This document shows, piece by piece, positions 1-64,000 of a stretch of 64,000 nucleotides of DNA. Both the position numbers and the translations under genes were made by a program. Every line of letters starts with the position of its first letter. The first letter of the stretch is position 1. This DNA comes from Pseudoxanthomonas dokdonensis (GTDB lineage: Bacteria; Pseudomonadota; Gammaproteobacteria; Xanthomonadales; Xanthomonadaceae): the NCBI RefSeq assembly GCF_001431405.1, contig NZ_LDJL01000006.1, positions 1 through 64,000 on the forward strand. Reading direction: 5' to 3'. The notes beneath the pieces were generated by a model. The model saw only the letters and a list, made by a program, of their open reading frames with translations. It ran no database searches and had not been told where the DNA came from.

Positions 1-891
1 AAAGCCCGGCTGCAGCCGGGCCCGCGCCACCACCGGTGCACCCGGCACCCAGCCACCCTGCTCGCCACCCTTCTTGCGGAAGTAATTGGCGATCGAGGCG
101 AATACATCGGGATAGCTCTTGTACAGATCGACGCGGCCATCGCCATCGCCATCGATCGCGAACTCGCGGTAGCTCGATGGCATGAACTGGCCCATCCCCA
201 TCGCGCCGGCATAGCTGCCAATCAGGCTGGTGATGTCGACCCCGGTTTCCTTGCCGATGGCGAACAACTGCGCCAGCTCGTCACGGAAGAACAACTCGCG
301 GCGCTGCTCGTAGGCGGCACGATCCGGATTGCCGCTGCGCGGATAGAAGAAGCCCAGCGTATACAGCGCATCCAGCACCCGGTGCTTGCCGATGTAGCCG
401 CCGTAGCTGGTCTCGACGCCGACGATGGCGGTGATGATCTCGGCCGGCACGCCATGTTGCTGCTGCGCGCGCATCAGTTCGTCATGGTGCTTGGCCATGA
501 ACGCCTGGCCACCGCTGATGCGGGCACTGGTGATGAAGTTGGGGCGGTATTCGCTCCACGGCTTGACCCGCTCGGCCGGGCGCGACATCAGGCTGATGAT
601 GTCATCGCGCTTGTTGGCCTGGGCCAGGATCGCTTCGATATGTGCCGGCTCGATACCGTACCTGGCGGCGGTATCGCGAATGAAAGCGGCGCGGGCCACT
701 TCGTAGGGCACCGGGGTCAGATCGACCGGGGTCTCGACTTTCTCGACCGAGGTTTCCGCTGGCGACTGCCTGGCTGTTGCCGGCGCGGCGGGTTGTTCGA
801 TCGTCGTCGCTTGTGGAGACGGGGACGGTGGCGGGGTCGCGCAGGCAACCAGGCCGAAGGTCAGTACGCTGACAAGTGAATATCGGATCAT
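1..891 (-). CDS. mltB: Membrane-bound lytic murein transglycosylase B (C-terminal end cut by window edge)
   Basis: Cleaves the MurNAc-GlcNAc bond of peptidoglycan with 1,6-anhydro product formation, at the periplasmic face of the outer membrane. The ATG at 891 opens a lipoprotein signal with lipobox LVAC (Cys about residue 17), then a Pro/Ser/Thr-rich linker. The catalytic-domain signatures are visible: VETSYGG holds the presumed acid Glu, DGDGDGR matches the EF-hand-like calcium loop of the Slt35/MltB fold, and GAMGMGQFMPSSY is the MltB signature. The frame is open to base 1, so the C-terminus lies outside. It follows rodA on the same strand after about 175 bp, at the end of the elongation operon. 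Confidence 0.95.
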   Translation of the reverse strand, partial: MIRYSLVSVLTFGLVACATPPPSPSPQATTIEQPAAPATARQSPAETSVEKVETPVDLTPVPYEVARAAFIRDTAARYGIEPAHIEAILAQANKRDDIISLMSRPAERVKPWSEYRPNFITSARISGGQAFMAKHHDELMRAQQQHGVPAEIITAIVGVETSYGGYIGKHRVLDALYTLGFFYPRSGNPDRAAYEQRRELFFRDELAQLFAIGKETGVDITSLIGSYAGAMGMGQFMPSSYREFAIDGDGDGRVDLYKSYPDVFASIANYFRKKGGEQGGWVPGAPVVARARLQPGF

Positions 892-1066
892 CGCGGCGGA
901 GGTTAGCACGCGATTCACATGCTTTCGTGAATCGCCAATGGACTGACCGATGTGCGGTGTGGCTGGCAAACGTTTCTGCATCCGTCGGGTTTCCTTTTCC
1001 ATGTTGTCAGAGAGTCCTGTGTGGGAGCGTTGAACGCAACATCGCAAGCCAGCTGCGTGCGGTGCG

Positions 1067-2185
1067 CTAGTAACCGTGTACCGGCCGGTGCGCGCGTACC
1101 GCCATCACCAGGCCCAGTCCGGCCAGCAGCGATACCGCCGAGGTGCCGCCGTAGCTGAGCAATGGCATCGGCACCCCGACCACCGGCAGCAGGCCCGAGA
1201 TCATGCCGCCATTGACGATGACGTAGACGAAGAACGCCAGCCCCAGCGAGCCGGCCAGCAACCGTGAATAGGTATCGCGTGCGTCCATCGCAATCCACAG
1301 ACAGCGCCAGACCACGAACAGGTACAGCGCCAGCACCACCGCCACGCCGATCCAGCCGAACTCTTCCGACAACACCGCGAAGATGAAGTCGGTGGTGTGT
1401 TCGGGCAGGAAGTCCAGGTGCGATTGCGAGCCCTGGCCCCAGCCCTTGCCGGTCAGGCCGCCGCCGCCGATCGCGATCTTGGACTGGATGATGTTCCAGC
1501 CGGTGCCGAGCGGATCGTTCTCCGGATTGAGGAAGGTCAGGATGCGGTCCTTCTGGTATTGGCGCAGGAACCAGAACCAGGCCACCGGCGCGGCCGCGGC
1601 GACCGCGCTTAGACCGAGCCCGACCCACCACCACGGCAGTCCAGCCAGCAGCAACGCGAACACGCCACTGGTGGCGACCAGCATCGCGGTGCCGAAATCA
1701 GGCTGCAGCAGAATCAGGCAGGTCGGCACGCCGATGATCAACGCCGCGACCAGCACGGTCCTGATCCGCGGCGGCAGCGGTTGCCGGTTGAGATACCAGG
1801 CCATCATCATCGGCAGGCTGATCTTCAACAGTTCCGATGGCTGCAGGTAGAACAGCTTCAGATCGATCCAGAGGTGGCCATGTTTGCCGGTGCCGACGAA
1901 CAGCACGATGATCAGCGGAATGAAGGTCAGCGCGAACACCCCCGGCGACCATGCGCGCAGGCGGATCACCGAGACCCGCGACAGCGCCCACATCGCCACC
2001 AGTCCGACCGCGAAGCGCGCGCCCTGGGCCAGCATCAGATGAGTACCCTGGGCGTCACCACCGGCGCTGTACAACACCGCCAGGCCGATGCCCATCAGGC
2101 TCAGCAATGCCAGCAGCAACGGCCAGTCCAGCGAGCGCAGGAAGTAGCGAATCAGGCCGAACAGCCAGCGCAGGATTTCACTCAT
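1067..2185 (-). CDS. rodA: Peptidoglycan glycosyltransferase RodA (SEDS family)
   Basis: Polytopic inner-membrane glycan polymerase of the elongasome, partner of PBP2. The 372-residue product has about ten hydrophobic segments and the SEDS signatures EHTTDFIF and SEEFGWIG near the middle, and ends in a typical SEDS C-terminus (LLSYGGTS motif). I chose the ATG at 2185 because it sits inside the mrdA stop region (ATGAGTGA, 8-bp overlap), which implies translational coupling. An earlier start is possible but would overlap mrdA much more. Confidence 0.95.
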   Translation of the reverse strand: MSEILRWLFGLIRYFLRSLDWPLLLALLSLMGIGLAVLYSAGGDAQGTHLMLAQGARFAVGLVAMWALSRVSVIRLRAWSPGVFALTFIPLIIVLFVGTGKHGHLWIDLKLFYLQPSELLKISLPMMMAWYLNRQPLPPRIRTVLVAALIIGVPTCLILLQPDFGTAMLVATSGVFALLLAGLPWWWVGLGLSAVAAAAPVAWFWFLRQYQKDRILTFLNPENDPLGTGWNIIQSKIAIGGGGLTGKGWGQGSQSHLDFLPEHTTDFIFAVLSEEFGWIGVAVVLALYLFVVWRCLWIAMDARDTYSRLLAGSLGLAFFVYVIVNGGMISGLLPVVGVPMPLLSYGGTSAVSLLAGLGLVMAVRAHRPVHGY

Positions 2186-4079
2186 CCGGGGTCTCCTGCG
2201 TCGAACCGACGGCGGCGGCTGCCGCTGCGTCGGCATCGGGCTCGGGCATCTTGCCCAGCAGCCACGCATCCAGGATCTTGCGCGCGATCGGGCCGGCGGT
2301 ACTGGCGCCGTAACCGCCGCCTTCGACCGCTACCGCCAATGCGATGGTCGGATCCTGCGCCGGTGCGAAACCAACGAACAGGGCGCGGTGGCGCAGGTGC
2401 ATCGGCAGGCTCTTGGGATTGACCGCGGCGGTGCCACGGCGGCTGGTGACCTGGGCGGTGCCGGTCTTGCCGGCGGCCTGGTAAGCCATGCCACGGGCAA
2501 ACGAATAACCGGTGCCACCCGGCAGCATCGTCGCCATCATGCCTTCGCGTACCGCCTGCAGATTGCCCGGGTTGGGACTGATCGGGTCCCCGCCCGGCTG
2601 CGGCAGTGGCGTCCATTGGCCGTCAAACCCGGTGCGTACCTCATCGACCAGATGTGGTCGCCGCAACTGGCCGTCGGCAATCCCGGCGGTCGCCCGCACC
2701 AGTTGCAGCGGGGTCACTTTCCAGTCGCCCTGGCCGATGCTGGCGTTGACGGTATCGCCGGGGTACCAGCGTTCCTTCTTGGCGCGCAGCTTGTAGGCCG
2801 GCGACGGCAGGATGCCGTCAATCTCGCCGGTCAGATCAATGCCGGTGGGATGGCCGAAACCGTAGCGCGACATGTAGTCGTCGATCTTGTCGATGCCCAT
2901 GTCCAGCGACAGCTTGTAATAGTAGGTGTTGACCGACTGGGCGATGGACTTGCGCAGATCGGTCCAGCCGTGGCCGCCACGGTGCGAATCGCCCCAGCCG
3001 CGCGAGGTCCCCGGCAGGTAGAACATGCCGGTCGACAGCACCCGATCCTCGGGACGGCGGGTGCCGCTGTCCAGCCCGGCCAGACCGAGCAGCGGCTTGA
3101 TGGTCGACCCCGGCGCCACCCCGCCCAGCACCAGGCGGTTGAACTGCGGTCGTGACGGGCTTTCGTTGAGCAGCTTGAAATCGCGGGTGGAGATGCCGTT
3201 GACGAACAGATTGGGGTCGTAGCTGGGAATGCTGACCATCGCCAGCACTTCGCCGGTGCGCGGGTCCAGCGCGATGGCCGAACCTTCCAGGTCACCGAAC
3301 GCGGCCACCATCGCCTGCTGCAATTCGACATCGATGCTGAGCTTGAGGTCCTGGCCCGGGGTGGCCGGCACCCGTCCGACCACGCCCAGCGCGCGACCTT
3401 CGACATTGGTCTCGACCTTTTCGTAGCCGACCTTGCCGCGCAGTTGTTCTTCGTAATAGCGCTCGAGCCCGGTCTTGCCGATGTGGGTAAGCGCGCTTTC
3501 GGCCTCGGTCAGGCCTTCCAGATCCTTCTCGTCGATGCGGCCAACGTAGCCGATGACGTGGGCGAACAATGGCCCGTACGGGTAATGGCGGGTCAGGTAA
3601 GGCACTACTTCCACCCCCGGGTAGCGCCAGCGATCGACGGCGAAGCGCGCCATCTCGTTTTCGTCCAGGCGCAGCTTCAGCGTGATCGGGCGAAAGCCGC
3701 GGGCGCTCTTGCGGGTCTTGCGGTAGTGCTCGATGTCCGCCGGGTCCAGCGCGATGATCCGGCCCAGACCGGCCAGCATGCGCTCGGTGTCGACGACCTT
3801 GTCGGGGGTGACATCGAGCCGGTAGGCCGGGATGTTCTCGGCCAGCAGCTTGCCGTTGCGGTCGTAGATCATGCCGCGCCCGGGCACCACCGGCCGCGGT
3901 TTGATCCGGTTGGCCTCGGAACGGGTGGCGTATTCGTCGTGGTCCAGCACCTGCAGCTTGAAGTACCAGCCGCCGAGCCCGAACAGGGCCAGGGTGACCA
4001 CCACCAGCCCCAGCACCGCCCGCCGACGGAACTGTTCGGCCTCGGCATGCGGGTCCTTGCTGATCCGGCGCGGTTTCAT
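2178..4079 (-). CDS. mrdA: Penicillin-binding protein 2 (elongation transpeptidase)
   Basis: Class B PBP, 633 residues, a DD-transpeptidase that crosslinks peptidoglycan during rod elongation. It has one N-terminal membrane anchor (about residues 20-40), a pedestal domain, and a transpeptidase domain with all three active-site motifs: STIK (SxxK), SVN (SxN) and KTGTAQ. The start ATG at 4079 (MKPRRISK) lies 4 bp after the mreD stop; a longer upstream frame exists but would run deep into mreD. Order mreD-mrdA-rodA is the conserved one. Confidence 0.96.
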   Translation of the reverse strand: MKPRRISKDPHAEAEQFRRRAVLGLVVVTLALFGLGGWYFKLQVLDHDEYATRSEANRIKPRPVVPGRGMIYDRNGKLLAENIPAYRLDVTPDKVVDTERMLAGLGRIIALDPADIEHYRKTRKSARGFRPITLKLRLDENEMARFAVDRWRYPGVEVVPYLTRHYPYGPLFAHVIGYVGRIDEKDLEGLTEAESALTHIGKTGLERYYEEQLRGKVGYEKVETNVEGRALGVVGRVPATPGQDLKLSIDVELQQAMVAAFGDLEGSAIALDPRTGEVLAMVSIPSYDPNLFVNGISTRDFKLLNESPSRPQFNRLVLGGVAPGSTIKPLLGLAGLDSGTRRPEDRVLSTGMFYLPGTSRGWGDSHRGGHGWTDLRKSIAQSVNTYYYKLSLDMGIDKIDDYMSRYGFGHPTGIDLTGEIDGILPSPAYKLRAKKERWYPGDTVNASIGQGDWKVTPLQLVRATAGIADGQLRRPHLVDEVRTGFDGQWTPLPQPGGDPISPNPGNLQAVREGMMATMLPGGTGYSFARGMAYQAAGKTGTAQVTSRRGTAAVNPKSLPMHLRHRALFVGFAPAQDPTIALAVAVEGGGYGASTAGPIARKILDAWLLGKMPEPDADAAAAAAVGSTQETPDE

Positions 4080-4083
4080 CACA

Positions 4084-4563
4084 TCAACCGCGCTTGTTCT
4101 GGCGCAGCGCGTCCAGCAGCAGGTACACCAGCGGCCACAGCAGCATGCCCAGCAATGGCGCCCACCAGTAATTCCACGGCAGCACCGGCAGGCCCAGCGC
4201 CAGATGCACGGCGGCATCGACGATGCGGTCGTTGAGCAGCAGCGCGCCCATCGCCAGCGCCTGTTGTGACAGCGGGAAGAACCGCAGGCGGGCGCGGAAG
4301 CGCTGCAGGATGAAGGCCATGATGACCAGCCGCAGGGCCTGTTCGCCCAGCAGCGACCCGAACATCAGATCCGCGATCAAACCGACCACCAGCGCCAGGC
4401 CGAGGCCGGCGCGCTCGGGGGTTTCGATGATCCAGTAGGCCATCACCAGCGCCAGCCAGTACGGCCGCAACGGCATCAGCGCGGTCGGCAGCGGCAGCAG
4501 GCCCAGCAGCAACGCCAGCAGGATGCTGACCGGCAATACCCAGCCCGAACGTGGCCGGCTCAT
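4084..4563 (-). CDS. mreD: Rod shape-determining protein MreD
   Basis: Small hydrophobic inner-membrane component of the elongasome, 159 residues with about five predicted membrane segments, of the usual MreD length. Its ATG overlaps the mreC stop by the ATGA arrangement (4560-4563), so translation is probably coupled. Assignment rests on hydrophobicity and length plus position between mreC and mrdA; MreD has few invariant residues. Confidence 0.93.
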   Translation of the reverse strand: MSRPRSGWVLPVSILLALLLGLLPLPTALMPLRPYWLALVMAYWIIETPERAGLGLALVVGLIADLMFGSLLGEQALRLVIMAFILQRFRARLRFFPLSQQALAMGALLLNDRIVDAAVHLALGLPVLPWNYWWAPLLGMLLWPLVYLLLDALRQNKRG

Positions 4564-5669
4564 CGGCGCACCTCCGCCGGGGGCGGCGCCGGTGCTGGCG
4601 CAGGCTTTGTTGAATCCGGCGCCGGCGATGCGTCGTTGGCTGCCGGCCGGGTTCCCGGATTGGCTGGCGTCTGGCGGCCGCTGGCGGGCGCCGGCGTGGG
4701 CTTGGCGCCATCGCCAGCGAGCGCCGGCGCATCATCGCCGGCGCTGGCTGACTCGCCTGCCGCCTGATCCGGCGTGCCAGCCGGCGCGGACGCTTGCGGG
4801 TCGGCAGTAGCAGCAGGCAGCGGTTGCGGCGGCGCCGAGCGCAGCAGCAGTACGTCGCGGCCACGATCCAGCCGCGCCGCCGGCCGCAGTTCGGCGATCA
4901 GAAATGCGTGGCTGTCGTCCGGCCGCAACGTGGTCACCGTGCCGACCGGAAACCCCGGCGGGAACCGCCCGCCCAGGCCCGAGGTAACGATGAGATCACC
5001 GACTTCGACCCCGGTGTTGAGTGGAATGTCGGCGATCTCCAACTGGTCGATACGGCCACGGCCGTAGGCAATCAGGCGCACCCCGTTGCGCGCGATCACT
5101 ACCGGCACCGCGTGGTCGGCGTCGGTCAGCAGCAGCACCGTCGAATGATTGGGGGTCAGACCGATGATCTGGCCGATCAGGCCGCCGTCGTCGATCACCG
5201 CCTGACCCATGCGCACACCCTCACGCCTGCCGGCATCCAGCACCAGTCGTTGCCGGGTCGGATCCAGGTCGATGTTGAGGATCGGCGCCAGTTGCACGTC
5301 GAGGCCGCGGCTTTCGGCCACGCCCAGCAATGCGCGCAGCTTGGTGTTGTCGCTGGCGGCGGTCTGCAGGCGGGTCAAGCGTGCATTGGCGATCAGCAGA
5401 TCGTTGCGCAGCTGGCGGTTTTCCTCCATCAGCCGACCGCGGCTGACCGCGTCGTCCTGTACCCGCGTACCAACCCGCCCCGGCAGGCCGGCCAGCCACC
5501 ACAGCGGCTGGGTCAACACATTGGCCTGCGCCCGCACCTGGCTGAGCCAGCCACCGCGGTGATCCAGGAAGATCAGGCACAACGTCAACGCAAGATACGC
5601 CAGCAGGCGCAGCGTGCTGGCGACATCACCCTGGCGGGCGGAAACGGGTGGACCGGCGTAGGACGGCAC
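4560..5669 (-). CDS. mreC: Rod shape-determining protein MreC with long low-complexity C-terminal tail
   Basis: Periplasmic scaffold of the elongasome, linking MreB/RodZ to PBP2. The 369-residue product has an N-terminal membrane anchor (about residues 20-38), a coiled-coil stretch (EENRQLRNDLLIANARLTRL) and the beta-barrel-like MreC core up to about residue 275. The last 90 or so residues are almost entirely Pro, Ala, Ser, Asp and Gly, an addition absent from E. coli MreC. The start is GTG at 5669. mreB ends about 200 bp upstream, so the genes are probably cotranscribed. Confidence 0.95.
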   Translation of the reverse strand: MPSYAGPPVSARQGDVASTLRLLAYLALTLCLIFLDHRGGWLSQVRAQANVLTQPLWWLAGLPGRVGTRVQDDAVSRGRLMEENRQLRNDLLIANARLTRLQTAASDNTKLRALLGVAESRGLDVQLAPILNIDLDPTRQRLVLDAGRREGVRMGQAVIDDGGLIGQIIGLTPNHSTVLLLTDADHAVPVVIARNGVRLIAYGRGRIDQLEIADIPLNTGVEVGDLIVTSGLGGRFPPGFPVGTVTTLRPDDSHAFLIAELRPAARLDRGRDVLLLRSAPPQPLPAATADPQASAPAGTPDQAAGESASAGDDAPALAGDGAKPTPAPASGRQTPANPGTRPAANDASPAPDSTKPAPAPAPPPAEVRR

Positions 5670-5869
5670 TGGCGGTAGTCAGGATGGTTCAGCGATAAGA
5701 GGGTCAAGGTGCCGTGAACCCGGGTGATACGCAAGCCGCGCGGCGGGCGGCAAGGCCATCGGCGGCAGTGAATGGAACCTGCGTGGGTCGGCGTGCGCGC
5801 TGGCGCGCATGCCATTTGCGAGATCACACTCGTTTGCGCTCGCCAGCACCGTGGCGACCGCCGCGTGGA

Positions 5870-7245
<1,376 letters not shown>

Positions 7246-8178
7246 ATGTCCGCACTGATTTGTGGTTCCCTTGCCTACGACACCATCATGGTGTTCCCGG
7301 ACCAGTTCAAGAACCATATCCTGCCGGACAAGGTGCACATCCTGAACGTGTCGTTCCTGGTCCCGCGCATGCGCCGCGAGTTCGGTGGCTGCGCCGGCAA
7401 CATCGCCTACAACCTGCACCTGCTCGGCGGCAAGCCGATCCCGATGGGCACGGTCGGCCAGGACTTCGGCCCGTATCGCGAATATTTCGAGGGCCTGGGC
7501 ATCGACCTGTCGCAGGTCAAGGTGATCGATGAGCTGTTCACCCCGCAGGCGTTCATCACCACCGACCACGACAACAACCAGATCACCGCTTTCCATCCGG
7601 GCGCGATGATGCGCTCCTACGAAAACCACGTGAAGGACGTCCCTGGCGTCACCATCGGCCTGGTCGGCCCGGACGGCCGCGAGGGCATGATCCAGAACTC
7701 GCAGGAGTTCAGCGATGGCGGCGTGCCCTTCATCTTCGATCCGGGCCAGGCGATGCCATTGTTCAATGGCCCGGAACTGCGCACCTTCATCGAACAGGCC
7801 GACTACGTGGTCGTCAACGACTACGAATCCAACCTGCTGCAGGAGCGCACCGGCTGGGACGAGAAGGACATCGTGCAGCGGGTCAAGGCCTACATCACCA
7901 CCCAGGGCCCGAAGGGCGCGCTGATCCACACCCCCGAGCGCACCTACGACGTGCCGCCGGCACACGAACGCCGTGTGGTCGACCCGACCGGCTGTGGCGA
8001 CGCCTTCCGCGCCGGCCTCATCCACGGCATCGAAAAAGGCTGCGACTGGCTGACCATCGGCCGCATGGGCAACCTGATGGGCGCCTTGAAGGTTGAACAC
8101 CCCGGTACCCAGAACCAGCGCTTCACCTTCGACGAGTTCAACGAGCAGTTCAAGCAACAGTTCGGCTACGCGCTGTAA
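7246..8178 (+). CDS. PfkB-family carbohydrate/nucleoside kinase (adenosine-kinase-like)
   Basis: Cytoplasmic sugar or nucleoside kinase of the ribokinase/PfkB fold, 310 residues from the ATG at 7246 (MSALICGS). Both PfkB signatures are present: FGGCAGNIAYNL near residue 45 and VDPTGCGDAFRAG near residue 245, whose Asp is the catalytic base and whose GCGD forms the anion hole. Xanthomonad orthologues are often called adenosine kinase, but the sequence alone does not fix the substrate. It is divergent from mreB and appears monocistronic. An in-frame extension to 7162 is unlikely because it adds a non-family leader. Confidence 0.88.
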   Translation: MSALICGSLAYDTIMVFPDQFKNHILPDKVHILNVSFLVPRMRREFGGCAGNIAYNLHLLGGKPIPMGTVGQDFGPYREYFEGLGIDLSQVKVIDELFTPQAFITTDHDNNQITAFHPGAMMRSYENHVKDVPGVTIGLVGPDGREGMIQNSQEFSDGGVPFIFDPGQAMPLFNGPELRTFIEQADYVVVNDYESNLLQERTGWDEKDIVQRVKAYITTQGPKGALIHTPERTYDVPPAHERRVVDPTGCGDAFRAGLIHGIEKGCDWLTIGRMGNLMGALKVEHPGTQNQRFTFDEFNEQFKQQFGYAL

Positions 8179-8251
8179 GCCCGCCGCCCCGCTGCCACGC
8201 CGCCCTTGATTGGCAAGCGCGGCATCGCGCTCGCCGCGCCGTGGCCGCTGG

Positions 8252-9520
8252 TTACAGCAGGTCGATGGTGTAGTTGATGATCACCCGGTGCTCATCGACG
8301 TCGGGACCGAAATTCTTGCGTACCGTGGCATTGCGCCAGCGCAGGCTGACATTGCGCAATAGGCCTTGCTTGAACACGTACTGGAGATCGCTGTCGCGCT
8401 CCCATTCGCGGCCTTCGATGCCGGTTCCGACATCGATGCTGTCACCGCTGACATAGCGGGTCATGAAGCTCAGGCCCGGCAGCCCGGCGAAATCGTAATC
8501 GAAGCGCAGTTGCCAGGACTGCTCGTCCTTGTGGTTGAAGGCATTCAGTTCAACGAAATTGAACAGATACGCATTGGAGCTGTTGATGTAGGGATAGCCG
8601 GTGCTGCCACTCATGTCCTGGTAGGACGCGCTGAGCTTGAGATGGTCGAAGTGGTAGGAAAACCGCGCAGCCCAGGCGCGGTTGTCGATATTGGTCACGC
8701 CCTGGCTGCCGGTATCCAGGTAACGTGCCTCCACCCCCAGTGCCCTGGCGCGGCCATCCACCGGCCACCAGCCAGCGGCATTGAACACCTGCTGGCGATA
8801 CAGGTTGTCGAGTTGCCCGTAGTGATAGGACAGCGACAGCGGCGGCAGCGGCCTGAAGGTGGTGCCGATCAGGCTGAAGCGATCGCTGCTGCGTGGTCCG
8901 TCGGCGAAATCGATGTTGAGCGCGGCCGGACCGGTAATCGAGAGGTCATCACTGTCCGAAGCGCCGCTCTGATTGATCCGGTGGATCACCCCGGCTTCGA
9001 AATCGAACTTGCCGACACCCTGCGCACGCAGCAGGCTGCCTTCAAACCACTGTGGCAGCAGGAAGATGTCGACGCTGCCGAGCACCGGCGTCTGCAGCTC
9101 CATGCCACCGACTGCCAGCGTGGTCTTGCCGGACCGCGCCTTGGCGGTGAGATAGCCTTCCGCCGCCACCGCCGGCGCGCGCTCGCCATAGTGGCTGTCG
9201 AGCAGGCCACTGCCCGCGTGCGCCGGCGTCGAATCCAGCTTGATCGCAGTGGCGCCATAGCCTTCGATGGCGAACCCGATCGGCCCGCCGGTATAGCCCG
9301 AATGCAGCCGCAGCATGAAGCCCTGCGCCCACTCGTCGCGTTTTTGCTGGGCGCCGGGCGGGACCCTGTCGAAGGCCCGGTTGAGATAGAAGTTGCGCGC
9401 CTGCAGCGAAGCACTGGCGTCGCCGGCCAGGCCCTCCCCGGCCAGCGCTACCGGCGCTGCCAGCGCGCACACGACGGCCATGCACAGCGACAGGCATGAC
9501 CCGGGATTGTTCACAGCCAT
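8252..9520 (-). CDS. OprD-family outer-membrane porin
   Basis: Predicted 422-residue outer-membrane beta-barrel for uptake of small solutes such as basic amino acids, peptides or aromatic acids. It has a signal peptide (residues 1-27, ending ALAG), the OprD-type opening FYLNRAFD and RDEWAQGFMLRLHSGYT, alternating amphipathic strands throughout, and a C-terminal strand ending in aromatic/hydrophobic residues (IINYTIDLL). Length fits OprD (about 420). It stands alone, so the substrate cannot be inferred from neighbours. A perfect 8-bp inverted repeat lies about 260 bp upstream. Confidence 0.85.
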   Translation of the reverse strand: MAVNNPGSCLSLCMAVVCALAAPVALAGEGLAGDASASLQARNFYLNRAFDRVPPGAQQKRDEWAQGFMLRLHSGYTGGPIGFAIEGYGATAIKLDSTPAHAGSGLLDSHYGERAPAVAAEGYLTAKARSGKTTLAVGGMELQTPVLGSVDIFLLPQWFEGSLLRAQGVGKFDFEAGVIHRINQSGASDSDDLSITGPAALNIDFADGPRSSDRFSLIGTTFRPLPPLSLSYHYGQLDNLYRQQVFNAAGWWPVDGRARALGVEARYLDTGSQGVTNIDNRAWAARFSYHFDHLKLSASYQDMSGSTGYPYINSSNAYLFNFVELNAFNHKDEQSWQLRFDYDFAGLPGLSFMTRYVSGDSIDVGTGIEGREWERDSDLQYVFKQGLLRNVSLRWRNATVRKNFGPDVDEHRVIINYTIDLL

Positions 9521-9925
9521 GGTTCCTCGTCACCCGCCTGGCGGGCTCGCAGCGGTGGGTCGTTGCGATACGGTGGCGGGCCCTGCGCCGGGGACGTGGC
9601 GACGGCATGCGCGGTGTCTTGTCTCGCCGACGCTACAGGCGGCCGGTCCACCGTTCCGCAACGAATGGCCAGACCCTAGCGATCGACGGCGGCGACGGCC
9701 ACCCGTGCGAGGTACATATGATGCTGCCAACAATCCGGGGTAACCAATGCGCGGTTTTGCCGCTGATTAGCAGCCGTTTGGTATTGCCGAGGAATACCAA
9801 CTGCACATTCAAACCTGCGCGGAAGTGCGGGCAAAGTAACAATCAGCGCGGCGTCATGGCGCGATCATGCCGGTGCGAGGCGATGCCAGCCGCGCCGGAG
9901 CACGGCTGGTTGACGCCCGCCAGGT
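9521..9925. other. Intergenic region upstream of the OprD-like porin
   Basis: No coding sequence supported. The only structured element I see is the inverted repeat at 9778-9800, listed separately. I found no clear -35/-10 pair for the porin. Confidence 0.4.
9778..9800. promoter_or_regulatory. Perfect 8-bp inverted repeat, possible operator
   Basis: TTGGTATT and AATACCAA flank a 7-bp spacer (gccgagg). Two-turn spacing between half-sites suits a dimeric repressor of GntR or LacI type. It lies in the long region upstream of the OprD-like gene, with no adjacent regulator gene. A short RNA hairpin is the alternative reading. Confidence 0.4.
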
Positions 9926-10648
9926 TCACCAGCCGGGCATCTGCTTCGGATCGAGGCCACCGGTTTCGAAGATCACGGTCGGGCTGTCGCCGTTGGCCAG
10001 CGGGAAGCTGATTTGCAGACGCTTGGCCTCACCCGCCAGTTTCCACAGGGTCTTGTCATCATCGATGAACATGGCGATCGCTTCATCGGTATCCGGCCGG
10101 TTGGCGCTCATCCTGCGTGGCTTGCCGTCATCGACCACCACCGTCACCGGGCAGCTGCGGTAGCAGGCCTTGGCGAAATCGCCGCCCTGCAGGACCAGAT
10201 AACTGCTGCGCTTCCACTTGGGATGATCGCGGAACACCAGCTGCACCGGCTTGGCGCCGCTGCCATCGACATCCACGTTGTCCTGGCTGTAGATCATCGC
10301 TGAACGCTGGATGCCACCGGCAGCGTTGACCTGGGCGTAGGCCCACAGATTGTCCAGCCGGCGCTGCTCGCGCTCGGCCTCGGCCTTGGCCTTGATCTCC
10401 TCGACCTTCGGCGCGATGCGCTTGGCGGTGGCGCTTTTCGGATACTGATCCAGCAACGCGACACCGTGGATCCGGGCCATGTCCCAGTCGCCGCCAGCTA
10501 CCGCGCTGTCAAAGCGCTTGCCGAGTTCTTCGGCCTGCTGCTCCTGCTGGCGGGCCTGGGCAGCGGCGGCGGCGGCCTGTTCGGCCTGGCGATCCCCACA
10601 GGCGGCCAGGGCCAGCACGCAGGCCAGCATCAACACGGGTTTGTTCAT
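9926..10648 (-). CDS. Predicted lipoprotein of unknown function
   Basis: The 240-residue product starts at ATG 10648 with a clear lipoprotein signal (lipobox ALAAC, Cys about residue 17). Residues 20-50 are Ala/Gln/Glu-rich and probably coiled coil, followed by a helical stretch with many charged residues (about 75-100). The C-terminal half looks like a beta-rich sandwich with two Cys close together (KACYRSC), possibly a disulfide. I do not recognise a family; similar proteins occur in xanthomonads. A longer in-frame start would run past the lipobox and is rejected. Confidence 0.8.
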   Translation of the reverse strand: MNKPVLMLACVLALAACGDRQAEQAAAAAAQARQQEQQAEELGKRFDSAVAGGDWDMARIHGVALLDQYPKSATAKRIAPKVEEIKAKAEAEREQRRLDNLWAYAQVNAAGGIQRSAMIYSQDNVDVDGSGAKPVQLVFRDHPKWKRSSYLVLQGGDFAKACYRSCPVTVVVDDGKPRRMSANRPDTDEAIAMFIDDDKTLWKLAGEAKRLQISFPLANGDSPTVIFETGGLDPKQMPGW

Positions 10649-10720
10649 GGCGGTTTCCTTGTTGCGGTATCCACACAGGATATCGTCAAGTGCCGGCCGG
10701 GATCCCGAAGTGTTGGCGAC

Positions 10721-10752
10721 GAAAATGAAAACGGCCACCTCGCGGTGGCCGT
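10721..10752 (-). terminator. Intrinsic terminator downstream of the M1 aminopeptidase gene
   Basis: Stem ACGGCCACC / GGTGGCCGT (10731-10739 and 10744-10752) with a TCGC loop. Read on the minus strand it is followed by TTTTCATTTTC, a moderately T-rich tail. It lies 27 bp past the stop at 10779. Confidence 0.75.
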
Positions 10753-10778
10753 TTCCTGCAGCACGGACGGCGGCGGGC

Positions 10779-12701
10779 TTACTTGCCGGCGTTGGCCTTA
10801 TCCAGCAGCGCCTGCACCGAACCGGTGGTGATCGGATGGTAACCGGGCTTGGCGCGGGCAAAACTCTCCTGGGCCATGGCCAGTCCTTCCGGGGTTTTCA
10901 CCAGTTCGTCGTAGATCGGCATGATCAACTTGCGACGGCCGACGCGTTCGATGAACGCCTGCATTTCCGGATTGGCTTCGGCATAACCGCTGCGTACGGT
11001 CAGCGGGTACCAGCGCATGGCGATTTCACCGTTGGCGGTGCCAGTGAAGTGATAGGCCGCATCCAGCTGCGCCAGCTGCTCATGGCTGAGCGTGGACGGC
11101 ATGTTCTTGAGGAAATTGACCCACTGCTGGGTGTTCCACTCACTGGTGACCTGTGCGCTGGGCAAGGTGTGGCTGCCCAGCCAGGCAATGCGGGCGGTGT
11201 CGGTGATGGCAAAGCCGCGTGACTGCGCCTTGCTGGCGAACGACGGGATGCCCGGCTCGTTCAACCATGCATTCAACTCTGCCTCGGTGACTGCGTTGGG
11301 GCTCTTCGGCAACAGGTTCTTTTTCAGATAGGCCACGAACTGATCGGTATTGGCGCTCTGGAACGCATGATCATCAAACCAGCCACGCAGGAACGGATCA
11401 AAGATGGCGCGGCCAAACCGCTGTTCGAGGAACTGCAGGAACCAGGCACCCTTGACGTAGGCGACCTGGCTCAGCGCATCGTCGGGATCGCGTTCGGTCA
11501 GCGGCGGCAGCGCCAGTTCCTGGTCTTCCGGCGACATGCCCTTGAGGTCGTTGAACAGATCGGTCTGGTCGATCTGGCGCTCCATCTCGGCCATTTCGTT
11601 GCCGTACAACGCTTCGGTGATGCGGCCCTGGACGTAGGTGGTGAAGCCTTCGTTCAACCAGATGTCCTTCCAGCTGGCGTTGGTCACCAGGTTGCCCGAC
11701 CAGCTGTGCGCCAGTTCGTGGGCGACCAGCGAGACCAGCGACTTGTCACCGACGATGACGGTCGGGGTGGCGAAGGTCATGGTCGGATTTTCCATGCCAC
11801 CAAACGGGAACGACGGCGGCAGCACCAGGATGTCATAGCGGCCCCAGCGATACGGGCCGTACAGGCCCTCGGCGGTGGTGATCATCTTTTCGGTGTCTTC
11901 GAACTCGCTGGCGGCCTTGTCGACCATGCTCGGTTCGGCCCACACGCCACTGCGTTCGGACAACGGCTTGAACACCAGGTCACCGGCGGCAATTGCCAGC
12001 AGATAGGACGGAATCGGGTGTTCCATCTTGAATTCGTAGTCGCCATCGCGCGCGGCGTTGGGATCGGAGTTGGCGCTCATCAGCACCATCACGTCCGGGC
12101 GGCTGGTGATGTGCGCGCTGTAGGTGAAGCGCACGCTGGGGGTGTCCTGCAACGGCACCCAGCTACGCGCATGGATGGCCTGCGACTGGCTGAACATGAA
12201 AGGCAGCTGCTTGCCTTCGGTCATTTCCGGGGTCAGCCACTGCAGGCCGGAAGCGTCAGGCGAGGTGCTGTAGCTGATCCGCACCTGCGGGTTGCGCTGC
12301 GGGGTTTCGATGGTCAGCTTGCTGCCGTAGATCTTGTCCGCCGGCGCCAGCGCGTACTTCAGTTCAGACCAGCTGCCGGCCTTGTCGCTGCCTTCGACCT
12401 TGTCGATGGTCAGATCGCGGGTGTCCAGCAACAACTGCTGCGCCGCGTTGTCCTTCCAGTCCAGCGTGTAGACGGCACTGCCGCTCAGCTGCTTCTTGTC
12501 GAAGTCGATGGCCAGGTCCAGGGCGATGTCCTTGATGACGACCTTTTCCGGCTCGGCATAGGAATTCTCGTCGTGGCTGCGCGACAGCTGGGCGCTGCCG
12601 GCCGGCTTGGGCGCGGCGGCTTGCGGTGCCTCCGGCGCTTGCTTGGAACACCCGGCGGCCAGCACGGCAGCGCAGGACAACATCATCAATACGGAACGCA
12701 T
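10779..12701 (-). CDS. M1-family zinc aminopeptidase (leukotriene A4 hydrolase-like), lipoprotein
   Basis: Removes N-terminal residues from peptides; here an exported lipoprotein (lipobox LAAGC, Cys about residue 18). The 640-residue product has the M1 N-terminal beta-saddle, the exopeptidase motif GGMENP, the zinc motif HELAHSW with the distal Glu in NEGFTTY, and the C-terminal armadillo-like helical domain of the LTA4H/cold-active aminopeptidase group. The ATG at 12701 starts directly at the signal peptide. A terminator follows. Its likely role is periplasmic peptide degradation. Confidence 0.92.
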   Translation of the reverse strand: MRSVLMMLSCAAVLAAGCSKQAPEAPQAAAPKPAGSAQLSRSHDENSYAEPEKVVIKDIALDLAIDFDKKQLSGSAVYTLDWKDNAAQQLLLDTRDLTIDKVEGSDKAGSWSELKYALAPADKIYGSKLTIETPQRNPQVRISYSTSPDASGLQWLTPEMTEGKQLPFMFSQSQAIHARSWVPLQDTPSVRFTYSAHITSRPDVMVLMSANSDPNAARDGDYEFKMEHPIPSYLLAIAAGDLVFKPLSERSGVWAEPSMVDKAASEFEDTEKMITTAEGLYGPYRWGRYDILVLPPSFPFGGMENPTMTFATPTVIVGDKSLVSLVAHELAHSWSGNLVTNASWKDIWLNEGFTTYVQGRITEALYGNEMAEMERQIDQTDLFNDLKGMSPEDQELALPPLTERDPDDALSQVAYVKGAWFLQFLEQRFGRAIFDPFLRGWFDDHAFQSANTDQFVAYLKKNLLPKSPNAVTEAELNAWLNEPGIPSFASKAQSRGFAITDTARIAWLGSHTLPSAQVTSEWNTQQWVNFLKNMPSTLSHEQLAQLDAAYHFTGTANGEIAMRWYPLTVRSGYAEANPEMQAFIERVGRRKLIMPIYDELVKTPEGLAMAQESFARAKPGYHPITTGSVQALLDKANAGK

Positions 12702-12822
12702 CAGGGATATCCAGTACAGGGGATGGCCCAAGTTTACCTTTCCGCCGCAGTGCTGTCGTATGCCCTTTTTCCCGGTCAGGCGCGCCGGGCCCGGCAGGCG
12801 GGTCGCGCCGCCGGCGCGCTGG

Positions 12823-13584
12823 TCAGACCTTGTAGCCGGTATGGATGGCGACGATGCCGGCCGACAGGTTGCGGTAGCTGGCACGGGCAAAGCCGGCCTC
12901 TTCCATCATCGCCTTCAGCTGTTCCTGTGGCGGATGCTTGCGGATGCTTTCGGCCAGGTACTGGTAGCTGTCGGCATCGCGGGCGAACAGCTGGCCCAGC
13001 CGCGGCAGTATCTTGAACGAATGGAAGTCGTAGACCGGCTTGAACCAGTCCACCGTGACTTCCGAGAATTCCAGCACCCGCGCCTGCCCGCCGACCTTCA
13101 GCACCCGATGCATCTCGGCCAGGCCGGCCGCCTTGTCGGTGACATTGCGCAGGCCGAAGGCGATGGTGACCAGGTCGAAACTGTTGTCCGGGAACGGCAA
13201 GGCCTCGGCATTGCACTGCACGTACTCCAGTCCCTTGACCAGGCCACGGTTGGTCAGCCGATCCCGGCCCACCGTCAGCATGCCGGCGTTGATGTCGCCG
13301 AGGACGATCTCGCCGCTGTCGCCGACCCGGTCCTTCAGCAGCGCGGCGATGTCGCCGGTGCCGCCGGCCAGATCCAGCACGCGGTCGCCGCGCTTGACCT
13401 GGCAGGTACCGACGAAATAGCGCTTCCAGACCCGATGGATGCCCAGGCTCATCAGGTCATTCATCAGGTCGTAGTTGCCGGCCACCGAGGTGAATACCTC
13501 GCCGACAAGCTTCTGCTTGTCCTTGGCGGCCACGTCACGGAAGCCGAAATGGGTGGTGCCGGTCTTGTAGGGGGATTCGCTCAT
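12823..13584 (-). CDS. ubiE: Ubiquinone/menaquinone biosynthesis C-methyltransferase
   Basis: SAM-dependent C-methylation of 2-polyprenyl-6-methoxy-1,4-benzoquinol (ubiquinone) or demethylmenaquinol. The 253-residue product opens TTHFGFRDV, has the UbiE signature [21 protein letters not shown] motif [12 protein letters not shown] and the second signature RVLKVGG, and ends HTGYKV as in E. coli UbiE. ATG at 13584 gives the standard length. Its neighbours are not quinone genes. Confidence 0.97.
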
Positions 13585-13618
13585 GGGCCGATTATCGCAT
13601 CCTGGCGTGGCGATGGCG

Positions 13619-14512
13619 TCAGCGCGGCGGCGTATCCCGGCCCGGTCGCGACAACAGCAGCGCCAATGCCCCCAGCAGCAGCAGCTGGTCCTTGACCAGG
13701 AACTGACCGGTGCGGCCAATGTAGGGGAAGCCCATCCCCTCCTGCCAGCCGGGCAGGCTGAGCATGAAGGTATTGGTCAGCAGGTACGTGGCCACCGCCG
13801 CCAGCAGCCCCCAGCGGGCCAACCCGGGGCGCCACGGCCACAGCGCGATCAGCGCCGCGGTCAGCAGTTCGATCCCCCCGATGATGATCGATGCGCCCTG
13901 CACGCTGGTCAGCCCGTACAGCCAAGAAAACAACGGATTGCTGCGCATCAGCCCTTCGATGCCAACGGCTTCCAGATGGGTGAACTTCATGCCGCCAATC
14001 CAGACCAGCACCAGCAGCTGCCCCAGCCACATCCCGAGCAGCGCGGCGCCATGCAGGGCCGGCTGGCGCCGGAACGAGAACACGCCCAGTCCCAGCGCGG
14101 CAATGCCCAGATGCTTGAGCAGGGTCTGGCCACCGCCGATTACCGGAAAACCGGAATACATCTCGTTGTGGACGTACATCGGCGTACCCAGCAGCAACAA
14201 CAGGCCAAAGCCCCAGAACAGCGCTGCCGCCAGCCCGGCCCAGCGCCGCGCCGCGCCCGCCGGTGCCAGCAGCAGGACCGCGCCGATCGCCACCTCCAGC
14301 CCGCCGACGCCGTAACTGAGCGCCGTCGCCTGGGCCGGATCCGGCAACCACGCATACTGGCCGAGCAGCTTTTCCATCGCGCTGATCGAAAACGCCTGGA
14401 AGCGCATCCAGCCGAACCAGACCATGACCAGGCCGAGGATGCGCGCGGTGATTGCCCAGAACAGGGGCAGCGAAGAGGAAGCGGACGAACTTGAAACCGA
14501 TGTGGTGGACAT
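13619..14512 (-). CDS. DUF417 (YkgB/RclC-like) membrane protein with internal duplication
   Basis: Polytopic inner-membrane protein, 297 residues, ATG at 14512 with an AGGAG ribosome site 6 bp upstream. The C-terminal half (about residues 165-297) matches DUF417, the family of E. coli RclC (reactive chlorine resistance), with the typical [12 protein letters not shown] and [12 protein letters not shown] segments. The N-terminal half repeats the opening of that pattern (WFGWMRF against WIGGMKF, each followed by a hydrophobic gene-family block ending in a Leu/Ala-rich helix), so the protein looks like a fused tandem duplicate. E. coli RclC is about 200 residues. It is divergent from a cytosine deaminase-like gene. 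Function in oxidant stress is possible but inferred. Confidence 0.8.
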
Positions 14513-14625
14513 ACGGCACTCCTTGCGGGTTGTCATGACAAGAGGCACCTTGGGCGACAATGGTTGCGCCGCACGTGCCCGGATCCATGTCTTTCTTTTA
14601 ACCCATATGCGGCCGAGGAGCGAAC

Positions 14626-15081
14626 ATGTTGCAGACACCGGACTATGCGGCGATGCTGCGGACCGCCATCGTGCAGGCCCGCCAGGGCCTGGCCGAAGGC
14701 GGTATTCCCATCGGTGCGGCGCTGTACCATCGCGACGGCCACATGCTGGGCTGCGGTCACAATCGTCGCGTGCAGGAAGACGATCCCTCGATCCACGGCG
14801 AAACCGATGCGTTCCGCAAGGCCGGACGCCAGCGCTCGTATCGCGACACCATCATGGTCACCACCCTGGCCCCGTGCTGGTACTGCAGCGGGCTGGTGCG
14901 GCAGTTCAACATCGGTACGGTGGTGGTCGGTGAGTCGGTCAACTTCGCCGGCGGCCTGGACTGGCTGCGCGAATCCGGGGTCACCGTGATCGATCTGCAC
15001 GACAGCGAATGCATCGAACTGCTGGGCGACTGGATCGCCGCCCATCCGGCGCTGTGGAACGAAGACATCGGCGTGGATTGA
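14626..15081 (+). CDS. Yeast-type cytosine deaminase-like zinc deaminase
   Basis: Small cytoplasmic CDD/CDA-fold deaminase, 151 residues. Zinc ligands and proton-shuttle Glu are visible: HGE (His57, Glu59) and PCWYC (Cys84, Cys87). The C-terminus closely follows yeast cytosine deaminase: VVGESVNF, then a Trp and the terminal EDIG block, elements that close the active site over cytosine in the yeast enzyme. This differs from the unrelated TIM-barrel CodA of E. coli. Likely reaction: cytosine to uracil in pyrimidine salvage; other aminopyrimidine substrates are possible. ATG at 14626 follows a GAGGAG ribosome site. Confidence 0.88.
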   Translation: MLQTPDYAAMLRTAIVQARQGLAEGGIPIGAALYHRDGHMLGCGHNRRVQEDDPSIHGETDAFRKAGRQRSYRDTIMVTTLAPCWYCSGLVRQFNIGTVVVGESVNFAGGLDWLRESGVTVIDLHDSECIELLGDWIAAHPALWNEDIGVD

Positions 15082-15320
15082 AGCCCCCTCCGCTGGCGGT
15101 CGCCTGCGCGTAACCGAACGCACCCCACCCGCAGCTGGCGCCCCGCCTCGCCTGCCGACGACCGGTTGTCCGTTTCCGCGCGCCGCAACCGTGAGAAGGG
15201 AAAACAGCCCGTCACCACGACGCATTGGAGGGACGGGCTGCGCAGGGGGAATGGCGGCTGCAGCGCAGCCTTGGATGCCCACCCACGGCGCGGCGCAATG
15301 CCCGCCCGGAGAACCTCACC

Positions 15321-17702
15321 ATGGAGATCAGAAGCACGTCGTTGAATTTCCCACGCATGCGCGGCAGCGGCCCGAGGACCGCCGAAGCCACCGTCGTGTT
15401 CCCACGCACGGTGGACAACGCAGTCGCCGCACTGGCCGGATACTCGGCCGGCTTCCGCGGCGATGACCATCATCTTGGCCGGTTGCAGGTCAAACTGGAT
15501 ACCGAGATCACGGCCAACATCGTCACCGTGCGGGCCACGTTCGGGCTGCGCGACTGGTCCGGCGACTGGGATGATGATTACGCAGGCACGGTACAGGCCA
15601 GCGTTCTGGCCGAACTGGTTGACCCCAGCCTGCCACCGCCACGTGGCGACCTGCAGATAACCGGGGTGGAAACCAACCAGGCCACGCAGTCGTTCCGCAG
15701 CAGCCAGCATCTGGACATCGACAACGTGCTGCCGGACAACGCGATCAGCCTGGTCGGCGGCAAGACCACCGGCCTGCGCGTGTATGTCGATCATGGTGCC
15801 GATGCCTCGTTGCCGGTCATCACCGGGCTGTCGGGCGAAGTTGAAGTATCGTCCGGCGCCAACACCCTGGTGCTGGCACCCATCTCCACCATCAGTCCAC
15901 GCCGCGACAGCGAGATAGATCGGGGCTCGGCCGACCATACGCTCAATTTCGCCATCCCCGAGGCCTGGTGCCGGGGCAGCGTCGACATCCGCATCCGTGT
16001 ATTCGATGCCGCTGATCCAGGCCAGTCGTCGGCGCCGGTACGCAGGACATTGCGCTTTGTCGACGTCAACCCGATGCGGGTATTCGCGGTTGGCATCCAC
16101 TACACCGGCCAGGGCATGGACCTGCCGGCACCTGATGCCAGCACTGCCCTGCAGACGTTCGATTACGCGCGGCGGACCTTCCCCACCGGCGACGTACTGC
16201 TGTCCGGCTATACCGATCTGGATTTCGGCGAAGACATGGTGACCACCGATACCACCGGCTGCGGCGACGGCTTCGAATCGCTCAATGGCAAGCTCAAGGA
16301 TCTGCGCGGCGACTCGGATGACCTGTATTACGGACTGCTGCCCACCGGCGTCAATTTCGGCAACTTCATCGGTTGCGGTGGCGATGGCGTCGGCTCGGGC
16401 ATGGTCGGCGATACGGTGACCGCGGCGCACGAGGCAGGCCATGCTTACGGCCGTCCGCACGCACCCTGTGACGACAGCGGTCGCTGTGCCAATCCTTCCA
16501 ACCAGGATGACGATTTTCCCCAGTACGCGCTGTTCGATTCCGACAGCATCGGCGAATTCGGCTATGACCCGGAAAACAACCGCGTGTTCGACCCCGCTTC
16601 AGCGCATGATTTCATGGGCTATTCGCCGGGCAAATGGGTCAGCCCGTATACCTATGCCAAGCTGATGTCGCGCGGCGATCCGGTCGATGGCGCCGCCGCG
16701 GCCAACCGTGCCGCCTACCATCGCCTGTCGCTGCGCGAACCGGCCGCCGAATGGAACCGTCGCGCGGTGCCGCTGTTGTTCCTGGACGTGCATATCGACG
16801 AGGACCGCAGCGTCACCCTGCCGCACGCGTTCACCTTCGCCGCACGCCCGCGACGGCGTGCGACCCGGACCAGCGATTTCCATGCGGTCGTTGTCGACAA
16901 ACAGGGCAAGTCCCGGGCATGCGTGGCGTTGTCGGGCAACTGCTTCCATTGCGGGCCGCAGTGCTGGCCGATGCATCTGTCGGCCGAAGTTCCGCTGGAC
17001 AGCGGACGCGCATCCAGGCTGGAGATTCGCGAACATGCGCAGACGATTGCCAGTTTCGATATCCCGCCACCGCCGGCACTGGCCATCGAATCGGTAACCG
17101 AACAGCAGGACGGCAGTGCATTGCTGTCATGGTCGGCCAAGGACGAACATCGGCTCGTGCATGTCGTGCAGTGGCACGACATCGACGGTAGTTGGCGTGG
17201 CGTTGCTCCGCGCCAACATGACACCGTGCTGCGCATACCCGCGCGCCTGCGCAGCCATCGGCAAGCCCTGCAGCTGCGGATCCTGAGCAGCAACGGCCTG
17301 GCCACCGCAGTGCTGGGGCTGCAACTGGAGCCGTTGCGCAAAGCGCCGGATCCGGACAAGCATCCTCCGGTCAGGGTGATCGTCGGAGCCAGCGATGATC
17401 CCGTCCGCCGGGCCTGGGCCATCGATCAGCTGGGCCGTTCGCTGGGCAACCCGCAGATCCACTGGTTTGACGAAAAAGGCGGCGAGCTGGCGCGTGGCAG
17501 CAGCCTGGATACACGGCAGTTGCAAGGCAGCCGGCGCAATGCCCGGGTGGTGGCGATCAATGCGGGCGCCGGCAAGGCTGAAATCGACGTCGAGATCACC
17601 GGTCGGCGGACGCTGCCGCCGCGAAAACCCACTCGTTCCTGTAACGACCAACCGCCGGCGGCCGAACAGCACGCCTCGTGCAAGGAGAAACCATCATGCT
17701 GA
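15321..17702 (+). CDS. Metzincin-type metalloprotease with an N-terminal domain duplicated downstream
   Basis: A 793-residue protein from ATG 15321. Residues 1-100 form a beta-rich domain ending in FGLRDWSGDWDDDY that recurs as the complete next gene. Residues about 370-380 read HEAGHAYGRPH, an exact HExxHxxGxxH zinc site, with FMGY about 50 residues later as a plausible Met-turn, so this is a metzincin. The extended C-terminal part includes a fibronectin-like stretch (about 590-670) and a basic tail. Cys pairs occur around the catalytic site and in CFHCGPQC. I see no signal peptide, which is odd for such a protease. The stop overlaps the downstream start by 7 bp. Peptidase family beyond metzincin and target are unknown. 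Confidence 0.82.
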   Translation: MEIRSTSLNFPRMRGSGPRTAEATVVFPRTVDNAVAALAGYSAGFRGDDHHLGRLQVKLDTEITANIVTVRATFGLRDWSGDWDDDYAGTVQASVLAELVDPSLPPPRGDLQITGVETNQATQSFRSSQHLDIDNVLPDNAISLVGGKTTGLRVYVDHGADASLPVITGLSGEVEVSSGANTLVLAPISTISPRRDSEIDRGSADHTLNFAIPEAWCRGSVDIRIRVFDAADPGQSSAPVRRTLRFVDVNPMRVFAVGIHYTGQGMDLPAPDASTALQTFDYARRTFPTGDVLLSGYTDLDFGEDMVTTDTTGCGDGFESLNGKLKDLRGDSDDLYYGLLPTGVNFGNFIGCGGDGVGSGMVGDTVTAAHEAGHAYGRPHAPCDDSGRCANPSNQDDDFPQYALFDSDSIGEFGYDPENNRVFDPASAHDFMGYSPGKWVSPYTYAKLMSRGDPVDGAAAANRAAYHRLSLREPAAEWNRRAVPLLFLDVHIDEDRSVTLPHAFTFAARPRRRATRTSDFHAVVVDKQGKSRACVALSGNCFHCGPQCWPMHLSAEVPLDSGRASRLEIREHAQTIASFDIPPPPALAIESVTEQQDGSALLSWSAKDEHRLVHVVQWHDIDGSWRGVAPRQHDTVLRIPARLRSHRQALQLRILSSNGLATAVLGLQLEPLRKAPDPDKHPPVRVIVGASDDPVRRAWAIDQLGRSLGNPQIHWFDEKGGELARGSSLDTRQLQGSRRNARVVAINAGAGKAEIDVEITGRRTLPPRKPTRSCNDQPPAAEQHASCKEKPSC

Positions 17703-17998
17703 TCCGCAATTCCAACATCACCTTCAACCGCTTCGAAGGTTCCGGCCCCCGCCAGACCTCCACCGACGTCGACTTTGGTGCGCCATTGAGCACCGCGGCC
17801 GCGATCCTGACCGGCTTCAACGCGAGCTTCTCTTCCAACGATGGCGACCATCACCTCGGCAACCTGGATGTCCGCCTGGATGCCGATGTGATCGGCAACG
17901 GCGTGCGCGTGACCGCCACGTTCGGGTTGCGCGACTGGAGCGGCAACTGGGACGACAAGTACGAAGGACAGATTTTCTTCGCGGTCGTCGGCGAATGA
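17696..17998 (+). CDS. Stand-alone copy of the metalloprotease N-terminal domain
   Basis: A 100-residue protein from ATG 17696, with AAGGAG 7 bp upstream and a 7-bp overlap with the protease gene, so it is probably translationally coupled. It aligns end to end with residues 1-100 of the upstream protease: IR near the start, the GSGPR block, DHHLG, and TATFGLRDWSG followed by WDD and Y.G. No signal peptide or membrane segment. The pattern of alternating hydrophobic residues suggests a small beta-sandwich, perhaps like H-type lectins, but that is a guess. It could be a partner subunit, a decoy or an inhibitor of the protease. Confidence 0.82.
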   Translation: MLIRNSNITFNRFEGSGPRQTSTDVDFGAPLSTAAAILTGFNASFSSNDGDHHLGNLDVRLDADVIGNGVRVTATFGLRDWSGNWDDKYEGQIFFAVVGE

Positions 17999-18030
17999 CG
18001 CCTGCCGCCGGCAGCCGGATCAGGTTCATG

Positions 18031-18057
18031 AAAAAAGCCCGTCAGTTGACGGGCTTC
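18031..18057. terminator. Intrinsic terminator between convergent transcription units
   Basis: Stem AGCCCGTC / GACGGGCT (18036-18043 and 18048-18055) with an A-run before it, which becomes a T-tail on the minus strand. It serves hslU best; on the plus strand (after the metalloprotease pair) the tail is only TCTGTT. Confidence 0.8.
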
Positions 18058-18077
18058 TGTTCCGACACTCGAAACCG

Positions 18078-19442
18078 TTACAGGATGTAACGGCTCAGGT
18101 CCGGGTCCTGGACCAGTTCGCCGAGATGCTTGTCGACGTAGGCGCGATCGATGTTGATGCTGTCGCCATCGCGGTCAGGGGCCTCGTAGCTGAGGCTGTC
18201 CAGCAGCCGCTCGAGCACAGTGTGCAGGCGGCGGGCGCCGATGTTCTCCTGGCGCTCGTTGACCTGTTCGGCAATCTCGGCGAGGCGATCGACGGCGTCG
18301 TCGCTGAACACCAGTTTGACCCCTTCGGTCTGCATCAGGGCTTCATACTGCTTGGTCAGTGCGGCCTTCGGCTCGGTCAGGATGCGGACGAAATCCTGCT
18401 TCGACAATGCGCCCAGCTCGACCCGGATCGGGAAACGCCCCTGCAGCTCCGGAATCAGATCGCTGGGCTTGGCCAGGTGGAAGGCACCGGAAGCGATGAA
18501 CAGGATGTGGTCGGTCTTGACCGTGCCGTACTTGGTGCTGACGTTGCTGCCTTCGACCAGCGGCAGCAGATCACGCTGCACACCTTCGCGGCTGACATCG
18601 CCACCGCCGACGTTCTCGCCCCGCTTGGCGACCTTGTCGATTTCATCGATGAAGACGATGCCGTGCTGTTCGCAGGCCTCGATGGCGGCGCTGCGGATGT
18701 CCTCTTCGTTGACCAGCTTGCCGGCTTCTTCCTCGATCAGCTGCGGTCGCGCCGCCTTGATGGTAACCGTGCGCTTGTGCGACTTGCTGCTGCCCAGGTT
18801 GGAGAACATCTGCCGCAACTGCTGGCCCATTTCCTCCATCCCCGGTGGGGTCATGATGTCCATGCTGACGTTGGCCGCCAGTTCCAGTTCGATTTCGCGG
18901 TCATCCAGTTCACCGTTGCGCAGCATCCGCCGGAACTTGATGCGGGTGTCGTTGTCCTGCGCAGACGGCTCGTTGCGGGCGGCGTCGGCATCGAAGCCGA
19001 TGCCGGCGGCACGCCGTGGCAGCAACGCATCGAGGATGCGATCCTCGGCGCGTTCCTCCGCCTGGGTGCGCACCCGTGCCTTGGCCTGCTCGCGGTACAA
19101 CTTGACCGCGGTGTCGGCCAGGTCACGGATGATCTGCTCGACATCCTTGCCGACGTAGCCGACTTCGGTGAAGCGGGTCCCCTCGACCTTGACGAACGGC
19201 GCATTGGCCAGCGTCGCCAGCCGACGCGCGATCTCGGTCTTGCCGACACCGGTCGGACCAATCAGCAGGATGTTCTTCGGCATGACCTCGTTGCGCAGGT
19301 CGTCGGCCAGCTGCGAACGGCGCCAGCGATTGCGCAGCGCGATCGCGACCGCGCGCTTGGCCGCCTGCTGGCCGACGATGTGGCGATCCAGTTCCTGCAC
19401 GATCTCGCGCGGGGTCATGGTGGAGTTGTTGGCTTGGCTCAT
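18078..19442 (-). CDS. hslU: ATP-dependent protease ATPase subunit HslU
   Basis: AAA+ unfoldase of the HslUV (ClpYQ) protease. The 454-residue product has Walker [10 protein letters not shown] (about 60-68), the pore motif GYVGKDVE, an I-domain of moderate length, Walker [10 protein letters not shown], sensor residues in GRFPIRVEL, and the C-terminal tail ending LSRYIL that docks in HslV. hslV lies 113 bp upstream on the same strand. Confidence 0.98.
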
Positions 19443-19555
19443 GGGGGACTCTAGGTGTGTTCAGTGGGTGTGGCGCCTGCCGTCTCGGGATGGCGCCGGC
19501 CGTGCGCGTGCCGCGACGGCGGTGAAGAAGCCCGGTCAGGGCTGCGAACGTGTCA

Positions 19556-20107
19556 TCAGAGCTCTTCGACCACCACATTGCGGTTGGTGTAGATGCAGAT
19601 GTCGCCGGCGATGTTCAATGCCTCGGCAGCGATGGTGCGGGCATCGAGTTCGGTGTGCGCCAGCAGTGCGCGTGCCGCCGACAGCGCGAACGAACCGCCC
19701 GAGCCAATCGCGATGATGCCGTCCTCCGGCTCGATCACGTCGCCGGTGCCGCTGATGATCAGCGAGGTTTCCTTGTCGGCCACCGCCAGCAGCGCCTCGA
19801 GCTTGCCGAGCCGGCGTTCGGTGCGCCAGTCCTTGGCCAGCTCGACCGCGGCGCGCTGCAGCTGGCCGTGTTTTTCAAGCTTGGCTTCGAACAGCTCGAA
19901 CAGGGTGAAGGCATCGGCGGCGGCACCGGCAAAGCCGGCCAGCACATGGCCATCGCGGCCAAGCCGGCGGACCTTGCGCGCATTGCCTTTCATCACCGTG
20001 TTGCCCAGCGTGACCTGGCCGTCACCGGCGACGGCCACGCGGCCGTTGCGGCGTACCGAGAGGATGGTGGTGGCGTGGAAAACGTTGGGATTCTGGCTGG
20101 GGTCCAT
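19556..20107 (-). CDS. hslV: ATP-dependent protease peptidase subunit HslV
   Basis: Threonine peptidase of HslUV, 183 residues from ATG 20107. The catalytic Thr follows a short leader ([10 protein letters not shown]), with KGNARKVRR and [14 protein letters not shown] as family motifs. The leader before the TT is about 12 residues, longer than the one or two residues in E. coli, so processing is expected. Placed between xerC and hslU, the usual xanthomonad order. Confidence 0.97.
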
Positions 20108-20193
20108 CGATGATCTCCGGGGTGTCGGCACAGATCTGGGGACGCGCCCGCCGCGTTCAAGCATCCACCGATGGCACGGTTGTCGCCGCTGGT

Positions 20194-21150
20194 TCAGCTT
20201 TTCCTGCGCTTGGCGCGCGGATGGGCCGCGTCGTAGACCTTGGCCAGATGCTGGAAATCCAGATGGGTGTAGATCTGGGTGGTGGCGATGTCGGCGTGGC
20301 CAAGCAGTTCCTGGACCCCACGCAGGTCGCCGGACGATTCCAGGATATGGCTGGCGAAACTGTGTCGCAGCATGTGCGGGTGCACGTCCTTGAACAGGCC
20401 CTGGCGAATGCCGAGCTGCTTGATCCGGATCTGCACCGCGCGTTGCGAAATCGGGCCACCGCCGCGACCGGGGAAGATCGGCGCATCGGCCGCGGCCTGC
20501 TGCTCGTCGCGCCACTGCTGCAAGGCGGTGCGCGCATGCGAACCCACCGGCACCTTGCGCTCCTTGCTGCCCTTGCCGATGACATTGACGAAACCGCTGT
20601 CCATGTCGACATCGCGCCAGCGCAGTGCGCACAGCTCGCTCAGGCGCAGGCCAGAGGAATAGAACAGTTCCAGCAAGGCCCGATCACGCAGCCCCAGTGG
20701 TCCGTCAATCGGCACTTCGACCAGCCGCACCGCCTCATCGGCATCCAGCACCTGCGGCAACTTGCGTGGCGCCTTCGGTGCGCGCACACCAGCCGCGGGG
20801 CTGACCGTGATCACGCCATGCCGAAGCAACCACTGGTAGAAACTGCGACAGGCCGACAGGCGCCGTTGCAGGCTTTTCGGTGACAGACCACGGCGGTGTT
20901 CGCTGGCGATGAACCCGCGCAGCTGCTCACTGTCCAGCTGCACCAAACGGTCGATGCCGTGCTCGCGTGTCCATGCGATCAGCGCATCCAGATCGCGTCG
21001 ATATGCATCCAGCGTATGCACCGACATCCGCCGTTCGACCTTGAGGTAATCGAGGAAGGCATCGCTGCGCGGATCGCTGGCAATCGCTGTTGCCACGTCC
21101 GCATCGGTCTGCGCCCTGGCGGCTTTCTCAGCGTCGCGCCGGGCCATCAT
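20194..21150 (-). CDS. xerC: Tyrosine recombinase XerC
   Basis: Site-specific recombinase resolving chromosome dimers at dif with XerD. The 318-residue product has an N-terminal SAM-like core-binding domain and the catalytic residues of tyrosine recombinases: Arg in [19 protein letters not shown], and the nucleophile in QIYTHLDF. Two adjacent ATGs (21150 and 21147) could start it. It carries a short extension before the core-binding domain. Housekeeping context (dapF-DUF484-xerC) argues against a phage integrase. Confidence 0.95.
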
Positions 21151-21173
21151 GTTTCCCGCCAGCGGCGATCGGA

Positions 21174-21848
21174 TCAGGCATCGAAACGGCGCAGCGCAGC
21201 GACGAACGCTTCGCCCATCATCCGCAGGAACAGGGTGCCCATGCCGGGGTAGAAGCGGTTTGGCTGCAGACTGCCGACCGCGACCAGTCCCACACCGGGC
21301 AGCGGCAGCAACGCCGATGACTGGATGTCGCGTGCACGTTCGCCGTACAGCAGCTGGCCTTTTTCCGGTTGCAGGCGCCCGCAGATCGGTTCGCCGCTCT
21401 GCAGGCAATCGCGGAACGGTGCCAACGCGGCGGCGTCTTCAGCCACTATCTGCAGCCAGTCGTTGTCATCCAGGCCGGCCACCGGGTGCAGCAGCACGAT
21501 GCTGATGTGATCACCATTGAAGTCTTCGGCCAGAGAGGCGGCCATCGCCCGCACGCTGTCAGCGGCGGAGGCCTGCTTCAGCAATGCCAGGGTCAGCTGA
21601 TGGGTACGCACGGCCAGGCGTTCGTTTTCCTGGGCGTTGGCGAACAGATCGGTCAGCCGCTTGGCCAGCTCGCGGTTCTTGTCGCGCAGTACTTCCAGTT
21701 GGTAGCTTGCCAGCGACGCGGCCGGGCCGTCGTCGCGTGGCACCACCAGGCTCAAGGCCAGGTCCGGGAACTGCTTGAGGAAGGTCGGGTGCCGGCGCAA
21801 CCAGGCGGCGATTTCGTGCGCGCCGAGTTTTTCTTGGGTCTCGCTCAT
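21174..21848 (-). CDS. DUF484 family protein
   Basis: 224 residues, GAF-like fold family conserved between dapF and xerC in gammaproteobacteria. N-terminal LRRHPTFL with the FP motif typical of DUF484, a coiled-coil stretch (about 45-80), then the GAF-like domain with [13 protein letters not shown] and [10 protein letters not shown] near the end. Its stop and start overlap or closely abut its neighbours (4-bp overlap with the dapF stop at 21845-21848), so it belongs to the operon. Biochemical role unknown. Confidence 0.93.
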
Positions 21849-22705
21849 GGGTTCCAGTGTCCTTCGAAAACAAATGCGGTAGGTCCGGCCATTGTCACGC
21901 TGGCATCAGCGCGCGGCCATTGGACGCGCAGGGTGCCACCGGGCAGTTCGACCGCGACATCGCGGTCAACGCGGTCGCGTTGCATCAGCACCACCGCCGC
22001 CGCGCAGGCGCCGCTGCCGCAGGCCAGGGTTTCGCCGACACCACGCTCATAGACGCGCAGGCGGATATGGCTGCGGTCGACGATCTCGGCGAAGCCGACA
22101 TTGACCGACTGCGGGAACGTCGTCGATTGCTGCAGCGCGCGGCCGTAGGCCGCTACCGGTACCTGCGCGACCGACGGCACTTCCATCACTGCGTGCGGGT
22201 TGCCCATCGACACCGCGCCGAAGCGCAGCCGCAGGTCCTCGTCGACGGCCACGTCGTACTCGGGCCGCGCATGGTCAAAGCCATGCATCGGAATGTCGCC
22301 GGGATTGAATTGCGGCACGCCCATCGCAATCGCGAACTGGCCATGGCCCAGGTGTTCGACCTTATGGCTGGCCTGCGGACTATCGAGCACGAAGCTGTCG
22401 CCGCGGGCGACGCCGGCACGTTGCAGCCAGGCCGCCGCGCAACGTGCGCCATTGCCGCATTGCTGCGACGGCGATCCATCCGAGTTCCAGATCCCGTACG
22501 CGGCAATCGCGTCGGCGCTGCGCGGGTCTTCCAGGGTGATGATCTGATCACAGCCGATGCCGCGGTGGCGATCGGCCAGCGCCGCGGCCAGCGCCGGGCT
22601 CGGCGGCGCCTGGCCACCGCGCAGGTCGAGCATGACAAAGTCATTGCCGGCGCCGTGCATCTTGCTGAAACGCAAGCCGCCGGTCGCGGGCATCGCTTCA
22701 GTCAT
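21845..22705 (-). CDS. dapF: Diaminopimelate epimerase
   Basis: Interconverts LL- and meso-diaminopimelate for lysine and peptidoglycan synthesis. About 286 residues. The two catalytic cysteines are in CGNGARC and ACGSGAC, with the substrate motif MHGAGNDF near the start and PQSVNVGF later. The ATG at 22705 overlaps the lptM stop (ATGACTGA); a second ATG at 22693 is equally possible and shortens the protein by four residues. Confidence 0.97.
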
Positions 22706-23012
22706 TGCCGGATTCGTCAGCCGGCGCCGGTTCGCCAGCGGCATCGGGCAGCAGTCCGTCGGGCGTGTCGCTGGCTTCACCGTCCACGTCCACCTCAGGT
22801 ACCGCCGGCAGGCTGTCATTGCTGGCAGCATCGCTGGACTGGCCGTCGAGTCCGGTCGCGGTCGGCAACGCCGGAGCGTCGGCGGCATCGACGTCTTCGG
22901 CCTGGGCCGGCTCTTCAGGCAGGAACAGCGGTCCCTTTGCGCCACACGCGGCGAGCAGCAGCAACAGGCAGATGGAAGCGGCGGGAAGCGCCAGTCGGGA
23001 GATGATCTTCAT
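22698..23012 (-). CDS. lptM: LptM-like lipoprotein (LPS translocon maturation factor)
   Basis: Small outer-membrane lipoprotein, 104 residues. The mature N-terminus has the LptM/YifL signature [10 protein letters not shown] right after the lipobox LAAC. In E. coli LptM promotes oxidative maturation of LptD. Only the first dozen mature residues match the family; the rest is a long acidic Asp/Ala/Pro tail, much longer than in E. coli. Its position directly before dapF is the conserved one. Confidence 0.85.
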
Positions 23013-23083
23013 GCCGCCGAGTATAGCGGCCACCGCGGCTGGCGACGATGCGACAGGCCGCCGATGCATCCGCACGGGCCGGC

Positions 23084-23509
23084 TCACTCAGCCGGTGGCT
23101 CGGGCCGCCGCCACAGCCAGGCCGCCACCAGCGCCATGCAGGCGATCGGCAACCAGGTCATCCAAGCGTGGTGCGAAGGTACCTGCGCCATCACCAGCAA
23201 CAGAATGCCTGCGCAGGCAAGCATGGTCAGGCTGGCCGCCCATTTGGCCTGCCGCGAGACCGCGCCGTGGGCCTGCCAGTCGGCAATCATCGGACCGAAC
23301 CGGCGGTGTCCAAGCAGATAGGCATGCAGCCGCTGCGAGCCACGCGAAGCGGCGTAGGCGGCGATCAGGATGAACACCGTGGTCGGCAGGCCCGGCACGA
23401 AGATCCCGACGATGCCGACACCCAGGCTGACGTAGGCCAGCAGCCACCAGGCCCAGCGCAGGCGCGAGCGGACGGGAGGCGGCGACGCGGGCGGTAGCTC
23501 GGGGCTCAA
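23084..23509 (-). CDS. ybaN: YbaN/DUF454 inner-membrane protein
   Basis: A 141-residue membrane protein with about three hydrophobic segments and the DUF454 signature VPGLPTTVFILIAAYAASRG and LLGHRRFGPMIADW. The apparent start is TTG at 23509 with a weak ribosome site; no better start exists before the first membrane segment. Function unknown. Confidence 0.85.
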   Translation of the reverse strand: MSPELPPASPPPVRSRLRWAWWLLAYVSLGVGIVGIFVPGLPTTVFILIAAYAASRGSQRLHAYLLGHRRFGPMIADWQAHGAVSRQAKWAASLTMLACAGILLLVMAQVPSHHAWMTWLPIACMALVAAWLWRRPEPPAE

Positions 23510-23612
23510 TGCTTCAACCGGTAGGCGGGCGATGCAGGCAGGATAACCGCACGGCAGCGGCCGGCGTTTTCATCCACGGCCGCGCCATCAGCCTGGCGCG
23601 GCCGTAACCGGA

Positions 23613-25733
23613 TTACTTGTCGACGCCGAGCTGGTCGAGCATGAATGCGTAGTACTCGGCCATCTCGCGATAGCGGCGGAAGCGCCCGGACTTGCCGCCA
23701 TGGCCGGCTTCCATGTTGGTGCGGAACAGGATCGGCAGCGTGCCGGTATTCTCGTCACGCAGCCTGGCCACGTACTTGGCCGGTTCCCAGTACTGCACCT
23801 GTGAATCCCACAGGCCGGTGCCGACGAAGGTTGCCGGATAGGCCTGGGCACGGATGTTGTCGTACGGCGAATAGGTCGCGATGTAGTCGTAGAACTGCTT
23901 CTGCTCGGGGTTGCCCCACTCGTCGTACTCGTTGGTAGTCAGCGGGATGCTGGGGTCGAGCATGGTGGTGACCACGTCGACGAACGGCACCTGCGAAATG
24001 ATCACGCGGTAATCCTGCGGCGCCATGTTGGCGATCGCGCCCATCAGCAGGCCACCGGCGCTGCCACCCATTGCCGCTACCCGGTCCGGCGCCGCGTAGC
24101 CCTGCTTGACCAGCGCACGGGTGACATCGATGAAATCGTTGAAGGTGTTCTTCTTGTTCAGCAGCTTGCCGTTGTCATACCAGGCACGGCCCATCTCCTG
24201 GCCGCCGCGGATATGGGCAATGGCGTAGACCATGCCGCGGTCCAGCAGGCTGACCACCGGGCTGTTGAAGTTGGGGTCCATCGAGGCGCCGTAGCTGCCG
24301 TAACCGTATTGCAGCAGTGCCGCGCTGCCATCCTTCCTGAAGCCATTGCGATAGACCACCGACACCGGCACCCGGGTGCCATCGCGTGCTTCGACCCAGA
24401 CCCGCTCGGTGGTGTAGCGCGAGGGGTCGTAGCCCAGCACTGGTTGCTGCTTGAGCAATTTGCGTTCGCCGGTCTCGGTATTCAGTTCGTAGGTGGTCGC
24501 CGGCGTGGTCAGCGAGGTGTAGCTGTAGCGCAACCACGGCGTGTCGTGTTCGGAATTGACGTCCAGGCCCATCGAATACGCCGACTCGTCGGCCTTGACG
24601 TAGTCCTCGCTGCCGTCCTTCTTCAGCAGGCGCACCCGCTCCAGGCCACCGGAGCGCTCGCCGATGGCGGTAAAGCCGTCGAACAGCTCGAAGTTGTCGA
24701 TGTAGACCTCATCGCTGTGCGGCACGAAATCGGTCCACTGGCTGCGCGAGGTACTGCCATCGGCTGCGGTGACCAGCTTGAAATTGGTGGCGCCATCGGC
24801 GTTGGTGCGGATCACCCAGCGACCATCGAGATGGTCGGCGCTGTATTCGACATCACGCTCGCGTGGCGCCAGCACCGTGAACTCGCCCGGCGCGGCCGCC
24901 GGCGTGCAGCGCATTTCCGACGACACCGTGCTTTCAACGCCGATGCAGATGAACTGGTCGTCGCGGGTGCGGCCGACGCCCATGTAGAAGCTGTCGTCCT
25001 TTTCCTCGTAGACCAGCTTGTCCTCGCTGACCGGGGTACCCAGCACATGCGACTTGACCCGTACCGTCAGCAGCGTTTCCGGATCATTCTCGACATAGAA
25101 CACGGTCTTGTTGTCGTCGGCCCAGACGATGTTCGGCGACACTCCGGGGATCTCGTCGGCCAGCAACTTGCCGGTCTCCAGGTCCTTGAACCGGATCACG
25201 TACTGGCGGCGGCCGACCGCGTCATCGGCATAGGCCAACAGCCGGTTGTCCTGGCTGACTTCGCGTTCGCCGACGTTGTAGTAACCCTTGCCCTCGGCCA
25301 GCGCGTTGAGGTCGAGCAGGATTTCCTCGGCCGCCTCCATGCTGCCCTTGCGGCGGGCGTGGATCGGATAGTCCTTGCCGGTTTCGAAGCGGGTGTAGTA
25401 CCAGTAGCCACGCTCGCGGTAGGGCACGCTGGCATCGTCCTGCTTGATGCGGGCGACGATCTCGTTGTACAGGGTTTCCTGCAGCGGCTTGAGCGGCGCC
25501 ATTACCGCATCGGCATAGGCGTTCTCGGCATTGAGGTAGGCCAGCATCCGCGGGTTTTCGCGCTTGTCGTCGCGTAGCCAGTAGTAGTCGTCATTGCGTT
25601 CGGCGCCAAACGGCGCCTTGACCACATGCGGCTGCCGGGCCGCATCCGGCGCGGTCGCTTCGGCCGCCGCGGCCCCGGTGAAAGGAACAGTCATCAGTAC
25701 GCTCGCTGCAAACAGGATGGAAGATGCTTTCAT
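23613..25733 (-). CDS. ptrB: Oligopeptidase B-type S9 peptidase, exported
   Basis: Cleaves small peptides, in characterised relatives after Arg or Lys. The 706-residue product has a signal peptide (residues 1-23, cleavage after GAAAA), a beta-propeller domain that gates access, and an alpha/beta-hydrolase domain with the nucleophile in GGSAGG and His in MEAGHGGKSGRF, the S9A oligopeptidase B pattern. E. coli OpdB is cytoplasmic, so the signal peptide is notable. A second S9 peptidase gene lies upstream on the same strand. Confidence 0.92.
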   Translation of the reverse strand: MKASSILFAASVLMTVPFTGAAAAEATAPDAARQPHVVKAPFGAERNDDYYWLRDDKRENPRMLAYLNAENAYADAVMAPLKPLQETLYNEIVARIKQDDASVPYRERGYWYYTRFETGKDYPIHARRKGSMEAAEEILLDLNALAEGKGYYNVGEREVSQDNRLLAYADDAVGRRQYVIRFKDLETGKLLADEIPGVSPNIVWADDNKTVFYVENDPETLLTVRVKSHVLGTPVSEDKLVYEEKDDSFYMGVGRTRDDQFICIGVESTVSSEMRCTPAAAPGEFTVLAPRERDVEYSADHLDGRWVIRTNADGATNFKLVTAADGSTSRSQWTDFVPHSDEVYIDNFELFDGFTAIGERSGGLERVRLLKKDGSEDYVKADESAYSMGLDVNSEHDTPWLRYSYTSLTTPATTYELNTETGERKLLKQQPVLGYDPSRYTTERVWVEARDGTRVPVSVVYRNGFRKDGSAALLQYGYGSYGASMDPNFNSPVVSLLDRGMVYAIAHIRGGQEMGRAWYDNGKLLNKKNTFNDFIDVTRALVKQGYAAPDRVAAMGGSAGGLLMGAIANMAPQDYRVIISQVPFVDVVTTMLDPSIPLTTNEYDEWGNPEQKQFYDYIATYSPYDNIRAQAYPATFVGTGLWDSQVQYWEPAKYVARLRDENTGTLPILFRTNMEAGHGGKSGRFRRYREMAEYYAFMLDQLGVDK

Positions 25734-25894
25734 GGATGGGGCCCCGGGTGGTGAGTTGCAATGGTGTTGCGGGCGTCCTTCGCCCGCAGGCCGGCGCTGT
25801 GCCGATCACACCATCGTCGGCGGGTCTGCCGGCGATGGTGTGCCTTGCTGCATCCGTCGCCAGGGGGCGACGGCAACGGCGGACCGGAATCCGC

Positions 25895-28000
25895 TTACTT
25901 GCTCAACTGCTGCCAGAGGAAGCTATAGGCCATCGCTGACATATGCGCGGCCTGGGCGTTGTTGGCCGCGCCGCCGTGGCCACCTTCGACGTTCTCGTAA
26001 TAGCGCACGTCCTTGTTGGCCGCTGCCATCTTCGCCATCATCTTGCGCGCATGCGCCGGATGCACGCGATCATCGCGGGTCGAAGTCATGAACAGGGTCG
26101 GCGGATAGTCCTTGGCCGGGTCGAACAGGTGGTACGGCGAGAAGGTCTTGATGTAGGCCCATTCCTCGGGCTTGTCGGGGTTGCCGTATTCGGCCATCCA
26201 CGAGGCGCCGGCCAGCAGGTGGTTGTAGCGCTTCATGTCCAGCAACGGCACCTGGCAGACGATGGCGCCGAACAGCTGCGGATACTGGGTCAGCATGTTG
26301 CCCATCAGCAGGCCACCATTGCTGCCGCCCTGCGCACCGAGGTGCTGTGGCGAGGTCACCCCGTTGCTGACCAGATCCTGCGCGACCGCGGCGAAGTCCT
26401 CATAGGCCTTGTGGCGGTTGGCCTTGAGTGCGGCCTGGTGCCAGCGCGGGCCGTATTCGCCACCGCCACGGATGTTGGCGACCACGTATACGCCGCCCTT
26501 CTCCAGCCAGCCCTTGCCGACCGCGCCGGAATAGTTGGGGGTCAGCGAAATCTCGAAGCCGCCATAACCGTACAGCAGGGTCGGGTTGCTGCCATCACGC
26601 TGCATGTCCTTGGGCCGGACCATGAAGTACGGCACCTTGGTGCCATCCTTGCTGGTGGCGAAATGCTGTTCGATGACATCGCGGCTGGCGTCGAAGAAGG
26701 TCGGCATGGTCTTCAGCACCTCCGGCGCCTTGCCCACTTCCGCCAGTGACAGCGTGCTCGGGGTCAGGTAATCGGTGCTGGTCAGCCATACCGCGTCGCT
26801 TTCGTCTTCGTCCACGGCGCTGACCGCCAGCGTGCCGAAGTCCGGCGCGCCGACGAACTCGCTGCGCTGCCACGGGCCTTGATCGCTCGGGGTCAGCACG
26901 CTGAGCCGGTTCTTGACGTCATCCAGCACGTTCAGCACCAGGTGCTGGCGGGTCCAGGTGAAGCTGGCCAGCGAGGTATGCTCGGTTGGCACGAACAACT
27001 CGACGAAATCGCGCTTGCCGGCCATGAAGTCGTCCAGCGGCGTCGCCAGCAGCGAACCGGCGACATGGGTCTTGCCGCCGACGGTCCACGGTTCGCGCAG
27101 TTCCAGCGTCAACCACTGGCGATGGATGCTCTTGTTGGCCGAGTTGGGCGCGTCGACCTTGGCCAGCTTGCCGTCCGTGGTACGCAGGTACAGCTCGTCG
27201 TTGTAGAACGCCAGCGTGCGGCTGACCATGTCGCGCTGGTAACCGGGGGTGTCGTCGTGGAAGGCGGCGATGTACATGTCATCGGGCTTGCCTTCATACA
27301 CCACTTCGGCATCGGCCAGTGGCGTGCCACGCTTCCATTCCTTGACCACACGCGGGTAGCCGGAGGTGGTCATCGAACCATCGCCGAAGTCGGTATACAC
27401 GTAGACCGTGTCGGCATCCTTCCAGCCCAGACCGCCCTTGGCTTCGGGACGGTAGAAGCCATCCTCGAGGAACGACTTGCTGGTCAGGTCGAATTCGCGG
27501 GTGACGTCGGCATCGGCGCCGCCGCGCGACAGCGCGATCAGGCAGCGCTGGTAGTCGGGCTTGCGGCAATCGGCGCCGTGCCAGACCCAGTTGGTGTTCT
27601 CGGCCTTGTTCAATGCGTCCAGGTCGAGCACGGTTTCCCAGGCCGGCACCTGCTTGCGGTATTCGGCCAGCGTGGTCCGCCGCCAGACCCCGCGTTCGTG
27701 CTGCTTGTCCTTCCAGAAGTTGTAGTAGTACGGGCCAATCTTCTGCACTGCCGGGATCTTGGCGTCCGAGTCCAGGATCGACAGGATCTCCGATTCCAAC
27801 TGCTTGAACTGCGGGGTATCGGCAATCTCGGCCTCGGACCTGGCGTTCTGCTGTTTCACCCAGTCCAGGCTTTTGCTGGCCTCGACATCTTCCAGCCAGG
27901 CGTAGCTGTCCTCAGCGGCGGGCTGGGCCACGGCGGGGCCGGTCATGGCCGCACCGGCGGCAAAGCCGGCCAGCAGGCAGGCGCGCGAAAACAGTGGCAT
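25895..28000 (-). CDS. Prolyl oligopeptidase-family S9 peptidase, exported
   Basis: A 701-residue serine peptidase, likely cleaving after proline in short peptides. Signal peptide about residues 1-25 (ending AVAQ), N-terminal YAWLEDVEA motif shared by prolyl oligopeptidases, beta-propeller, and catalytic domain with nucleophile GGSNGG, Asp region TSTRDDRVHP and His in EGGHGG. ATG at 28000. About 160 bp separate it from ptrB downstream, so the two may be cotranscribed. Confidence 0.93.
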   Translation of the reverse strand: MPLFSRACLLAGFAAGAAMTGPAVAQPAAEDSYAWLEDVEASKSLDWVKQQNARSEAEIADTPQFKQLESEILSILDSDAKIPAVQKIGPYYYNFWKDKQHERGVWRRTTLAEYRKQVPAWETVLDLDALNKAENTNWVWHGADCRKPDYQRCLIALSRGGADADVTREFDLTSKSFLEDGFYRPEAKGGLGWKDADTVYVYTDFGDGSMTTSGYPRVVKEWKRGTPLADAEVVYEGKPDDMYIAAFHDDTPGYQRDMVSRTLAFYNDELYLRTTDGKLAKVDAPNSANKSIHRQWLTLELREPWTVGGKTHVAGSLLATPLDDFMAGKRDFVELFVPTEHTSLASFTWTRQHLVLNVLDDVKNRLSVLTPSDQGPWQRSEFVGAPDFGTLAVSAVDEDESDAVWLTSTDYLTPSTLSLAEVGKAPEVLKTMPTFFDASRDVIEQHFATSKDGTKVPYFMVRPKDMQRDGSNPTLLYGYGGFEISLTPNYSGAVGKGWLEKGGVYVVANIRGGGEYGPRWHQAALKANRHKAYEDFAAVAQDLVSNGVTSPQHLGAQGGSNGGLLMGNMLTQYPQLFGAIVCQVPLLDMKRYNHLLAGASWMAEYGNPDKPEEWAYIKTFSPYHLFDPAKDYPPTLFMTSTRDDRVHPAHARKMMAKMAAANKDVRYYENVEGGHGGAANNAQAAHMSAMAYSFLWQQLSK

Positions 28001-28098
28001 CGTTCACAACTCCATTCAGGCAGGCACATCCTTGCAACGCTAGCACACCGCCGGCTGGCGGCTCACCTGCCAATGGTCAGACCACCCCGCCCTGCGGC

Positions 28099-28440
28099 TC
28101 AGGCCGTCCGCGACAGCGCCACGGCCATCGCCCGGCCGGTCCGCGCCGCGCGCCGCCGCGCCTGCGGCCGCCGCCAGCGCCGGTGCTGCGGGCCATGGCC
28201 GGCCGGGCCACGCAGATCGGCCAGGGCTGGCAAGCGGAACCGATGCAGCGCCCACCACGCCGACAGTGGCATGCCGACCAGCCACAACGGCGCCCAGCCC
28301 AGCCACTGGCTGTGGCCACGCGCCAACGGCAACAGCAGCACCAGGGCCAGGCCCGACACGACCGCCCGCCGCAGCCAGCGCTCGAGTTGCGGATACGGAT
28401 GGTCGGCGGGACGGGCGTGGGCGGTAGGCAGGATGGACAT
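28099..28440 (-). CDS. Small membrane protein of unknown function
   Basis: A 113-residue frame from ATG 28440 with two hydrophobic segments (about 30-47 and 54-70) followed by a very Arg-rich tail. Overlapping frames in the same DNA are also open, so coding status rests on the tidy membrane topology and on resemblance to small xanthomonad proteins containing WWALHRFRLP. Moderate doubt remains, particularly about the Arg-rich end. Confidence 0.5.
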   Translation of the reverse strand: MSILPTAHARPADHPYPQLERWLRRAVVSGLALVLLLPLARGHSQWLGWAPLWLVGMPLSAWWALHRFRLPALADLRGPAGHGPQHRRWRRPQARRRAARTGRAMAVALSRTA

Positions 28441-28629
28441 GGCGATGGCTCCAGGGGTCGATGCGCGCAGATTGCCGCGCCGCCATCTCACCGCTTGCGA
28501 CCCCGCCGGGAGCACGACCGGCGATCCACGAATTTTTCATCCAGACGTACTACCATCTGGCAACGAACGGATGCTTCACGCCTACCGCGTGCATGCTGTC
28601 TTCCATCGCTGGTTGCCCAGGGGGCATGA

Positions 28630-29205
28630 ATGTCGGTAATGCGTCAATTGCGGGTTCTGTTTGCGGCCTGCCTGCTGGTAGCTCTGGTGGCCTGCGCCAG
28701 CCAACCGGTCGCGCCGGTGCGCACCGCACAGGTTGACCTGCCCCGTTTCACCGGCAGCTGGTATGTGATCGCGATGATTCCGTACTTCGCTGAACGCGGA
28801 AACGTGGAGACGCGCTACGAATACAGCCTGAAGGACGACGACACCCTGCAGGTCAAGTACTGGTTCAAGGAAGGCTTCGACCAGCCGCTGCAGGTGCGCG
28901 AAGCCAAGGCCTCGGTGCATGAGGACAGTGCCAACCGGCGCTGGACGCTGTGGTTTGGCGGCGTCGTCCCGGCCAAGTTCAACATCCTGGAAGTGGCGCC
29001 GGACTACTCCTGGGCACTGATCAACTATCCGGGCCGCGACATGGGCTGGATATTCGCCCGCTCGCCGACCATCGACGACGCGTTGTACCGGCAACTGGTG
29101 CGCAAGATGCGCGACTACAACATCAATGCGCGCCAGCTGGTGCGGGTGCCGCAGCTGCCCGAACAGGTCGGCCAGCCCGGTTTCGACACGCCCGAGGAAC
29201 CGTAG
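28630..29205 (+). CDS. blc: Outer-membrane lipocalin
   Basis: Lipoprotein of the bacterial lipocalin family, binding lysophospholipids or fatty acids at the outer membrane. 191 residues; lipobox LVAC (Cys near residue 21), lipocalin motif GSWYVIAMIPYFAERG (the GxW signature), and the conserved later segment YSWALINYPGRDMGWIFAR. It starts at ATG 28630, preceded by AGGGGG. Monocistronic, convergent with the WYL regulator. Confidence 0.93.
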   Translation: MSVMRQLRVLFAACLLVALVACASQPVAPVRTAQVDLPRFTGSWYVIAMIPYFAERGNVETRYEYSLKDDDTLQVKYWFKEGFDQPLQVREAKASVHEDSANRRWTLWFGGVVPAKFNILEVAPDYSWALINYPGRDMGWIFARSPTIDDALYRQLVRKMRDYNINARQLVRVPQLPEQVGQPGFDTPEEP

Positions 29206-29233
29206 CGGGCATCCTTCCGCCCGCCGCCGGACC

Positions 29234-30205
29234 TCAACCGCGGGCGTAATTGGACAGGGCCAGCTCGAGCAGCGACTTGGCCTGCTCGCGCAGCACCGCC
29301 GGCTCGACGATTTCGGCATCGGCGCCGTAGTGCAGGATGTCCATCAGCAGTTCGCGTGACACGCTGTACGGCAGTTTCAGTTCGTAACGGCCGTCGGCCA
29401 GATAGCGGCCCTGCTGGCGCGAATGCCATTGCTCGTCGGCGACCCAGCGCGCGGCCTTGGCGCTGAACACGATCGTCGCCCAGCCCTTGGGTTCGCCGGA
29501 AAAAATGCCGTAGCTGGACGCCAGGTGCTGGTTGAGCTGGTCATCCGGTACGTCGGTGGCGGCTGCGTCCAGCGCCCGCGCCTGGCCGATCCGGTCGACC
29601 GCGAAGCTGCGCAGCGCATTGCGCTCGTGATCCCAGGCGTCCAGGTACCAGTTGTCGCGGTAATGGGTGATCCGTTGCGGCGAGACCAGCCGGCGGGTGC
29701 GTTCGTCGGTGGAGCGGGCACGGTATTCGAATCCCAGCTGCCTGCGCTCCAGCACGGTGGTGGCGACCACCCGGAAACTGGCTTCGTCGAGCTTGCGGCC
29801 GCGGTGCGGAATCACCCGCACCCGTTCGACCGGCCACTGCGAGACGCTGGCGTGATCGGCCAGCAGCCCCTCGATGCGCTTCTGCAACGGCGCCAGCGCC
29901 CCCGACAGCACCCCGCCCCCGGTGCGCACCAGCAGTTGCTGCGCCGCCAGCAAGGCGTACAACTCTTCCGAACTCAGCCACAGGCCGGGCAGCTCGAAGC
30001 GTTCGTTCTCGCCGGCCTGGTAGCGGAAGCCGGCCTCGCCATCGCCTTCAATCGGCGCCATCAACGCGTCGCGCAGGTAGGCCAGGTCGCGATAGACGGT
30101 GGCCCGCGAACAGCCCAGCTCCTCCTGCAGACGCTTGACCGTCACCGGGTAACGCGCGGCTTGCAGGATCCGGTGCAGGGCAGTGATTCGTTCGATTTTG
30201 TCCAT
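29234..30205 (-). CDS. WYL-domain transcriptional regulator (YafY-like)
   Basis: 323 residues. The N-terminal winged helix-turn-helix (ERITALHRIL, then LGCSRATVYRDLAYLRD) is of DeoR/HTH_11 type; the middle holds the WYL domain (HYRDNWYLDAWDHE, ligand-binding Sm-like fold) and a C-terminal WCX extension. WYL regulators respond to nucleic-acid or nucleotide ligands in DNA damage and defence contexts, but this one is flanked by ordinary genes. ATG at 30205. Confidence 0.93.
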   Translation of the reverse strand: MDKIERITALHRILQAARYPVTVKRLQEELGCSRATVYRDLAYLRDALMAPIEGDGEAGFRYQAGENERFELPGLWLSSEELYALLAAQQLLVRTGGGVLSGALAPLQKRIEGLLADHASVSQWPVERVRVIPHRGRKLDEASFRVVATTVLERRQLGFEYRARSTDERTRRLVSPQRITHYRDNWYLDAWDHERNALRSFAVDRIGQARALDAAATDVPDDQLNQHLASSYGIFSGEPKGWATIVFSAKAARWVADEQWHSRQQGRYLADGRYELKLPYSVSRELLMDILHYGADAEIVEPAVLREQAKSLLELALSNYARG

Positions 30206-30536
30206 GTGGCTTCCGCGTGGGACTACGTGGGAGAACAACAATTATGGCCGAGCCCGGCCACCGCTGACGTCAAGATAACGCGAGCTGCCGTATAAAGAAG
30301 CGGTCGCGAAGTCGCGGTCACGCAAAGTGACAGGACGACGCGCCCTCGGCCGCTTGGGCCCGTGCGATGCCTGGTACCCGGCGAATCCCGCCACGTGGTA
30401 TCCCCAACGCACGGACCCAAGCGGCCGTTGTATTTCCGCGCGCCATATCGACGACGCGGCAGTCATTGCTGGTCGCGTAACCATCGGCTAACCGAGTCCT
30501 TGCCAGACTGATGGCAAGGACGCACGGTGGTGATGG
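30206..30536. other. Structured non-coding region, possible dispersed repeat or small RNA locus
   Basis: 331 bp without a supportable gene, though several short frames are open on the minus strand. It holds a long hairpin (30347-30427), a perfect 10-bp hairpin (GTCCTTGCCA / TGGCAAGGAC, 30496-30521, loop GACTGA), a TGACGTCA palindrome (30265-30272) and a weak plus-strand promoter-like pair GTCAAG (30269-30274), 16 bp, TATAAA (30291-30296). The sequence reminds me of stretches that recur in xanthomonad genomes; that is recollection, not something shown here. Confidence 0.45.
30347..30427. repeat. Long inverted repeat forming a 20-bp stem
   Basis: Arms 30347-30366 and 30408-30427 pair over 20 positions with a single mismatch (outer part CGGCCGCTTGGG with CCCAAGCGGCCG). 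The 41-nt loop contains smaller self-complementary pieces (GGCG/CGCC, GGTACC). No T-tail follows on either strand, so it is not a standard terminator. It may be a palindromic intergenic element or the core of a structured RNA. Confidence 0.7.
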
Positions 30537-31172
30537 ATGCACGCAGCACAGGGAAGATACGACAAACCTCTGGCATGGACATTGGCGTTGGCCCTGCAGG
30601 CGCTGCTGTTGGCGTTGTTGTGGCGAATGCCGACGCTCAACGCCGAGCGCCGTGGCATTGCTGGTGAGCCCACCCGCATCCGGCTGTCATGGCTGGCGCG
30701 CCCCGCTCCGCCGCCACCCATGCCGCAGCAACCGGCCGAGCCGGCAGCGCCGGCAATGGCCGGCCCCGCGCCACCCCGCAATCCGGACAGGCCCCGGCCG
30801 AGCCGGGTTCCGTCGCCGCCGCCAGCAGCAACCGCAACAGAGCCGCCGGCGTCCGCCTCCGACTACAGCGCGCGCGCCCGCGACTGGGCGCAGCGGCAGA
30901 AGCCGTCGTTGTTCGCGCCGGAGCCGCTGGCCAACCGCAAGCCACGCCTGCCCGGCGGCGAGGCACCGGAACGGTTCCGGATGAAGCCACCGCCTTCAGC
31001 GAAGGCGGTGCTGGACGGGATCGGCGAGCTGTTTGGCGGCCGCGGCTATTCGCAGGGCCCGTGCCCGGAGATCCGCCGCCAGGCCGAGGCCTGGAAGACC
31101 GATACCTCCGAGCAGGGCCGGGCACGGCTGGCCCACGAACTGGAGCGCGAACGCCGCCATTGCCGGCCGTAG
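30537..31172 (+). CDS. Proline-rich membrane-anchored protein of unknown function
   Basis: 211 residues from ATG 30537. One N-terminal membrane segment (about 14-30), then a Pro/Ala-rich periplasmic linker (about 50-110), then a basic, helical C-terminal part with two Cys (GPCPEIRR and the terminal RRHCRP). The layout resembles TonB-type energy transducers, but I cannot see a TonB C-terminal domain. A second protein with the same layout is at 59481-60347. Function unknown. Confidence 0.75.
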   Translation: MHAAQGRYDKPLAWTLALALQALLLALLWRMPTLNAERRGIAGEPTRIRLSWLARPAPPPPMPQQPAEPAAPAMAGPAPPRNPDRPRPSRVPSPPPAATATEPPASASDYSARARDWAQRQKPSLFAPEPLANRKPRLPGGEAPERFRMKPPPSAKAVLDGIGELFGGRGYSQGPCPEIRRQAEAWKTDTSEQGRARLAHELERERRHCRP

Positions 31173-31300
31173 TGAACAAACTGGAACCGGAACAATTACT
31201 TGCCTTGAACCGGGCCACCGGCAACGTTAGGCTGTAAACGTTTCCACGTTGTCCGTCTGCTTCTCCTCCCTCCGCGTCGCCCGCCACCGTTGCCGTTTCC

Positions 31301-32215
31301 ATGCCTGCTTCCATGCGTCCACTGCTCTGCCATTCCGCCAGCCTAATTGTGCTTTTGACCACTTTTAATGCGAGCGCGATGGTCCCGGACAACACCAAAT
31401 CGGCGGCCTCGCTGGCGGTGGTTAAGTCGGTTGGCAAGCCAGCGCCGGTGGCCAAGGCGCAGTTGTTCGACAAGCACGGCACGCCGCAGATACGCAAACC
31501 GCAGGTCGCCATCGAAGCCGCACCGCAGGCCCCGCACTGGAGCGGCGGCGGCGAGTTCGGCTACGCCTCGGCCAAGGGCAACAGCAATACCGAAAGCCTC
31601 AACGGCAAGCTCGACTTCAAGTATTCACAGGGCCTGTGGAAGCACAGCGCCAACGTCACCGCGCTGCGTTCCAGCTCCGAGTACATGCGGATCGACGACG
31701 ACGGCAGCGTCCACAGCGGCAGCAACACCACCGCCAACCGTTACGCGCTGGGCATCAACAGCGGCTATTCGATGGACGAACGCGGCACCTTGAATGCCAC
31801 CTACCGCCAGGAAAAAGACGACTTCGGCAGCTTCAGCCGGCAGCGCTCGCTGGCCTTCAGCTACGGCAACCGGGTTGTCGACGGCGACCGGGTGCAACTG
31901 GATCTGCAGTTCGGGCCCGGCTACCGCCGTGCCTACGACACGGTCCAGCAACGCATGGAAGCCAGTGTCATCGGCCGGGGCCTGGCCGACTTCCGGGTCG
32001 GCCTGACCGACAACACCGAAGTGGTCAACAAACTGCTGGTCGAATCGGGCAAGTACAACACCTTCGCCCAGAACGATCTGGGCGTGTCGGTGACCATGAA
32101 CTCACATCTGGCCCTGAAAGCCGGCTGGCAGGCGCGCCACAACAGCGACGTCGAAGCCGATGACAAGCGCACCGACACCCTGACCACGATGAACGTGGTC
32201 TACCGCTTCAAATAA
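31301..32215 (+). CDS. DUF481 (YdiY-like) outer-membrane protein, first of two
   Basis: 304 residues. Signal peptide ending near NASA (about residue 26), a spacer of about 60 residues, then a DUF481 beta-barrel with the family pattern GEFGYASAKGNSNTE at its start and repeated amphipathic strands, ending in VVYRFK. ATG at 31301. DUF481 proteins are predicted outer-membrane proteins of unknown function, related to E. coli YdiY. The next gene is a shorter homologue. Confidence 0.88.
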   Translation: MPASMRPLLCHSASLIVLLTTFNASAMVPDNTKSAASLAVVKSVGKPAPVAKAQLFDKHGTPQIRKPQVAIEAAPQAPHWSGGGEFGYASAKGNSNTESLNGKLDFKYSQGLWKHSANVTALRSSSEYMRIDDDGSVHSGSNTTANRYALGINSGYSMDERGTLNATYRQEKDDFGSFSRQRSLAFSYGNRVVDGDRVQLDLQFGPGYRRAYDTVQQRMEASVIGRGLADFRVGLTDNTEVVNKLLVESGKYNTFAQNDLGVSVTMNSHLALKAGWQARHNSDVEADDKRTDTLTTMNVVYRFK

Positions 32216-32314
32216 GGCCGCAGCGGCCGGCCACGGCGCCATGACGCCGCGAAACGACCGCATCGAATAAATGTGATTTTGTTGGGATTCATTGCGCGCT
32301 GCACAGAATCCCGC

Positions 32315-32341
32315 CTCCGGTCTTTTGGCCGGCTTTTTTTT
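32315..32341 (+). terminator. Intrinsic terminator between the two DUF481 genes
   Basis: CCGGTC-TTTT-GGCCGG (32317-32332, one G-T pair) followed by C and eight T. It ends 22 bp before the downstream ATG, so it either ends the first transcript or acts as a leader attenuator for the second gene. Confidence 0.8.
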
Positions 32342-32363
32342 ATTCGAAAAACAGGGAGTCACC

Positions 32364-33086
32364 ATGAAGAAGACCGCAATCGCGCTGATCGCCGCATCGG
32401 CACTTGCCGCACCACTGATCGCCACCGCCGCCGAAGGCGACAGCAGCCAATGGACCGGCAACGGCGAACTGGGCCTGGCGGTTTCCAAGGGCAACACCGA
32501 CAGCGAGACTTTCGTCGGCAAGCTCAACATGCTGCAGGAAAATGCCCAGTGGAAGAACGCGTTCGGTGCATCGTTCCTGTACGGCAAGGATGACGACGAG
32601 GAAAACGCCCGTCGCTACGAACTGTATGGCACCAGCGGCTACCGGCTGAGTGACCGCAGCTATGTGTTTGGCTCGCTGCGCAACGAGCGCGACCACTTCA
32701 CCTCCTATGAGTACCAGTGGACCGCCGCCGCCGGCTATGGTTACGAAGCAATCAAGACCGATGCCACCCACCTGACCTTTGAAATCGGCCCGGGTTACCG
32801 CTGGTCGAAACTGCAGGACGTGCAGGACCACCGCAACGGCGCCATCGGCCGTGGCTACATGGATTTCGCGACCAAGCTGACCGATACCACGTCGCTGATC
32901 GATACCTTCCTGATCGAGTCCGGCAGCGACAACACCTTCCTCAGCAACGTGTTCGGCCTGCAGGTGCAGATGAGCGACGCGCTGGCATTGAAAGCCGGCC
33001 TGGAAACCCGCTACAACTCCGACGTCCAGCCCGGCATCAAGAAGACCGACAACCTGACCACCGTCAACGTGGTGTACGGCTTCTGA
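32364..33086 (+). CDS. DUF481 (YdiY-like) outer-membrane protein, second of two
   Basis: 240 residues from ATG 32364 (GGGAG 7 bp upstream). Signal peptide residues 1-22 (TAAEG), then a barrel with the same opening pattern as its neighbour (GELGLAVSKGNTDSE) and matching later segments: GPGYR, an IGRG-type motif, and an ending NLTTVNVVYGF against TLTTMNVVYRF. The two proteins are clear paralogues. Terminators stand on both sides, so it is probably its own unit or read through in part. Confidence 0.9.
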   Translation: MKKTAIALIAASALAAPLIATAAEGDSSQWTGNGELGLAVSKGNTDSETFVGKLNMLQENAQWKNAFGASFLYGKDDDEENARRYELYGTSGYRLSDRSYVFGSLRNERDHFTSYEYQWTAAAGYGYEAIKTDATHLTFEIGPGYRWSKLQDVQDHRNGAIGRGYMDFATKLTDTTSLIDTFLIESGSDNTFLSNVFGLQVQMSDALALKAGLETRYNSDVQPGIKKTDNLTTVNVVYGF

Positions 33087-33129
33087 TCGGTGTCAATGCC
33101 AATTGCTGCGCAGCACTGGCAGCAGCCAG

Positions 33130-33158
33130 AAAAAAGCCCGGTCAGACCGGGCTTTTTT
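33130..33158. terminator. Bidirectional intrinsic terminator
   Basis: AAAAAAGCCCGGTC-A-GACCGGGCTTTTTT, a fully symmetrical hairpin with T-runs on both strands. It separates the plus-strand DUF481 gene from the convergent minus-strand lipoprotein gene. Confidence 0.92.
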
Positions 33159-33188
33159 CGTGCCGTCACGACCAGTAGCAGCCCGCAC

Positions 33189-33677
33189 TCAGGCATCGGC
33201 CCCGTATTGCACGCGCTTGTTGATGAAATAGCCGATCAGCTTCCAGCTCGCCTGCTCTCTCTGCATCACCACCTTTTCGGTGACGGTGACTTTTCCAGCG
33301 CTATCCTTGAACTGCACCAGCACGTACTCGCCCGGCGGGACATTCACGTCTATCCGCGGGCTGAAACCAAACCCTTCCAGGGTCCGCTGCTGCGGCGTCC
33401 CGAAGGTCTTGCTGGCCAGCTTCAGCATGTTCACCCAGGCAAACTCGCTGCTCTGATCGCGTAATGCGGAACCTGCCATGCGCCAGGTCTTCTCGAACTG
33501 CTTACGGTCAATCATCTGCAGATACATCCGCGCTGCCTGCTCTGCTTCAAGCTGCTGCTCGCGGTTACCGCTGGTGGGCTCGGGCAGGTCCTGGTTGGCG
33601 GACGGGTTGAATGACACGGTGCAGCCAGGCAGTGTCATCAGCAACAGCAGAAGTAAACCGGCAAGACGTTGCTTCAA
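33189..33677 (-). CDS. DUF4019 family lipoprotein
   Basis: About 162 residues, starting at TTG 33677 with AGGGA 7 bp upstream; an upstream in-frame start would add a non-signal leader. Lipobox LPGC near residue 17. The DUF4019 pattern is present: YLQMIDRKQFEKTW, then RTLEGF, PPGEYVLVQF and a closing WKLIGYFINK. Members are secreted or periplasmic proteins of unknown function. Convergent with the DUF481 pair. Confidence 0.8.
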   Translation of the reverse strand: MKQRLAGLLLLLLMTLPGCTVSFNPSANQDLPEPTSGNREQQLEAEQAARMYLQMIDRKQFEKTWRMAGSALRDQSSEFAWVNMLKLASKTFGTPQQRTLEGFGFSPRIDVNVPPGEYVLVQFKDSAGKVTVTEKVVMQREQASWKLIGYFINKRVQYGADA

Positions 33678-33794
33678 GGGGCAATCCCTGTCTGCAAGAA
33701 ACTGGTCGACACAGCCTAACCGGACGCCCGCCATCATTCCCGACCCTGCTGGCGATTCATTCCGCCGCTTGCGGCCGTTCGGGGTGGATCCCCG

Positions 33795-34712
33795 CTACTC
33801 GATGCCCTGCAGCAACTCGCCGGCACCCTGGGCCAGCAACTGGCCCGCCACGCGCTGGCCGAGTGCGTCGGTGTCGCTGGCTGCTGCGCTGGCTTCGGCA
33901 CGGATCAGCCGGCCGTCGCTGACCGAGCCGACCATGCCGGCCAGGTGCACGCGCTCTGCGCTCAGCTGCGCGAACGCGGCCACCGGCACGTGGCAACTGC
34001 CGTGCAGGGCACGGTTGAGGGCGCGTTCGGCTTCGACGCAGGTGCGGGTGTCGGCGTCATCGAGGGCGGCGAACCAATGCGCGCTGGCGTCATCGCCGAA
34101 GCGGCATTCGACGGCGATCGCGCCCTGCGCCGGGGCCGGCAGCCAGTCCGGGGCCAGCAGGCGCTCGCGGATGCGGGCGTCCAGGCCCAGCCGCTGCAGG
34201 CCGGCGCAGGCCAGGATGATGGCGTCGTATTCACCGGCGTCGAGTTTGGCCAGTCGCGTGTTGACGTTGCCGCGCAGATCGCTGACCAGCAGATCCGGAC
34301 GCCGCGCGCGCAGTTGCGCGTGGCGACGCAGCGAGGAAGTACCAACGCGTGCGCCTGGCGGCAGCTCGGCCAGTCGCGCATGGCGATTGCTGACAAATGC
34401 GTCGGCGTAATCGGCACGGGCCAGGATCGCCGGCAGGGCGAACGGGCCTTCCAGTTCCATCGGCACGTCCTTCAGCGAATGCACCGCGCAATCGGCCTCG
34501 CCGCGCAGCATCGCCAGCTCCAGTTCCTTCAGGAACAGGCCCTTGCCGCCGATCGCCGCCAGTGAGCGGTCCAGTACTTCGTCGCCGCGGGTGCTCATCG
34601 GCACCAGTTCGACCCGCAATCCGGGATGGGCCAGGCGCAGGCGGTCGGCGACGTGTTCGCTCTGCCACAGGGCGAGCGGGCTTTTGCGGGTGGCGATGCG
34701 GAGCGTGGTCAT
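33795..34712 (-). CDS. hemC: Hydroxymethylbilane synthase (porphobilinogen deaminase)
   Basis: Polymerises four porphobilinogens to hydroxymethylbilane in heme synthesis. 305 residues with [31 protein letters not shown], the phosphate/cofactor Arg residues in [11 protein letters not shown] and [10 protein letters not shown], and the dipyrromethane-binding Cys in [15 protein letters not shown] at 34712. algR lies 69 bp upstream, as in Pseudomonas. Confidence 0.98.
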
Positions 34713-34781
34713 GCCGCCATTATCCCGCAGCCGGCGCCGGAGCGCTTGGCCGACGTCGGCGGCAATTCCGCTGGCGGGGCT

Positions 34782-35516
34782 TTACAGGTGCTTGATGGTG
34801 TCGCGCAGGCTGGCCACGCAGCGACGGCTGACTTCCAGCGGGGTCTTGCCGTGGCGCAGTATCGCCTGCACATGGCCCTCGTTGGAGCGGCGTAGTTCGA
34901 TCAGTTCGTGGCGGGCGACCAGGCAGTTGCGATGGATGCGCACGAAGCGGCCGTTGAACTCTTCTTCCAGCGACTTCAGCGATTCCTCGATCAGGTCCTC
35001 GCCGCGCACATGGTGGACGACCACGTACTTCTCTTCCGCCTGCAGGTAATGGATCTCGTCAATCGGAATCAATCGCAGGCTGCCGCGCAGGCGCGCGCAC
35101 AGGTGGCTGCGTGCCTGCTGTTCGCTGCTGGCGGCGGGCGAATGGTTATCGCGGCCGGCCATGAAGGTGCGCGCGCGATCCAGCGCCGCGGCCAGCCGCT
35201 CGCTGCGGATCGGCTTCATCAGATAATCGATGGCGGCCGCCTCGAACGCCGACAGCGCGTGATCGTCATAGGCGGTGCAGAACACCACTGCCGGACGCGG
35301 CTCGAACGCGGCCAGGTGGCGCGCCGCTTCCATGCCATCGACACCCGGCATCGCGATGTCCAGCAGCACCACGTCGGGCTGGTGCTCGGCGCAGGCCTGC
35401 AACGCGGACAATCCGTTGTCGGCTTCTGCGACCAGTTCGACCCCCGGCTGCTCCGCCAGCAGCATGCGCAGGCGTTCGCGCGCCAGCGGTTCGTCGTCTG
35501 CAATGACTACTTTCAC
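34782..35516 (-). CDS. algR: LytTR-family response regulator AlgR
   Basis: DNA-binding two-component regulator, 244 residues, GTG start at 35516. Receiver domain with acidic pocket ADDEP, phospho-acceptor in VVLLDIAMPG (about residue 53) and Lys in LMKPI; a Gln/Ser-rich linker; LytTR domain (about 140-240) with EEKYVVVHH and RIHRNCLV. In Pseudomonas AlgR controls alginate and type IV pili and its kinase gene algZ is adjacent. Here no kinase gene is next to it in the window. Confidence 0.92.
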   Translation of the reverse strand: MKVVIADDEPLARERLRMLLAEQPGVELVAEADNGLSALQACAEHQPDVVLLDIAMPGVDGMEAARHLAAFEPRPAVVFCTAYDDHALSAFEAAAIDYLMKPIRSERLAAALDRARTFMAGRDNHSPAASSEQQARSHLCARLRGSLRLIPIDEIHYLQAEEKYVVVHHVRGEDLIEESLKSLEEEFNGRFVRIHRNCLVARHELIELRRSNEGHVQAILRHGKTPLEVSRRCVASLRDTIKHL

Positions 35517-35603
35517 GAGTCCCGTCCCTTCATGGTGATCCCATCACGATGAACTCCCTGCGCGCCAGCCACGGCCAGCATCGCCGACGCGGTGAACTAC
35601 TTT

Positions 35604-36287
35604 CTACAACGCAAACTGTTGCGAAATCCAGTCGCCCAGCGCGCGGATCTCTTCGGCGCAGACCTGGTGGGCCATCGGGTAATCATGCCATTCGACCGTG
35701 AAACCCAGTGCCTGCAACGCCTGCGCACTGCGCTGGCCGTAGCTGAAAGGCACCACCGGATCGCCGCTGCCGTGGGCCATGAACACCGGTTGCGAGACTG
35801 CCGCCGACTGCACTACGGATGCGGCCTGGTTGGCGTCGGGCAGGTAGGCCGACAACACGATCAACCCGGCCAGCGGCTCGCGCCGGCGCAGGCCGACGGC
35901 CAGGGTCATCGCCCCGCCCTGGGAAAAACCGGCCAGCAGGATGCGGTTGGCGGCGATACCGCGCGCCTGTTCGCGTGCGATCAGGGCTTCAATCTGCAGC
36001 GCCGATTCGGCCACGCCTGCACTGTCGGCGCGGTCGGGAAAATCCATGCCGACGATGTCGTACCAGGCACGCATGCGCATGCCATTGTTGATGCTGACCG
36101 GGCGTACCGCTGCATGCGGGAACACGAACCGCAGCGCCGGCCAGTCCTTGCGCACCAGTTCCGGGACGATTGGCGCGAAGTCATTGCCATCGGCGCCCAG
36201 TCCATGCAGCCAGATTACGGTCCAGGCCGGATCCGGCCCGGTTTCAAGCTCGACGGTTTCGAGCAGTGCTTGCTGTGCGATATCCAT
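35604..36287 (-). CDS. Carboxylesterase/phospholipase of the alpha/beta-hydrolase fold
   Basis: 227 residues from ATG 36287, the size of P. fluorescens carboxylesterase II. The opening VIWLHGLGADGNDF holds the oxyanion region, GFSQGG the nucleophile Ser, HGSGDPVVP the Asp, and YPMAHQV the His. Likely hydrolyses short-chain acyl esters or acyl-thioesters on proteins. ATG at 36287 is preferred over an upstream in-frame start because family proteins begin close to this point. Confidence 0.92.
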   Translation of the reverse strand: MDIAQQALLETVELETGPDPAWTVIWLHGLGADGNDFAPIVPELVRKDWPALRFVFPHAAVRPVSINNGMRMRAWYDIVGMDFPDRADSAGVAESALQIEALIAREQARGIAANRILLAGFSQGGAMTLAVGLRRREPLAGLIVLSAYLPDANQAASVVQSAAVSQPVFMAHGSGDPVVPFSYGQRSAQALQALGFTVEWHDYPMAHQVCAEEIRALGDWISQQFAL

Positions 36288-36334
36288 GCCGGCATTGTCG
36301 CCGCTGTGGCGGCCCGACACCACCGGCAGGGCTA

Positions 36335-36679
36335 TCAGCGTTTGCCGCGCGCCTTGACCGCGACCGGCGCGGTCGCGCTGGGGTCCAGGTTCTTGACCAG
36401 ATTGCTCAACTCGACCGCCGAAAAGCTGCCGTCACCGTCGATATCCAGCGAACCTTTCTGGCTGCGCTGCAGTGCCTGGTGTTGCAGATAGACCTCTTCA
36501 CCCACTGCGGGCGGGCGCTTCTGGCTGCACAGTTTGGCCGGCAGGCGCAGCACGCTGGTGCCGGAGCGGCGCCAGTTCTGGTTGGGGACCAACCTGCTCA
36601 ATGCGGCACTGTCCAGGCGGATTTCGACCTGGCCATCCGAGATTTCAGCGCAGGTGCCGATGCCGATGTCATAACTCAC
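36335..36679 (-). CDS. Small protein with a single EF-hand-like loop, unknown function
   Basis: 114 residues from GTG 36679, which follows CAGGAG with good spacing; the longer open frame upstream lacks a ribosome site. Near the C-terminus DIDGDGSFSAVEL is a canonical EF-hand loop (D-x-D-x-D-G, Glu at position 12), so calcium binding is likely. A Cys lies at position about 8 and another in KLCSQKR. No signal peptide is visible. I do not recognise a family. Confidence 0.7.
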   Translation of the reverse strand: MSYDIGIGTCAEISDGQVEIRLDSAALSRLVPNQNWRRSGTSVLRLPAKLCSQKRPPAVGEEVYLQHQALQRSQKGSLDIDGDGSFSAVELSNLVKNLDPSATAPVAVKARGKR

Positions 36680-37199
36680 ACGCGTTCTCCTGATTGGGGT
36701 TTCCCGGCACGGATGCCTTGCGGAAACCGGTACGGCCGCCACGCGGGCGCGCGCAGGCCAGTAAATCGCCCCCGGCAAGTCATGGTGGACAAGGTCATGC
36801 CGGGTGCTGGCAACGCCGCGCCACACAGGTGTCCGCAGCAGCGTCGAATAAGACAGGAGGCGGCCTTCGCGCCTCGCGCGTGGGCCAGCTCGGGAGGCCG
36901 TCACACACGGCTATCCAGTCAGTATGCACGTTTTGGGTGCGATTACCTGTGCCGGAATACCCGGACAACAGGCCCGCAAGCGCGTGCCAAGCCATCAGAT
37001 GCGGGCGAAATCATCAAAAACAAGCCATCATCCGGGCCAACCCGCCGATTTGAATGGTATCCACCGCCGTTAGCCGCTAGCATCAAGCCGTTCACACTTT
37101 CCGGCGTTGCCCCCGCCAGCCATCACGCCTGTGGTCGCGCTGTCGCCGTTTTCGCTCCTTTCCGCGCTTCTGCCATCCCGGCACGCTTCCTGGAGCCCC
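36680..37199. other. 520-bp divergent intergenic region
   Basis: Between the EF-hand gene (leftward) and the methyltransferase gene (rightward). Short frames are open but none has a ribosome site or recognisable product. I see no terminator, tandem repeat or convincing promoter pair; base composition is lower in GC than the flanks in 36930-37080. Confidence 0.4.
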
Positions 37200-37868
37200 A
37201 TGTCGACCTATCTCACCCGCCGCATCGAACTGCGGATCGGCGAACTCGATTTCAGCCTGGATGCGCTGCAGGACCTGCAGCAGTTCGACGATGCCGACGG
37301 CGCCGCCGCGCGCGCTGGCATCTCCTCGGCACTGTGGCCGTTGTTCGGCCAGGCATGGCCGGCCGGCAGCGTATTGGCCAATTACATGGCGGATTTCGAG
37401 GTCGGCGGCATGCGCATTCTCGAAATCGGCTGCGGCCTGGCCTTGTCCAGCCTGGTCCTGCAGCAACGTGGCGCCGACATCACCGCCAGCGATCACCATC
37501 CGCTGGCCGAGGCATTCCTGCAACGCAATGCCAGGCTCAACCAGCTGGCGCTGGTGCCGTACCAGGATCTGCCATGGGAAATCGCCAACCACACCCTTGG
37601 ACGGTTTGATCTGATCATCGGCAGCGACGTGTTGTACGAACGCGGCCATGCCGCCGGCATCGCCGCGCTGGTGCAACAGCATTCGCAACCGTCGATGCAG
37701 ATCGTGATCAGTGATCCCGGTCGTGGCAACAGCAACCACTTCAGCCGTGCGCTGGCGCTACAGGGATTCCGGGTGGACGAACAGCGGCTGCGCTTCAATG
37801 CCAGCGACAGCCTGCCGTTCAAGGGGCGGTTGCTGCATTACCGGCGGGACGCACCGGCGACGGCCTGA
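37200..37868 (+). CDS. SAM-dependent methyltransferase (METTL-type lysine methyltransferase family)
   Basis: 222 residues from ATG 37200. SAM-binding motif I ILEIGCGLALSSLVL, acidic post-I DITASDHHP, and DLIIGSDVLYE, the arrangement of the METTL21/ETFB-lysine methyltransferase group, preceded by SSALWPLFGQAWPAG typical of that family. Target protein unknown. It appears monocistronic and convergent with the receiver gene. Confidence 0.85.
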   Translation: MSTYLTRRIELRIGELDFSLDALQDLQQFDDADGAAARAGISSALWPLFGQAWPAGSVLANYMADFEVGGMRILEIGCGLALSSLVLQQRGADITASDHHPLAEAFLQRNARLNQLALVPYQDLPWEIANHTLGRFDLIIGSDVLYERGHAAGIAALVQQHSQPSMQIVISDPGRGNSNHFSRALALQGFRVDEQRLRFNASDSLPFKGRLLHYRRDAPATA

Positions 37869-37931
37869 CGCTTGACCGGAGTGGTTACCGGCCAGTCGTC
37901 GGCGATCATCGTCGCCGGCCACCCGGGATGC

Positions 37932-38303
37932 TCAAACCGCCGGGGTTTCGCCAGCGCCATCGATCAACGCCAGCAACTGCGGAATCCGGTAAGGCTTGGG
38001 CAGGAACAGCGCTCCTTCGGGAATCGGCGGCAGCTGCGCGCGGGCGTAACCGGAGGACAGGATGAAGCGCGCCTGCGGTTGCTGGCGCGCCGCTTCCTCG
38101 GCCAGGGTAATGCCGCTGACGCCCCCGGGCATGCTGATATCGCTGATGATCACGTCGAACGTCTGCTCCGCCAGCATCGGCAACGCCTGGTTGCCGTCTT
38201 CGGCGGTGGCGACCTGGAAGCCCATGTCGGCCAGCGCATCGCCGATCATCATCCGCAACAGTTCTTCGTCTTCAACCAGCAACAGCCGTATTGCTTCAGC
38301 CAC
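37932..38303 (-). CDS. Single-domain response regulator (receiver only)
   Basis: 123 residues from GTG 38303. A CheY-like receiver with acidic pocket VEDEE, phospho-acceptor in VIISDISMPG (about residue 53), the conserved Ser and Lys (SSGYA, PKPY). No output domain. Its start overlaps the stop of the upstream kinase by 8 bp, so kinase and receiver are translationally coupled and very likely a phosphotransfer pair. Confidence 0.93.
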   Translation of the reverse strand: MAEAIRLLLVEDEELLRMMIGDALADMGFQVATAEDGNQALPMLAEQTFDVIISDISMPGGVSGITLAEEAARQQPQARFILSSGYARAQLPPIPEGALFLPKPYRIPQLLALIDGAGETPAV

Positions 38304-39462
38304 CGGCTTCTCCCTTCATCACCGGCAGGTACATCGCCACCGTGGTGCCCTGTCCGACCTGGCTGCTGATCGCCAGGAAGCCCCCGGACTGTCCGGCGAA
38401 GCCGGCCACCTGGCTCAGGCCGAGGCCACTGCCCTTGCCGACTTCCTTGGTGGTGAAAAAAGGCTCTTCGGCACGGGCCATGGTCGACGCGTCCATGCCC
38501 AGGCCGTTGTCGATGACCTCGATGCAGACATAGTCGCGCGCGGTCGCCGCCGGATCATCGGGAGGTCGCTTGCACTTGAGGCTGGTGCGCAGGGTCATCC
38601 GGCCGCCCTGTAACATCGCATCGCGGCCGTTGGAAATCAGGTTGAGGATGGCGGCCTCGAACTGGGCCGCGTCCAGCTCCACGTCCTCGACGTCACGTCC
38701 GGCTTCCAGCTGCAGCTCGATCTGCTGGCCGCCGGCCCGGCGATACAGCTCGAAGGAGCGCGCCAGCAACTCGTTGACGTCGCAGCGCTCGGCCGCCAGT
38801 GGCGTGCCACGGCCGAAACCCAGCAGTTGCCGGGTCAGCAGCGCACCACGGTCGGCGGCACGCAACGCGGCCTCGGTCAACTCACGGGTGCGCTGGTTGG
38901 CCGACGGTTGCAGGTTGATCAGATCCAGGCTGTTGATGATGATCCCGAGCAGGTTGTTGAAGTCGTGGGCCAGGCCCAGGGTGAGCTTGCCGATCGCCTC
39001 GATCTTCTGCGAGTGCGCCAGCGCATGCTGGGCTTCCTGCAATTCGATCTGGGCGTGGTAGCGTTCGGTGATGTCACGGGTGATCTTGGCGAATCCGATC
39101 AACTCACCGTTGTAGATGATCGAATCAATCACCACGCTGGCCCAGAAGCGGCTGCCGTCCTTGCGCAGGCGCCAGCCTTCGGCTTCGTAACGGCCATGGA
39201 TACGGGCCTGGCGCAGGCCGTGCGCGGGCAACTCGGCGGCGGCATCCTCGGGGGTGTAGAAGCGCGAGAAATGCTGGCCGACAATCTCGCTGTCGGTATA
39301 GCCCTTGATGCGTTGTCCGCCGGCATTCCAGCTGCGCACATAGCCATTCACGTCCAGCATGTAGATGGCGTAATCGGTAACGCTCTGGACCAGCAAAGCC
39401 AACTGCCTGGATTCGTCTTCCAGTTCGCTCTGCCTCAGGGCACCTCCCATCGAATTGCCCAC
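38296..39462 (-). CDS. PAS-domain sensor histidine kinase
   Basis: 388 residues, GTG start at 39462 with GGGAGGGG 8 bp upstream. One PAS domain (about 20-130, with WNAGGQRIKGYTDSEIVG and the PAC tail LIGFAKITRDITERYH), then a HisKA-type helix with phospho-acceptor in LAHDFNNLLG and an HATPase domain with N box NLISNGRDAM, G1 DNGLGM and GKGSGLGLSQV. No membrane segment, so it is cytosolic. Partner is the overlapping receiver downstream. Confidence 0.93.
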   Translation of the reverse strand: MGNSMGGALRQSELEDESRQLALLVQSVTDYAIYMLDVNGYVRSWNAGGQRIKGYTDSEIVGQHFSRFYTPEDAAAELPAHGLRQARIHGRYEAEGWRLRKDGSRFWASVVIDSIIYNGELIGFAKITRDITERYHAQIELQEAQHALAHSQKIEAIGKLTLGLAHDFNNLLGIIINSLDLINLQPSANQRTRELTEAALRAADRGALLTRQLLGFGRGTPLAAERCDVNELLARSFELYRRAGGQQIELQLEAGRDVEDVELDAAQFEAAILNLISNGRDAMLQGGRMTLRTSLKCKRPPDDPAATARDYVCIEVIDNGLGMDASTMARAEEPFFTTKEVGKGSGLGLSQVAGFAGQSGGFLAISSQVGQGTTVAMYLPVMKGEAGG

Positions 39463-39665
39463 AACAGATCCCCTCCCAATGGTGGTGCCACGCCCCGGAG
39501 CGTAAAGAAGCCGCCGTTAACCGCCTGTGCAAAGCGCCAGGCGACAGCCGGACATGCTACAAATGTGACCGGCCGTCGTATAGTGCCGGCACAGCGGTGC
39601 GGGGGAGATGTGGGGATTGATCGCGCCACGCTGCCCGCTGCCAGATCACCATCGGATTCAGGGCA

Positions 39666-40874
39666 ATGAGCAAGCATTCACATCCTGACACTACCGACGC
39701 CATCATGCGGATCAGCCGCATTGGCGCGGTGCCACAAATCCTGGAGACCGTTGCCCACATCACCGGTCTGCGCTTCGTTGCCGTTGCCCATGTCACCGAC
39801 TGCCGCTGGACCGCCTGCGCGGTGCGCGACGATCTCGGCTTCGACCTGCCAGTCGGCGGCGAGCTGGTCCTGGAAAGCACGATCTGCAACGACATCCGGC
39901 AATCGCACGAGCCGGTGATCTTCGGCCATGCCAGTACCCATCCGCTGTATTCGCAGCACCATACCCCGCGCCAGTACGGGCTGGAGAGCTATGTCTCGGT
40001 GCCGATTTTCGACCAGCACGGCAGCTTCTTCGGCACCCTGTGCGCGATTGACAGCAAGCCGGCGGACTTTGACGAAGCGCACGTGCTGCGCAGCCTGCAG
40101 CTGTTCGCGCAGCTGATTGGCAACTATCTGGACAACGATGACCGGCTGCAGGCGGCCGAGCGGGCCGGCGAGTTGCACGATCAGTTCATCGCCGTGCTTG
40201 GCCATGACCTGCGCAGTCCATTGCAGGCGGTGCGCATCGGCGCCGACCTGCTGCAGCAGGAGGCGACCTCGCCGCGTAGTGCCAAGGTGCTGCAGGGCAT
40301 GCAGAAGAGCCTGGATCGCATCGACGGCCTGGTCCACGACATCCTCGACTTCGCCCGCGGCCGCCTGGGCGGTGGCATCCCGGTGCTGCCGCAACACGAG
40401 GAAAGCCTGGCCGAGCAGTTGATGCACGTGGTGTCCGAAGTCAAGGCGGCCAGTGGCCGCAACGACATCGTGGCCGAGATCGCTTTCGATGCGCCGGTGC
40501 TGTGCGATGGCCAACGCATCGCCCAGCTGGTCACCAACCTGCTGGCCAACGCCGCGGCACACGGCAGCGCCAGCCAGCCGGTATCGTTCCAGGCCCGCGG
40601 CGGCCATGGCCATCTGTGGCTGCAGGTGCACAACGGTGGCGTCATCCCGCAGGAACTGCGTGCGCGCCTGTTCACGCCGTTCTCGCGCAACCAGGCCGAA
40701 CACGCCCGCCCCGGTCTGGGCCTGGGCCTGTACATCGCCGCGGAAATCGCCAAGGCGCACGGCGCCGAGCTGGGCGTTCACTCCAGCGCCGAGACCGGCA
40801 CCATCTTCACGTTCCTGATGGGCCAGCCGTCGACGCCGGTCGACCGGCAACACGATCAGACCGCCGAAGTCTAG
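39666..40874 (+). CDS. GAF-domain sensor histidine kinase
   Basis: 402 residues, ATG at 39666. N-terminal GAF domain (about 20-165; contains VLESTICNDIRQ and GTLCAIDS as in bilin/GAF sensors), HisKA with phospho-acceptor in VLGHDLRSPLQAV (about residue 200) and HATPase with NLLANAAAHG and GLGLGLYIA. Cytosolic. It faces away from the PAS kinase; the two may share the lone receiver, since no receiver gene is next to it. The GAF region lacks an obvious chromophore Cys I can assign. Confidence 0.92.
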   Translation: MSKHSHPDTTDAIMRISRIGAVPQILETVAHITGLRFVAVAHVTDCRWTACAVRDDLGFDLPVGGELVLESTICNDIRQSHEPVIFGHASTHPLYSQHHTPRQYGLESYVSVPIFDQHGSFFGTLCAIDSKPADFDEAHVLRSLQLFAQLIGNYLDNDDRLQAAERAGELHDQFIAVLGHDLRSPLQAVRIGADLLQQEATSPRSAKVLQGMQKSLDRIDGLVHDILDFARGRLGGGIPVLPQHEESLAEQLMHVVSEVKAASGRNDIVAEIAFDAPVLCDGQRIAQLVTNLLANAAAHGSASQPVSFQARGGHGHLWLQVHNGGVIPQELRARLFTPFSRNQAEHARPGLGLGLYIAAEIAKAHGAELGVHSSAETGTIFTFLMGQPSTPVDRQHDQTAEV

Positions 40875-40892
40875 AACGCGCCGCGACGCGAA

Positions 40893-41684
40893 TCAGATCC
40901 TCACCCGCACCCAGGTCGGGGCGTGGTCGCTGGCTTTTTCCTGCAGGCGCACCCAGCGGTCGACCCCGGCTTCCTGTAATCCCGCGGCCAACACCGGATT
41001 GAGCAACAGGTGGTCGATGCGCAGGCCCCGGTCGCGCTCGGCGTGTTGCCGGAAATAATCCCAGAACGTGTACACCTGCTCGTCTTCGAACACCTCGCGC
41101 AGCGCATCGGTCCAGCCCTGTTGCAGCAATTGCCGCCAGACCTGCCGTGACTCGGGCTGGATCAGCGCGTCCTTGCGCCAGGCCCCGGGATCGTAAACGT
41201 CCGCGTCGGTGGGGATGACATTGAAATCGCCCAGCAATGCCACCGGCGCCGGCAATCCAACCAGGCTCCCGGCATGCCGCTGCAGGCGACGCATCCAGGC
41301 AAGCTTGTAGTCGAACTTTGGCCCGGGCTGCGGATTGCCGTTGGGCAGGTAAAGGCAGCCGACGATAACGCCATGCACCGCCGCTTCGATATAACGGCTC
41401 TGCGCGTCGCTGTGGTCACCGGGCAGACCGCGCCGGCTTTCCACCGGGGTCACCCCGCGACCAAGCAGAGCAACCCCGTTCCACGAGCGCTGGCCATGCC
41501 AGATGGCGCCATAACCGGCATCTTCCAGCTGGGCGGCGGGAAAGGCCTGGTCCAGCGCCTTCAATTCCTGCAACGCGACCACGTCCGGCTGTTCCACTTC
41601 CAGCCACGACAGCAGTTGCGACAGGCGCGCGCCGATGCCGTTGACGTTGAAGGTCGCCAGCTTGAGGAGTTTCCTGCGTGGCAT
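40893..41684 (-). CDS. xthA: Exodeoxyribonuclease III (AP endonuclease)
   Basis: 263 residues. Removes 3' blocking groups and cleaves at abasic sites in base-excision repair. All EEP-superfamily motifs are seen: ATFNVNGIGAR, ALQELK (metal Glu), LLGDFNV, RIDHLLL, and SDHAPTW (catalytic His). ATG at 41684. Stands 19 bp upstream-end of a PhnB-like gene, both leftward. Confidence 0.95.
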   Translation of the reverse strand: MPRRKLLKLATFNVNGIGARLSQLLSWLEVEQPDVVALQELKALDQAFPAAQLEDAGYGAIWHGQRSWNGVALLGRGVTPVESRRGLPGDHSDAQSRYIEAAVHGVIVGCLYLPNGNPQPGPKFDYKLAWMRRLQRHAGSLVGLPAPVALLGDFNVIPTDADVYDPGAWRKDALIQPESRQVWRQLLQQGWTDALREVFEDEQVYTFWDYFRQHAERDRGLRIDHLLLNPVLAAGLQEAGVDRWVRLQEKASDHAPTWVRVRI

Positions 41685-41703
41685 CAGCCGTGCACCGGCG
41701 GGC

Positions 41704-42189
41704 TCAGCGTTGCACGTCCCGGACCGCCTGTTCGAGCGCGGCGATGTCGATCCTGCGCATCCCCATCATGGCCTCGAACGCGCGCTCGGCGACCTCGCCG
41801 CCCTGCGCCATCAGTTCGGTCAGCCGGGTCGGGGTGATCTGCCACGACAGGCCGAACAGATCCGTGCACCAGCCACACATGCTGGGCTTGCCGCCGGCAT
41901 CGATGATGGCGTTCCAGTAGCGGTCGGTCTCGGCCTGATCGCGGGTCGCAACCTGGAAACTCACGGCCTGGCCGAAGCGGAACTCGGTGCCGCCGTTCAA
42001 CAGCAGGAACGGCATGCCCAGCAGCGTCATTTCAATTGTCAGCACGTCACCCTGGTGACCATCGGGATAGTCGCCGGGGGCATGGTGGATGGCATCGATG
42101 CGGGTGTCGGCGAATGTCTCGGCATAGAAGCGCGCTGCCTGCTCCGCGTTGCCGTCGAAACACAGGCATGGTTGGATCCTGGCCGTCAT
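41704..42189 (-). CDS. VOC-superfamily protein (PhnB/3-demethylubiquinone-like)
   Basis: 161 residues from ATG 42189 (MTARIQPCLCF). Opens with CLCFDGNAEQAARFYAETF and continues MPFLLLNGG, FQVATRDQAETDRYW and WCTDLFGLSWQI, the pattern of the PhnB group of the glyoxalase/bleomycin-resistance fold. No reaction can be assigned. Followed closely by xthA. Confidence 0.88.
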   Translation of the reverse strand: MTARIQPCLCFDGNAEQAARFYAETFADTRIDAIHHAPGDYPDGHQGDVLTIEMTLLGMPFLLLNGGTEFRFGQAVSFQVATRDQAETDRYWNAIIDAGGKPSMCGWCTDLFGLSWQITPTRLTELMAQGGEVAERAFEAMMGMRRIDIAALEQAVRDVQR

Positions 42190-42320
42190 GCTGATCTCCA
42201 CTGCGGTTGGCAAGCCCGGACGGTAACGCGGTTGCGCCATGGCTGCGTGAAAAGCGCATGATGATGCCGTTGGATCCGGCGCCTGCCGGTCATCTTCCTT
42301 AGCCTTGCCCAGGGTGCCCG

Positions 42321-42851
42321 ATGCGATCCCCAGTCACTGCCATCATCGTCATGGGCGTCGCCGGCAGCGGCAAGACCACGCTCGCCCGCGGGCTGGCCGA
42401 TCACTATCGATACGCACTGCTGGACGCCGACGACTGGCACAGTGCCGACGCCAGGGCGCAGATGGCTGCCGGTATTCCGCTCAGCGACGCGCAGCGGCAA
42501 CCCTGGGTGGCCGCGCTGGCGGCCGAATTGCAGCGCCTGGCCGCGTCGGGACGCGCGTCGGTGCTGGCGTTCTCGGGTCTGCGTGCGGCGCATCGACAGC
42601 AGTTGCGCGACAGTGGCGTGGCGATGCGGTTCCTGTTCCTGCATGCCGCGCCGGCGGTGATCGCCGCGCGGCTGGCCGCACGCCGCGAGCACTTCATGCC
42701 GCCACAGCTGCTGGAGAGCCAGTTGCAGGCACTGCAGCCACCGCATGACGAACCCGACGTCATCGCCATTGATGGCGCAGCGGACTATCCGCAGGTGCTG
42801 GCCGAGGCGCTGCGGAAACTGGACGCCGCCGGCGTATCGCCACGGCGCTAG
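42321..42851 (+). CDS. gntK: Gluconokinase
   Basis: Phosphorylates D-gluconate to 6-phosphogluconate. 176 residues, ATG at 42321. Walker A GVAGSGKTT close to the N-terminus, LLDADDWHS, then the family segments GIPLSDAQRQPW and HFMPPQLLESQ. No other gluconate genes are in the window. The DUF3606-ligD operon is convergent with it. Confidence 0.93.
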   Translation: MRSPVTAIIVMGVAGSGKTTLARGLADHYRYALLDADDWHSADARAQMAAGIPLSDAQRQPWVAALAAELQRLAASGRASVLAFSGLRAAHRQQLRDSGVAMRFLFLHAAPAVIAARLAARREHFMPPQLLESQLQALQPPHDEPDVIAIDGAADYPQVLAEALRKLDAAGVSPRR

Positions 42852-42889
42852 ATCCGTGGACTGCGTGCTGGCGGACGCTGTCGCACGCC

Positions 42890-45523
42890 TTATTCGTCCT
42901 GCGACCAGCGCGACAGATCCTGGTTGATATCGTTGATGCCCTGCCACGGATCCTTGCGCCGGCGTTTCAGCATTGCCGGCACGTCGGCAATGCTGAAGGC
43001 ATCGGCGCGCTTGAGCCTGGCCAGTTGGGACCAGGCCAACGGCATTGCTACTGGCGCGCCGGCACGCGCACGCATCGAATAGGACGCCACGGCGGTGGCA
43101 CCGCGGCCATTGCGCAGGTAGTCGATGAAGATGCGCTTGTTGCGCTTGCTCTTGGTCGCGGTCGCCAGGAAGCGGTCCGGTTGCGAACGCGCCAGCGCGT
43201 CGGCAAAGCCGTGGGCGAAGCGCTTGCTCAGCTCCCAGTCGCAGCCCGGATTCAGCGGTACCACCACGTGCAGCCCCTTGCCACCGGACACGCGCAGGAA
43301 CGACTCGAGCTGCAATTGATCAAGCAGCTTGCGGATGTCGACCGCAGCCTGCTTGACCTCGCTGAAGGCGACATCAGGACCCGGATCCAGGTCGAACACC
43401 ACCCGGTCGGCACGCTCCGGGTCGCTGGCATGGGAGCCCCATGGATGGAACTCCAGCGCATTGAACTGGACCAGCTCCATCAGTCCCGGCAAATCCTCGA
43501 CCACCAGATAATCGGCATTGGCGCCGGACTCTTCCTTCAGTTTCACCGTCGCCACCCGCTCCAGCCCCGAGGTCAGATGCTTCTGGAAAAAGCACGGCTG
43601 CTCGATGCCGGCCGGACAACGGATGATCGACAGCGGACGCCCGGCGATCTCCGGCAGCAGCCAGTCGGCGACGGCCAGATAGTAGTCCCACACCGCCTGC
43701 TTGCTGATGCGATCGGTGGGAAACAGCAACTTGCCGGGGCTGGACAACGTCGGCAGCGCTGCGACGTCATCCGATTGGCGGACCTTGCTGCCCGCTTTGG
43801 CTTTGGTTGCTTTGGTTGCTTTGGTTGCTTTGGTTGCTTTGGTTGCTTTGGTTGCTTTGGTTGCTTTGGTTGCTTTGGTCGCTTTCTTCACTGTCCTGCT
43901 CCGTTTGCCGGATGTCGCCGCCGTGGCGGCACGATCACTGTCGGCGAGATCGGCAACCTCCTTGTCCAATCGCACGGCCTTCAGCGATGGTTGCCGCAAC
44001 AGTTGCTGGCGGCCGATGCCGCGATAGAACACCTCGACCACGAAGCGCGGTTCGAACCAGGTGGCGCTGCGCAGGTCGGTGTCGGTGGTGCCGACATGGG
44101 CAGTCGGCTTGTTGCTGCCGCCGCGCTTGAGCCTGGCAGTGACTTCGCGCATCAGCTTGTCATTGAAACCGGAACCGACCCGGCCGGCATAGCGCCAACC
44201 GTATTCCGCATCCGGCCTGGCCAGCAGCAGTGAGCCAAAACCGCTGCGGCTGCCCTTGGGGGCGGTATAACCGACCACCGCGAATTCATCACTGGCCAGT
44301 TGCTTGATCTTGCGCCAGTCGTCACTGCGACCGCCGCGATAAGGCCGGTCCGCGCGCTTGCTGATGATGCCCTCGAAGTGGCGCTGGCCAGCGAGCTCGA
44401 ACGCCGCCTGGCCTTCGCCTTCGATGTGCGAGCTGAAAGCAAGTTGCGCCGGCGCATCCTGCAACAGTTCCTGCAACAGTTGCTTGCGCTGCATCAGCGG
44501 CGCGTCGGCGATGTCGACACCGTTGACGTGCAGCAGATCAAACAGCGCCAGCGCCAGCTTGCCCTGGCGTTCGCCGGACAGCGTGGATTGCAGCAGGCCG
44601 AAGTCCTGGCGGGCCCCGGAACCGGCGATCAGTTCGCCATCCAGCGCCGCCGATTGCAGGCCAAGCGCGGCGATGGCCTCACGGATATCGGGAATCCTGT
44701 CGGTCCACTCCAATCCATTGCGCGACCACAGCTGCACGTTGCCATCGGCGATGGTGGCCAGGATCCGGTAGCCGTCCCACTTCAGCTCGTGGATCCACTG
44801 GTCGCCGCTGGGTGGCTGCTCACTGAGCTTTGCCAGTTGCGGTTCGAATGGCCCATCCGGTGCCTTGGCCCTGTCCGCATCGGTCAGCGCCAGCGCCTTG
44901 CGCGCCCAGTCCTTGCGACGCTTTCTGCTGACCGGCAGCGAGCTCAGCTTCTTCTTGTTGGCCTTGCCGGCACCGGCACGCTTGAGGTCGGCCGCCGGCG
45001 GCGCGGTGACGTCGGCCAGCAGATCGTCGGCTTCCAGCGTGCCCGCGTACGCATCCTTGTCCTTGAACAGCAGCCACTGCGGTTGTCTGGCGGCCTTGCC
45101 CGAGCGGACCAGATGCCAGCCACCCTTGAGCTTGCTGCCGAACAGCTCGAAGCGCAGATGGCCTTTGACCAGTTGCTGCTCGGGGTCGCCATCGGTCGCC
45201 CATACGCCGTGGTCGAACTGGGCCACATGGCCGCCACCGTATTCGCCCTTGGGTATCTCGCCTTCGAACCCGGCGTAGTCGACCGGGTGATCCTCGACCT
45301 CGACCGCCATCCGCTTGACGCTCGGATCGTAACTCGGCCCTTTCGGCACTGCCCAGCTTTTCAGCGCGTCACCGACCTGCAGGCGGAAATCGTAATGGCG
45401 GCGGCTGGCATGATGCAGCTGTACCACGAAGATCGCACGCTGCCCTTTGGGCAGCGGCTTCCCCGGCTGCGGCTCCCGCGTTTTGTCGAAGCTGCGCTTG
45501 CGGCGATAGTCGGCCAGGCTCAT
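42890..45523 (-). CDS. ligD: Multidomain ATP-dependent DNA ligase LigD (PE-LIG-POL)
   Basis: Performs end processing and ligation in bacterial non-homologous end joining. 877 residues in the order phosphoesterase (about 30-160; HHASRRHYDFRLQ, HPVDYAGFEG), ligase (about 225-545; nucleotidyl Lys248 in ELKWDGYR, later EGIISKR and DDWRKIK), then polymerase/primase (about 590-870; DLDPGP and a Ser-Gly-Gly-Lys-Gly-Leu-His block), as in Pseudomonas LigD. A run of KAT tripeptides (about 547-574) links ligase to polymerase. No ku gene is in the window. DUF3606 gene 9 bp upstream. Confidence 0.97.
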   Translation of the reverse strand: MSLADYRRKRSFDKTREPQPGKPLPKGQRAIFVVQLHHASRRHYDFRLQVGDALKSWAVPKGPSYDPSVKRMAVEVEDHPVDYAGFEGEIPKGEYGGGHVAQFDHGVWATDGDPEQQLVKGHLRFELFGSKLKGGWHLVRSGKAARQPQWLLFKDKDAYAGTLEADDLLADVTAPPAADLKRAGAGKANKKKLSSLPVSRKRRKDWARKALALTDADRAKAPDGPFEPQLAKLSEQPPSGDQWIHELKWDGYRILATIADGNVQLWSRNGLEWTDRIPDIREAIAALGLQSAALDGELIAGSGARQDFGLLQSTLSGERQGKLALALFDLLHVNGVDIADAPLMQRKQLLQELLQDAPAQLAFSSHIEGEGQAAFELAGQRHFEGIISKRADRPYRGGRSDDWRKIKQLASDEFAVVGYTAPKGSRSGFGSLLLARPDAEYGWRYAGRVGSGFNDKLMREVTARLKRGGSNKPTAHVGTTDTDLRSATWFEPRFVVEVFYRGIGRQQLLRQPSLKAVRLDKEVADLADSDRAATAATSGKRSRTVKKATKATKATKATKATKATKATKATKATKAKAGSKVRQSDDVAALPTLSSPGKLLFPTDRISKQAVWDYYLAVADWLLPEIAGRPLSIIRCPAGIEQPCFFQKHLTSGLERVATVKLKEESGANADYLVVEDLPGLMELVQFNALEFHPWGSHASDPERADRVVFDLDPGPDVAFSEVKQAAVDIRKLLDQLQLESFLRVSGGKGLHVVVPLNPGCDWELSKRFAHGFADALARSQPDRFLATATKSKRNKRIFIDYLRNGRGATAVASYSMRARAGAPVAMPLAWSQLARLKRADAFSIADVPAMLKRRRKDPWQGINDINQDLSRWSQDE
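43802..43882. repeat. 9-bp tandem repeat inside ligD
   Basis: Eight perfect copies of TTTGGTTGC followed by a ninth with one change (TTTGGTCGC). It encodes repeated Lys-Ala-Thr on the minus strand, in frame, between the ligase and polymerase domains. Copy-number changes would alter linker length but not the reading frame. Confidence 0.97.
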
Positions 45524-45532
45524 GGCATCGGC

Positions 45533-45709
45533 TTAATGGCCGGGATGACGACGCACCGCACCGGCATCGGGGCCGACGGCCTTCACCGCATCACCCGGTT
45601 GCCCGGCGCTGACGTCCAGCGAGAGGGTCCCGTACTGCAGCTCATGGTCCTGGCCGACGTTGATCCGATCGCGGTCGGGACGCCCCATCTCGTTGCTGTC
45701 GTCGGCCAT
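45533..45709 (-). CDS. Small DUF3606 protein
   Basis: A 58-residue protein from ATG 45709 with GGAGG 7 bp upstream. The opening PDRDRINVGQDHELQY is the hallmark of DUF3606; the rest is short and partly degenerate compared with the usual helical end of the family. Function unknown. It ends 9 bp before the ligD start, so both are probably on one transcript. Confidence 0.78.
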   Translation of the reverse strand: MADDSNEMGRPDRDRINVGQDHELQYGTLSLDVSAGQPGDAVKAVGPDAGAVRRHPGH

Positions 45710-45837
45710 GATGGCGCCTCCTGATCCGGGATTGGCCCGGCTGGCGCATCATCGATGCGACATTCGTCGCGGGTGCTCGCCAGCCTCCATCGTGTTGTAG
45801 TCCGACGGCCGTGAACGCGATGTATCGGTGCCCTCGC

Positions 45838-47424
45838 CTACTCTCCGGCCGGGGTGAAATGCAGATCCTGGTAGTCGTAACTGAAGTCTGCCAGCGGCGA
45901 CACCGCCTTCATGCGGATGCTGGCGACCTTGCCTTCGGCATCCAGGGCAAAGCTGACGTAGGCCGGTTCGATGGCACTGTCATCCCAGCGCGTGCGGAAA
46001 GTGTCGTACTGCCAGTGTTCCAGGTTGCCGGCCATGTTGGGTGTCTGCTGGAAATCGATCCGCAGCTTGCCGCCCTGTTCGCTGATGGTGATCGGCCCGT
46101 ACCACGGATCGACGTAACGGCCGGCATAGCCCGATGCGGGCAACGAAGGCCGCGACTGCTTGCGTGCCGCCTGGCCGCTGGCCTGCAGTGCCTGCAGTCC
46201 TGCGTCGAGTCGCTGCTGGTACCACTGGTCGAACGCGGCGACCCAGTCGCGTGGCGCGAATCCCAGATAGTGATCCAGCAGCTCGTAGCCCAGCCCGCGC
46301 ATGACCCCGACATCCTCGGCGTTGATCTGCAGCGAGATGCCCAGGTTGCGCTCCGGCACCAGCACGATGAAGGTCAGCACGCCAAACACCGCCCCGCCAT
46401 GCTGGACGACCTTGACCCCGCGGTAGTCCTGCACGTTCCAGCCCAGTGCATAGCTGGAAAACTGCGGCGTCATGTCGTTGATCGGTGCCGGGTACGGCGT
46501 GATCGGAATCAGCACCTGCGGCGTCCACATTTCCTGTGCCGAGGCCGCGCTGTAAAGGCGCTTGCCATCGCCATCGGGCAGCGCGCCCTGGCCCAGCTGG
46601 ATCTGCAGCCAACGGGCCAGATCATGGGCGCTGGAGGACAGGCCGCCGGCCGGTGCGCCGACCTGGCCCAGTCCTTCGCGTTCGGGCAACAGCTGCTGCT
46701 TGCCCAGCCCGCGCAGGCGCGGGTCCAGGCGCGCGTGCGGGTAGGCGCGATTGGGATTGGCGAAGCGATCGTTTTCGTCACTGACCGAATCCATCATGCC
46801 GGCAGGCCGCAGCACCCGGTCGCGCATGAAGCTTTCCCAGTCCTGCCCGCTGGCGGCGGCAATCACTTCACCGGCGACGATGTAGAGGATGTTGTCGTAG
46901 GCATAGCCGCTGCGGAAACTGGTGGCCGGCTTGATGTGGCGCAGGGCCTGGACGATGTCGCCGCGGCTGCGCGAACTGCGCGGGATGAACAGCAGATCGC
47001 CGGCGCCCAGTCCCAGCCCGCTGCGATGCACCAGCAGATCGCGGATGGTCATTTCGCGGGTGACCCAGGCGTCGTACATCTGGAACGTCGGCAGGTGATC
47101 GATCACCTTGTCGTCCCAGTCCAGCTTGCCTTCGTCGACCAGGATCGCCAGCGCCGCGGCGGTGAATGCCTTGCCGGTGGAACCGGTCGGGAAGATGGTG
47201 TCGGCATCCACCGCTTCCGCCGAACCCAGCCGGCGCACGCCGTAGCCCTGGGCCTTGGTGACCCTGCCGTCCTCGACGATGGCAATCGCCATGCCCGGCA
47301 CGTCGTGTTGCTTGAGTACCTGCTCGACGCGCTGGTCGAAACCCGGCGGCGGCGCTGCCGCGACCGGCGCGGCCAGGCAGGCGGCGACAATCAGCGTGGC
47401 GGTCAGTGAATGGATGCGACCCAT
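45838..47424 (-). CDS. Exported serine hydrolase (class C beta-lactamase/D-aminopeptidase fold)
   Basis: 528 residues from ATG 47424. Signal peptide 1-24 (APVAAA), beta-lactamase domain with nucleophile in STGK (Ser82, Lys85), a YDN-type second motif (in GYAYDNILY) and VVQHGGAVFG as third element, then a C-terminal domain of about 110 residues (DUF3471-like). Family members hydrolyse D-amino-acid peptides or esters; resistance to beta-lactams is not implied. Last gene of the TonB-receptor/dgcN unit, 11 bp from the transporter gene, so a role in releasing D-amino acids from peptides is a reasonable inference. Confidence 0.88.
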   Translation of the reverse strand: MGRIHSLTATLIVAACLAAPVAAAPPPGFDQRVEQVLKQHDVPGMAIAIVEDGRVTKAQGYGVRRLGSAEAVDADTIFPTGSTGKAFTAAALAILVDEGKLDWDDKVIDHLPTFQMYDAWVTREMTIRDLLVHRSGLGLGAGDLLFIPRSSRSRGDIVQALRHIKPATSFRSGYAYDNILYIVAGEVIAAASGQDWESFMRDRVLRPAGMMDSVSDENDRFANPNRAYPHARLDPRLRGLGKQQLLPEREGLGQVGAPAGGLSSSAHDLARWLQIQLGQGALPDGDGKRLYSAASAQEMWTPQVLIPITPYPAPINDMTPQFSSYALGWNVQDYRGVKVVQHGGAVFGVLTFIVLVPERNLGISLQINAEDVGVMRGLGYELLDHYLGFAPRDWVAAFDQWYQQRLDAGLQALQASGQAARKQSRPSLPASGYAGRYVDPWYGPITISEQGGKLRIDFQQTPNMAGNLEHWQYDTFRTRWDDSAIEPAYVSFALDAEGKVASIRMKAVSPLADFSYDYQDLHFTPAGE

Positions 47425-47435
47425 GGCAGGCTTCC

Positions 47436-48584
47436 TCACGAAGACGGAGTGGTGGAGGTGGAGGTGGTGATCAGGGCTGGCGGTGCTGGCTGTCGCCATA
47501 GTTGCCAGGCGCCCAGGCTGAGCAGCGGCAGCACGTACACGGCCAGCAGTACCCACGCCAGCAAACGATAGCCGTGCGCGATCAGCGCGATCAGGCCGAA
47601 ATGGTCGGCGACGAAGATCGATCCGACCAGCAGCACGCTGGCAATCAGCAGGCGCGCTGCCGCCGGCAGCGGCTTGCCGCTACGCGCCAGCCAACGCCCG
47701 GCCACGCGCTCGTTGATGGCATGCACCGCGCCGGTTCCGGTCTCCAGCAATGCCGAAAAGATCATCGCCTGGAACAGCAGATGGAACAGCGGCCGGTCCA
47801 GCCGCTGCAGCATGAAATCCGACGGCAGTGCCTGCTCGCCGATCTGCGGATACCAGCCGATCATGCAGACGAAGAACAGCAACGCCGGCAGCATCGCCAG
47901 CGGACCTGCGATGACACCGGCCACCCAGGCGTCGCGGCGGCGGATGAAATGCCGCGCCACCGGCAGGATCACCACCGCGGCCACCACGTTGTAGCTGGCG
48001 TATGCCAGGCCATCCAGCGCCCAGCCCGCTGCCGGTGGACCGGCGCTGGCGAAATTGTCCAGCACGCGGTCGCCGAACGAAGACAACGCCAGCAGCATGA
48101 ACGCCGCGTACACGCCGTACAGCAGCAGCGATGCCCATTTGAACAGCCGCTCGACCGAGCGATTGCCGAACGCGGTGAACGCACCGATGGCCACCATCAA
48201 CAACAGCGTGCCGGCGACGGTTGGCAGCCCGAACATCGCCTGCAGGATGGCGCCGGCGGCCGCGCCAATCACCGCCAGGATCAACACCAGAAACAGCAGA
48301 TAGGCCGCTTCGAACAACCACCAGCCCGGCCCCAGCAGGCGCTGGAAGAAACTGCGGTAGTCGAACGCGCGGGTCGCGTGGGCGAAAGCGAAGGTCAGCG
48401 CGCAGACCAGGCTCCAGATCAGCATCGCCAGCAGCATCCCCAGCAGGCCGCCGTAGGGTCCGCCGGGAAGGAAGAATTCCGCCAGTTCGCGACCGGTCGC
48501 GTAGCCGCCACCGATGACCACCGCCTTGAATGCCAGTCCCGGCAGCAACAAGCGCTGGAACCAGCTGGGCGTGGGCTCAGACAT
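47436..48584 (-). CDS. YkvI-like inner-membrane transporter
   Basis: 382 residues with about ten hydrophobic segments; opens with PGLAFKAVVIGGGYATGRELAEFF, within which GGGYATGRE is the conserved YkvI/LeuT-fold-type first helix motif. It ends in a Thr/Ser-rich tail. Substrate not determined. Located 9 bp after dgcN and 11 bp before the serine hydrolase, so amino-acid import or export (for example glutamate) in this pathway is an inference. Confidence 0.8.
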   Translation of the reverse strand: MSEPTPSWFQRLLLPGLAFKAVVIGGGYATGRELAEFFLPGGPYGGLLGMLLAMLIWSLVCALTFAFAHATRAFDYRSFFQRLLGPGWWLFEAAYLLFLVLILAVIGAAAGAILQAMFGLPTVAGTLLLMVAIGAFTAFGNRSVERLFKWASLLLYGVYAAFMLLALSSFGDRVLDNFASAGPPAAGWALDGLAYASYNVVAAVVILPVARHFIRRRDAWVAGVIAGPLAMLPALLFFVCMIGWYPQIGEQALPSDFMLQRLDRPLFHLLFQAMIFSALLETGTGAVHAINERVAGRWLARSGKPLPAAARLLIASVLLVGSIFVADHFGLIALIAHGYRLLAWVLLAVYVLPLLSLGAWQLWRQPAPPALITTSTSTTPSS

Positions 48585-48593
48585 CGCGCGGCA

Positions 48594-49646
48594 TCAGCCC
48601 AGGCACTGCCGCAGCAACTGCTCGAACGCCGGTCCGCCACGCATCGGGTCGGCGACCGCGCAGCCCAGCCGCTGGCTCTCGCTGTCCAGCAACGCCGCGG
48701 CGCTGGCCGGATCCAGTTGCGAGGTATCCAGGCTGACCCCGCCGCAGCGGATGCCGGCGCGGGTGCGCTGTCCCAGTTGCAGGGCCAGGGCAATGGTGTC
48801 TTCTATGCTCGGCAAGGGATAGGCCGGATAGCCGAGCATGTGTCGTCGCCCCGGCTGGTGGCAGATCACCACCACGTCCGGCTGGCTGCCGTGCAGCAAG
48901 GCCAGCGCGACCCCGGCGTAAGCCGGATGGAACAGCGAGCCCTGGCCTTCGATGACGTCCCAGTGATCCTCGGCAGCGGCCGGCGACAGCATTTCGGCCG
49001 CGCCGGCGGCGAAGTCCGAGACCACTGCATCCATCGGCATGCCACGGCCGGCGATCAGGATCCCGGTCTGGCCGCTGGCGCGGAAATCGACATCGACGCC
49101 GCGTTCGGCAAATGCCCTGGCCAGCGCCAGCGCGGTGTACTTCTTGCCCAGCGCGCAATCGGTACCCATCGTCAGCAGGCGCTTGCCGCTGCGTGGCGCA
49201 CCCGTGGCCACGGCGATGCCGGGCGGCGGCACGCGCACGTCGATCAACTGGCGGCCGAGCGCATCGGCGGCCTCGCGCAGGCGCGCGATGCTGGCAATCC
49301 GCACGTGCATGCCACTGATGATGTCGAGTCCGGCATGCAGTGCCTGCAACAACGGTTCGATCCAGCTCTCCGGTATCACTCCGCCGGCATTGGCGACACC
49401 GATCACCAGTGAACGCGCGCCACGCGCGGCCGCCTGCTGCGGGGTCATTGCCGGCAAACCGGCGCTGACCGTGCCGCCGGCACAGCGGAATTCGCCGATG
49501 CAACGTTGCGGCGCCCAGTCACGCAGGCCGAACGCGGTCTTGGCATAACCCGGCTCGCTGATATCCCCCAGGAACAGCAGGTGCGGGCTGGGCAGCAGCG
49601 GCAGGGCCGGTGGCGTTGGCAGGGGCGGCAAGCTCGATGGCAGCAT
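48594..49646 (-). CDS. dgcN: DgcN-like D-glutamate N-acetyltransferase (DUF1611 family)
   Basis: 350 residues from ATG 49646; an upstream TTG (49715) would add 23 Pro-rich residues. LLFLGDISEPGYAKTAFGL opens the DUF1611 N-terminal domain, and MGTDCALGKKYTA is the C-terminal P-loop-like motif. In known pathways DgcN acetylates D-glutamate and DgcA epimerises the product to N-acetyl-L-glutamate. The dgcA-like gene lies about 5.6 kb away under a matching promoter, which strengthens this call. Between TonB receptor (92 bp upstream) and ykvI-like gene (9 bp). Confidence 0.82.
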   Translation of the reverse strand: MLPSSLPPLPTPPALPLLPSPHLLFLGDISEPGYAKTAFGLRDWAPQRCIGEFRCAGGTVSAGLPAMTPQQAAARGARSLVIGVANAGGVIPESWIEPLLQALHAGLDIISGMHVRIASIARLREAADALGRQLIDVRVPPPGIAVATGAPRSGKRLLTMGTDCALGKKYTALALARAFAERGVDVDFRASGQTGILIAGRGMPMDAVVSDFAAGAAEMLSPAAAEDHWDVIEGQGSLFHPAYAGVALALLHGSQPDVVVICHQPGRRHMLGYPAYPLPSIEDTIALALQLGQRTRAGIRCGGVSLDTSQLDPASAAALLDSESQRLGCAVADPMRGGPAFEQLLRQCLG

Positions 49647-49738
49647 CGCGACGGTCTTCACCTGGGCGTGATCGGGGAACGCCGGCTCCGCGAGGGGGGC
49701 CGGCAAGGGCGGCAAGGCAGCAGCGAGCGTCGCCGTGC

Positions 49739-52087
49739 TCAGAACCGGAAATCGATTTCCATGCCGTAGGTGCGCGGCCGGATCGGCACGCCGGCGACCT
49801 GCACACGGGTGCCGGACAGTGCACCGTCGAGCGCGGTCAACGAAGACCAGGCGTGTTCGTTGGTGACGTTGTTGGCATACACGCGCAGCTCCCAGGCGCC
49901 TTTGCCGATGCCGGCATACAGGTCCAGCGCCTGGTAGCCGTCCAGCTTCAGCGGCGCGGTGATCTGCTCGTCGAGGATCACCGAGGCGTCGCCCGGCGCG
50001 GTGATGCGCTGGCGCTGGGTGGTGTCGTTGAACTGGTCGTCGACGCCGCGCAGCGAGGCGCCGATCTGGCCGTTGTAGCCACCGTTAGTGGCAAACGCAT
50101 ATTCGGTGTTCAAAGTCCACGACAGTTCCGGCGAATAAGGAATGCGGTCGCCGGCCAGACCGGTGTTGAGGACCACGTCGAAGTCGCCCTGCGGCACCAC
50201 GGTGGGGTCGAAGTCGTTCTTCACCGTGGCATCGGTATAGGCCAGGTTGAAACCGATCGTCCACGCATCGGTGGCCCGGAACTGGGTGGTCAGTTCGGCG
50301 CCTTCGCTGGTCGCTTCACCACCGTTGACCAGGCCGCCGATGCCGTTGAACGAGGACGCGACCTGGATGTCTTCCCAGTCGATGCGGAATGCGGCGACGT
50401 CGATCTGCACGCGGTTGTCGGCGAACTGCGATTTCAGGCCCAGCTCGTAGCTGTCGAGCATCGAGGAATCGACCTGCGGCGGAATCCCCGGCAGCGCCAC
50501 GTTGGGACCGCCCGGCTGGTAGCCGGTCGCCACCCGCGCATACAGCAGGCTGTCTTCTCCGAGCTTGAACTGCGGGCTCAGGCTCCAGGTGAACACGTCT
50601 TCGCTGGATTCGCCGGGGGTGTTGGCAATCGGCGCCAGGATGCCGGCGGGGACGTTCTGGCTGAAGCTCTGCTCGTTGCGCGCCTGGCGCACGCCGGCAT
50701 CGATCTTGAAGCGCTCGCCCAGTCGCAGCGAGCCATTAGCGAACACCGCGGTTTCCTTGTAGGTGCTGGGCAGGTTGATGATCGCCAGGGTGCCGAACAT
50801 CTCGTCGTACGGGGCGGGCAACGGCGAGCCGTCACGCTGGCCTAGCCAGGCGAACTGGCTCTGCAGTGCGTCCTCCTTGGTGTAGAAGGTGCCGACCATC
50901 CATTCGAACGCGCCCTCGCCTTTCGAGGTCAGACGGAATTCCTGGGTGAACTTGTCCAGATCAAAATCGTAGCGGGTGAAAGAGCTGCCCGGTTCCGGCA
51001 GGCCCAGCAGCAGGTCGGCGACTTCGCCGAACGGAATGGTGGTGTCGAGCTGGGTGCTGGTATCGGTCTGCGACCAGCCACTGGCGGAGACGAAATCGGC
51101 CCAGCCCAGATCCCAGTCCACGCTCAGCGCGGCCAGGGTGAAGTCCTTGTGGAACGGCTGCGGCTGCCAGGTGCGATCGACGTTGTCGCCGAACAGTGGC
51201 TCGAGCGTGTCCGGGTCCAGCGCGGTGCCGGCGCGGTCGTTGGCGTTGATGCGCTGGTTGATCAGCGACAGATCGACATCGACGCTATCGCCATCCCAGG
51301 CCAGCGCGGCACGTGCGCCGGTCTGCTGGGAATCATTGACGTCGCGGCGGCCACTGATGACGTTGTCGGTATAGCCCGGCAGTTCATTGCGGGCAAAGCT
51401 GACCCGCAGTCCCAGCCGATCTTCCTTCAGCGGCAGGCTGGCGCCGACCCGGCCGTTCCAGCTCTCGCCACCGTCCTGCACCGTGCGCAGGCCGAGGCCG
51501 ACCCGCAGCTCGTCGCCGCTCAGATCCGGAGCGCGGGTGACGTACTTGAGCAGGCCGCCAATCGCACCGGCGCCGTACAGCGTGCCCTGCGGTCCGCGCA
51601 GCACTTCGACCCGGCTGATGTCGTACGGCAGCAGGTCCAGCATCAGGGTGTTGGCGGCCTGGTAGATACCGCTGGAGCCGACCGGTACTTCATCGACATA
51701 GGTGGCGACGGTGGCGCTGGAGGACATCGCCGAGATGCCGCGCAGCGATACCGAGGTCTGGCCCGGCGTCCCATCGTCCTGCACCTGCAGGCCCGGGATC
51801 AGCGCGGCGTAGTCGGCCAGTGAACTGGAACCCAGGTTTTCCAGCTGGCGTTCGCCGACCACGCTGATCGAGGCGGCCACGTCGCGGACGTTCTCGATGC
51901 GCTTGTTGGCGGTCACCACCACCGTGTCCAGGGTCGCGGCACGTTGCGCCGCGCTGGCCTCGTCAGGTGCCGTGTCCTGCGCGTCCTGTGCCGACACCGG
52001 ACTGGCGAGCGAACAGGCCAGGGTGGCGGCGATGGCGAGCGACAACGGCGAGCGATACCACGGGCGGTTGGACTGGAACACGTTCAT
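49739..52087 (-). CDS. TonB-dependent receptor of the D-amino-acid locus
   Basis: 782 residues. Signal peptide (to about residue 33, PVSAQ), TonB box LDTVVVTA, plug domain (about 60-170; RVEVLRGPQGTLYGAGAIGG), 22-strand barrel with C-terminal Phe (EIDFRF). ATG at 52087, about 80 nt downstream of the predicted transcription start. First gene of the unit with dgcN, ykvI-like and serine hydrolase genes. Ligand probably a peptide or peptidoglycan fragment carrying D-residues; this comes only from context. Confidence 0.93.
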   Translation of the reverse strand: MNVFQSNRPWYRSPLSLAIAATLACSLASPVSAQDAQDTAPDEASAAQRAATLDTVVVTANKRIENVRDVAASISVVGERQLENLGSSSLADYAALIPGLQVQDDGTPGQTSVSLRGISAMSSSATVATYVDEVPVGSSGIYQAANTLMLDLLPYDISRVEVLRGPQGTLYGAGAIGGLLKYVTRAPDLSGDELRVGLGLRTVQDGGESWNGRVGASLPLKEDRLGLRVSFARNELPGYTDNVISGRRDVNDSQQTGARAALAWDGDSVDVDLSLINQRINANDRAGTALDPDTLEPLFGDNVDRTWQPQPFHKDFTLAALSVDWDLGWADFVSASGWSQTDTSTQLDTTIPFGEVADLLLGLPEPGSSFTRYDFDLDKFTQEFRLTSKGEGAFEWMVGTFYTKEDALQSQFAWLGQRDGSPLPAPYDEMFGTLAIINLPSTYKETAVFANGSLRLGERFKIDAGVRQARNEQSFSQNVPAGILAPIANTPGESSEDVFTWSLSPQFKLGEDSLLYARVATGYQPGGPNVALPGIPPQVDSSMLDSYELGLKSQFADNRVQIDVAAFRIDWEDIQVASSFNGIGGLVNGGEATSEGAELTTQFRATDAWTIGFNLAYTDATVKNDFDPTVVPQGDFDVVLNTGLAGDRIPYSPELSWTLNTEYAFATNGGYNGQIGASLRGVDDQFNDTTQRQRITAPGDASVILDEQITAPLKLDGYQALDLYAGIGKGAWELRVYANNVTNEHAWSSLTALDGALSGTRVQVAGVPIRPRTYGMEIDFRF

Positions 52088-52160
52088 CTCTGCTCTCCCC
52101 GGAACTTCGATTCGGTTGGCTTGCGGGCCGCGGCAAGGCGCGGCAATGGGCGCGAACTAC

Positions 52161-52202
52161 ATCCTGATTAGGGATAATGGTCCTAATCAGAAAATTGTCA
52201 AC
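52161..52202 (-). promoter_or_regulatory. Promoter with overlapping inverted-repeat operator, copy 1
   Basis: On the minus strand: -35 TTGACA (52201-52196), 16-bp spacer, -10 CATTAT (52179-52174). A perfect inverted repeat CTGATTAGG / CCTAATCAG (52164-52172 and 52182-52190, 9-bp spacer) embraces the -10 box, so a bound dimer should block RNA polymerase. The 29-bp core 52174-52202 matches copy 2 at 27 positions. Confidence 0.82.
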
Positions 52203-52229
52203 ATGTTTGGAAAATCAGTTTGCCGGCGG

Positions 52230-53927
52230 TCATGGCTGCGCCGGCCCGCGCCAGCCCGGCCCGCGCACCACCCGGCCCGGCTTGGCCCCGGTGTGCTGGC
52301 CCTCATGCAGCACCTGTACGCCATTGACGAAGACCTCGTCGACGCCGCTGGCGTACTGCTGCGGCCGGGCATAGGTGGCGTGGTCGGCGATGGCGGCCGG
52401 GTCGAACACCACGATGTCGGCGAAGCAACCCGGTGCCAGGCAGCCGCGGTCCTTGAGCTTCCAGTTGCCGGCCGGCAATCCGGTCAGCCGATGGATGCCT
52501 TCCTGCAGCGTCATCAACTTGCGGTCGCGCACGTAGTGGCCGAGAAAACGGGCGAAGTTGCCGTACGCGCGCGGGTGGGTGCTGGATTTCAGGAATACGC
52601 CCTCCGGGGCCGACGATTCGGCATCCGAACCCAGGCTGACCCACGGCTGCTTCAATCCCAGTTCGACGTTTTCCTCGCTCATCAGGAAATACGCCGCGCC
52701 AATCCGCTGGTCTTCGATGATCAGATCGATCAGGGTGTCCTCGGCAGAGGTACCGCGCTCGGCGGCGACGTCGGCCAGGCTCTTGCCAAGCAGTGGTTTC
52801 AGCTTTTCACTCTTGAACTCAATCAGCAGCACCCGCTCATCGGAACCGGCCAGTTGACGGATGTTTTCCCATGACGGCGCGGGATCGCGCATCTCGGCGA
52901 TCACTTTGGCCCGGGTCGCCGGATCCTTGAGCCGGGCCACCATCTGCTCCGGACCACCGGCCTGCACCCACGGTGGCAGGCCGGCGGTCAGGCCAGTGCC
53001 ACCGGCGGTGTACGCGTACATGTCGGCGCTGATCTTGAGGCCCTGATCGCGCGCGGCCTGGATCCGATCGATGGCCTGGCTCATCTTCGGCCAGTTCTTT
53101 TCACCGGCGGCCTTCAGGTGATAGACCTCGGCACGCTCGCCGGTCGCCTTGCCGATGGCGATGGTTTCATCCAGCGCTTCGAGGAAACGATCGGCCTCGC
53201 TGCGCATGTGGGCGATGTAACCACCACCGGATTCGGCCGCCGCCCGCGCCAGCGCGGTCAATTCGTCGCCATCGGCAAACGTCGCCGGCGGATAGATCAG
53301 CGATGCGCCCACCCCCAGCGCACCCTCCTCCATCGCCTGGCGGACCAGATCCTGCATCCGTGCCAGTTGCGCGGCATCGGGCTTGACGTCGTCTTCGCCC
53401 AGTTCGTGGATGCGCACGGTGGTGGCGCCGACGAACGAAGCCACGTTCGGCGTGACTCCACGCGACTGCAGCAGTTCGAGGTAGTCGCCCAGCGTGGTCC
53501 AGTCGATCGGATAACGGATGTCGCCCTGTTGCTTCAGCGCATCGATCTTCATCTGATCGGTGTACGGCCCCATCGACCAGCCTTCGCCGAACACTTCCAG
53601 GGTCACGCCCTGCCTGGTGTCGCTGACGCCACGGCCGTCGGCCACCAGCGAGTCGACCGCCCAGCTCAGCATGTTGATGAAGCCCGGCGACACCGCGCGA
53701 CCATGCGCATCGAGGGTCCGGGTGGCGTTGGCTTTCGCCCCTTGCGGCAGCAGCGCGGCGATGCGGTCGCCGCGCACCGCCACGTCGACCTGCTGCGGCG
53801 GTGCGCCGCTGCCGTCATAGACCACCCCATTGCGAATCAGCAGGTCATACGGTGGTTCCGGTGCCTGCGCGGCGGCGCCGTGGCTGGCCAGTGCCAGTAC
53901 GATCAATGCAGACAACGGACGCAGCAT
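52230..53927 (-). CDS. N-acyl-D-amino-acid deacylase-like amidohydrolase, exported
   Basis: 565 residues with a signal peptide (1-20, AAAQA). Amidohydrolase beta-barrel related to D-aminoacylase, which removes acyl groups from N-acyl-D-amino acids. The early metal motif HxH after SPGF is absent (SPGFINMLSW), and the Cys-containing GNCG loop is replaced by FGEGWS. Later elements are kept: YIAHMRSE, EVYHLKAAG, and the Asp in SLGSDAES. It may use a different metal arrangement or substrate. ATG at 53927. Last gene of the upstream unit, 13 bp after the transporter gene. Confidence 0.82.
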   Translation of the reverse strand: MLRPLSALIVLALASHGAAAQAPEPPYDLLIRNGVVYDGSGAPPQQVDVAVRGDRIAALLPQGAKANATRTLDAHGRAVSPGFINMLSWAVDSLVADGRGVSDTRQGVTLEVFGEGWSMGPYTDQMKIDALKQQGDIRYPIDWTTLGDYLELLQSRGVTPNVASFVGATTVRIHELGEDDVKPDAAQLARMQDLVRQAMEEGALGVGASLIYPPATFADGDELTALARAAAESGGGYIAHMRSEADRFLEALDETIAIGKATGERAEVYHLKAAGEKNWPKMSQAIDRIQAARDQGLKISADMYAYTAGGTGLTAGLPPWVQAGGPEQMVARLKDPATRAKVIAEMRDPAPSWENIRQLAGSDERVLLIEFKSEKLKPLLGKSLADVAAERGTSAEDTLIDLIIEDQRIGAAYFLMSEENVELGLKQPWVSLGSDAESSAPEGVFLKSSTHPRAYGNFARFLGHYVRDRKLMTLQEGIHRLTGLPAGNWKLKDRGCLAPGCFADIVVFDPAAIADHATYARPQQYASGVDEVFVNGVQVLHEGQHTGAKPGRVVRGPGWRGPAQP

Positions 53928-53940
53928 GGTCGTTACTCCT

Positions 53941-55224
53941 TCAAGCGGGATCAGGGAGATTGCGTATCGGTCGATCCAGCCGCCACAGCAGCGCCGCGGC
54001 GACCAGCGCCAGCAGCGACAGGATCAGGAAGAAACCGGCATGGCTGGCCTGCGACCACAGCGTGCCGACCAGGCCGGCCAGCAGGCTGCCGCTGAAGATC
54101 GCCAGGAACCACGACGCCACCGTGGTCGCGCCCATCCGCGGCGGCGCCAGCTTGGCGAACAGGCCAAGTCCAGTCGGCAGGATGTACAGCTCGCCGAGGG
54201 TCAGCACCACGAAGAACGCCACCACCCACCACCAGCCAACCCGTGCGTCACCCGCCAGCGCGGTCAGCACGGCCAGCAACAGGTACGCGGCAGCCACCAG
54301 CAATGCGCCGATCGCCATCCGCATGCCCGGCGATGTCTCGCGGCCGGCCTCGGCGCGGCGACGCCACGCCATCAGCAGCACCGGCGTCAATGAAATCACC
54401 AGCAGCGGATTCAACGACTGGAACCAGGTCATCTTGATCTCGATGCCGGCCAGCTGGCGATCGACGCCACTGTCAATCCACAGCGGCAAGGTGTTGCCAA
54501 TCTGCTCGTAGGCACCACGGAAAATGGTCGCGGCGATGCCTACTCCCAGCAGCAGCCACCACACGTTGCGATGGTTGCCGCGGGGTTCAGCCGGATCGCG
54601 GACGGCCGCGCGTGTGGGCGCGGCTTCGACCGGCAGGTAGCGTTTGCCGGCCAGGTAGATCAGCAGGCCGGCGAACATGCCGATGCCGGCCGCGCCGAAA
54701 CCGTAGTGCCAGCCGTAGACTTCGCCCAGCGTGCCGCAGACCAGTGGCGCCATCACCCCGCCGATGTTGAGGCCGACGTAGTACACGTTGTAGGCGCGGC
54801 CACGGCGCGGATCATCGGCGCGATAGAGATCATTGATCTGGCTTGGCAGGCTGGGCAGGAACAAACCATTGCCCAGCGCAATCACCGACAGCGCCAGGTA
54901 GAACATCGGTTCGAACGCCATCAGGAAGTGGCCGGCGGCCATGATGCTGGCGCCAATCACCACCGCCTTGCGCTTGCCCAGCCAACGGTCGGCGATGGCA
55001 CCACCGAGGATCGGCGTGAAGTACGCCATGGCGGTGTAGGTGCCGTAGATGAAGGAGGCTTTTTCCTGTGCGAACAACAGGTGCTTGGTCATGTAATAGA
55101 CCAGCAGCGTGCGCATGCCGTAATAGGAAAACATCTCCCACATGTTGGTCAGGAACAGGATGGTCAGCCCGCGTGGCTGGCCGAACCAGGTCTTCTCGCC
55201 CGCTGCCGCCATCGCCGTGCTCAT
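53941..55224 (-). CDS. POT/PTR-family peptide transporter-like protein with altered proton motif
   Basis: 427 residues, about 12 membrane segments. POT-family features: WEMFSYYGMRTLLVYYM in helix 1, GGAIADRWLGKR loop, VYYVGLNIGGVMAPLV. The proton-coupling ExxER of helix 1 reads NMWEM, with Asn and Met in place of the first Glu and the Arg. This suggests a changed coupling or substrate. Its ATG overlaps the dgcA stop by ATGA (55221-55224), so both are coupled. Probable cargo: short peptides or muropeptide fragments. Confidence 0.88.
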   Translation of the reverse strand: MSTAMAAAGEKTWFGQPRGLTILFLTNMWEMFSYYGMRTLLVYYMTKHLLFAQEKASFIYGTYTAMAYFTPILGGAIADRWLGKRKAVVIGASIMAAGHFLMAFEPMFYLALSVIALGNGLFLPSLPSQINDLYRADDPRRGRAYNVYYVGLNIGGVMAPLVCGTLGEVYGWHYGFGAAGIGMFAGLLIYLAGKRYLPVEAAPTRAAVRDPAEPRGNHRNVWWLLLGVGIAATIFRGAYEQIGNTLPLWIDSGVDRQLAGIEIKMTWFQSLNPLLVISLTPVLLMAWRRRAEAGRETSPGMRMAIGALLVAAAYLLLAVLTALAGDARVGWWWVVAFFVVLTLGELYILPTGLGLFAKLAPPRMGATTVASWFLAIFSGSLLAGLVGTLWSQASHAGFFLILSLLALVAAALLWRLDRPIRNLPDPA

Positions 55225-56234
55225 GCGTGGGTCCGCGGCCCCCAGACCTCGTCGCCGCAGTGGATGTAGCCGTCTTCATAGCGCACCGATGGCGAGCGAT
55301 CCTGGCGCAGGAAGATCGGGCCATCCAGATCGACCACATCGCAGAACTGGCCGAGCACGAACGCCGGCGCCGCAGCCAGGCTGGTGCCACACATGTTGCC
55401 GACCATCACCTGCTTGCCCAGTTCGCGTGCACGCCTGGCCATCAGCAGGCCTTCGCTCAGTCCACCGCATTTGTCGAGCTTGATGTTGATGACATCGAAG
55501 CGATGATGGCGCTGTTCCAGTTCGGCCAGATCCAGGATGCTCTCGTCGGCAGCGAATGGCAGCGCGCGCTCGATCCCGTCCAGATCCGATTCGCGACCCC
55601 GTACGCACGGTTGCTCGAGCAGCGACACTCCGGTTTCGACCAGCGCCGGCAGCAGCAACGGCAATGTCGCCGCGTCGTAGCCCTGGTTGGCATCCACGCC
55701 AATCCAGGCGTCCGGGCAACGCAGGCGTACCGCGCGCACGCGCGCACCATCGAGATCCGGATCACCGGTCAGCTTGAGCTTCAGCGCACGCGCCTGGCGA
55801 TAGGCCGCGGCGCGCTCGGCCATCACCGCCGGTTCATCGGCGCCGACGGTAAACGTGGTCAGCAGCCCGCGTACGCTGTCGAGCCCGGCCAGCTGCCAGA
55901 CCGGCACGCCACGCTGCTGCGATTCGAGTTCCCACAGCGCACAGTCCAGTGCATTGCGGGCGCCGCCGGCGGGCAGCAGCGTACGCAGCTGTTCGCGATC
56001 CAGGCCGGCCTCGATGCGCGGCCGCAATGCTTCCAGGGTCGCGATCATCGTCTCCGGATGATCGTGGTTGTAGTAGACCCCGGCCGCCTCGCCGCGGCCG
56101 ACATGCGGGCCCTGGCGCAGGGTGACCACGGTCGCCGGCATCGCTTCGAATACGTGGCCGGCGATGCGGAACGGCGCCGACATCGGCAACGGTTCGTTAT
56201 GCAGTTCGAGTTGGACGGGCACGGTCGCGGTCAC
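55221..56234 (-). CDS. dgcA: DgcA-like N-acetyl-D-glutamate racemase / L-Ala-D/L-Glu epimerase (enolase superfamily)
   Basis: 337 residues from GTG 56234, with GAGG 6 bp upstream. Enolase-superfamily catalytic set of the MLE/dipeptide-epimerase type: Lys152-x-Lys154 (LKLKLTG), metal ligands Asp181 (DANQGY), Glu207 (EQP), Asp230 (ADES), and the second base in NIKLDKCGG (Lys252/Lys255). The DxD of dipeptide epimerases appears as VDLDG, so either N-acetyl-D-Glu or L-Ala-D-Glu could be the substrate. The dgcN-like gene in the companion unit favours the first; the POT gene would suit the second. Confidence 0.85.
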   Translation of the reverse strand: MTATVPVQLELHNEPLPMSAPFRIAGHVFEAMPATVVTLRQGPHVGRGEAAGVYYNHDHPETMIATLEALRPRIEAGLDREQLRTLLPAGGARNALDCALWELESQQRGVPVWQLAGLDSVRGLLTTFTVGADEPAVMAERAAAYRQARALKLKLTGDPDLDGARVRAVRLRCPDAWIGVDANQGYDAATLPLLLPALVETGVSLLEQPCVRGRESDLDGIERALPFAADESILDLAELEQRHHRFDVINIKLDKCGGLSEGLLMARRARELGKQVMVGNMCGTSLAAAPAFVLGQFCDVVDLDGPIFLRQDRSPSVRYEDGYIHCGDEVWGPRTHA

Positions 56235-56300
56235 GCATACCTCGGGCAGGGCAAGCCATGGACAGGGCGGCCGGCACAGTGCCGGCCGCACACGGATCAA

Positions 56301-58313
56301 TCAGTAGTAGGCGCCGTAGCCGATGACGTGCTGGGCCAGGCCGATCCACAGCAGGAACAGGCACGACAGTGCGATCAGCACCGCCCACAACCTGGCCAGC
56401 CACTTGCGCTTGGCGCGCAGCACCTGCCACGCATTCCACAGCGACAGCAGTGCGCCCAGCGGCAGCACCACGGTGGCGAACAGGCGCAGCAGGTTGATCC
56501 AGATGTCCGAGCCGGGGCCGGTCATTTCCAGATCACCGAGCATCGCGACCACGAAGCCCAGCGTGCCGCCAATCGACAGCAGTACCGCCAGCGCGGTCAG
56601 GCGGATGATGCGGTGGGCACGGGCATCACTGCCCGACAACCGGTACGGCACGCCGTAATAGCGACGGACCAGGGCCGACACCGGCCAGGCGATGACGGTC
56701 AGCAGCAACACCGCCAGACTGGCGATCAACAGCGGCAAGGCCAGCGAGCGCCACGTCGACAGGCGTTCGAACACCATGATCGGCGCGTACGGCTCCATCG
56801 AGAAGCGCACCACCTTGCCGTCGACCACGTCGGCGGCCAGGCGATCGCTGCCGTCCACGTCCTGCCACAGGTAGGGCGAAATCTCGCGCCACTTCTTCGG
56901 CACGCCGTTGGCACCCAGTGCCATTGGCACGCTGATGGTGCCGTCCTCGTTGGCAATCACCTTGACCTGGCCAAGCAGATTGACCAGCGACAGCAGATTG
57001 CTCTGTGGGCGACGGCTGCTGTCGTAGTGGCCAACCATCTGCTGCGCGTGCTGCCGCGCAAGCGCCGCATCCAGCGCTTGTGGACGCTTGCCACTGCCCG
57101 GCAGGTAGCGGTCGGCGAAGCTACGGACCAGCGCGCCACGGATCTGGCCGGTGGCGCCGTCGCGGCCACTGCTGTTCATCGAAACGAAAATACCGATGCC
57201 ATCGTCGAGGAACAGCTCCAGCTCGCTGTGGAACCACATGGTGTCGCCGCCATGGGCGATCGCGCGGTGGCCGTTGACGCTGGTTTCGTAGAAGCCGAGC
57301 ATCATCCTGTTCAACGGACCGACCGATGCCTGTCCGGTCGAATGCATCTTGCGCGCGGTATCAGCGCCAAGGATGCGTGCATCGCCATAGGCGCCGTCCT
57401 GCAGGTGCGCGATCATGAATCGCGCCATGTCGGTGCCGGTGGCAGCCAGGCTGCCGGCCGGCGCCAGGCTGATGAATTCGTAATCCTTGGGCTTGCCGTC
57501 GGAGGCCTTGGCGTAACCCTTGCTCATGTTGGCCAGCAGCGCCGGCTGCAACGGCTGGCTGAAGCTGGAATGCTGCATGCCCAGCGGCTTGAAGATGTGG
57601 TTGGCGATGTAGGCGTCAAACGCTTCACCGGAAGTGCGCTGCACGATGTAGCCGGCCAGCGCGGTGGCGTAGTTGGAATAGGCCGGTGTCTTGCCGGGCA
57701 CGTGGATGCGTTCGGGCACCCAGCGCTTGAGCGCATCGCCCAGCGGCACGATTTCATCGGCATGCGAGGTGATCAACCCGCGGATCTGTTCTTCCATGCC
57801 GGTGGTGTGGGTCATGATCTGGCGCAGGGTGACCGGCTTGCCATCGCGCGCCGGCACCTTGAAATCGATGTACTGGTTGACGTCGGCATCCAGATCCAGC
57901 TTGCCCTGTTCGACCAGTTGCATCACCGCGGTCCAGGTGAACAGTTTGGATACCGAGCCGGGCCGGAACAGCGTCTTCTGCGGTACCACCGGTGCGCGTG
58001 TTTCCAGGTCGGCATAACCGTAGCCCTTCTGCAGCAGGATCTGGCCGTCCTTGACCACCACCACCACGGCCCCGGCGATGTCGCCATTGGCCAGCGCGTA
58101 AGGCAGATAACCATCCAGCCAGGCTTCGACATCGGCACCGGTCAGTGCCGGCACCGCGCCGTCTTCGCTGGCCGCCGGCAATGGCGTGGCCGGCGCCACC
58201 GGCGTAGCCGGCGGCAGCGCGTCCGGCGACAGTGCGGCCTCCTGCGCCGTCATGCCGTTCGCACCCCCTGCGAACAGCAACAAACCACACAACACGAACG
58301 GAATCACGCGCAT
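56301..58313 (-). CDS. Membrane-anchored serine hydrolase (beta-lactamase/D-aminopeptidase fold)
   Basis: 670 residues from ATG 58313. Signal peptide, Pro/Ala-rich linker (to about 55), then the catalytic domain with SVSK (Ser120, Lys123), YSN (212-214) and AHGGDT. The C-terminal 200 residues hold four predicted membrane helices, unlike the soluble relative at 45838-47424. Likely cleaves D-amino-acid-containing peptides in the periplasm. First gene after promoter copy 2, 66 bp upstream of dgcA; an in-frame start at 58343 is less likely since it precedes the signal peptide. Confidence 0.88.
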   Translation of the reverse strand: MRVIPFVLCGLLLFAGGANGMTAQEAALSPDALPPATPVAPATPLPAASEDGAVPALTGADVEAWLDGYLPYALANGDIAGAVVVVVKDGQILLQKGYGYADLETRAPVVPQKTLFRPGSVSKLFTWTAVMQLVEQGKLDLDADVNQYIDFKVPARDGKPVTLRQIMTHTTGMEEQIRGLITSHADEIVPLGDALKRWVPERIHVPGKTPAYSNYATALAGYIVQRTSGEAFDAYIANHIFKPLGMQHSSFSQPLQPALLANMSKGYAKASDGKPKDYEFISLAPAGSLAATGTDMARFMIAHLQDGAYGDARILGADTARKMHSTGQASVGPLNRMMLGFYETSVNGHRAIAHGGDTMWFHSELELFLDDGIGIFVSMNSSGRDGATGQIRGALVRSFADRYLPGSGKRPQALDAALARQHAQQMVGHYDSSRRPQSNLLSLVNLLGQVKVIANEDGTISVPMALGANGVPKKWREISPYLWQDVDGSDRLAADVVDGKVVRFSMEPYAPIMVFERLSTWRSLALPLLIASLAVLLLTVIAWPVSALVRRYYGVPYRLSGSDARAHRIIRLTALAVLLSIGGTLGFVVAMLGDLEMTGPGSDIWINLLRLFATVVLPLGALLSLWNAWQVLRAKRKWLARLWAVLIALSCLFLLWIGLAQHVIGYGAYY

Positions 58314-58388
58314 CGCTTCGTCCCCCGGAGCTGGTGATGGCAAGTCGTGCCAGCGTCCGGCATCTAGCCAGCGCCAACAGGTTGACTT

Positions 58389-58431
58389 ATCCTGATGCGG
58401 CCATAATGGTCCTAATTAGAGAATTGTCAAC
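58389..58431 (-). promoter_or_regulatory. Promoter with operator, copy 2 (divergent region)
   Basis: Minus-strand -35 TTGACA (58430-58425), 16-bp spacer, -10 CATTAT (58408-58403). The 29-bp core 58403-58431 matches copy 1 at 27 positions, and both copies are preceded by ATCCTGAT. The right arm CCTAATTAG is kept (58411-58419, containing the palindrome CTAATTAG) while the left arm reads CTGAT then diverges. It serves the hydrolase-dgcA-POT-deacylase unit and lies in the gap before the divergent regulator gene. Confidence 0.82.
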
Positions 58432-58568
58432 CATGCCAGATGACCTGCCCGGTAGCCGTTTGCGACAGGGCTTTGGTGCCACGCAGCTTTGCTTCGCCTG
58501 CTGGCCGGGGTAATGATGAGCCTGGACAGGACGCTTTAGACTTCCGCAGATACCCGGAGACCCCACGG

Positions 58569-59297
58569 ATGACCTCACAACACCCCACCATCGGCGGACT
58601 GCTGCGTGCGCTGCGCGCCCGCAAGGGCTGGACGCTCAAGCAGATGAGCCAGCATTCCGGCATTCCGCTGTCGACGCTGTCCAAGGTCGAGCATGATCGC
58701 CTGACCCTGACCTACGACAAGCTGCTGCAACTGGCCCAGCGCCTCAACCTGCGCATGTCGGAACTGTTCGCCGAGCAGGACGATACCCCCGAGCCGGCGG
58801 TCACCGCCCGCCGCAGCATCGGCCGCATCGAAGACGCCATCCGCGTCAACACGCCCAATTACGACTATTACTACCTGTGCCCGGAGCTGCGCCGCAAGCG
58901 CATGATCCCGGTGTTGACCCGGGTCCGGGCCAAGACCATCGCCGAATTCGGCGAACTGGTCCACCACTCCGGCGAGGAATACATCCACGTGCTCGAGGGC
59001 CGTGCCGAGGTCCACACCGAGTTCTATGACCCGATCATCCTGGAAGCCGGGCAGTCGGTGTACATCGATTCCAACATGGGCCACGCCTACATCGCCGCCG
59101 AAGGCTGCGAGGAAGTGCTGCTGCTGGGCGTGTGCTCGAGCACCGATGAACACCTGCTGGAGTCGTTGATGACCCTGCATGGCGACGAGCTGGCCGCGCA
59201 GCAACCGCCATCGACCGCCAGGCAAGCCGCTGGCGAGGCGGTGTCCAGGCCCAGGGCCGTGCGCAAGACGCCGGCCAGCACCCGCAGGAAAGCCTGA
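58569..59297 (+). CDS. XRE-family transcriptional regulator with C-terminal cupin
   Basis: 242 residues from ATG 58569. HTH_XRE domain (about 8-62: GLLRALRARKGWTLKQMSQ, STLSKVEHDRLTLT), a linker, then a cupin fold (about 150-215; HSGEEYIHVLEGRAEVHTE) and a Lys/Arg/Ala-rich tail. Cupin-type XRE regulators bind small metabolites. Divergent from the dgcA unit, so it is the obvious candidate for the protein that reads the two matching operators. A longer in-frame start upstream is unsupported by ribosome site. Confidence 0.9.
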   Translation: MTSQHPTIGGLLRALRARKGWTLKQMSQHSGIPLSTLSKVEHDRLTLTYDKLLQLAQRLNLRMSELFAEQDDTPEPAVTARRSIGRIEDAIRVNTPNYDYYYLCPELRRKRMIPVLTRVRAKTIAEFGELVHHSGEEYIHVLEGRAEVHTEFYDPIILEAGQSVYIDSNMGHAYIAAEGCEEVLLLGVCSSTDEHLLESLMTLHGDELAAQQPPSTARQAAGEAVSRPRAVRKTPASTRRKA

Positions 59298-59480
59298 GCC
59301 GCACCGCCGGCAGACAGGCCGCGCCGCCGTACCCGCGGCGGTGCGTGGCAGGCCACCGCCTCCACGCGCCTGCGATGAACACAGCGGGACCGGCACGCGC
59401 ACGTTACGATGTGGAACTCCCCACGCCGTCCGTTGTCGATTGCCGATGCAAGCCCGTCCCCCCCACCTACCGCCGGCGGC

Positions 59481-60347
59481 ATGAGCCAACATCCAGTCGT
59501 TCCGGAAGCCCGGCCCGAACCCAGAATCGAACGCCTGCAGCGCTGGTTTGCCGCGCTTTGCAGCGCCCTGCTGCACCTGCTGATGCTGCTGATCCTGCTG
59601 CATTCGTCGCCGCCGATTGTCAGCTCGCCACAAAGCGCCGCCGGCGGCAGCCGCACCCAGGTGCGCTTCATCGGCCAGCCGGGCCAGACCCGGCAGCCAG
59701 CGCCGGAACCGATCAAGAAGCCCAAGCCATTGGCCAACAAGAAGCCGGCCAAACCGGCACGCGCGGCCTCGCGCCTGCAATCCACCCTGGTCGACCGCGC
59801 CGACCAGCCGATACCGCCGGTCCAGCAACAGGCCACGCCACAACCGCAGCCGACAGCGCCGAGCGCTGAACCGGCACCCAGCCCGGCACAACAGCCGAGC
59901 GATCCACCGCCGCCTTCGCAAAGCCGCCGCCCCGAGCTGTGGACCGGACAACCGCCGGGCATGCTGCCCAGGGAGACCGCGCCGGAAAATGCCGGCCTGT
60001 CCGCCAGCCCGGCGGTGCGCAACGGTCGCGGCCGCGACATCAGCGCCTCCGGCCCGAGCATGGAGCTGGGCGGCTACCTGGTCTATTACGAAGTACTGAG
60101 CGACGACAAATTACGTGCCTGGGCCGATGCCGGCATCAAGGAACTGTCCATCCCCCTGCCCGGCACCCGCTACTACATGGTCTGCGACATCCAGATCGCC
60201 ATCAAGCGCGGCTCCGGCAAATGCCGCTCGGTCGATCCCGGTTCGCCGGAAATGGATGCCATCGGCGATGCCCGCAAAGTGGTGACCATGCAGCGCGTCT
60301 ACAAACAGGGCGAACTGGTCTGGAGCGGGCCGGGGCCGTATCGCTGA
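59481..60347 (+). CDS. Proline-rich membrane-anchored protein with conserved C-terminal domain, unknown function
   Basis: 288 residues from ATG 59481 (an in-frame ATG at 59409 would add 24). One membrane segment (about 28-42), a Pro/Lys/Gln-rich spanning region (about 70-165), and a C-terminal domain (about 180-288) with YYEVLSDDKLRAWADAGI and two Cys (MVCDIQ, SGKCRS). Similar in layout to TonB-type proteins and to 30537-31172, but the end is not a TonB domain. Function unknown. Confidence 0.78.
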   Translation: MSQHPVVPEARPEPRIERLQRWFAALCSALLHLLMLLILLHSSPPIVSSPQSAAGGSRTQVRFIGQPGQTRQPAPEPIKKPKPLANKKPAKPARAASRLQSTLVDRADQPIPPVQQQATPQPQPTAPSAEPAPSPAQQPSDPPPPSQSRRPELWTGQPPGMLPRETAPENAGLSASPAVRNGRGRDISASGPSMELGGYLVYYEVLSDDKLRAWADAGIKELSIPLPGTRYYMVCDIQIAIKRGSGKCRSVDPGSPEMDAIGDARKVVTMQRVYKQGELVWSGPGPYR

Positions 60348-60398
60348 AGCGTGCCTGGCTCAAGCAGCCCGCACGAGGTTGGGCACTGCGGATCCGGA

Positions 60399-61778
60399 TC
60401 AACCATCATCGCGGCCTTTGAGCCGTCGAGCCGCGCCAGCATGGCCTGGCCACAGGATTGTCACCAGCAGCCCGCCAAACGTCGATTGACCCAGTTCCAG
60501 ACTTCCCTGCGTCGCGGTGATCAGGTCTCCGGCTATGGCCAGTCCCAGGCCCGTGCCGTGTCCCGACTCATCCAGCCGGCCGCCGCGCATCAACGCCTGC
60601 TGCATCGAGCCATCGGCGATGCCCGGACCGTCGTCCTCGATCCGGATTGCGGTCCAACCGGGCCCGGCGCTGGCGCTGACGCTGATCTGGCGCTTGGCAT
60701 AGCGCACGGCATTCTCAAGCAGCGCGCCGATGATTTCTGACAACGTGTCGACCGGCACTGCCAACACCAGACTCGCGGGCACCTCGACGGTGAATGCGAT
60801 ACGACTACCGCTCTCCGTGCGTTCGAGTACCGCGATCAGGTTCTCCACCACCCGCCGCAGCGCCGATACGCCCAGCGGCATGTTGGCCGCCGCCGCGACG
60901 CGTGCGCGCGCAAGTTCGGCATCGACGGTGGCCTGGATCGCGGCAACGGCGCGGTCCATTCCGTCGGCCGCATCAATCGCACCTGCGGCTCGCGCACGTC
61001 GGCTCTGGGCCGCCATCGCCGCCAGCGGCGTCTTCAAGCCATGTGCCAGATCGCCAGCACGTCGCCGGGCGACCTGCAGATCGCGCTCACGTACGTCGGC
61101 CAGCGCATTGATGGCGTCGGTCAGCGGCTGGATTTCGCGCAGGCCTGACGACGGCAATCGCGACCCGGCGTTTTCCTGCAGGCCGGAGAGGTCGCCGCGG
61201 ATGCGCCGCAACGGCCGCAGGCCCAGGCTTACCTGTCCCCAGGCCGCCGCCGACAACACCAGCCACAGCAACACCAGAAAAAGTCCAAGCTCACGTCCAA
61301 ACTCGGTGCGGGCCATCTCCAGCGGTTGCACGTCCTGGGCCAACTGGATCACGACGGCGCGATTACGCTCCAGTACCAAGCGACGCTCAAGCCCCATCAA
61401 TGACTGGCCAAGCGGGCCCACCATCTCGATGACGCGCCAGGTGTCGATGGGCGCCCGTGTCGGTACCGGCAAGGCGGTATCCCACAGCGAACGCGAACGC
61501 AGCACGCCCTGCGCCGTCGATATCTGCCAGTAATAGCCCCCCCCGGGCTTCTGCAACCTCGGGTCACTGAGTTCCCGCTCCAGTGCTGGCCTGCCCTGTT
61601 CATCCAAAGACAGCGCCGCCACCAGCGCCAGGCCGTCGCGGCTCAACTCTGATTGCAGGCGGCGCTCCAGATGGCGCTGGAACAACAACGTCATGAACAA
61701 CCATGACAGCACCAACGCTACCAGTACGGCGGCGGCAGCCGCCAGCAACAGGCGCCAGCGCAGTGATCGCGTGATCAA
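60399..61778 (-). CDS. PhoQ-like sensor histidine kinase
   Basis: 459 residues. Membrane helices at about 10-30 and 165-190 flank a periplasmic domain; a HAMP-like linker follows; HisKA motif DLAHGLKTPLAAM, and HATPase motifs (LLENAVRYA, DDGPGI, GTGLGLAI). The start appears to be TTG at 61778, overlapping the regulator stop as TTGA, in the style of ATGA coupling. Third gene of the PepSY-regulator-kinase operon. Confidence 0.92.
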   Translation of the reverse strand: MITRSLRWRLLLAAAAAVLVALVLSWLFMTLLFQRHLERRLQSELSRDGLALVAALSLDEQGRPALERELSDPRLQKPGGGYYWQISTAQGVLRSRSLWDTALPVPTRAPIDTWRVIEMVGPLGQSLMGLERRLVLERNRAVVIQLAQDVQPLEMARTEFGRELGLFLVLLWLVLSAAAWGQVSLGLRPLRRIRGDLSGLQENAGSRLPSSGLREIQPLTDAINALADVRERDLQVARRRAGDLAHGLKTPLAAMAAQSRRARAAGAIDAADGMDRAVAAIQATVDAELARARVAAAANMPLGVSALRRVVENLIAVLERTESGSRIAFTVEVPASLVLAVPVDTLSEIIGALLENAVRYAKRQISVSASAGPGWTAIRIEDDGPGIADGSMQQALMRGGRLDESGHGTGLGLAIAGDLITATQGSLELGQSTFGGLLVTILWPGHAGAARRLKGRDDG

Positions 61779-62437
61779 TCCGACACCATTAGCAAATAAC
61801 CGAAGCCGCGCCGCGTCACGATCAAATCCGCGCCGAACTTGCGTCGTAGACGCGCCACGATGGCTTCGATGGCATTGGCATCGCCACTGTCCGTGGCGCC
61901 ATACAGGTGCTCGGCCAGTTCACCGGCGGTGACCGCGCGTCCCGGCTGGTGAGCCAGATAATCAAGCAGCCGGTACTCCAGGGGGGACAGCCGGGCCGGT
62001 GCACCGGCATAAGTGGCCGACATGCGCATGGTATCCAGTCGCAGTTGCCCAATCTCCACCACATTGCTCACCCGTCCCGCGCTGCGCCGCACCAGGCCGC
62101 GCACGCGCGCAATCAATTCTCCCATCTGGAACGGCTTGGCAATGTAGTCATCGGCGCCAGCTTCGATTCCCTCGACCTTCTCAGTCCAGTCACCGCGTGC
62201 TGACACCACAATCACCGGAAATGACCTGCCCGCATCACGCCAACGACGCAGGACACTGAGCCCATCAAGCTGCGGAAGGCCAAGATCGAGGATGGCAGCG
62301 TCGTAGTCTTCGACATCTCCCTGGTACCACGCAGTTTTTCCATCACCAACCGCATCGACGTTGAAACCAGCGACCTCCAGCGCCCGCGCCAGATCGTTGC
62401 GGATATCGGGATCATCTTCAACGACAAGGCAACGCAT
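61775..62437 (-). CDS. OmpR/PhoP-family response regulator
   Basis: 220 residues from ATG 62437, which overlaps the upstream stop by one base (TGATG). Receiver with VEDDP, phospho-acceptor in ILDLGLPQLDG (about residue 51) and AKPF; winged-helix OmpR output domain with LSPLEYRLLDYL and TRRGFGYLL. Cognate kinase is the next gene. Targets unknown; the divergent receptor gene 435 bp upstream is a plausible one. Confidence 0.93.
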   Translation of the reverse strand: MRCLVVEDDPDIRNDLARALEVAGFNVDAVGDGKTAWYQGDVEDYDAAILDLGLPQLDGLSVLRRWRDAGRSFPVIVVSARGDWTEKVEGIEAGADDYIAKPFQMGELIARVRGLVRRSAGRVSNVVEIGQLRLDTMRMSATYAGAPARLSPLEYRLLDYLAHQPGRAVTAGELAEHLYGATDSGDANAIEAIVARLRRKFGADLIVTRRGFGYLLMVSD

Positions 62438-62763
62438 CAATCGTCCTTGATTTTTATCAGCGCACCGTTGCGTGCATTTAAGGTGACTTTCTTCAGGCGC
62501 CCGGTCGAAGTCAGTACCTTGACCTTGTACTCCCAGCCGCTGTCCTCGCGCTCTAGCTCCACTTCAATGATGTCGCCGGCGACATGCCGCTGGGCCATAT
62601 CCAGTATTTCCGGCAAAGGCAGGATTTCACCGCGACGTAATAGCTCACGTGCCTCCACGTGATCATCCTTGTCGGCCAGTGCCACTGACACGGGCAACAC
62701 GGTCACGGCAAGGACAAGTGCCAGCGTGGCGAATGGGCGGTACTTGCGTGGGAATCTGTTCAT
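62437..62763 (-). CDS. Exported PepSY-domain protein
   Basis: 108 residues from ATG 62763. Signal peptide about 1-30 (SVALA), then a PepSY domain: ILPLPEILDMAQ, DIIEVELEREDSGWEYKVK, and NARNGALIKIKDD. Such small proteins accompany two-component genes in many proteobacteria and may modulate the sensor in the periplasm. First gene of the operon, 108 bp from the divergent receptor gene. Confidence 0.9.
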   Translation of the reverse strand: MNRFPRKYRPFATLALVLAVTVLPVSVALADKDDHVEARELLRRGEILPLPEILDMAQRHVAGDIIEVELEREDSGWEYKVKVLTSTGRLKKVTLNARNGALIKIKDD

Positions 62764-62871
62764 GGCTCCAGCATGCAAAGGCGTAGCTGACAACAACCTG
62801 ACACCCCCTGCCTGCGGCCTGTCAGCGCCGAGGGTGCAACCTCACTGCATGGCCCAGGGGAGCACCACCGC

Positions 62872-64000
62872 ATGATTCGAAATATCGCATGTTCCGCGCT
62901 GTCGGTGGCTGTTCTTGGCAGCCTGCTGACGATGCCACCGGCATATGCCCAGGACATTCCTGCCACCACCGCCGCCACCGAATCCTATCCCGCCAGCTAT
63001 TTCAGCAGCGCCGCTCCCAAGGATGCATATGACATGGTATCCCGGCTACCGGGCTTCAGCATCATCGAAGCCGATGCCGACGTGCGGGGCTATGCAGCCG
63101 CGCTGGGCAATGTCCTCATCGATGGCGCGCGCCCTGCCAGCAAGCGCGAGGATATCGGCAGCCTGCTGAAGCGCATTCCCGCGAGTACGGTGGAGCGCGT
63201 CGAGCTGATTCGAAGTGGTGCCCCTGGTGTGGACATGGGTGGATACGCGCTGCTGGCCAATGTCGTCCCCCATCGCAAGGCCAGTGTGGAGTCCGCGTTT
63301 GAAGCTGGTGCGGTCACTGCCACCGATGGCTGGGCCGCACCGGCACTGCAATGGGAATACGGGCGCCGTGCCGATGACAGTGCACTGGAATTCAGCGTGA
63401 AGCTGCAACCGGAACTGGATGATGACACCGGTCGCGGCACCATCCGGATAGACCAGCCATCGAACTCCGCGACCCGATTGCAGCAATGGGATACCCGCAC
63501 CGTCAAGGACGACGCTGAGGCCAACGCCAGTTGGCGGCGTCCGCTTGCAGGCGGTCGCCTGACAGTGACCGCGGCCCTGCGTGGCGAACAGGTGCGCGCC
63601 GACAGCCGCATGTGGTCGTCCACCGCCAGCGATGACGACGAACGGATCAGGGAACGCGAAGACAGCCATGAAGCGGAGCTGGGAGCGCGCTTCGTGCGCT
63701 CTCTCGGCAACAATACGACGTTAGAGCTGGTTGCTCTGCAGCAACTGGGCTGGCTGGAAGAGCGGGAACATTCGCTGGAGGGCGACGATACCGAACGCTT
63801 CGCGAAAAGCAACGACAGCGGCGAAAGCATAGGCCGGATGGAACTGACCCATCTGCGTTCCGCAAGCCTGTCATTCAATGCGTCGCTGGAAGGGGCATTC
63901 AATTTCCTGGCCAGCGACAGTCGACTGGATGAAAATGGCACGCCGACCTATCTGCCGGGTTCGCGTACCCGTGTGGAAGAGAAACGCGCGGAATTCGCGC
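62872..64000 (+). CDS. TonB-dependent receptor-like protein (3' end cut by window edge)
   Basis: 376 residues visible from ATG 62872 (GGGGAG 10-11 bp upstream). Signal peptide ends near AYAQD; a plug domain follows (about 45-130) with MVSRLPGFSI, VLIDGARPASKREDI and VERVELIRSGAPGVDMGG, then amphipathic barrel strands. A canonical TonB box is not clear. Divergent from the PepSY/two-component operon across a 108-bp region. Substrate unknown. Confidence 0.88.
   Translation, partial: MIRNIACSALSVAVLGSLLTMPPAYAQDIPATTAATESYPASYFSSAAPKDAYDMVSRLPGFSIIEADADVRGYAAALGNVLIDGARPASKREDIGSLLKRIPASTVERVELIRSGAPGVDMGGYALLANVVPHRKASVESAFEAGAVTATDGWAAPALQWEYGRRADDSALEFSVKLQPELDDDTGRGTIRIDQPSNSATRLQQWDTRTVKDDAEANASWRRPLAGGRLTVTAALRGEQVRADSRMWSSTASDDDERIREREDSHEAELGARFVRSLGNNTTLELVALQQLGWLEEREHSLEGDDTERFAKSNDSGESIGRMELTHLRSASLSFNASLEGAFNFLASDSRLDENGTPTYLPGSRTRVEEKRAEFA

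What the first reader, a model, noticed from the sequence alone, without database searches (positions are those of the whole stretch)
45838..59297. Two-unit D-amino-acid/D-glutamate locus with receptor, transporters, hydrolases, epimerase and regulator
Eight leftward genes fall in two units (TonB receptor, dgcN-like, YkvI-like transporter, serine hydrolase; and membrane serine hydrolase, dgcA-like, POT-like transporter, deacylase) under matching promoters with a divergent XRE-cupin regulator. DgcN and DgcA are known to convert D-glutamate via N-acetyl-D-Glu to N-acetyl-L-Glu. What seems new is the whole chain in one place: outer-membrane uptake, periplasmic release by two D-peptide-type hydrolases and a secreted deacylase, inner-membrane entry, then inversion. 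It would let the cell live on D-residues from peptidoglycan or D-peptides.
Basis: partly seen in the sequence, partly recalled or inferred. Interest (0 to 1): 0.88.

Follow-up and report, generated by a model that had tools for sequence, protein, structure and literature searches.

The report
Probable D-peptide utilisation gene cluster
A bacterial gene cluster that looks built to take up peptides containing mirror-image (D-) amino acids, cut them outside the inner membrane and flip the released residues inside; it resembles a known D-glutamate pathway, but its racemase lacks arginines that the known enzymes keep, so it may work on other D-amino acids.

Summary
The anatomy is real. Eight leftward genes lie in two units under near-identical promoters, with a divergent XRE-cupin regulator. 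The promoter core ATTAGGACCATTAT occurs exactly twice in the 3.55 Mb genome, both times here; at one promoter it lies in a perfect inverted repeat. The cassette recurs in Xanthomonadaceae, Steroidobacteraceae, Sphingomonadales and Caulobacterales; the operator was found in the first three.

The D-glutamate reading is weaker. Both DgcN- and DgcA-like proteins score below NCBIfam's cut-offs, while a separate canonical dgcN-dgcA locus with GltS in the same genome scores above them. The window-type enzymes form their own clade. Their racemase keeps every catalytic residue but has Gly where canonical DgcA have Arg (82 of 82 aligned against 8 of 8) and Tyr or Phe at a second Arg site (83 of 83 against 8 of 8). 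The first site matches B. subtilis epimerase Arg24 with a one-residue gap.

Best reading: a D-peptide utilisation cassette whose acylate-then-racemise pair was retuned to non-glutamate, probably neutral or aromatic, D-residues. The substrate is inferred, not shown.

The parts
45838..47424 (-). S12 serine hydrolase (S12a), PF00144 + DUF3471, hydrophobic N-terminus; ORF runs to 47556
   Evidence: SxxK/YxN/HGG motifs intact; start at codon 45 is inferred
47436..48584 (-).
   Evidence: no Pfam/NCBIfam hit; model pLDDT 92.4, top fold matches AdiC, with LAT1, BasC and other LeuT-fold carriers
48594..49715 (-). DgcN-like DUF1611 protein, window-type subfamily (true start may be 49646)
   Evidence: PF07755+PF17396; NCBIfam DgcN 430.6 bits, cut-off 480; own clade; PDB 7xrj 321 bits
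49739..52087 (-). TonB-dependent outer-membrane receptor
   Evidence: PF00593+PF07715
52164..52190 (.). perfect 9-bp inverted repeat (CTGATTAGG/CCTAATCAG, 9-nt spacer) in the TonB-receptor promoter; putative XRE-cupin operator
   Evidence: single place in the whole genome, reversed control 0
52196..52201 (-). -35-like TTGACA of unit 2
52230..53927 (-). D-aminoacylase-like amidohydrolase, probably exported, lacking the HxH metal motif, E/H/H/D retained
   Evidence: PF07969; PDB D-aminoacylase 1rjp 252 bits, N-acyl-D-Glu deacylase 3gip 223 bits; motif table
53941..55224 (-). POT-family oligopeptide:H+ symporter
   Evidence: PF00854, TIGR00924 above cut-off
55221..56300 (-). DgcA-like enolase-superfamily racemase/epimerase with Gly48/Tyr77/Asn302 in place of Arg/Arg/Cys
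   Evidence: NCBIfam DgcA 337.7 bits, cut-off 400; model pLDDT 92.4, best fold 4gfi, then 1jpd
56301..58313 (-). S12 serine hydrolase with C-terminal membrane block (S12b); ORF runs to 58343
   Evidence: PF00144; membrane helices about 528-676; motifs intact
58403..58416 (-). operator core ATTAGGACCATTAT of unit 1, between S12b and the regulator
58425..58430 (-). -35-like TTGACA of unit 1
58569..59297 (+). XRE-cupin regulator, divergent (ORF from 58440)
   Evidence: HTH_3/HTH_31 + Cupin_2; best NCBIfam PuuR, far below cut-off

Best explanation
The locus is a self-regulated cassette for feeding on D-amino-acid-containing peptides or N-acyl-D-amino acids. The TonB receptor brings the substrate into the periplasm (inferred). 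The two S12 hydrolases cut at D-residues, and the probably exported D-aminoacylase relative, replaced or joined in many relatives by an M19 dipeptidase, frees a D-residue at the other side of the bond (inferred from family). The POT carrier imports small peptides and the APC-fold carrier free amino acids (inferred). In the cytoplasm the DgcN-type enzyme N-acylates the D-residue and the DgcA-type enzyme inverts the N-acyl product, which a general deacylase turns into an L-amino acid. If the D-aminoacylase is outside the membrane and the acyltransferase inside, the two do not form a futile cycle. Relative to the canonical pair in the same genome, this pair has been retuned away from glutamate towards neutral, perhaps aromatic or branched, D-residues. 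The XRE-cupin protein controls both promoters through an inverted repeat overlapping -10, most simply as a repressor lifted by a pathway ligand (inferred). Shown by sequence: gene content, shared operator unique in the genome, cross-class conservation, separate clade, loss of both loop arginines with catalytic residues kept.
For: Gene families. Operator at exactly the two promoters; in relatives 48 hits in 39 of 80 loci against 5 in the reversed control, 29 nearest S12b; 56 of 67 hits with a -35, in 44 of 104 sources. Co-occurrence: of 100 loci, 81 have 7.5 kb on each side of DgcN; in these S12b 74, DgcA 72, TonB receptor 64, transporter 60, S12a 56, regulator 54, M19 46, deacylase 40, POT 29; 64 have deacylase or M19 (the 81 include three third-subtype loci and two loci held twice). 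DgcN distances track those of DgcA, S12b, TonB receptor, regulator, transporter, S12a (r 0.61-0.78, permutation maxima 0.12-0.27; not corrected for species relatedness). Canonical locus in the same genome above both cut-offs, with GltS; a GltS relative lies at 9 of 14 canonical loci and 0 of 100 window-type or third-subtype loci. Clade support W 95, C 97 (quick tree). Racemase: K174, K176, D203, E229, D252, K274, D324, D326 in 83 of 83; position 48 G 82, one gap, against R 8/8; position 77 Y 82, F 1 against R 8/8; position 302 N 82/83 against C 8/8. Both arginines are kept in E. coli YcjG and six named DgcA of Vibrio (3), Sphingobium, Rhodococcus, Pantoea. The loop Arg of the own YkfB-type epimerase pairs with the canonical DgcA Arg over a one-residue gap and aligns with B. 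subtilis AEE Arg24, while 3jva, 3q45 (D-Ala-L-Val complex) and 2p88 (N-succinyl Arg/Lys racemase) have Gly there. A Leu/Phe/Trp-dehydrogenase-type gene lies near the cluster in 8 of 105 sources, 5 genera.
Against: No substrate was measured. Arg in this loop is not strictly tied to Glu: the L-Arg-D-Lys epimerase 3rit has it and the B. thetaiotaomicron epimerase solved with L-Ala-D-Glu (3iji) shows no aligned Arg. In the MAFFT alignments the YkfB-type Arg falls one column beside position 48, so that equivalence depends on gap placement; the YcjG one does not. The window type gained Arg234 (78 of 83), which could replace a lost anchor. DgcN also lost two arginines (68, 294), but so did a third subtype (L123, L126, L128) whose DgcA keeps the first loop Arg, so the changes are not strictly coupled. 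No cytoplasmic N-acyl-L-amino-acid deacylase is in the cassette. The deacylase has lost HxH (31 of 31 sequences of 57% or more, window included). The operator was not found in 41 of 80 loci. Canonical carriers vary too (an ABC importer in Pantoea). The dehydrogenase neighbours are few, and 4 of the 8 are one genus. The 80 loci were chosen by similarity to the window DgcN.
Confidence: 0.5

Rival explanations
1. One reading: the cassette is a second D-glutamate route (D-Glu, N-acetyl-D-Glu, N-acetyl-L-Glu), fed by D-Glu-containing peptides or muropeptides, with glutamate held by other residues such as Arg234.
For: DgcN and DgcA families are known for D-Glu (passages of PMC10845958 and PMC12363236); full-length homology and catalytic residues kept; deacylase is kin to N-acyl-D-Glu deacylase 3gip.
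Against: Below both curated cut-offs while a canonical pair in the same genome is above them; two loop arginines lost across the subfamily; no GltS relative at 100 window-type or third-subtype loci against 9 of 14 canonical ones; the deacylase is closer to D-aminoacylase 1rjp, though so is the canonical one.
Confidence: 0.2
2. The DgcA-like enzyme epimerises imported L-X-D-Y dipeptides directly (fed by POT), and the DgcN-like protein serves free D-residues or another acyl acceptor; the two are not consecutive steps.
For: The DxD motif that binds a dipeptide's amino end in dipeptide epimerases (recalled) is invariant, D324/D326; POT overlaps dgcA by 4 bp; PGAP names three plasmid relatives 'dipeptide epimerase'.
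Against: Canonical DgcA keeps the same DxD motif; only 29 of 81 loci have POT while 72 have DgcA; DgcN and DgcA distances track each other.
Confidence: 0.15
3. The cassette destroys D-residue-containing peptide antibiotics (nonribosomal lipopeptides), with the membrane S12 peptidase as the resistance enzyme and catabolism secondary.
For: S12 peptidases with membrane blocks are known as D-stereospecific resistance peptidases (recalled) and S12a's solved relatives include ClbP; the mlr degradation gene set uses a serine protease MlrB (S12: recalled), a transporter MlrD and a D-aminoacylase MlrF (PMC6256522 whole text; PMC6563193 passages).
Against: A TonB receptor, two carriers and a racemase pair point to import and use, not only removal; none of the nine window genes is an efflux pump by Pfam or NCBIfam best hit. 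PADLOC was not searched.
Confidence: 0.1

Closest known systems
DgcN-DgcA D-glutamate catabolic pathway (Yu et al. 2023 ISME J; not held, content recalled; reference seen in PMC12363236)
   Same: Same two enzyme families; N-acylate-then-racemise logic; catalytic residues kept
   Different: Separate clade below both NCBIfam cut-offs; loop arginines lost; XRE-cupin instead of LysR; APC-fold and POT carriers, no GltS; two S12 hydrolases; a canonical copy exists elsewhere in the same genome
N-succinylamino acid racemase pathway for irreversible D-to-L conversion (Sakai et al. 2006; title seen in the reference list of PMC8762209, content recalled)
   Same: Enolase-superfamily racemase acting on N-acyl amino acids in a three-step D-to-L route; Gly in the loop of 2p88
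   Different: Racemase from another branch; acyltransferase is DUF1611, not the GNAT partner recalled for that route; TonB/S12/D-aminoacylase context
L-Ala-D/L-Glu epimerase YcjG/YkfB (AEE)
   Same: Fold (1jpd next after the three 4gfi chains), two lysines, metal ligands and DxD
   Different: Loop Arg replaced by Gly; a YkfB-type enzyme already sits beside NlpC/P60 and RpiR genes in this genome
mlr microcystin-degradation gene set (mlrC-A-D-B-E-F)
   Same: Serine protease, transporter and D-aminoacylase kinds of gene acting on a peptide (that microcystins hold D-residues is recalled)
   Different: No MlrA or M81 MlrC kind among the nine window genes; no DgcN/DgcA, TonB receptor or XRE-cupin in what I read of mlr; sequences were not compared

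Membership tests
DgcN (NCBIfam NF041892, equivalog) | score at or above curated cut-off 480 | tested here: not met
   430.6 bits; own-genome canonical copy 509; no score between 467.4 and 491.7 over 297 family genomes
DgcN (NCBIfam NF041892, equivalog) | DUF1611 N and C domains, P-loop-like GTDC..GK intact | tested here: met
   PF17396 and PF07755; invariant columns G184, D186, C187, G190, K191
DgcA (NCBIfam NF042940, equivalog) | score at or above curated cut-off 400 | tested here: not met
   337.7; canonical copy 424
DgcA (NCBIfam NF042940, equivalog) | two catalytic lysines, three metal ligands | tested here: met
   K174, K176, D203, E229, D252, K274 in 83 of 83
DgcA (NCBIfam NF042940, equivalog) | Arg in both capping loops as in canonical members | tested here: not met
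   G 82 (one gap) and Y/F 83 of 83 against R 8/8 and R 8/8
DgcN-DgcA D-glutamate pathway | activity on D-Glu and N-acetyl-D-Glu | not testable with these tools
   needs enzyme assays
S12 D-stereospecific peptidases | SxxK, YxN, HxG motifs | tested here: met
   both proteins; these motifs are shared with beta-lactamases and esterases, and D-specificity itself is not testable here
D-aminoacylase (1rjp type) | HxH plus Cys, His, His, Asp metal set (recalled) | tested here: not met
   HxH replaced by LSW and the Cys not aligned in 31 of 31 sequences of 57% or more; Glu, two His and Asp kept
mlr gene set | MlrA and MlrC kinds of gene in the cluster | tested here: not met
   none of the nine window proteins hits CAAX-protease or M81 families; the rest of the genome was not searched for them

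The most novel reading that the evidence does not exclude
A widespread, so far unnamed pathway ('dgc-type 2') in which environmental Gammaproteobacteria and Alphaproteobacteria import D-peptides through a dedicated TonB receptor and invert neutral or aromatic D-amino acids by N-acylation and racemisation, using a DUF1611/DgcA pair retuned from D-glutamate, under a private XRE-cupin operator that has stayed readable across two classes.
Probability: 0.35. Interest if true: 0.7.

Novelty: new variant of a known kind. Interest (0 to 1): 0.52.

Why it matters
D-amino acids and D-peptides are thought of as slow-turnover organic matter. If this cassette handles non-glutamate D-residues, many 'DUF1611' plus 'dipeptide epimerase' annotations in soil and freshwater bacteria are a second D-residue route that surveys counting dgcN as a D-glutamate gene would misread, and the two paralogous pairs in one genome give a natural experiment on how an acyltransferase-racemase pair changes its side-chain specificity.

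Tried and rejected
Rejected: that the pair is simply the genome's D-glutamate pathway (a canonical pair exists). Rejected as a discriminator: closeness of the deacylase to D-aminoacylase versus N-acyl-D-Glu deacylase, because the canonical locus's deacylase gives the same order. Rejected: strict coupling of the arginine losses in DgcN and DgcA, broken by the third subtype. Rejected: NCBIfam score alone as a subtype label; L123, L126 and L128 score like the window type but form a third clade, and L116 scores over the DgcN cut-off (491.7) with mixed residues and a window-like DgcA. Rejected: calling the M19 proteins lipoproteins throughout; only 26 of 48 ORFs show a lipobox-like N-terminus by a loose pattern. 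Inconclusive: no DgcA ORF in 9 of 81 loci; tblastn found only a partial hit in L076. Led nowhere: a PDB relative naming the TonB receptor's ligand (siderophore, haem, B12 and colicin receptors); a held paper stating the role of Arg24 (that it binds the Glu side chain is recalled from Klenchin et al. 2004, whose reference I saw in PMC5808125); BLASTP of the two epimerase types, which did not reach the loop in one pairing. PADLOC and PHROGs were not searched. The tree is the quick one; the careful search did not finish. Papers: PMC10845958, PMC12363236, PMC6563193, PMC5852478, PMC8142540, PMC5808125 passages only; PMC8762209 one reference-list passage; PMC6256522 whole text; Yu et al. 2023 not held.

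Full report
What is there. The window belongs to a 3.55 Mb genome most likely of the genus Pseudoxanthomonas: the 'same genus' genome G063 has a contig of 167,849 bases, the length of NZ_PDWT01000006.1 of P. yeongjuensis, and the two give the same DgcN. The 'YkvI-like' protein has no Pfam or NCBIfam hit; its model (pLDDT 92.4) best matches AdiC, and the list holds LAT1, BasC and other LeuT-fold carriers, mostly at TM 0.5-0.7.

Regulation. The two promoters share TTGACAATT-Y-TCT-R-ATTAGGACCATTAT. At the TonB-receptor promoter the site is a perfect inverted repeat, CTGATTAGG-9-CCTAATCAG, found once in the genome with no reversed-control match. The core ATTAGGACCATTAT occurs exactly twice in the genome, at the two promoters, with four more places at two mismatches against three for the control. 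In 80 related loci the 13-base core gave 48 hits at up to 2 mismatches, in 39 loci, against 5 in the reversed control; 29 are nearest S12b, 6 the TonB receptor, 5 lie inside the regulator gene (coding, not promoters), 8 are nearest DgcN or DgcA or unassigned. In 104 sources 56 of 67 hits had a -35-like TTGAC, in 44 sources; consensus TTGACAATTcTCtaATtAGGAtCATTAT. These 44 are Xanthomonadaceae, Sphingomonadales and Steroidobacteraceae; the two Caulobacterales loci have none. Overlap with -10 suggests repression; that is inference.

Conservation. One scan of genome contigs with the window DgcN gave 117 relatives, of which the best 80 were kept; 20 more loci, 17 window-type and 3 of a third subtype, came from the same family. 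The order regulator / S12b-DgcA-[POT]-[deacylase]-TonB receptor-DgcN-transporter-S12a recurs, with rearrangements, in Xanthomonadaceae, Steroidobacteraceae, Sphingomonadales and Caulobacterales. Of the 100 loci, 81 have 7.5 kb on both sides: S12b 74, DgcA 72, TonB receptor 64, transporter 60, S12a 56, regulator 54, M19 dipeptidase 46, deacylase 40, POT 29. Assignments are by best BLAST hit among paralogues; 'deacylase' includes distant relatives and opposite-strand genes; the 81 include the three third-subtype loci and two loci held twice (L009/L129, L012/L122). The M19 protein is Pfam PF01244; 26 of 48 M19 ORFs show a lipobox-like N-terminus. Sixty-four of 81 loci have M19 or deacylase. Complete or nearly complete cassettes lie on large plasmids, typed non-mobilizable, of Croceicoccus marinus, Sphingobium yanoikuyae (no POT, a dipeptidase instead of the amidohydrolase) and Novosphingobium (no second serine hydrolase annotated); there PGAP names the DgcN-like protein only 'DUF1611 domain-containing' and the DgcA-like 'dipeptide epimerase', while canonical copies are named DgcN and DgcA.

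Not the canonical D-glutamate pair. The same genome has a second DUF1611 gene at C32, in a locus with DgcA (424 bits, cut-off 400), DgcN (509, cut-off 480), GltS, a LysR regulator, a D-aminoacylase relative, a TonB receptor and an S12 hydrolase. The window copies score 337.7 and 430.6. Over 297 genomes of the family, 63 have a DgcN-like gene at E <= 1e-60; 14 have one over the cut-off, 10 of these also have one below it, and 49 have only sub-cut-off copies; no score lies between 467.4 and 491.7. In a quick tree of 117 DgcN the window type (99 rows) and canonical type (15) are each one side of a branch with supports 95 and 97; a third small clade (3) joins the window type. A GltS relative lies at 9 of the 14 canonical loci fetched and at none of 100 window-type or third-subtype loci; other canonical loci have other carriers.

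Residues. In 83 window-type DgcA (window and L116 included, duplicates not removed) the catalytic lysines, metal ligands and DxD motif are invariant, but position 48 is Gly in 82 with one gap (Arg in 8 of 8 canonical and 3 of 3 third-subtype), position 77 Tyr 82 or Phe 1 (Arg in 8 of 8 canonical, Tyr in 3 of 3 third-subtype) and position 302 Asn 82 of 83 (Cys in canonical and third subtype). In the model, 48 is in the turn between two early strands and 77 in the loop before the first long helix of the N-terminal domain; such capping loops set specificity in this superfamily (recalled). Six named canonical DgcA and E. coli YcjG keep both arginines. The own YkfB-type epimerase has its loop Arg opposite the canonical DgcA Arg over a one-residue gap in BLASTP, though one column beside it in MAFFT, and it aligns with B. 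subtilis AEE Arg24. E. faecalis 3jva, C. hutchinsonii 3q45 and the B. cereus N-succinyl Arg/Lys racemase 2p88 have Gly there, but the L-Arg-D-Lys epimerase 3rit has Arg and the B. thetaiotaomicron epimerase 3iji, solved with L-Ala-D-Glu, no aligned Arg. A T. maritima relative acts on L-Ala-D/L-Phe, -Tyr and -His, so the family does change its second residue (PMC5808125, passage). DgcN lost Arg at 68 and 294 as well, but the third subtype breaks strict coupling, and the window type gained Arg234 in DgcA. So: loss of two arginines kept by canonical enzymes is shown; that they anchor glutamate, and hence a non-glutamate substrate, is inferred.

Other context. A Leu/Phe/Trp-dehydrogenase-type gene (best NCBIfam tryptophan dehydrogenase ScyB, below cut-off; glutamate dehydrogenase models far weaker) lies near the cassette in 8 of 105 sources (four Sphingopyxis, Croceicoccus, Erythrobacter, Croceibacterium, Aquisalinus), with a close Lrp-type regulator in 6 of these 8. 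The 20 genomes tested hold 0-7 matches to the wide ELFV family each, some genes counted in two pieces. This points to hydrophobic end products but is only suggestive. The deacylase lost HxH in 31 of 31 sequences of 57% identity or more (window included) while keeping Glu, two His and Asp, resembling the single-metal arrangement recalled for NagA. If it is exported, as its N-terminus suggests by eye, it would not undo the cytoplasmic acylation.

Literature. No held paper describes this cassette under the terms tried. The canonical pathway appears in passages of PMC10845958 and PMC12363236, the latter saying dgcN is the key gene for acidic D-amino acids and their amides. The mlr set for microcystin shares kinds of gene but was not compared by sequence.

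Verdict. Anatomy confirmed and strengthened; D-peptide or D-amino-acid utilisation likely (about 0.8 as a broad statement, my judgement); D-glutamate as the substrate unlikely (0.2); a retuned non-glutamate acylation-racemisation pathway the best single reading (0.5).

Noticed in passing
L123, L126, L128 (DgcN about 9.0-10.9 kb): A third DgcN subtype paired with a DgcA that keeps the first loop Arg but has Tyr at the second site; genome G063 carries all three subtypes (L110, L128, L129).
   Followed up: partly
window 47436-48584; L009, L010, L011, L014, L127, L129, L133: In these close relatives the transporter is only 47-49% identical to the window's while most neighbouring genes are about 66-88%, as if the transporter gene had been swapped inside the cassette.
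   Followed up: partly
L145 8001-10861 (Mesorhizobium conjugative plasmid): A DgcA-like dipeptide epimerase beside an M81 metallopeptidase (MlrC's family, recalled) and an ABC importer.
   Followed up: no
L142 5001-5987 (Rhodococcus opacus linear plasmid): A gene annotated DgcA next to an MFS transporter with no DgcN annotated in the 11 kb shown.
   Followed up: no
L008 59-3458 (G000:C1): YkfB-type L-Ala-D/L-Glu epimerase between an SH3-NlpC/P60 peptidase and an RpiR/SIS regulator: probably muropeptide recycling.
   Followed up: partly
window 42890-45523: A long ORF that reads like a LigD-type DNA ligase (recalled, no search run) with a run of KAT repeats in its linker.
   Followed up: no
window 15225-17998: Two adjacent + strand ORFs (825 and 106 aa) contain similar stretches near their starts (SLNFPRMRGSGP and NITFNRFEGSGP).
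   Followed up: no
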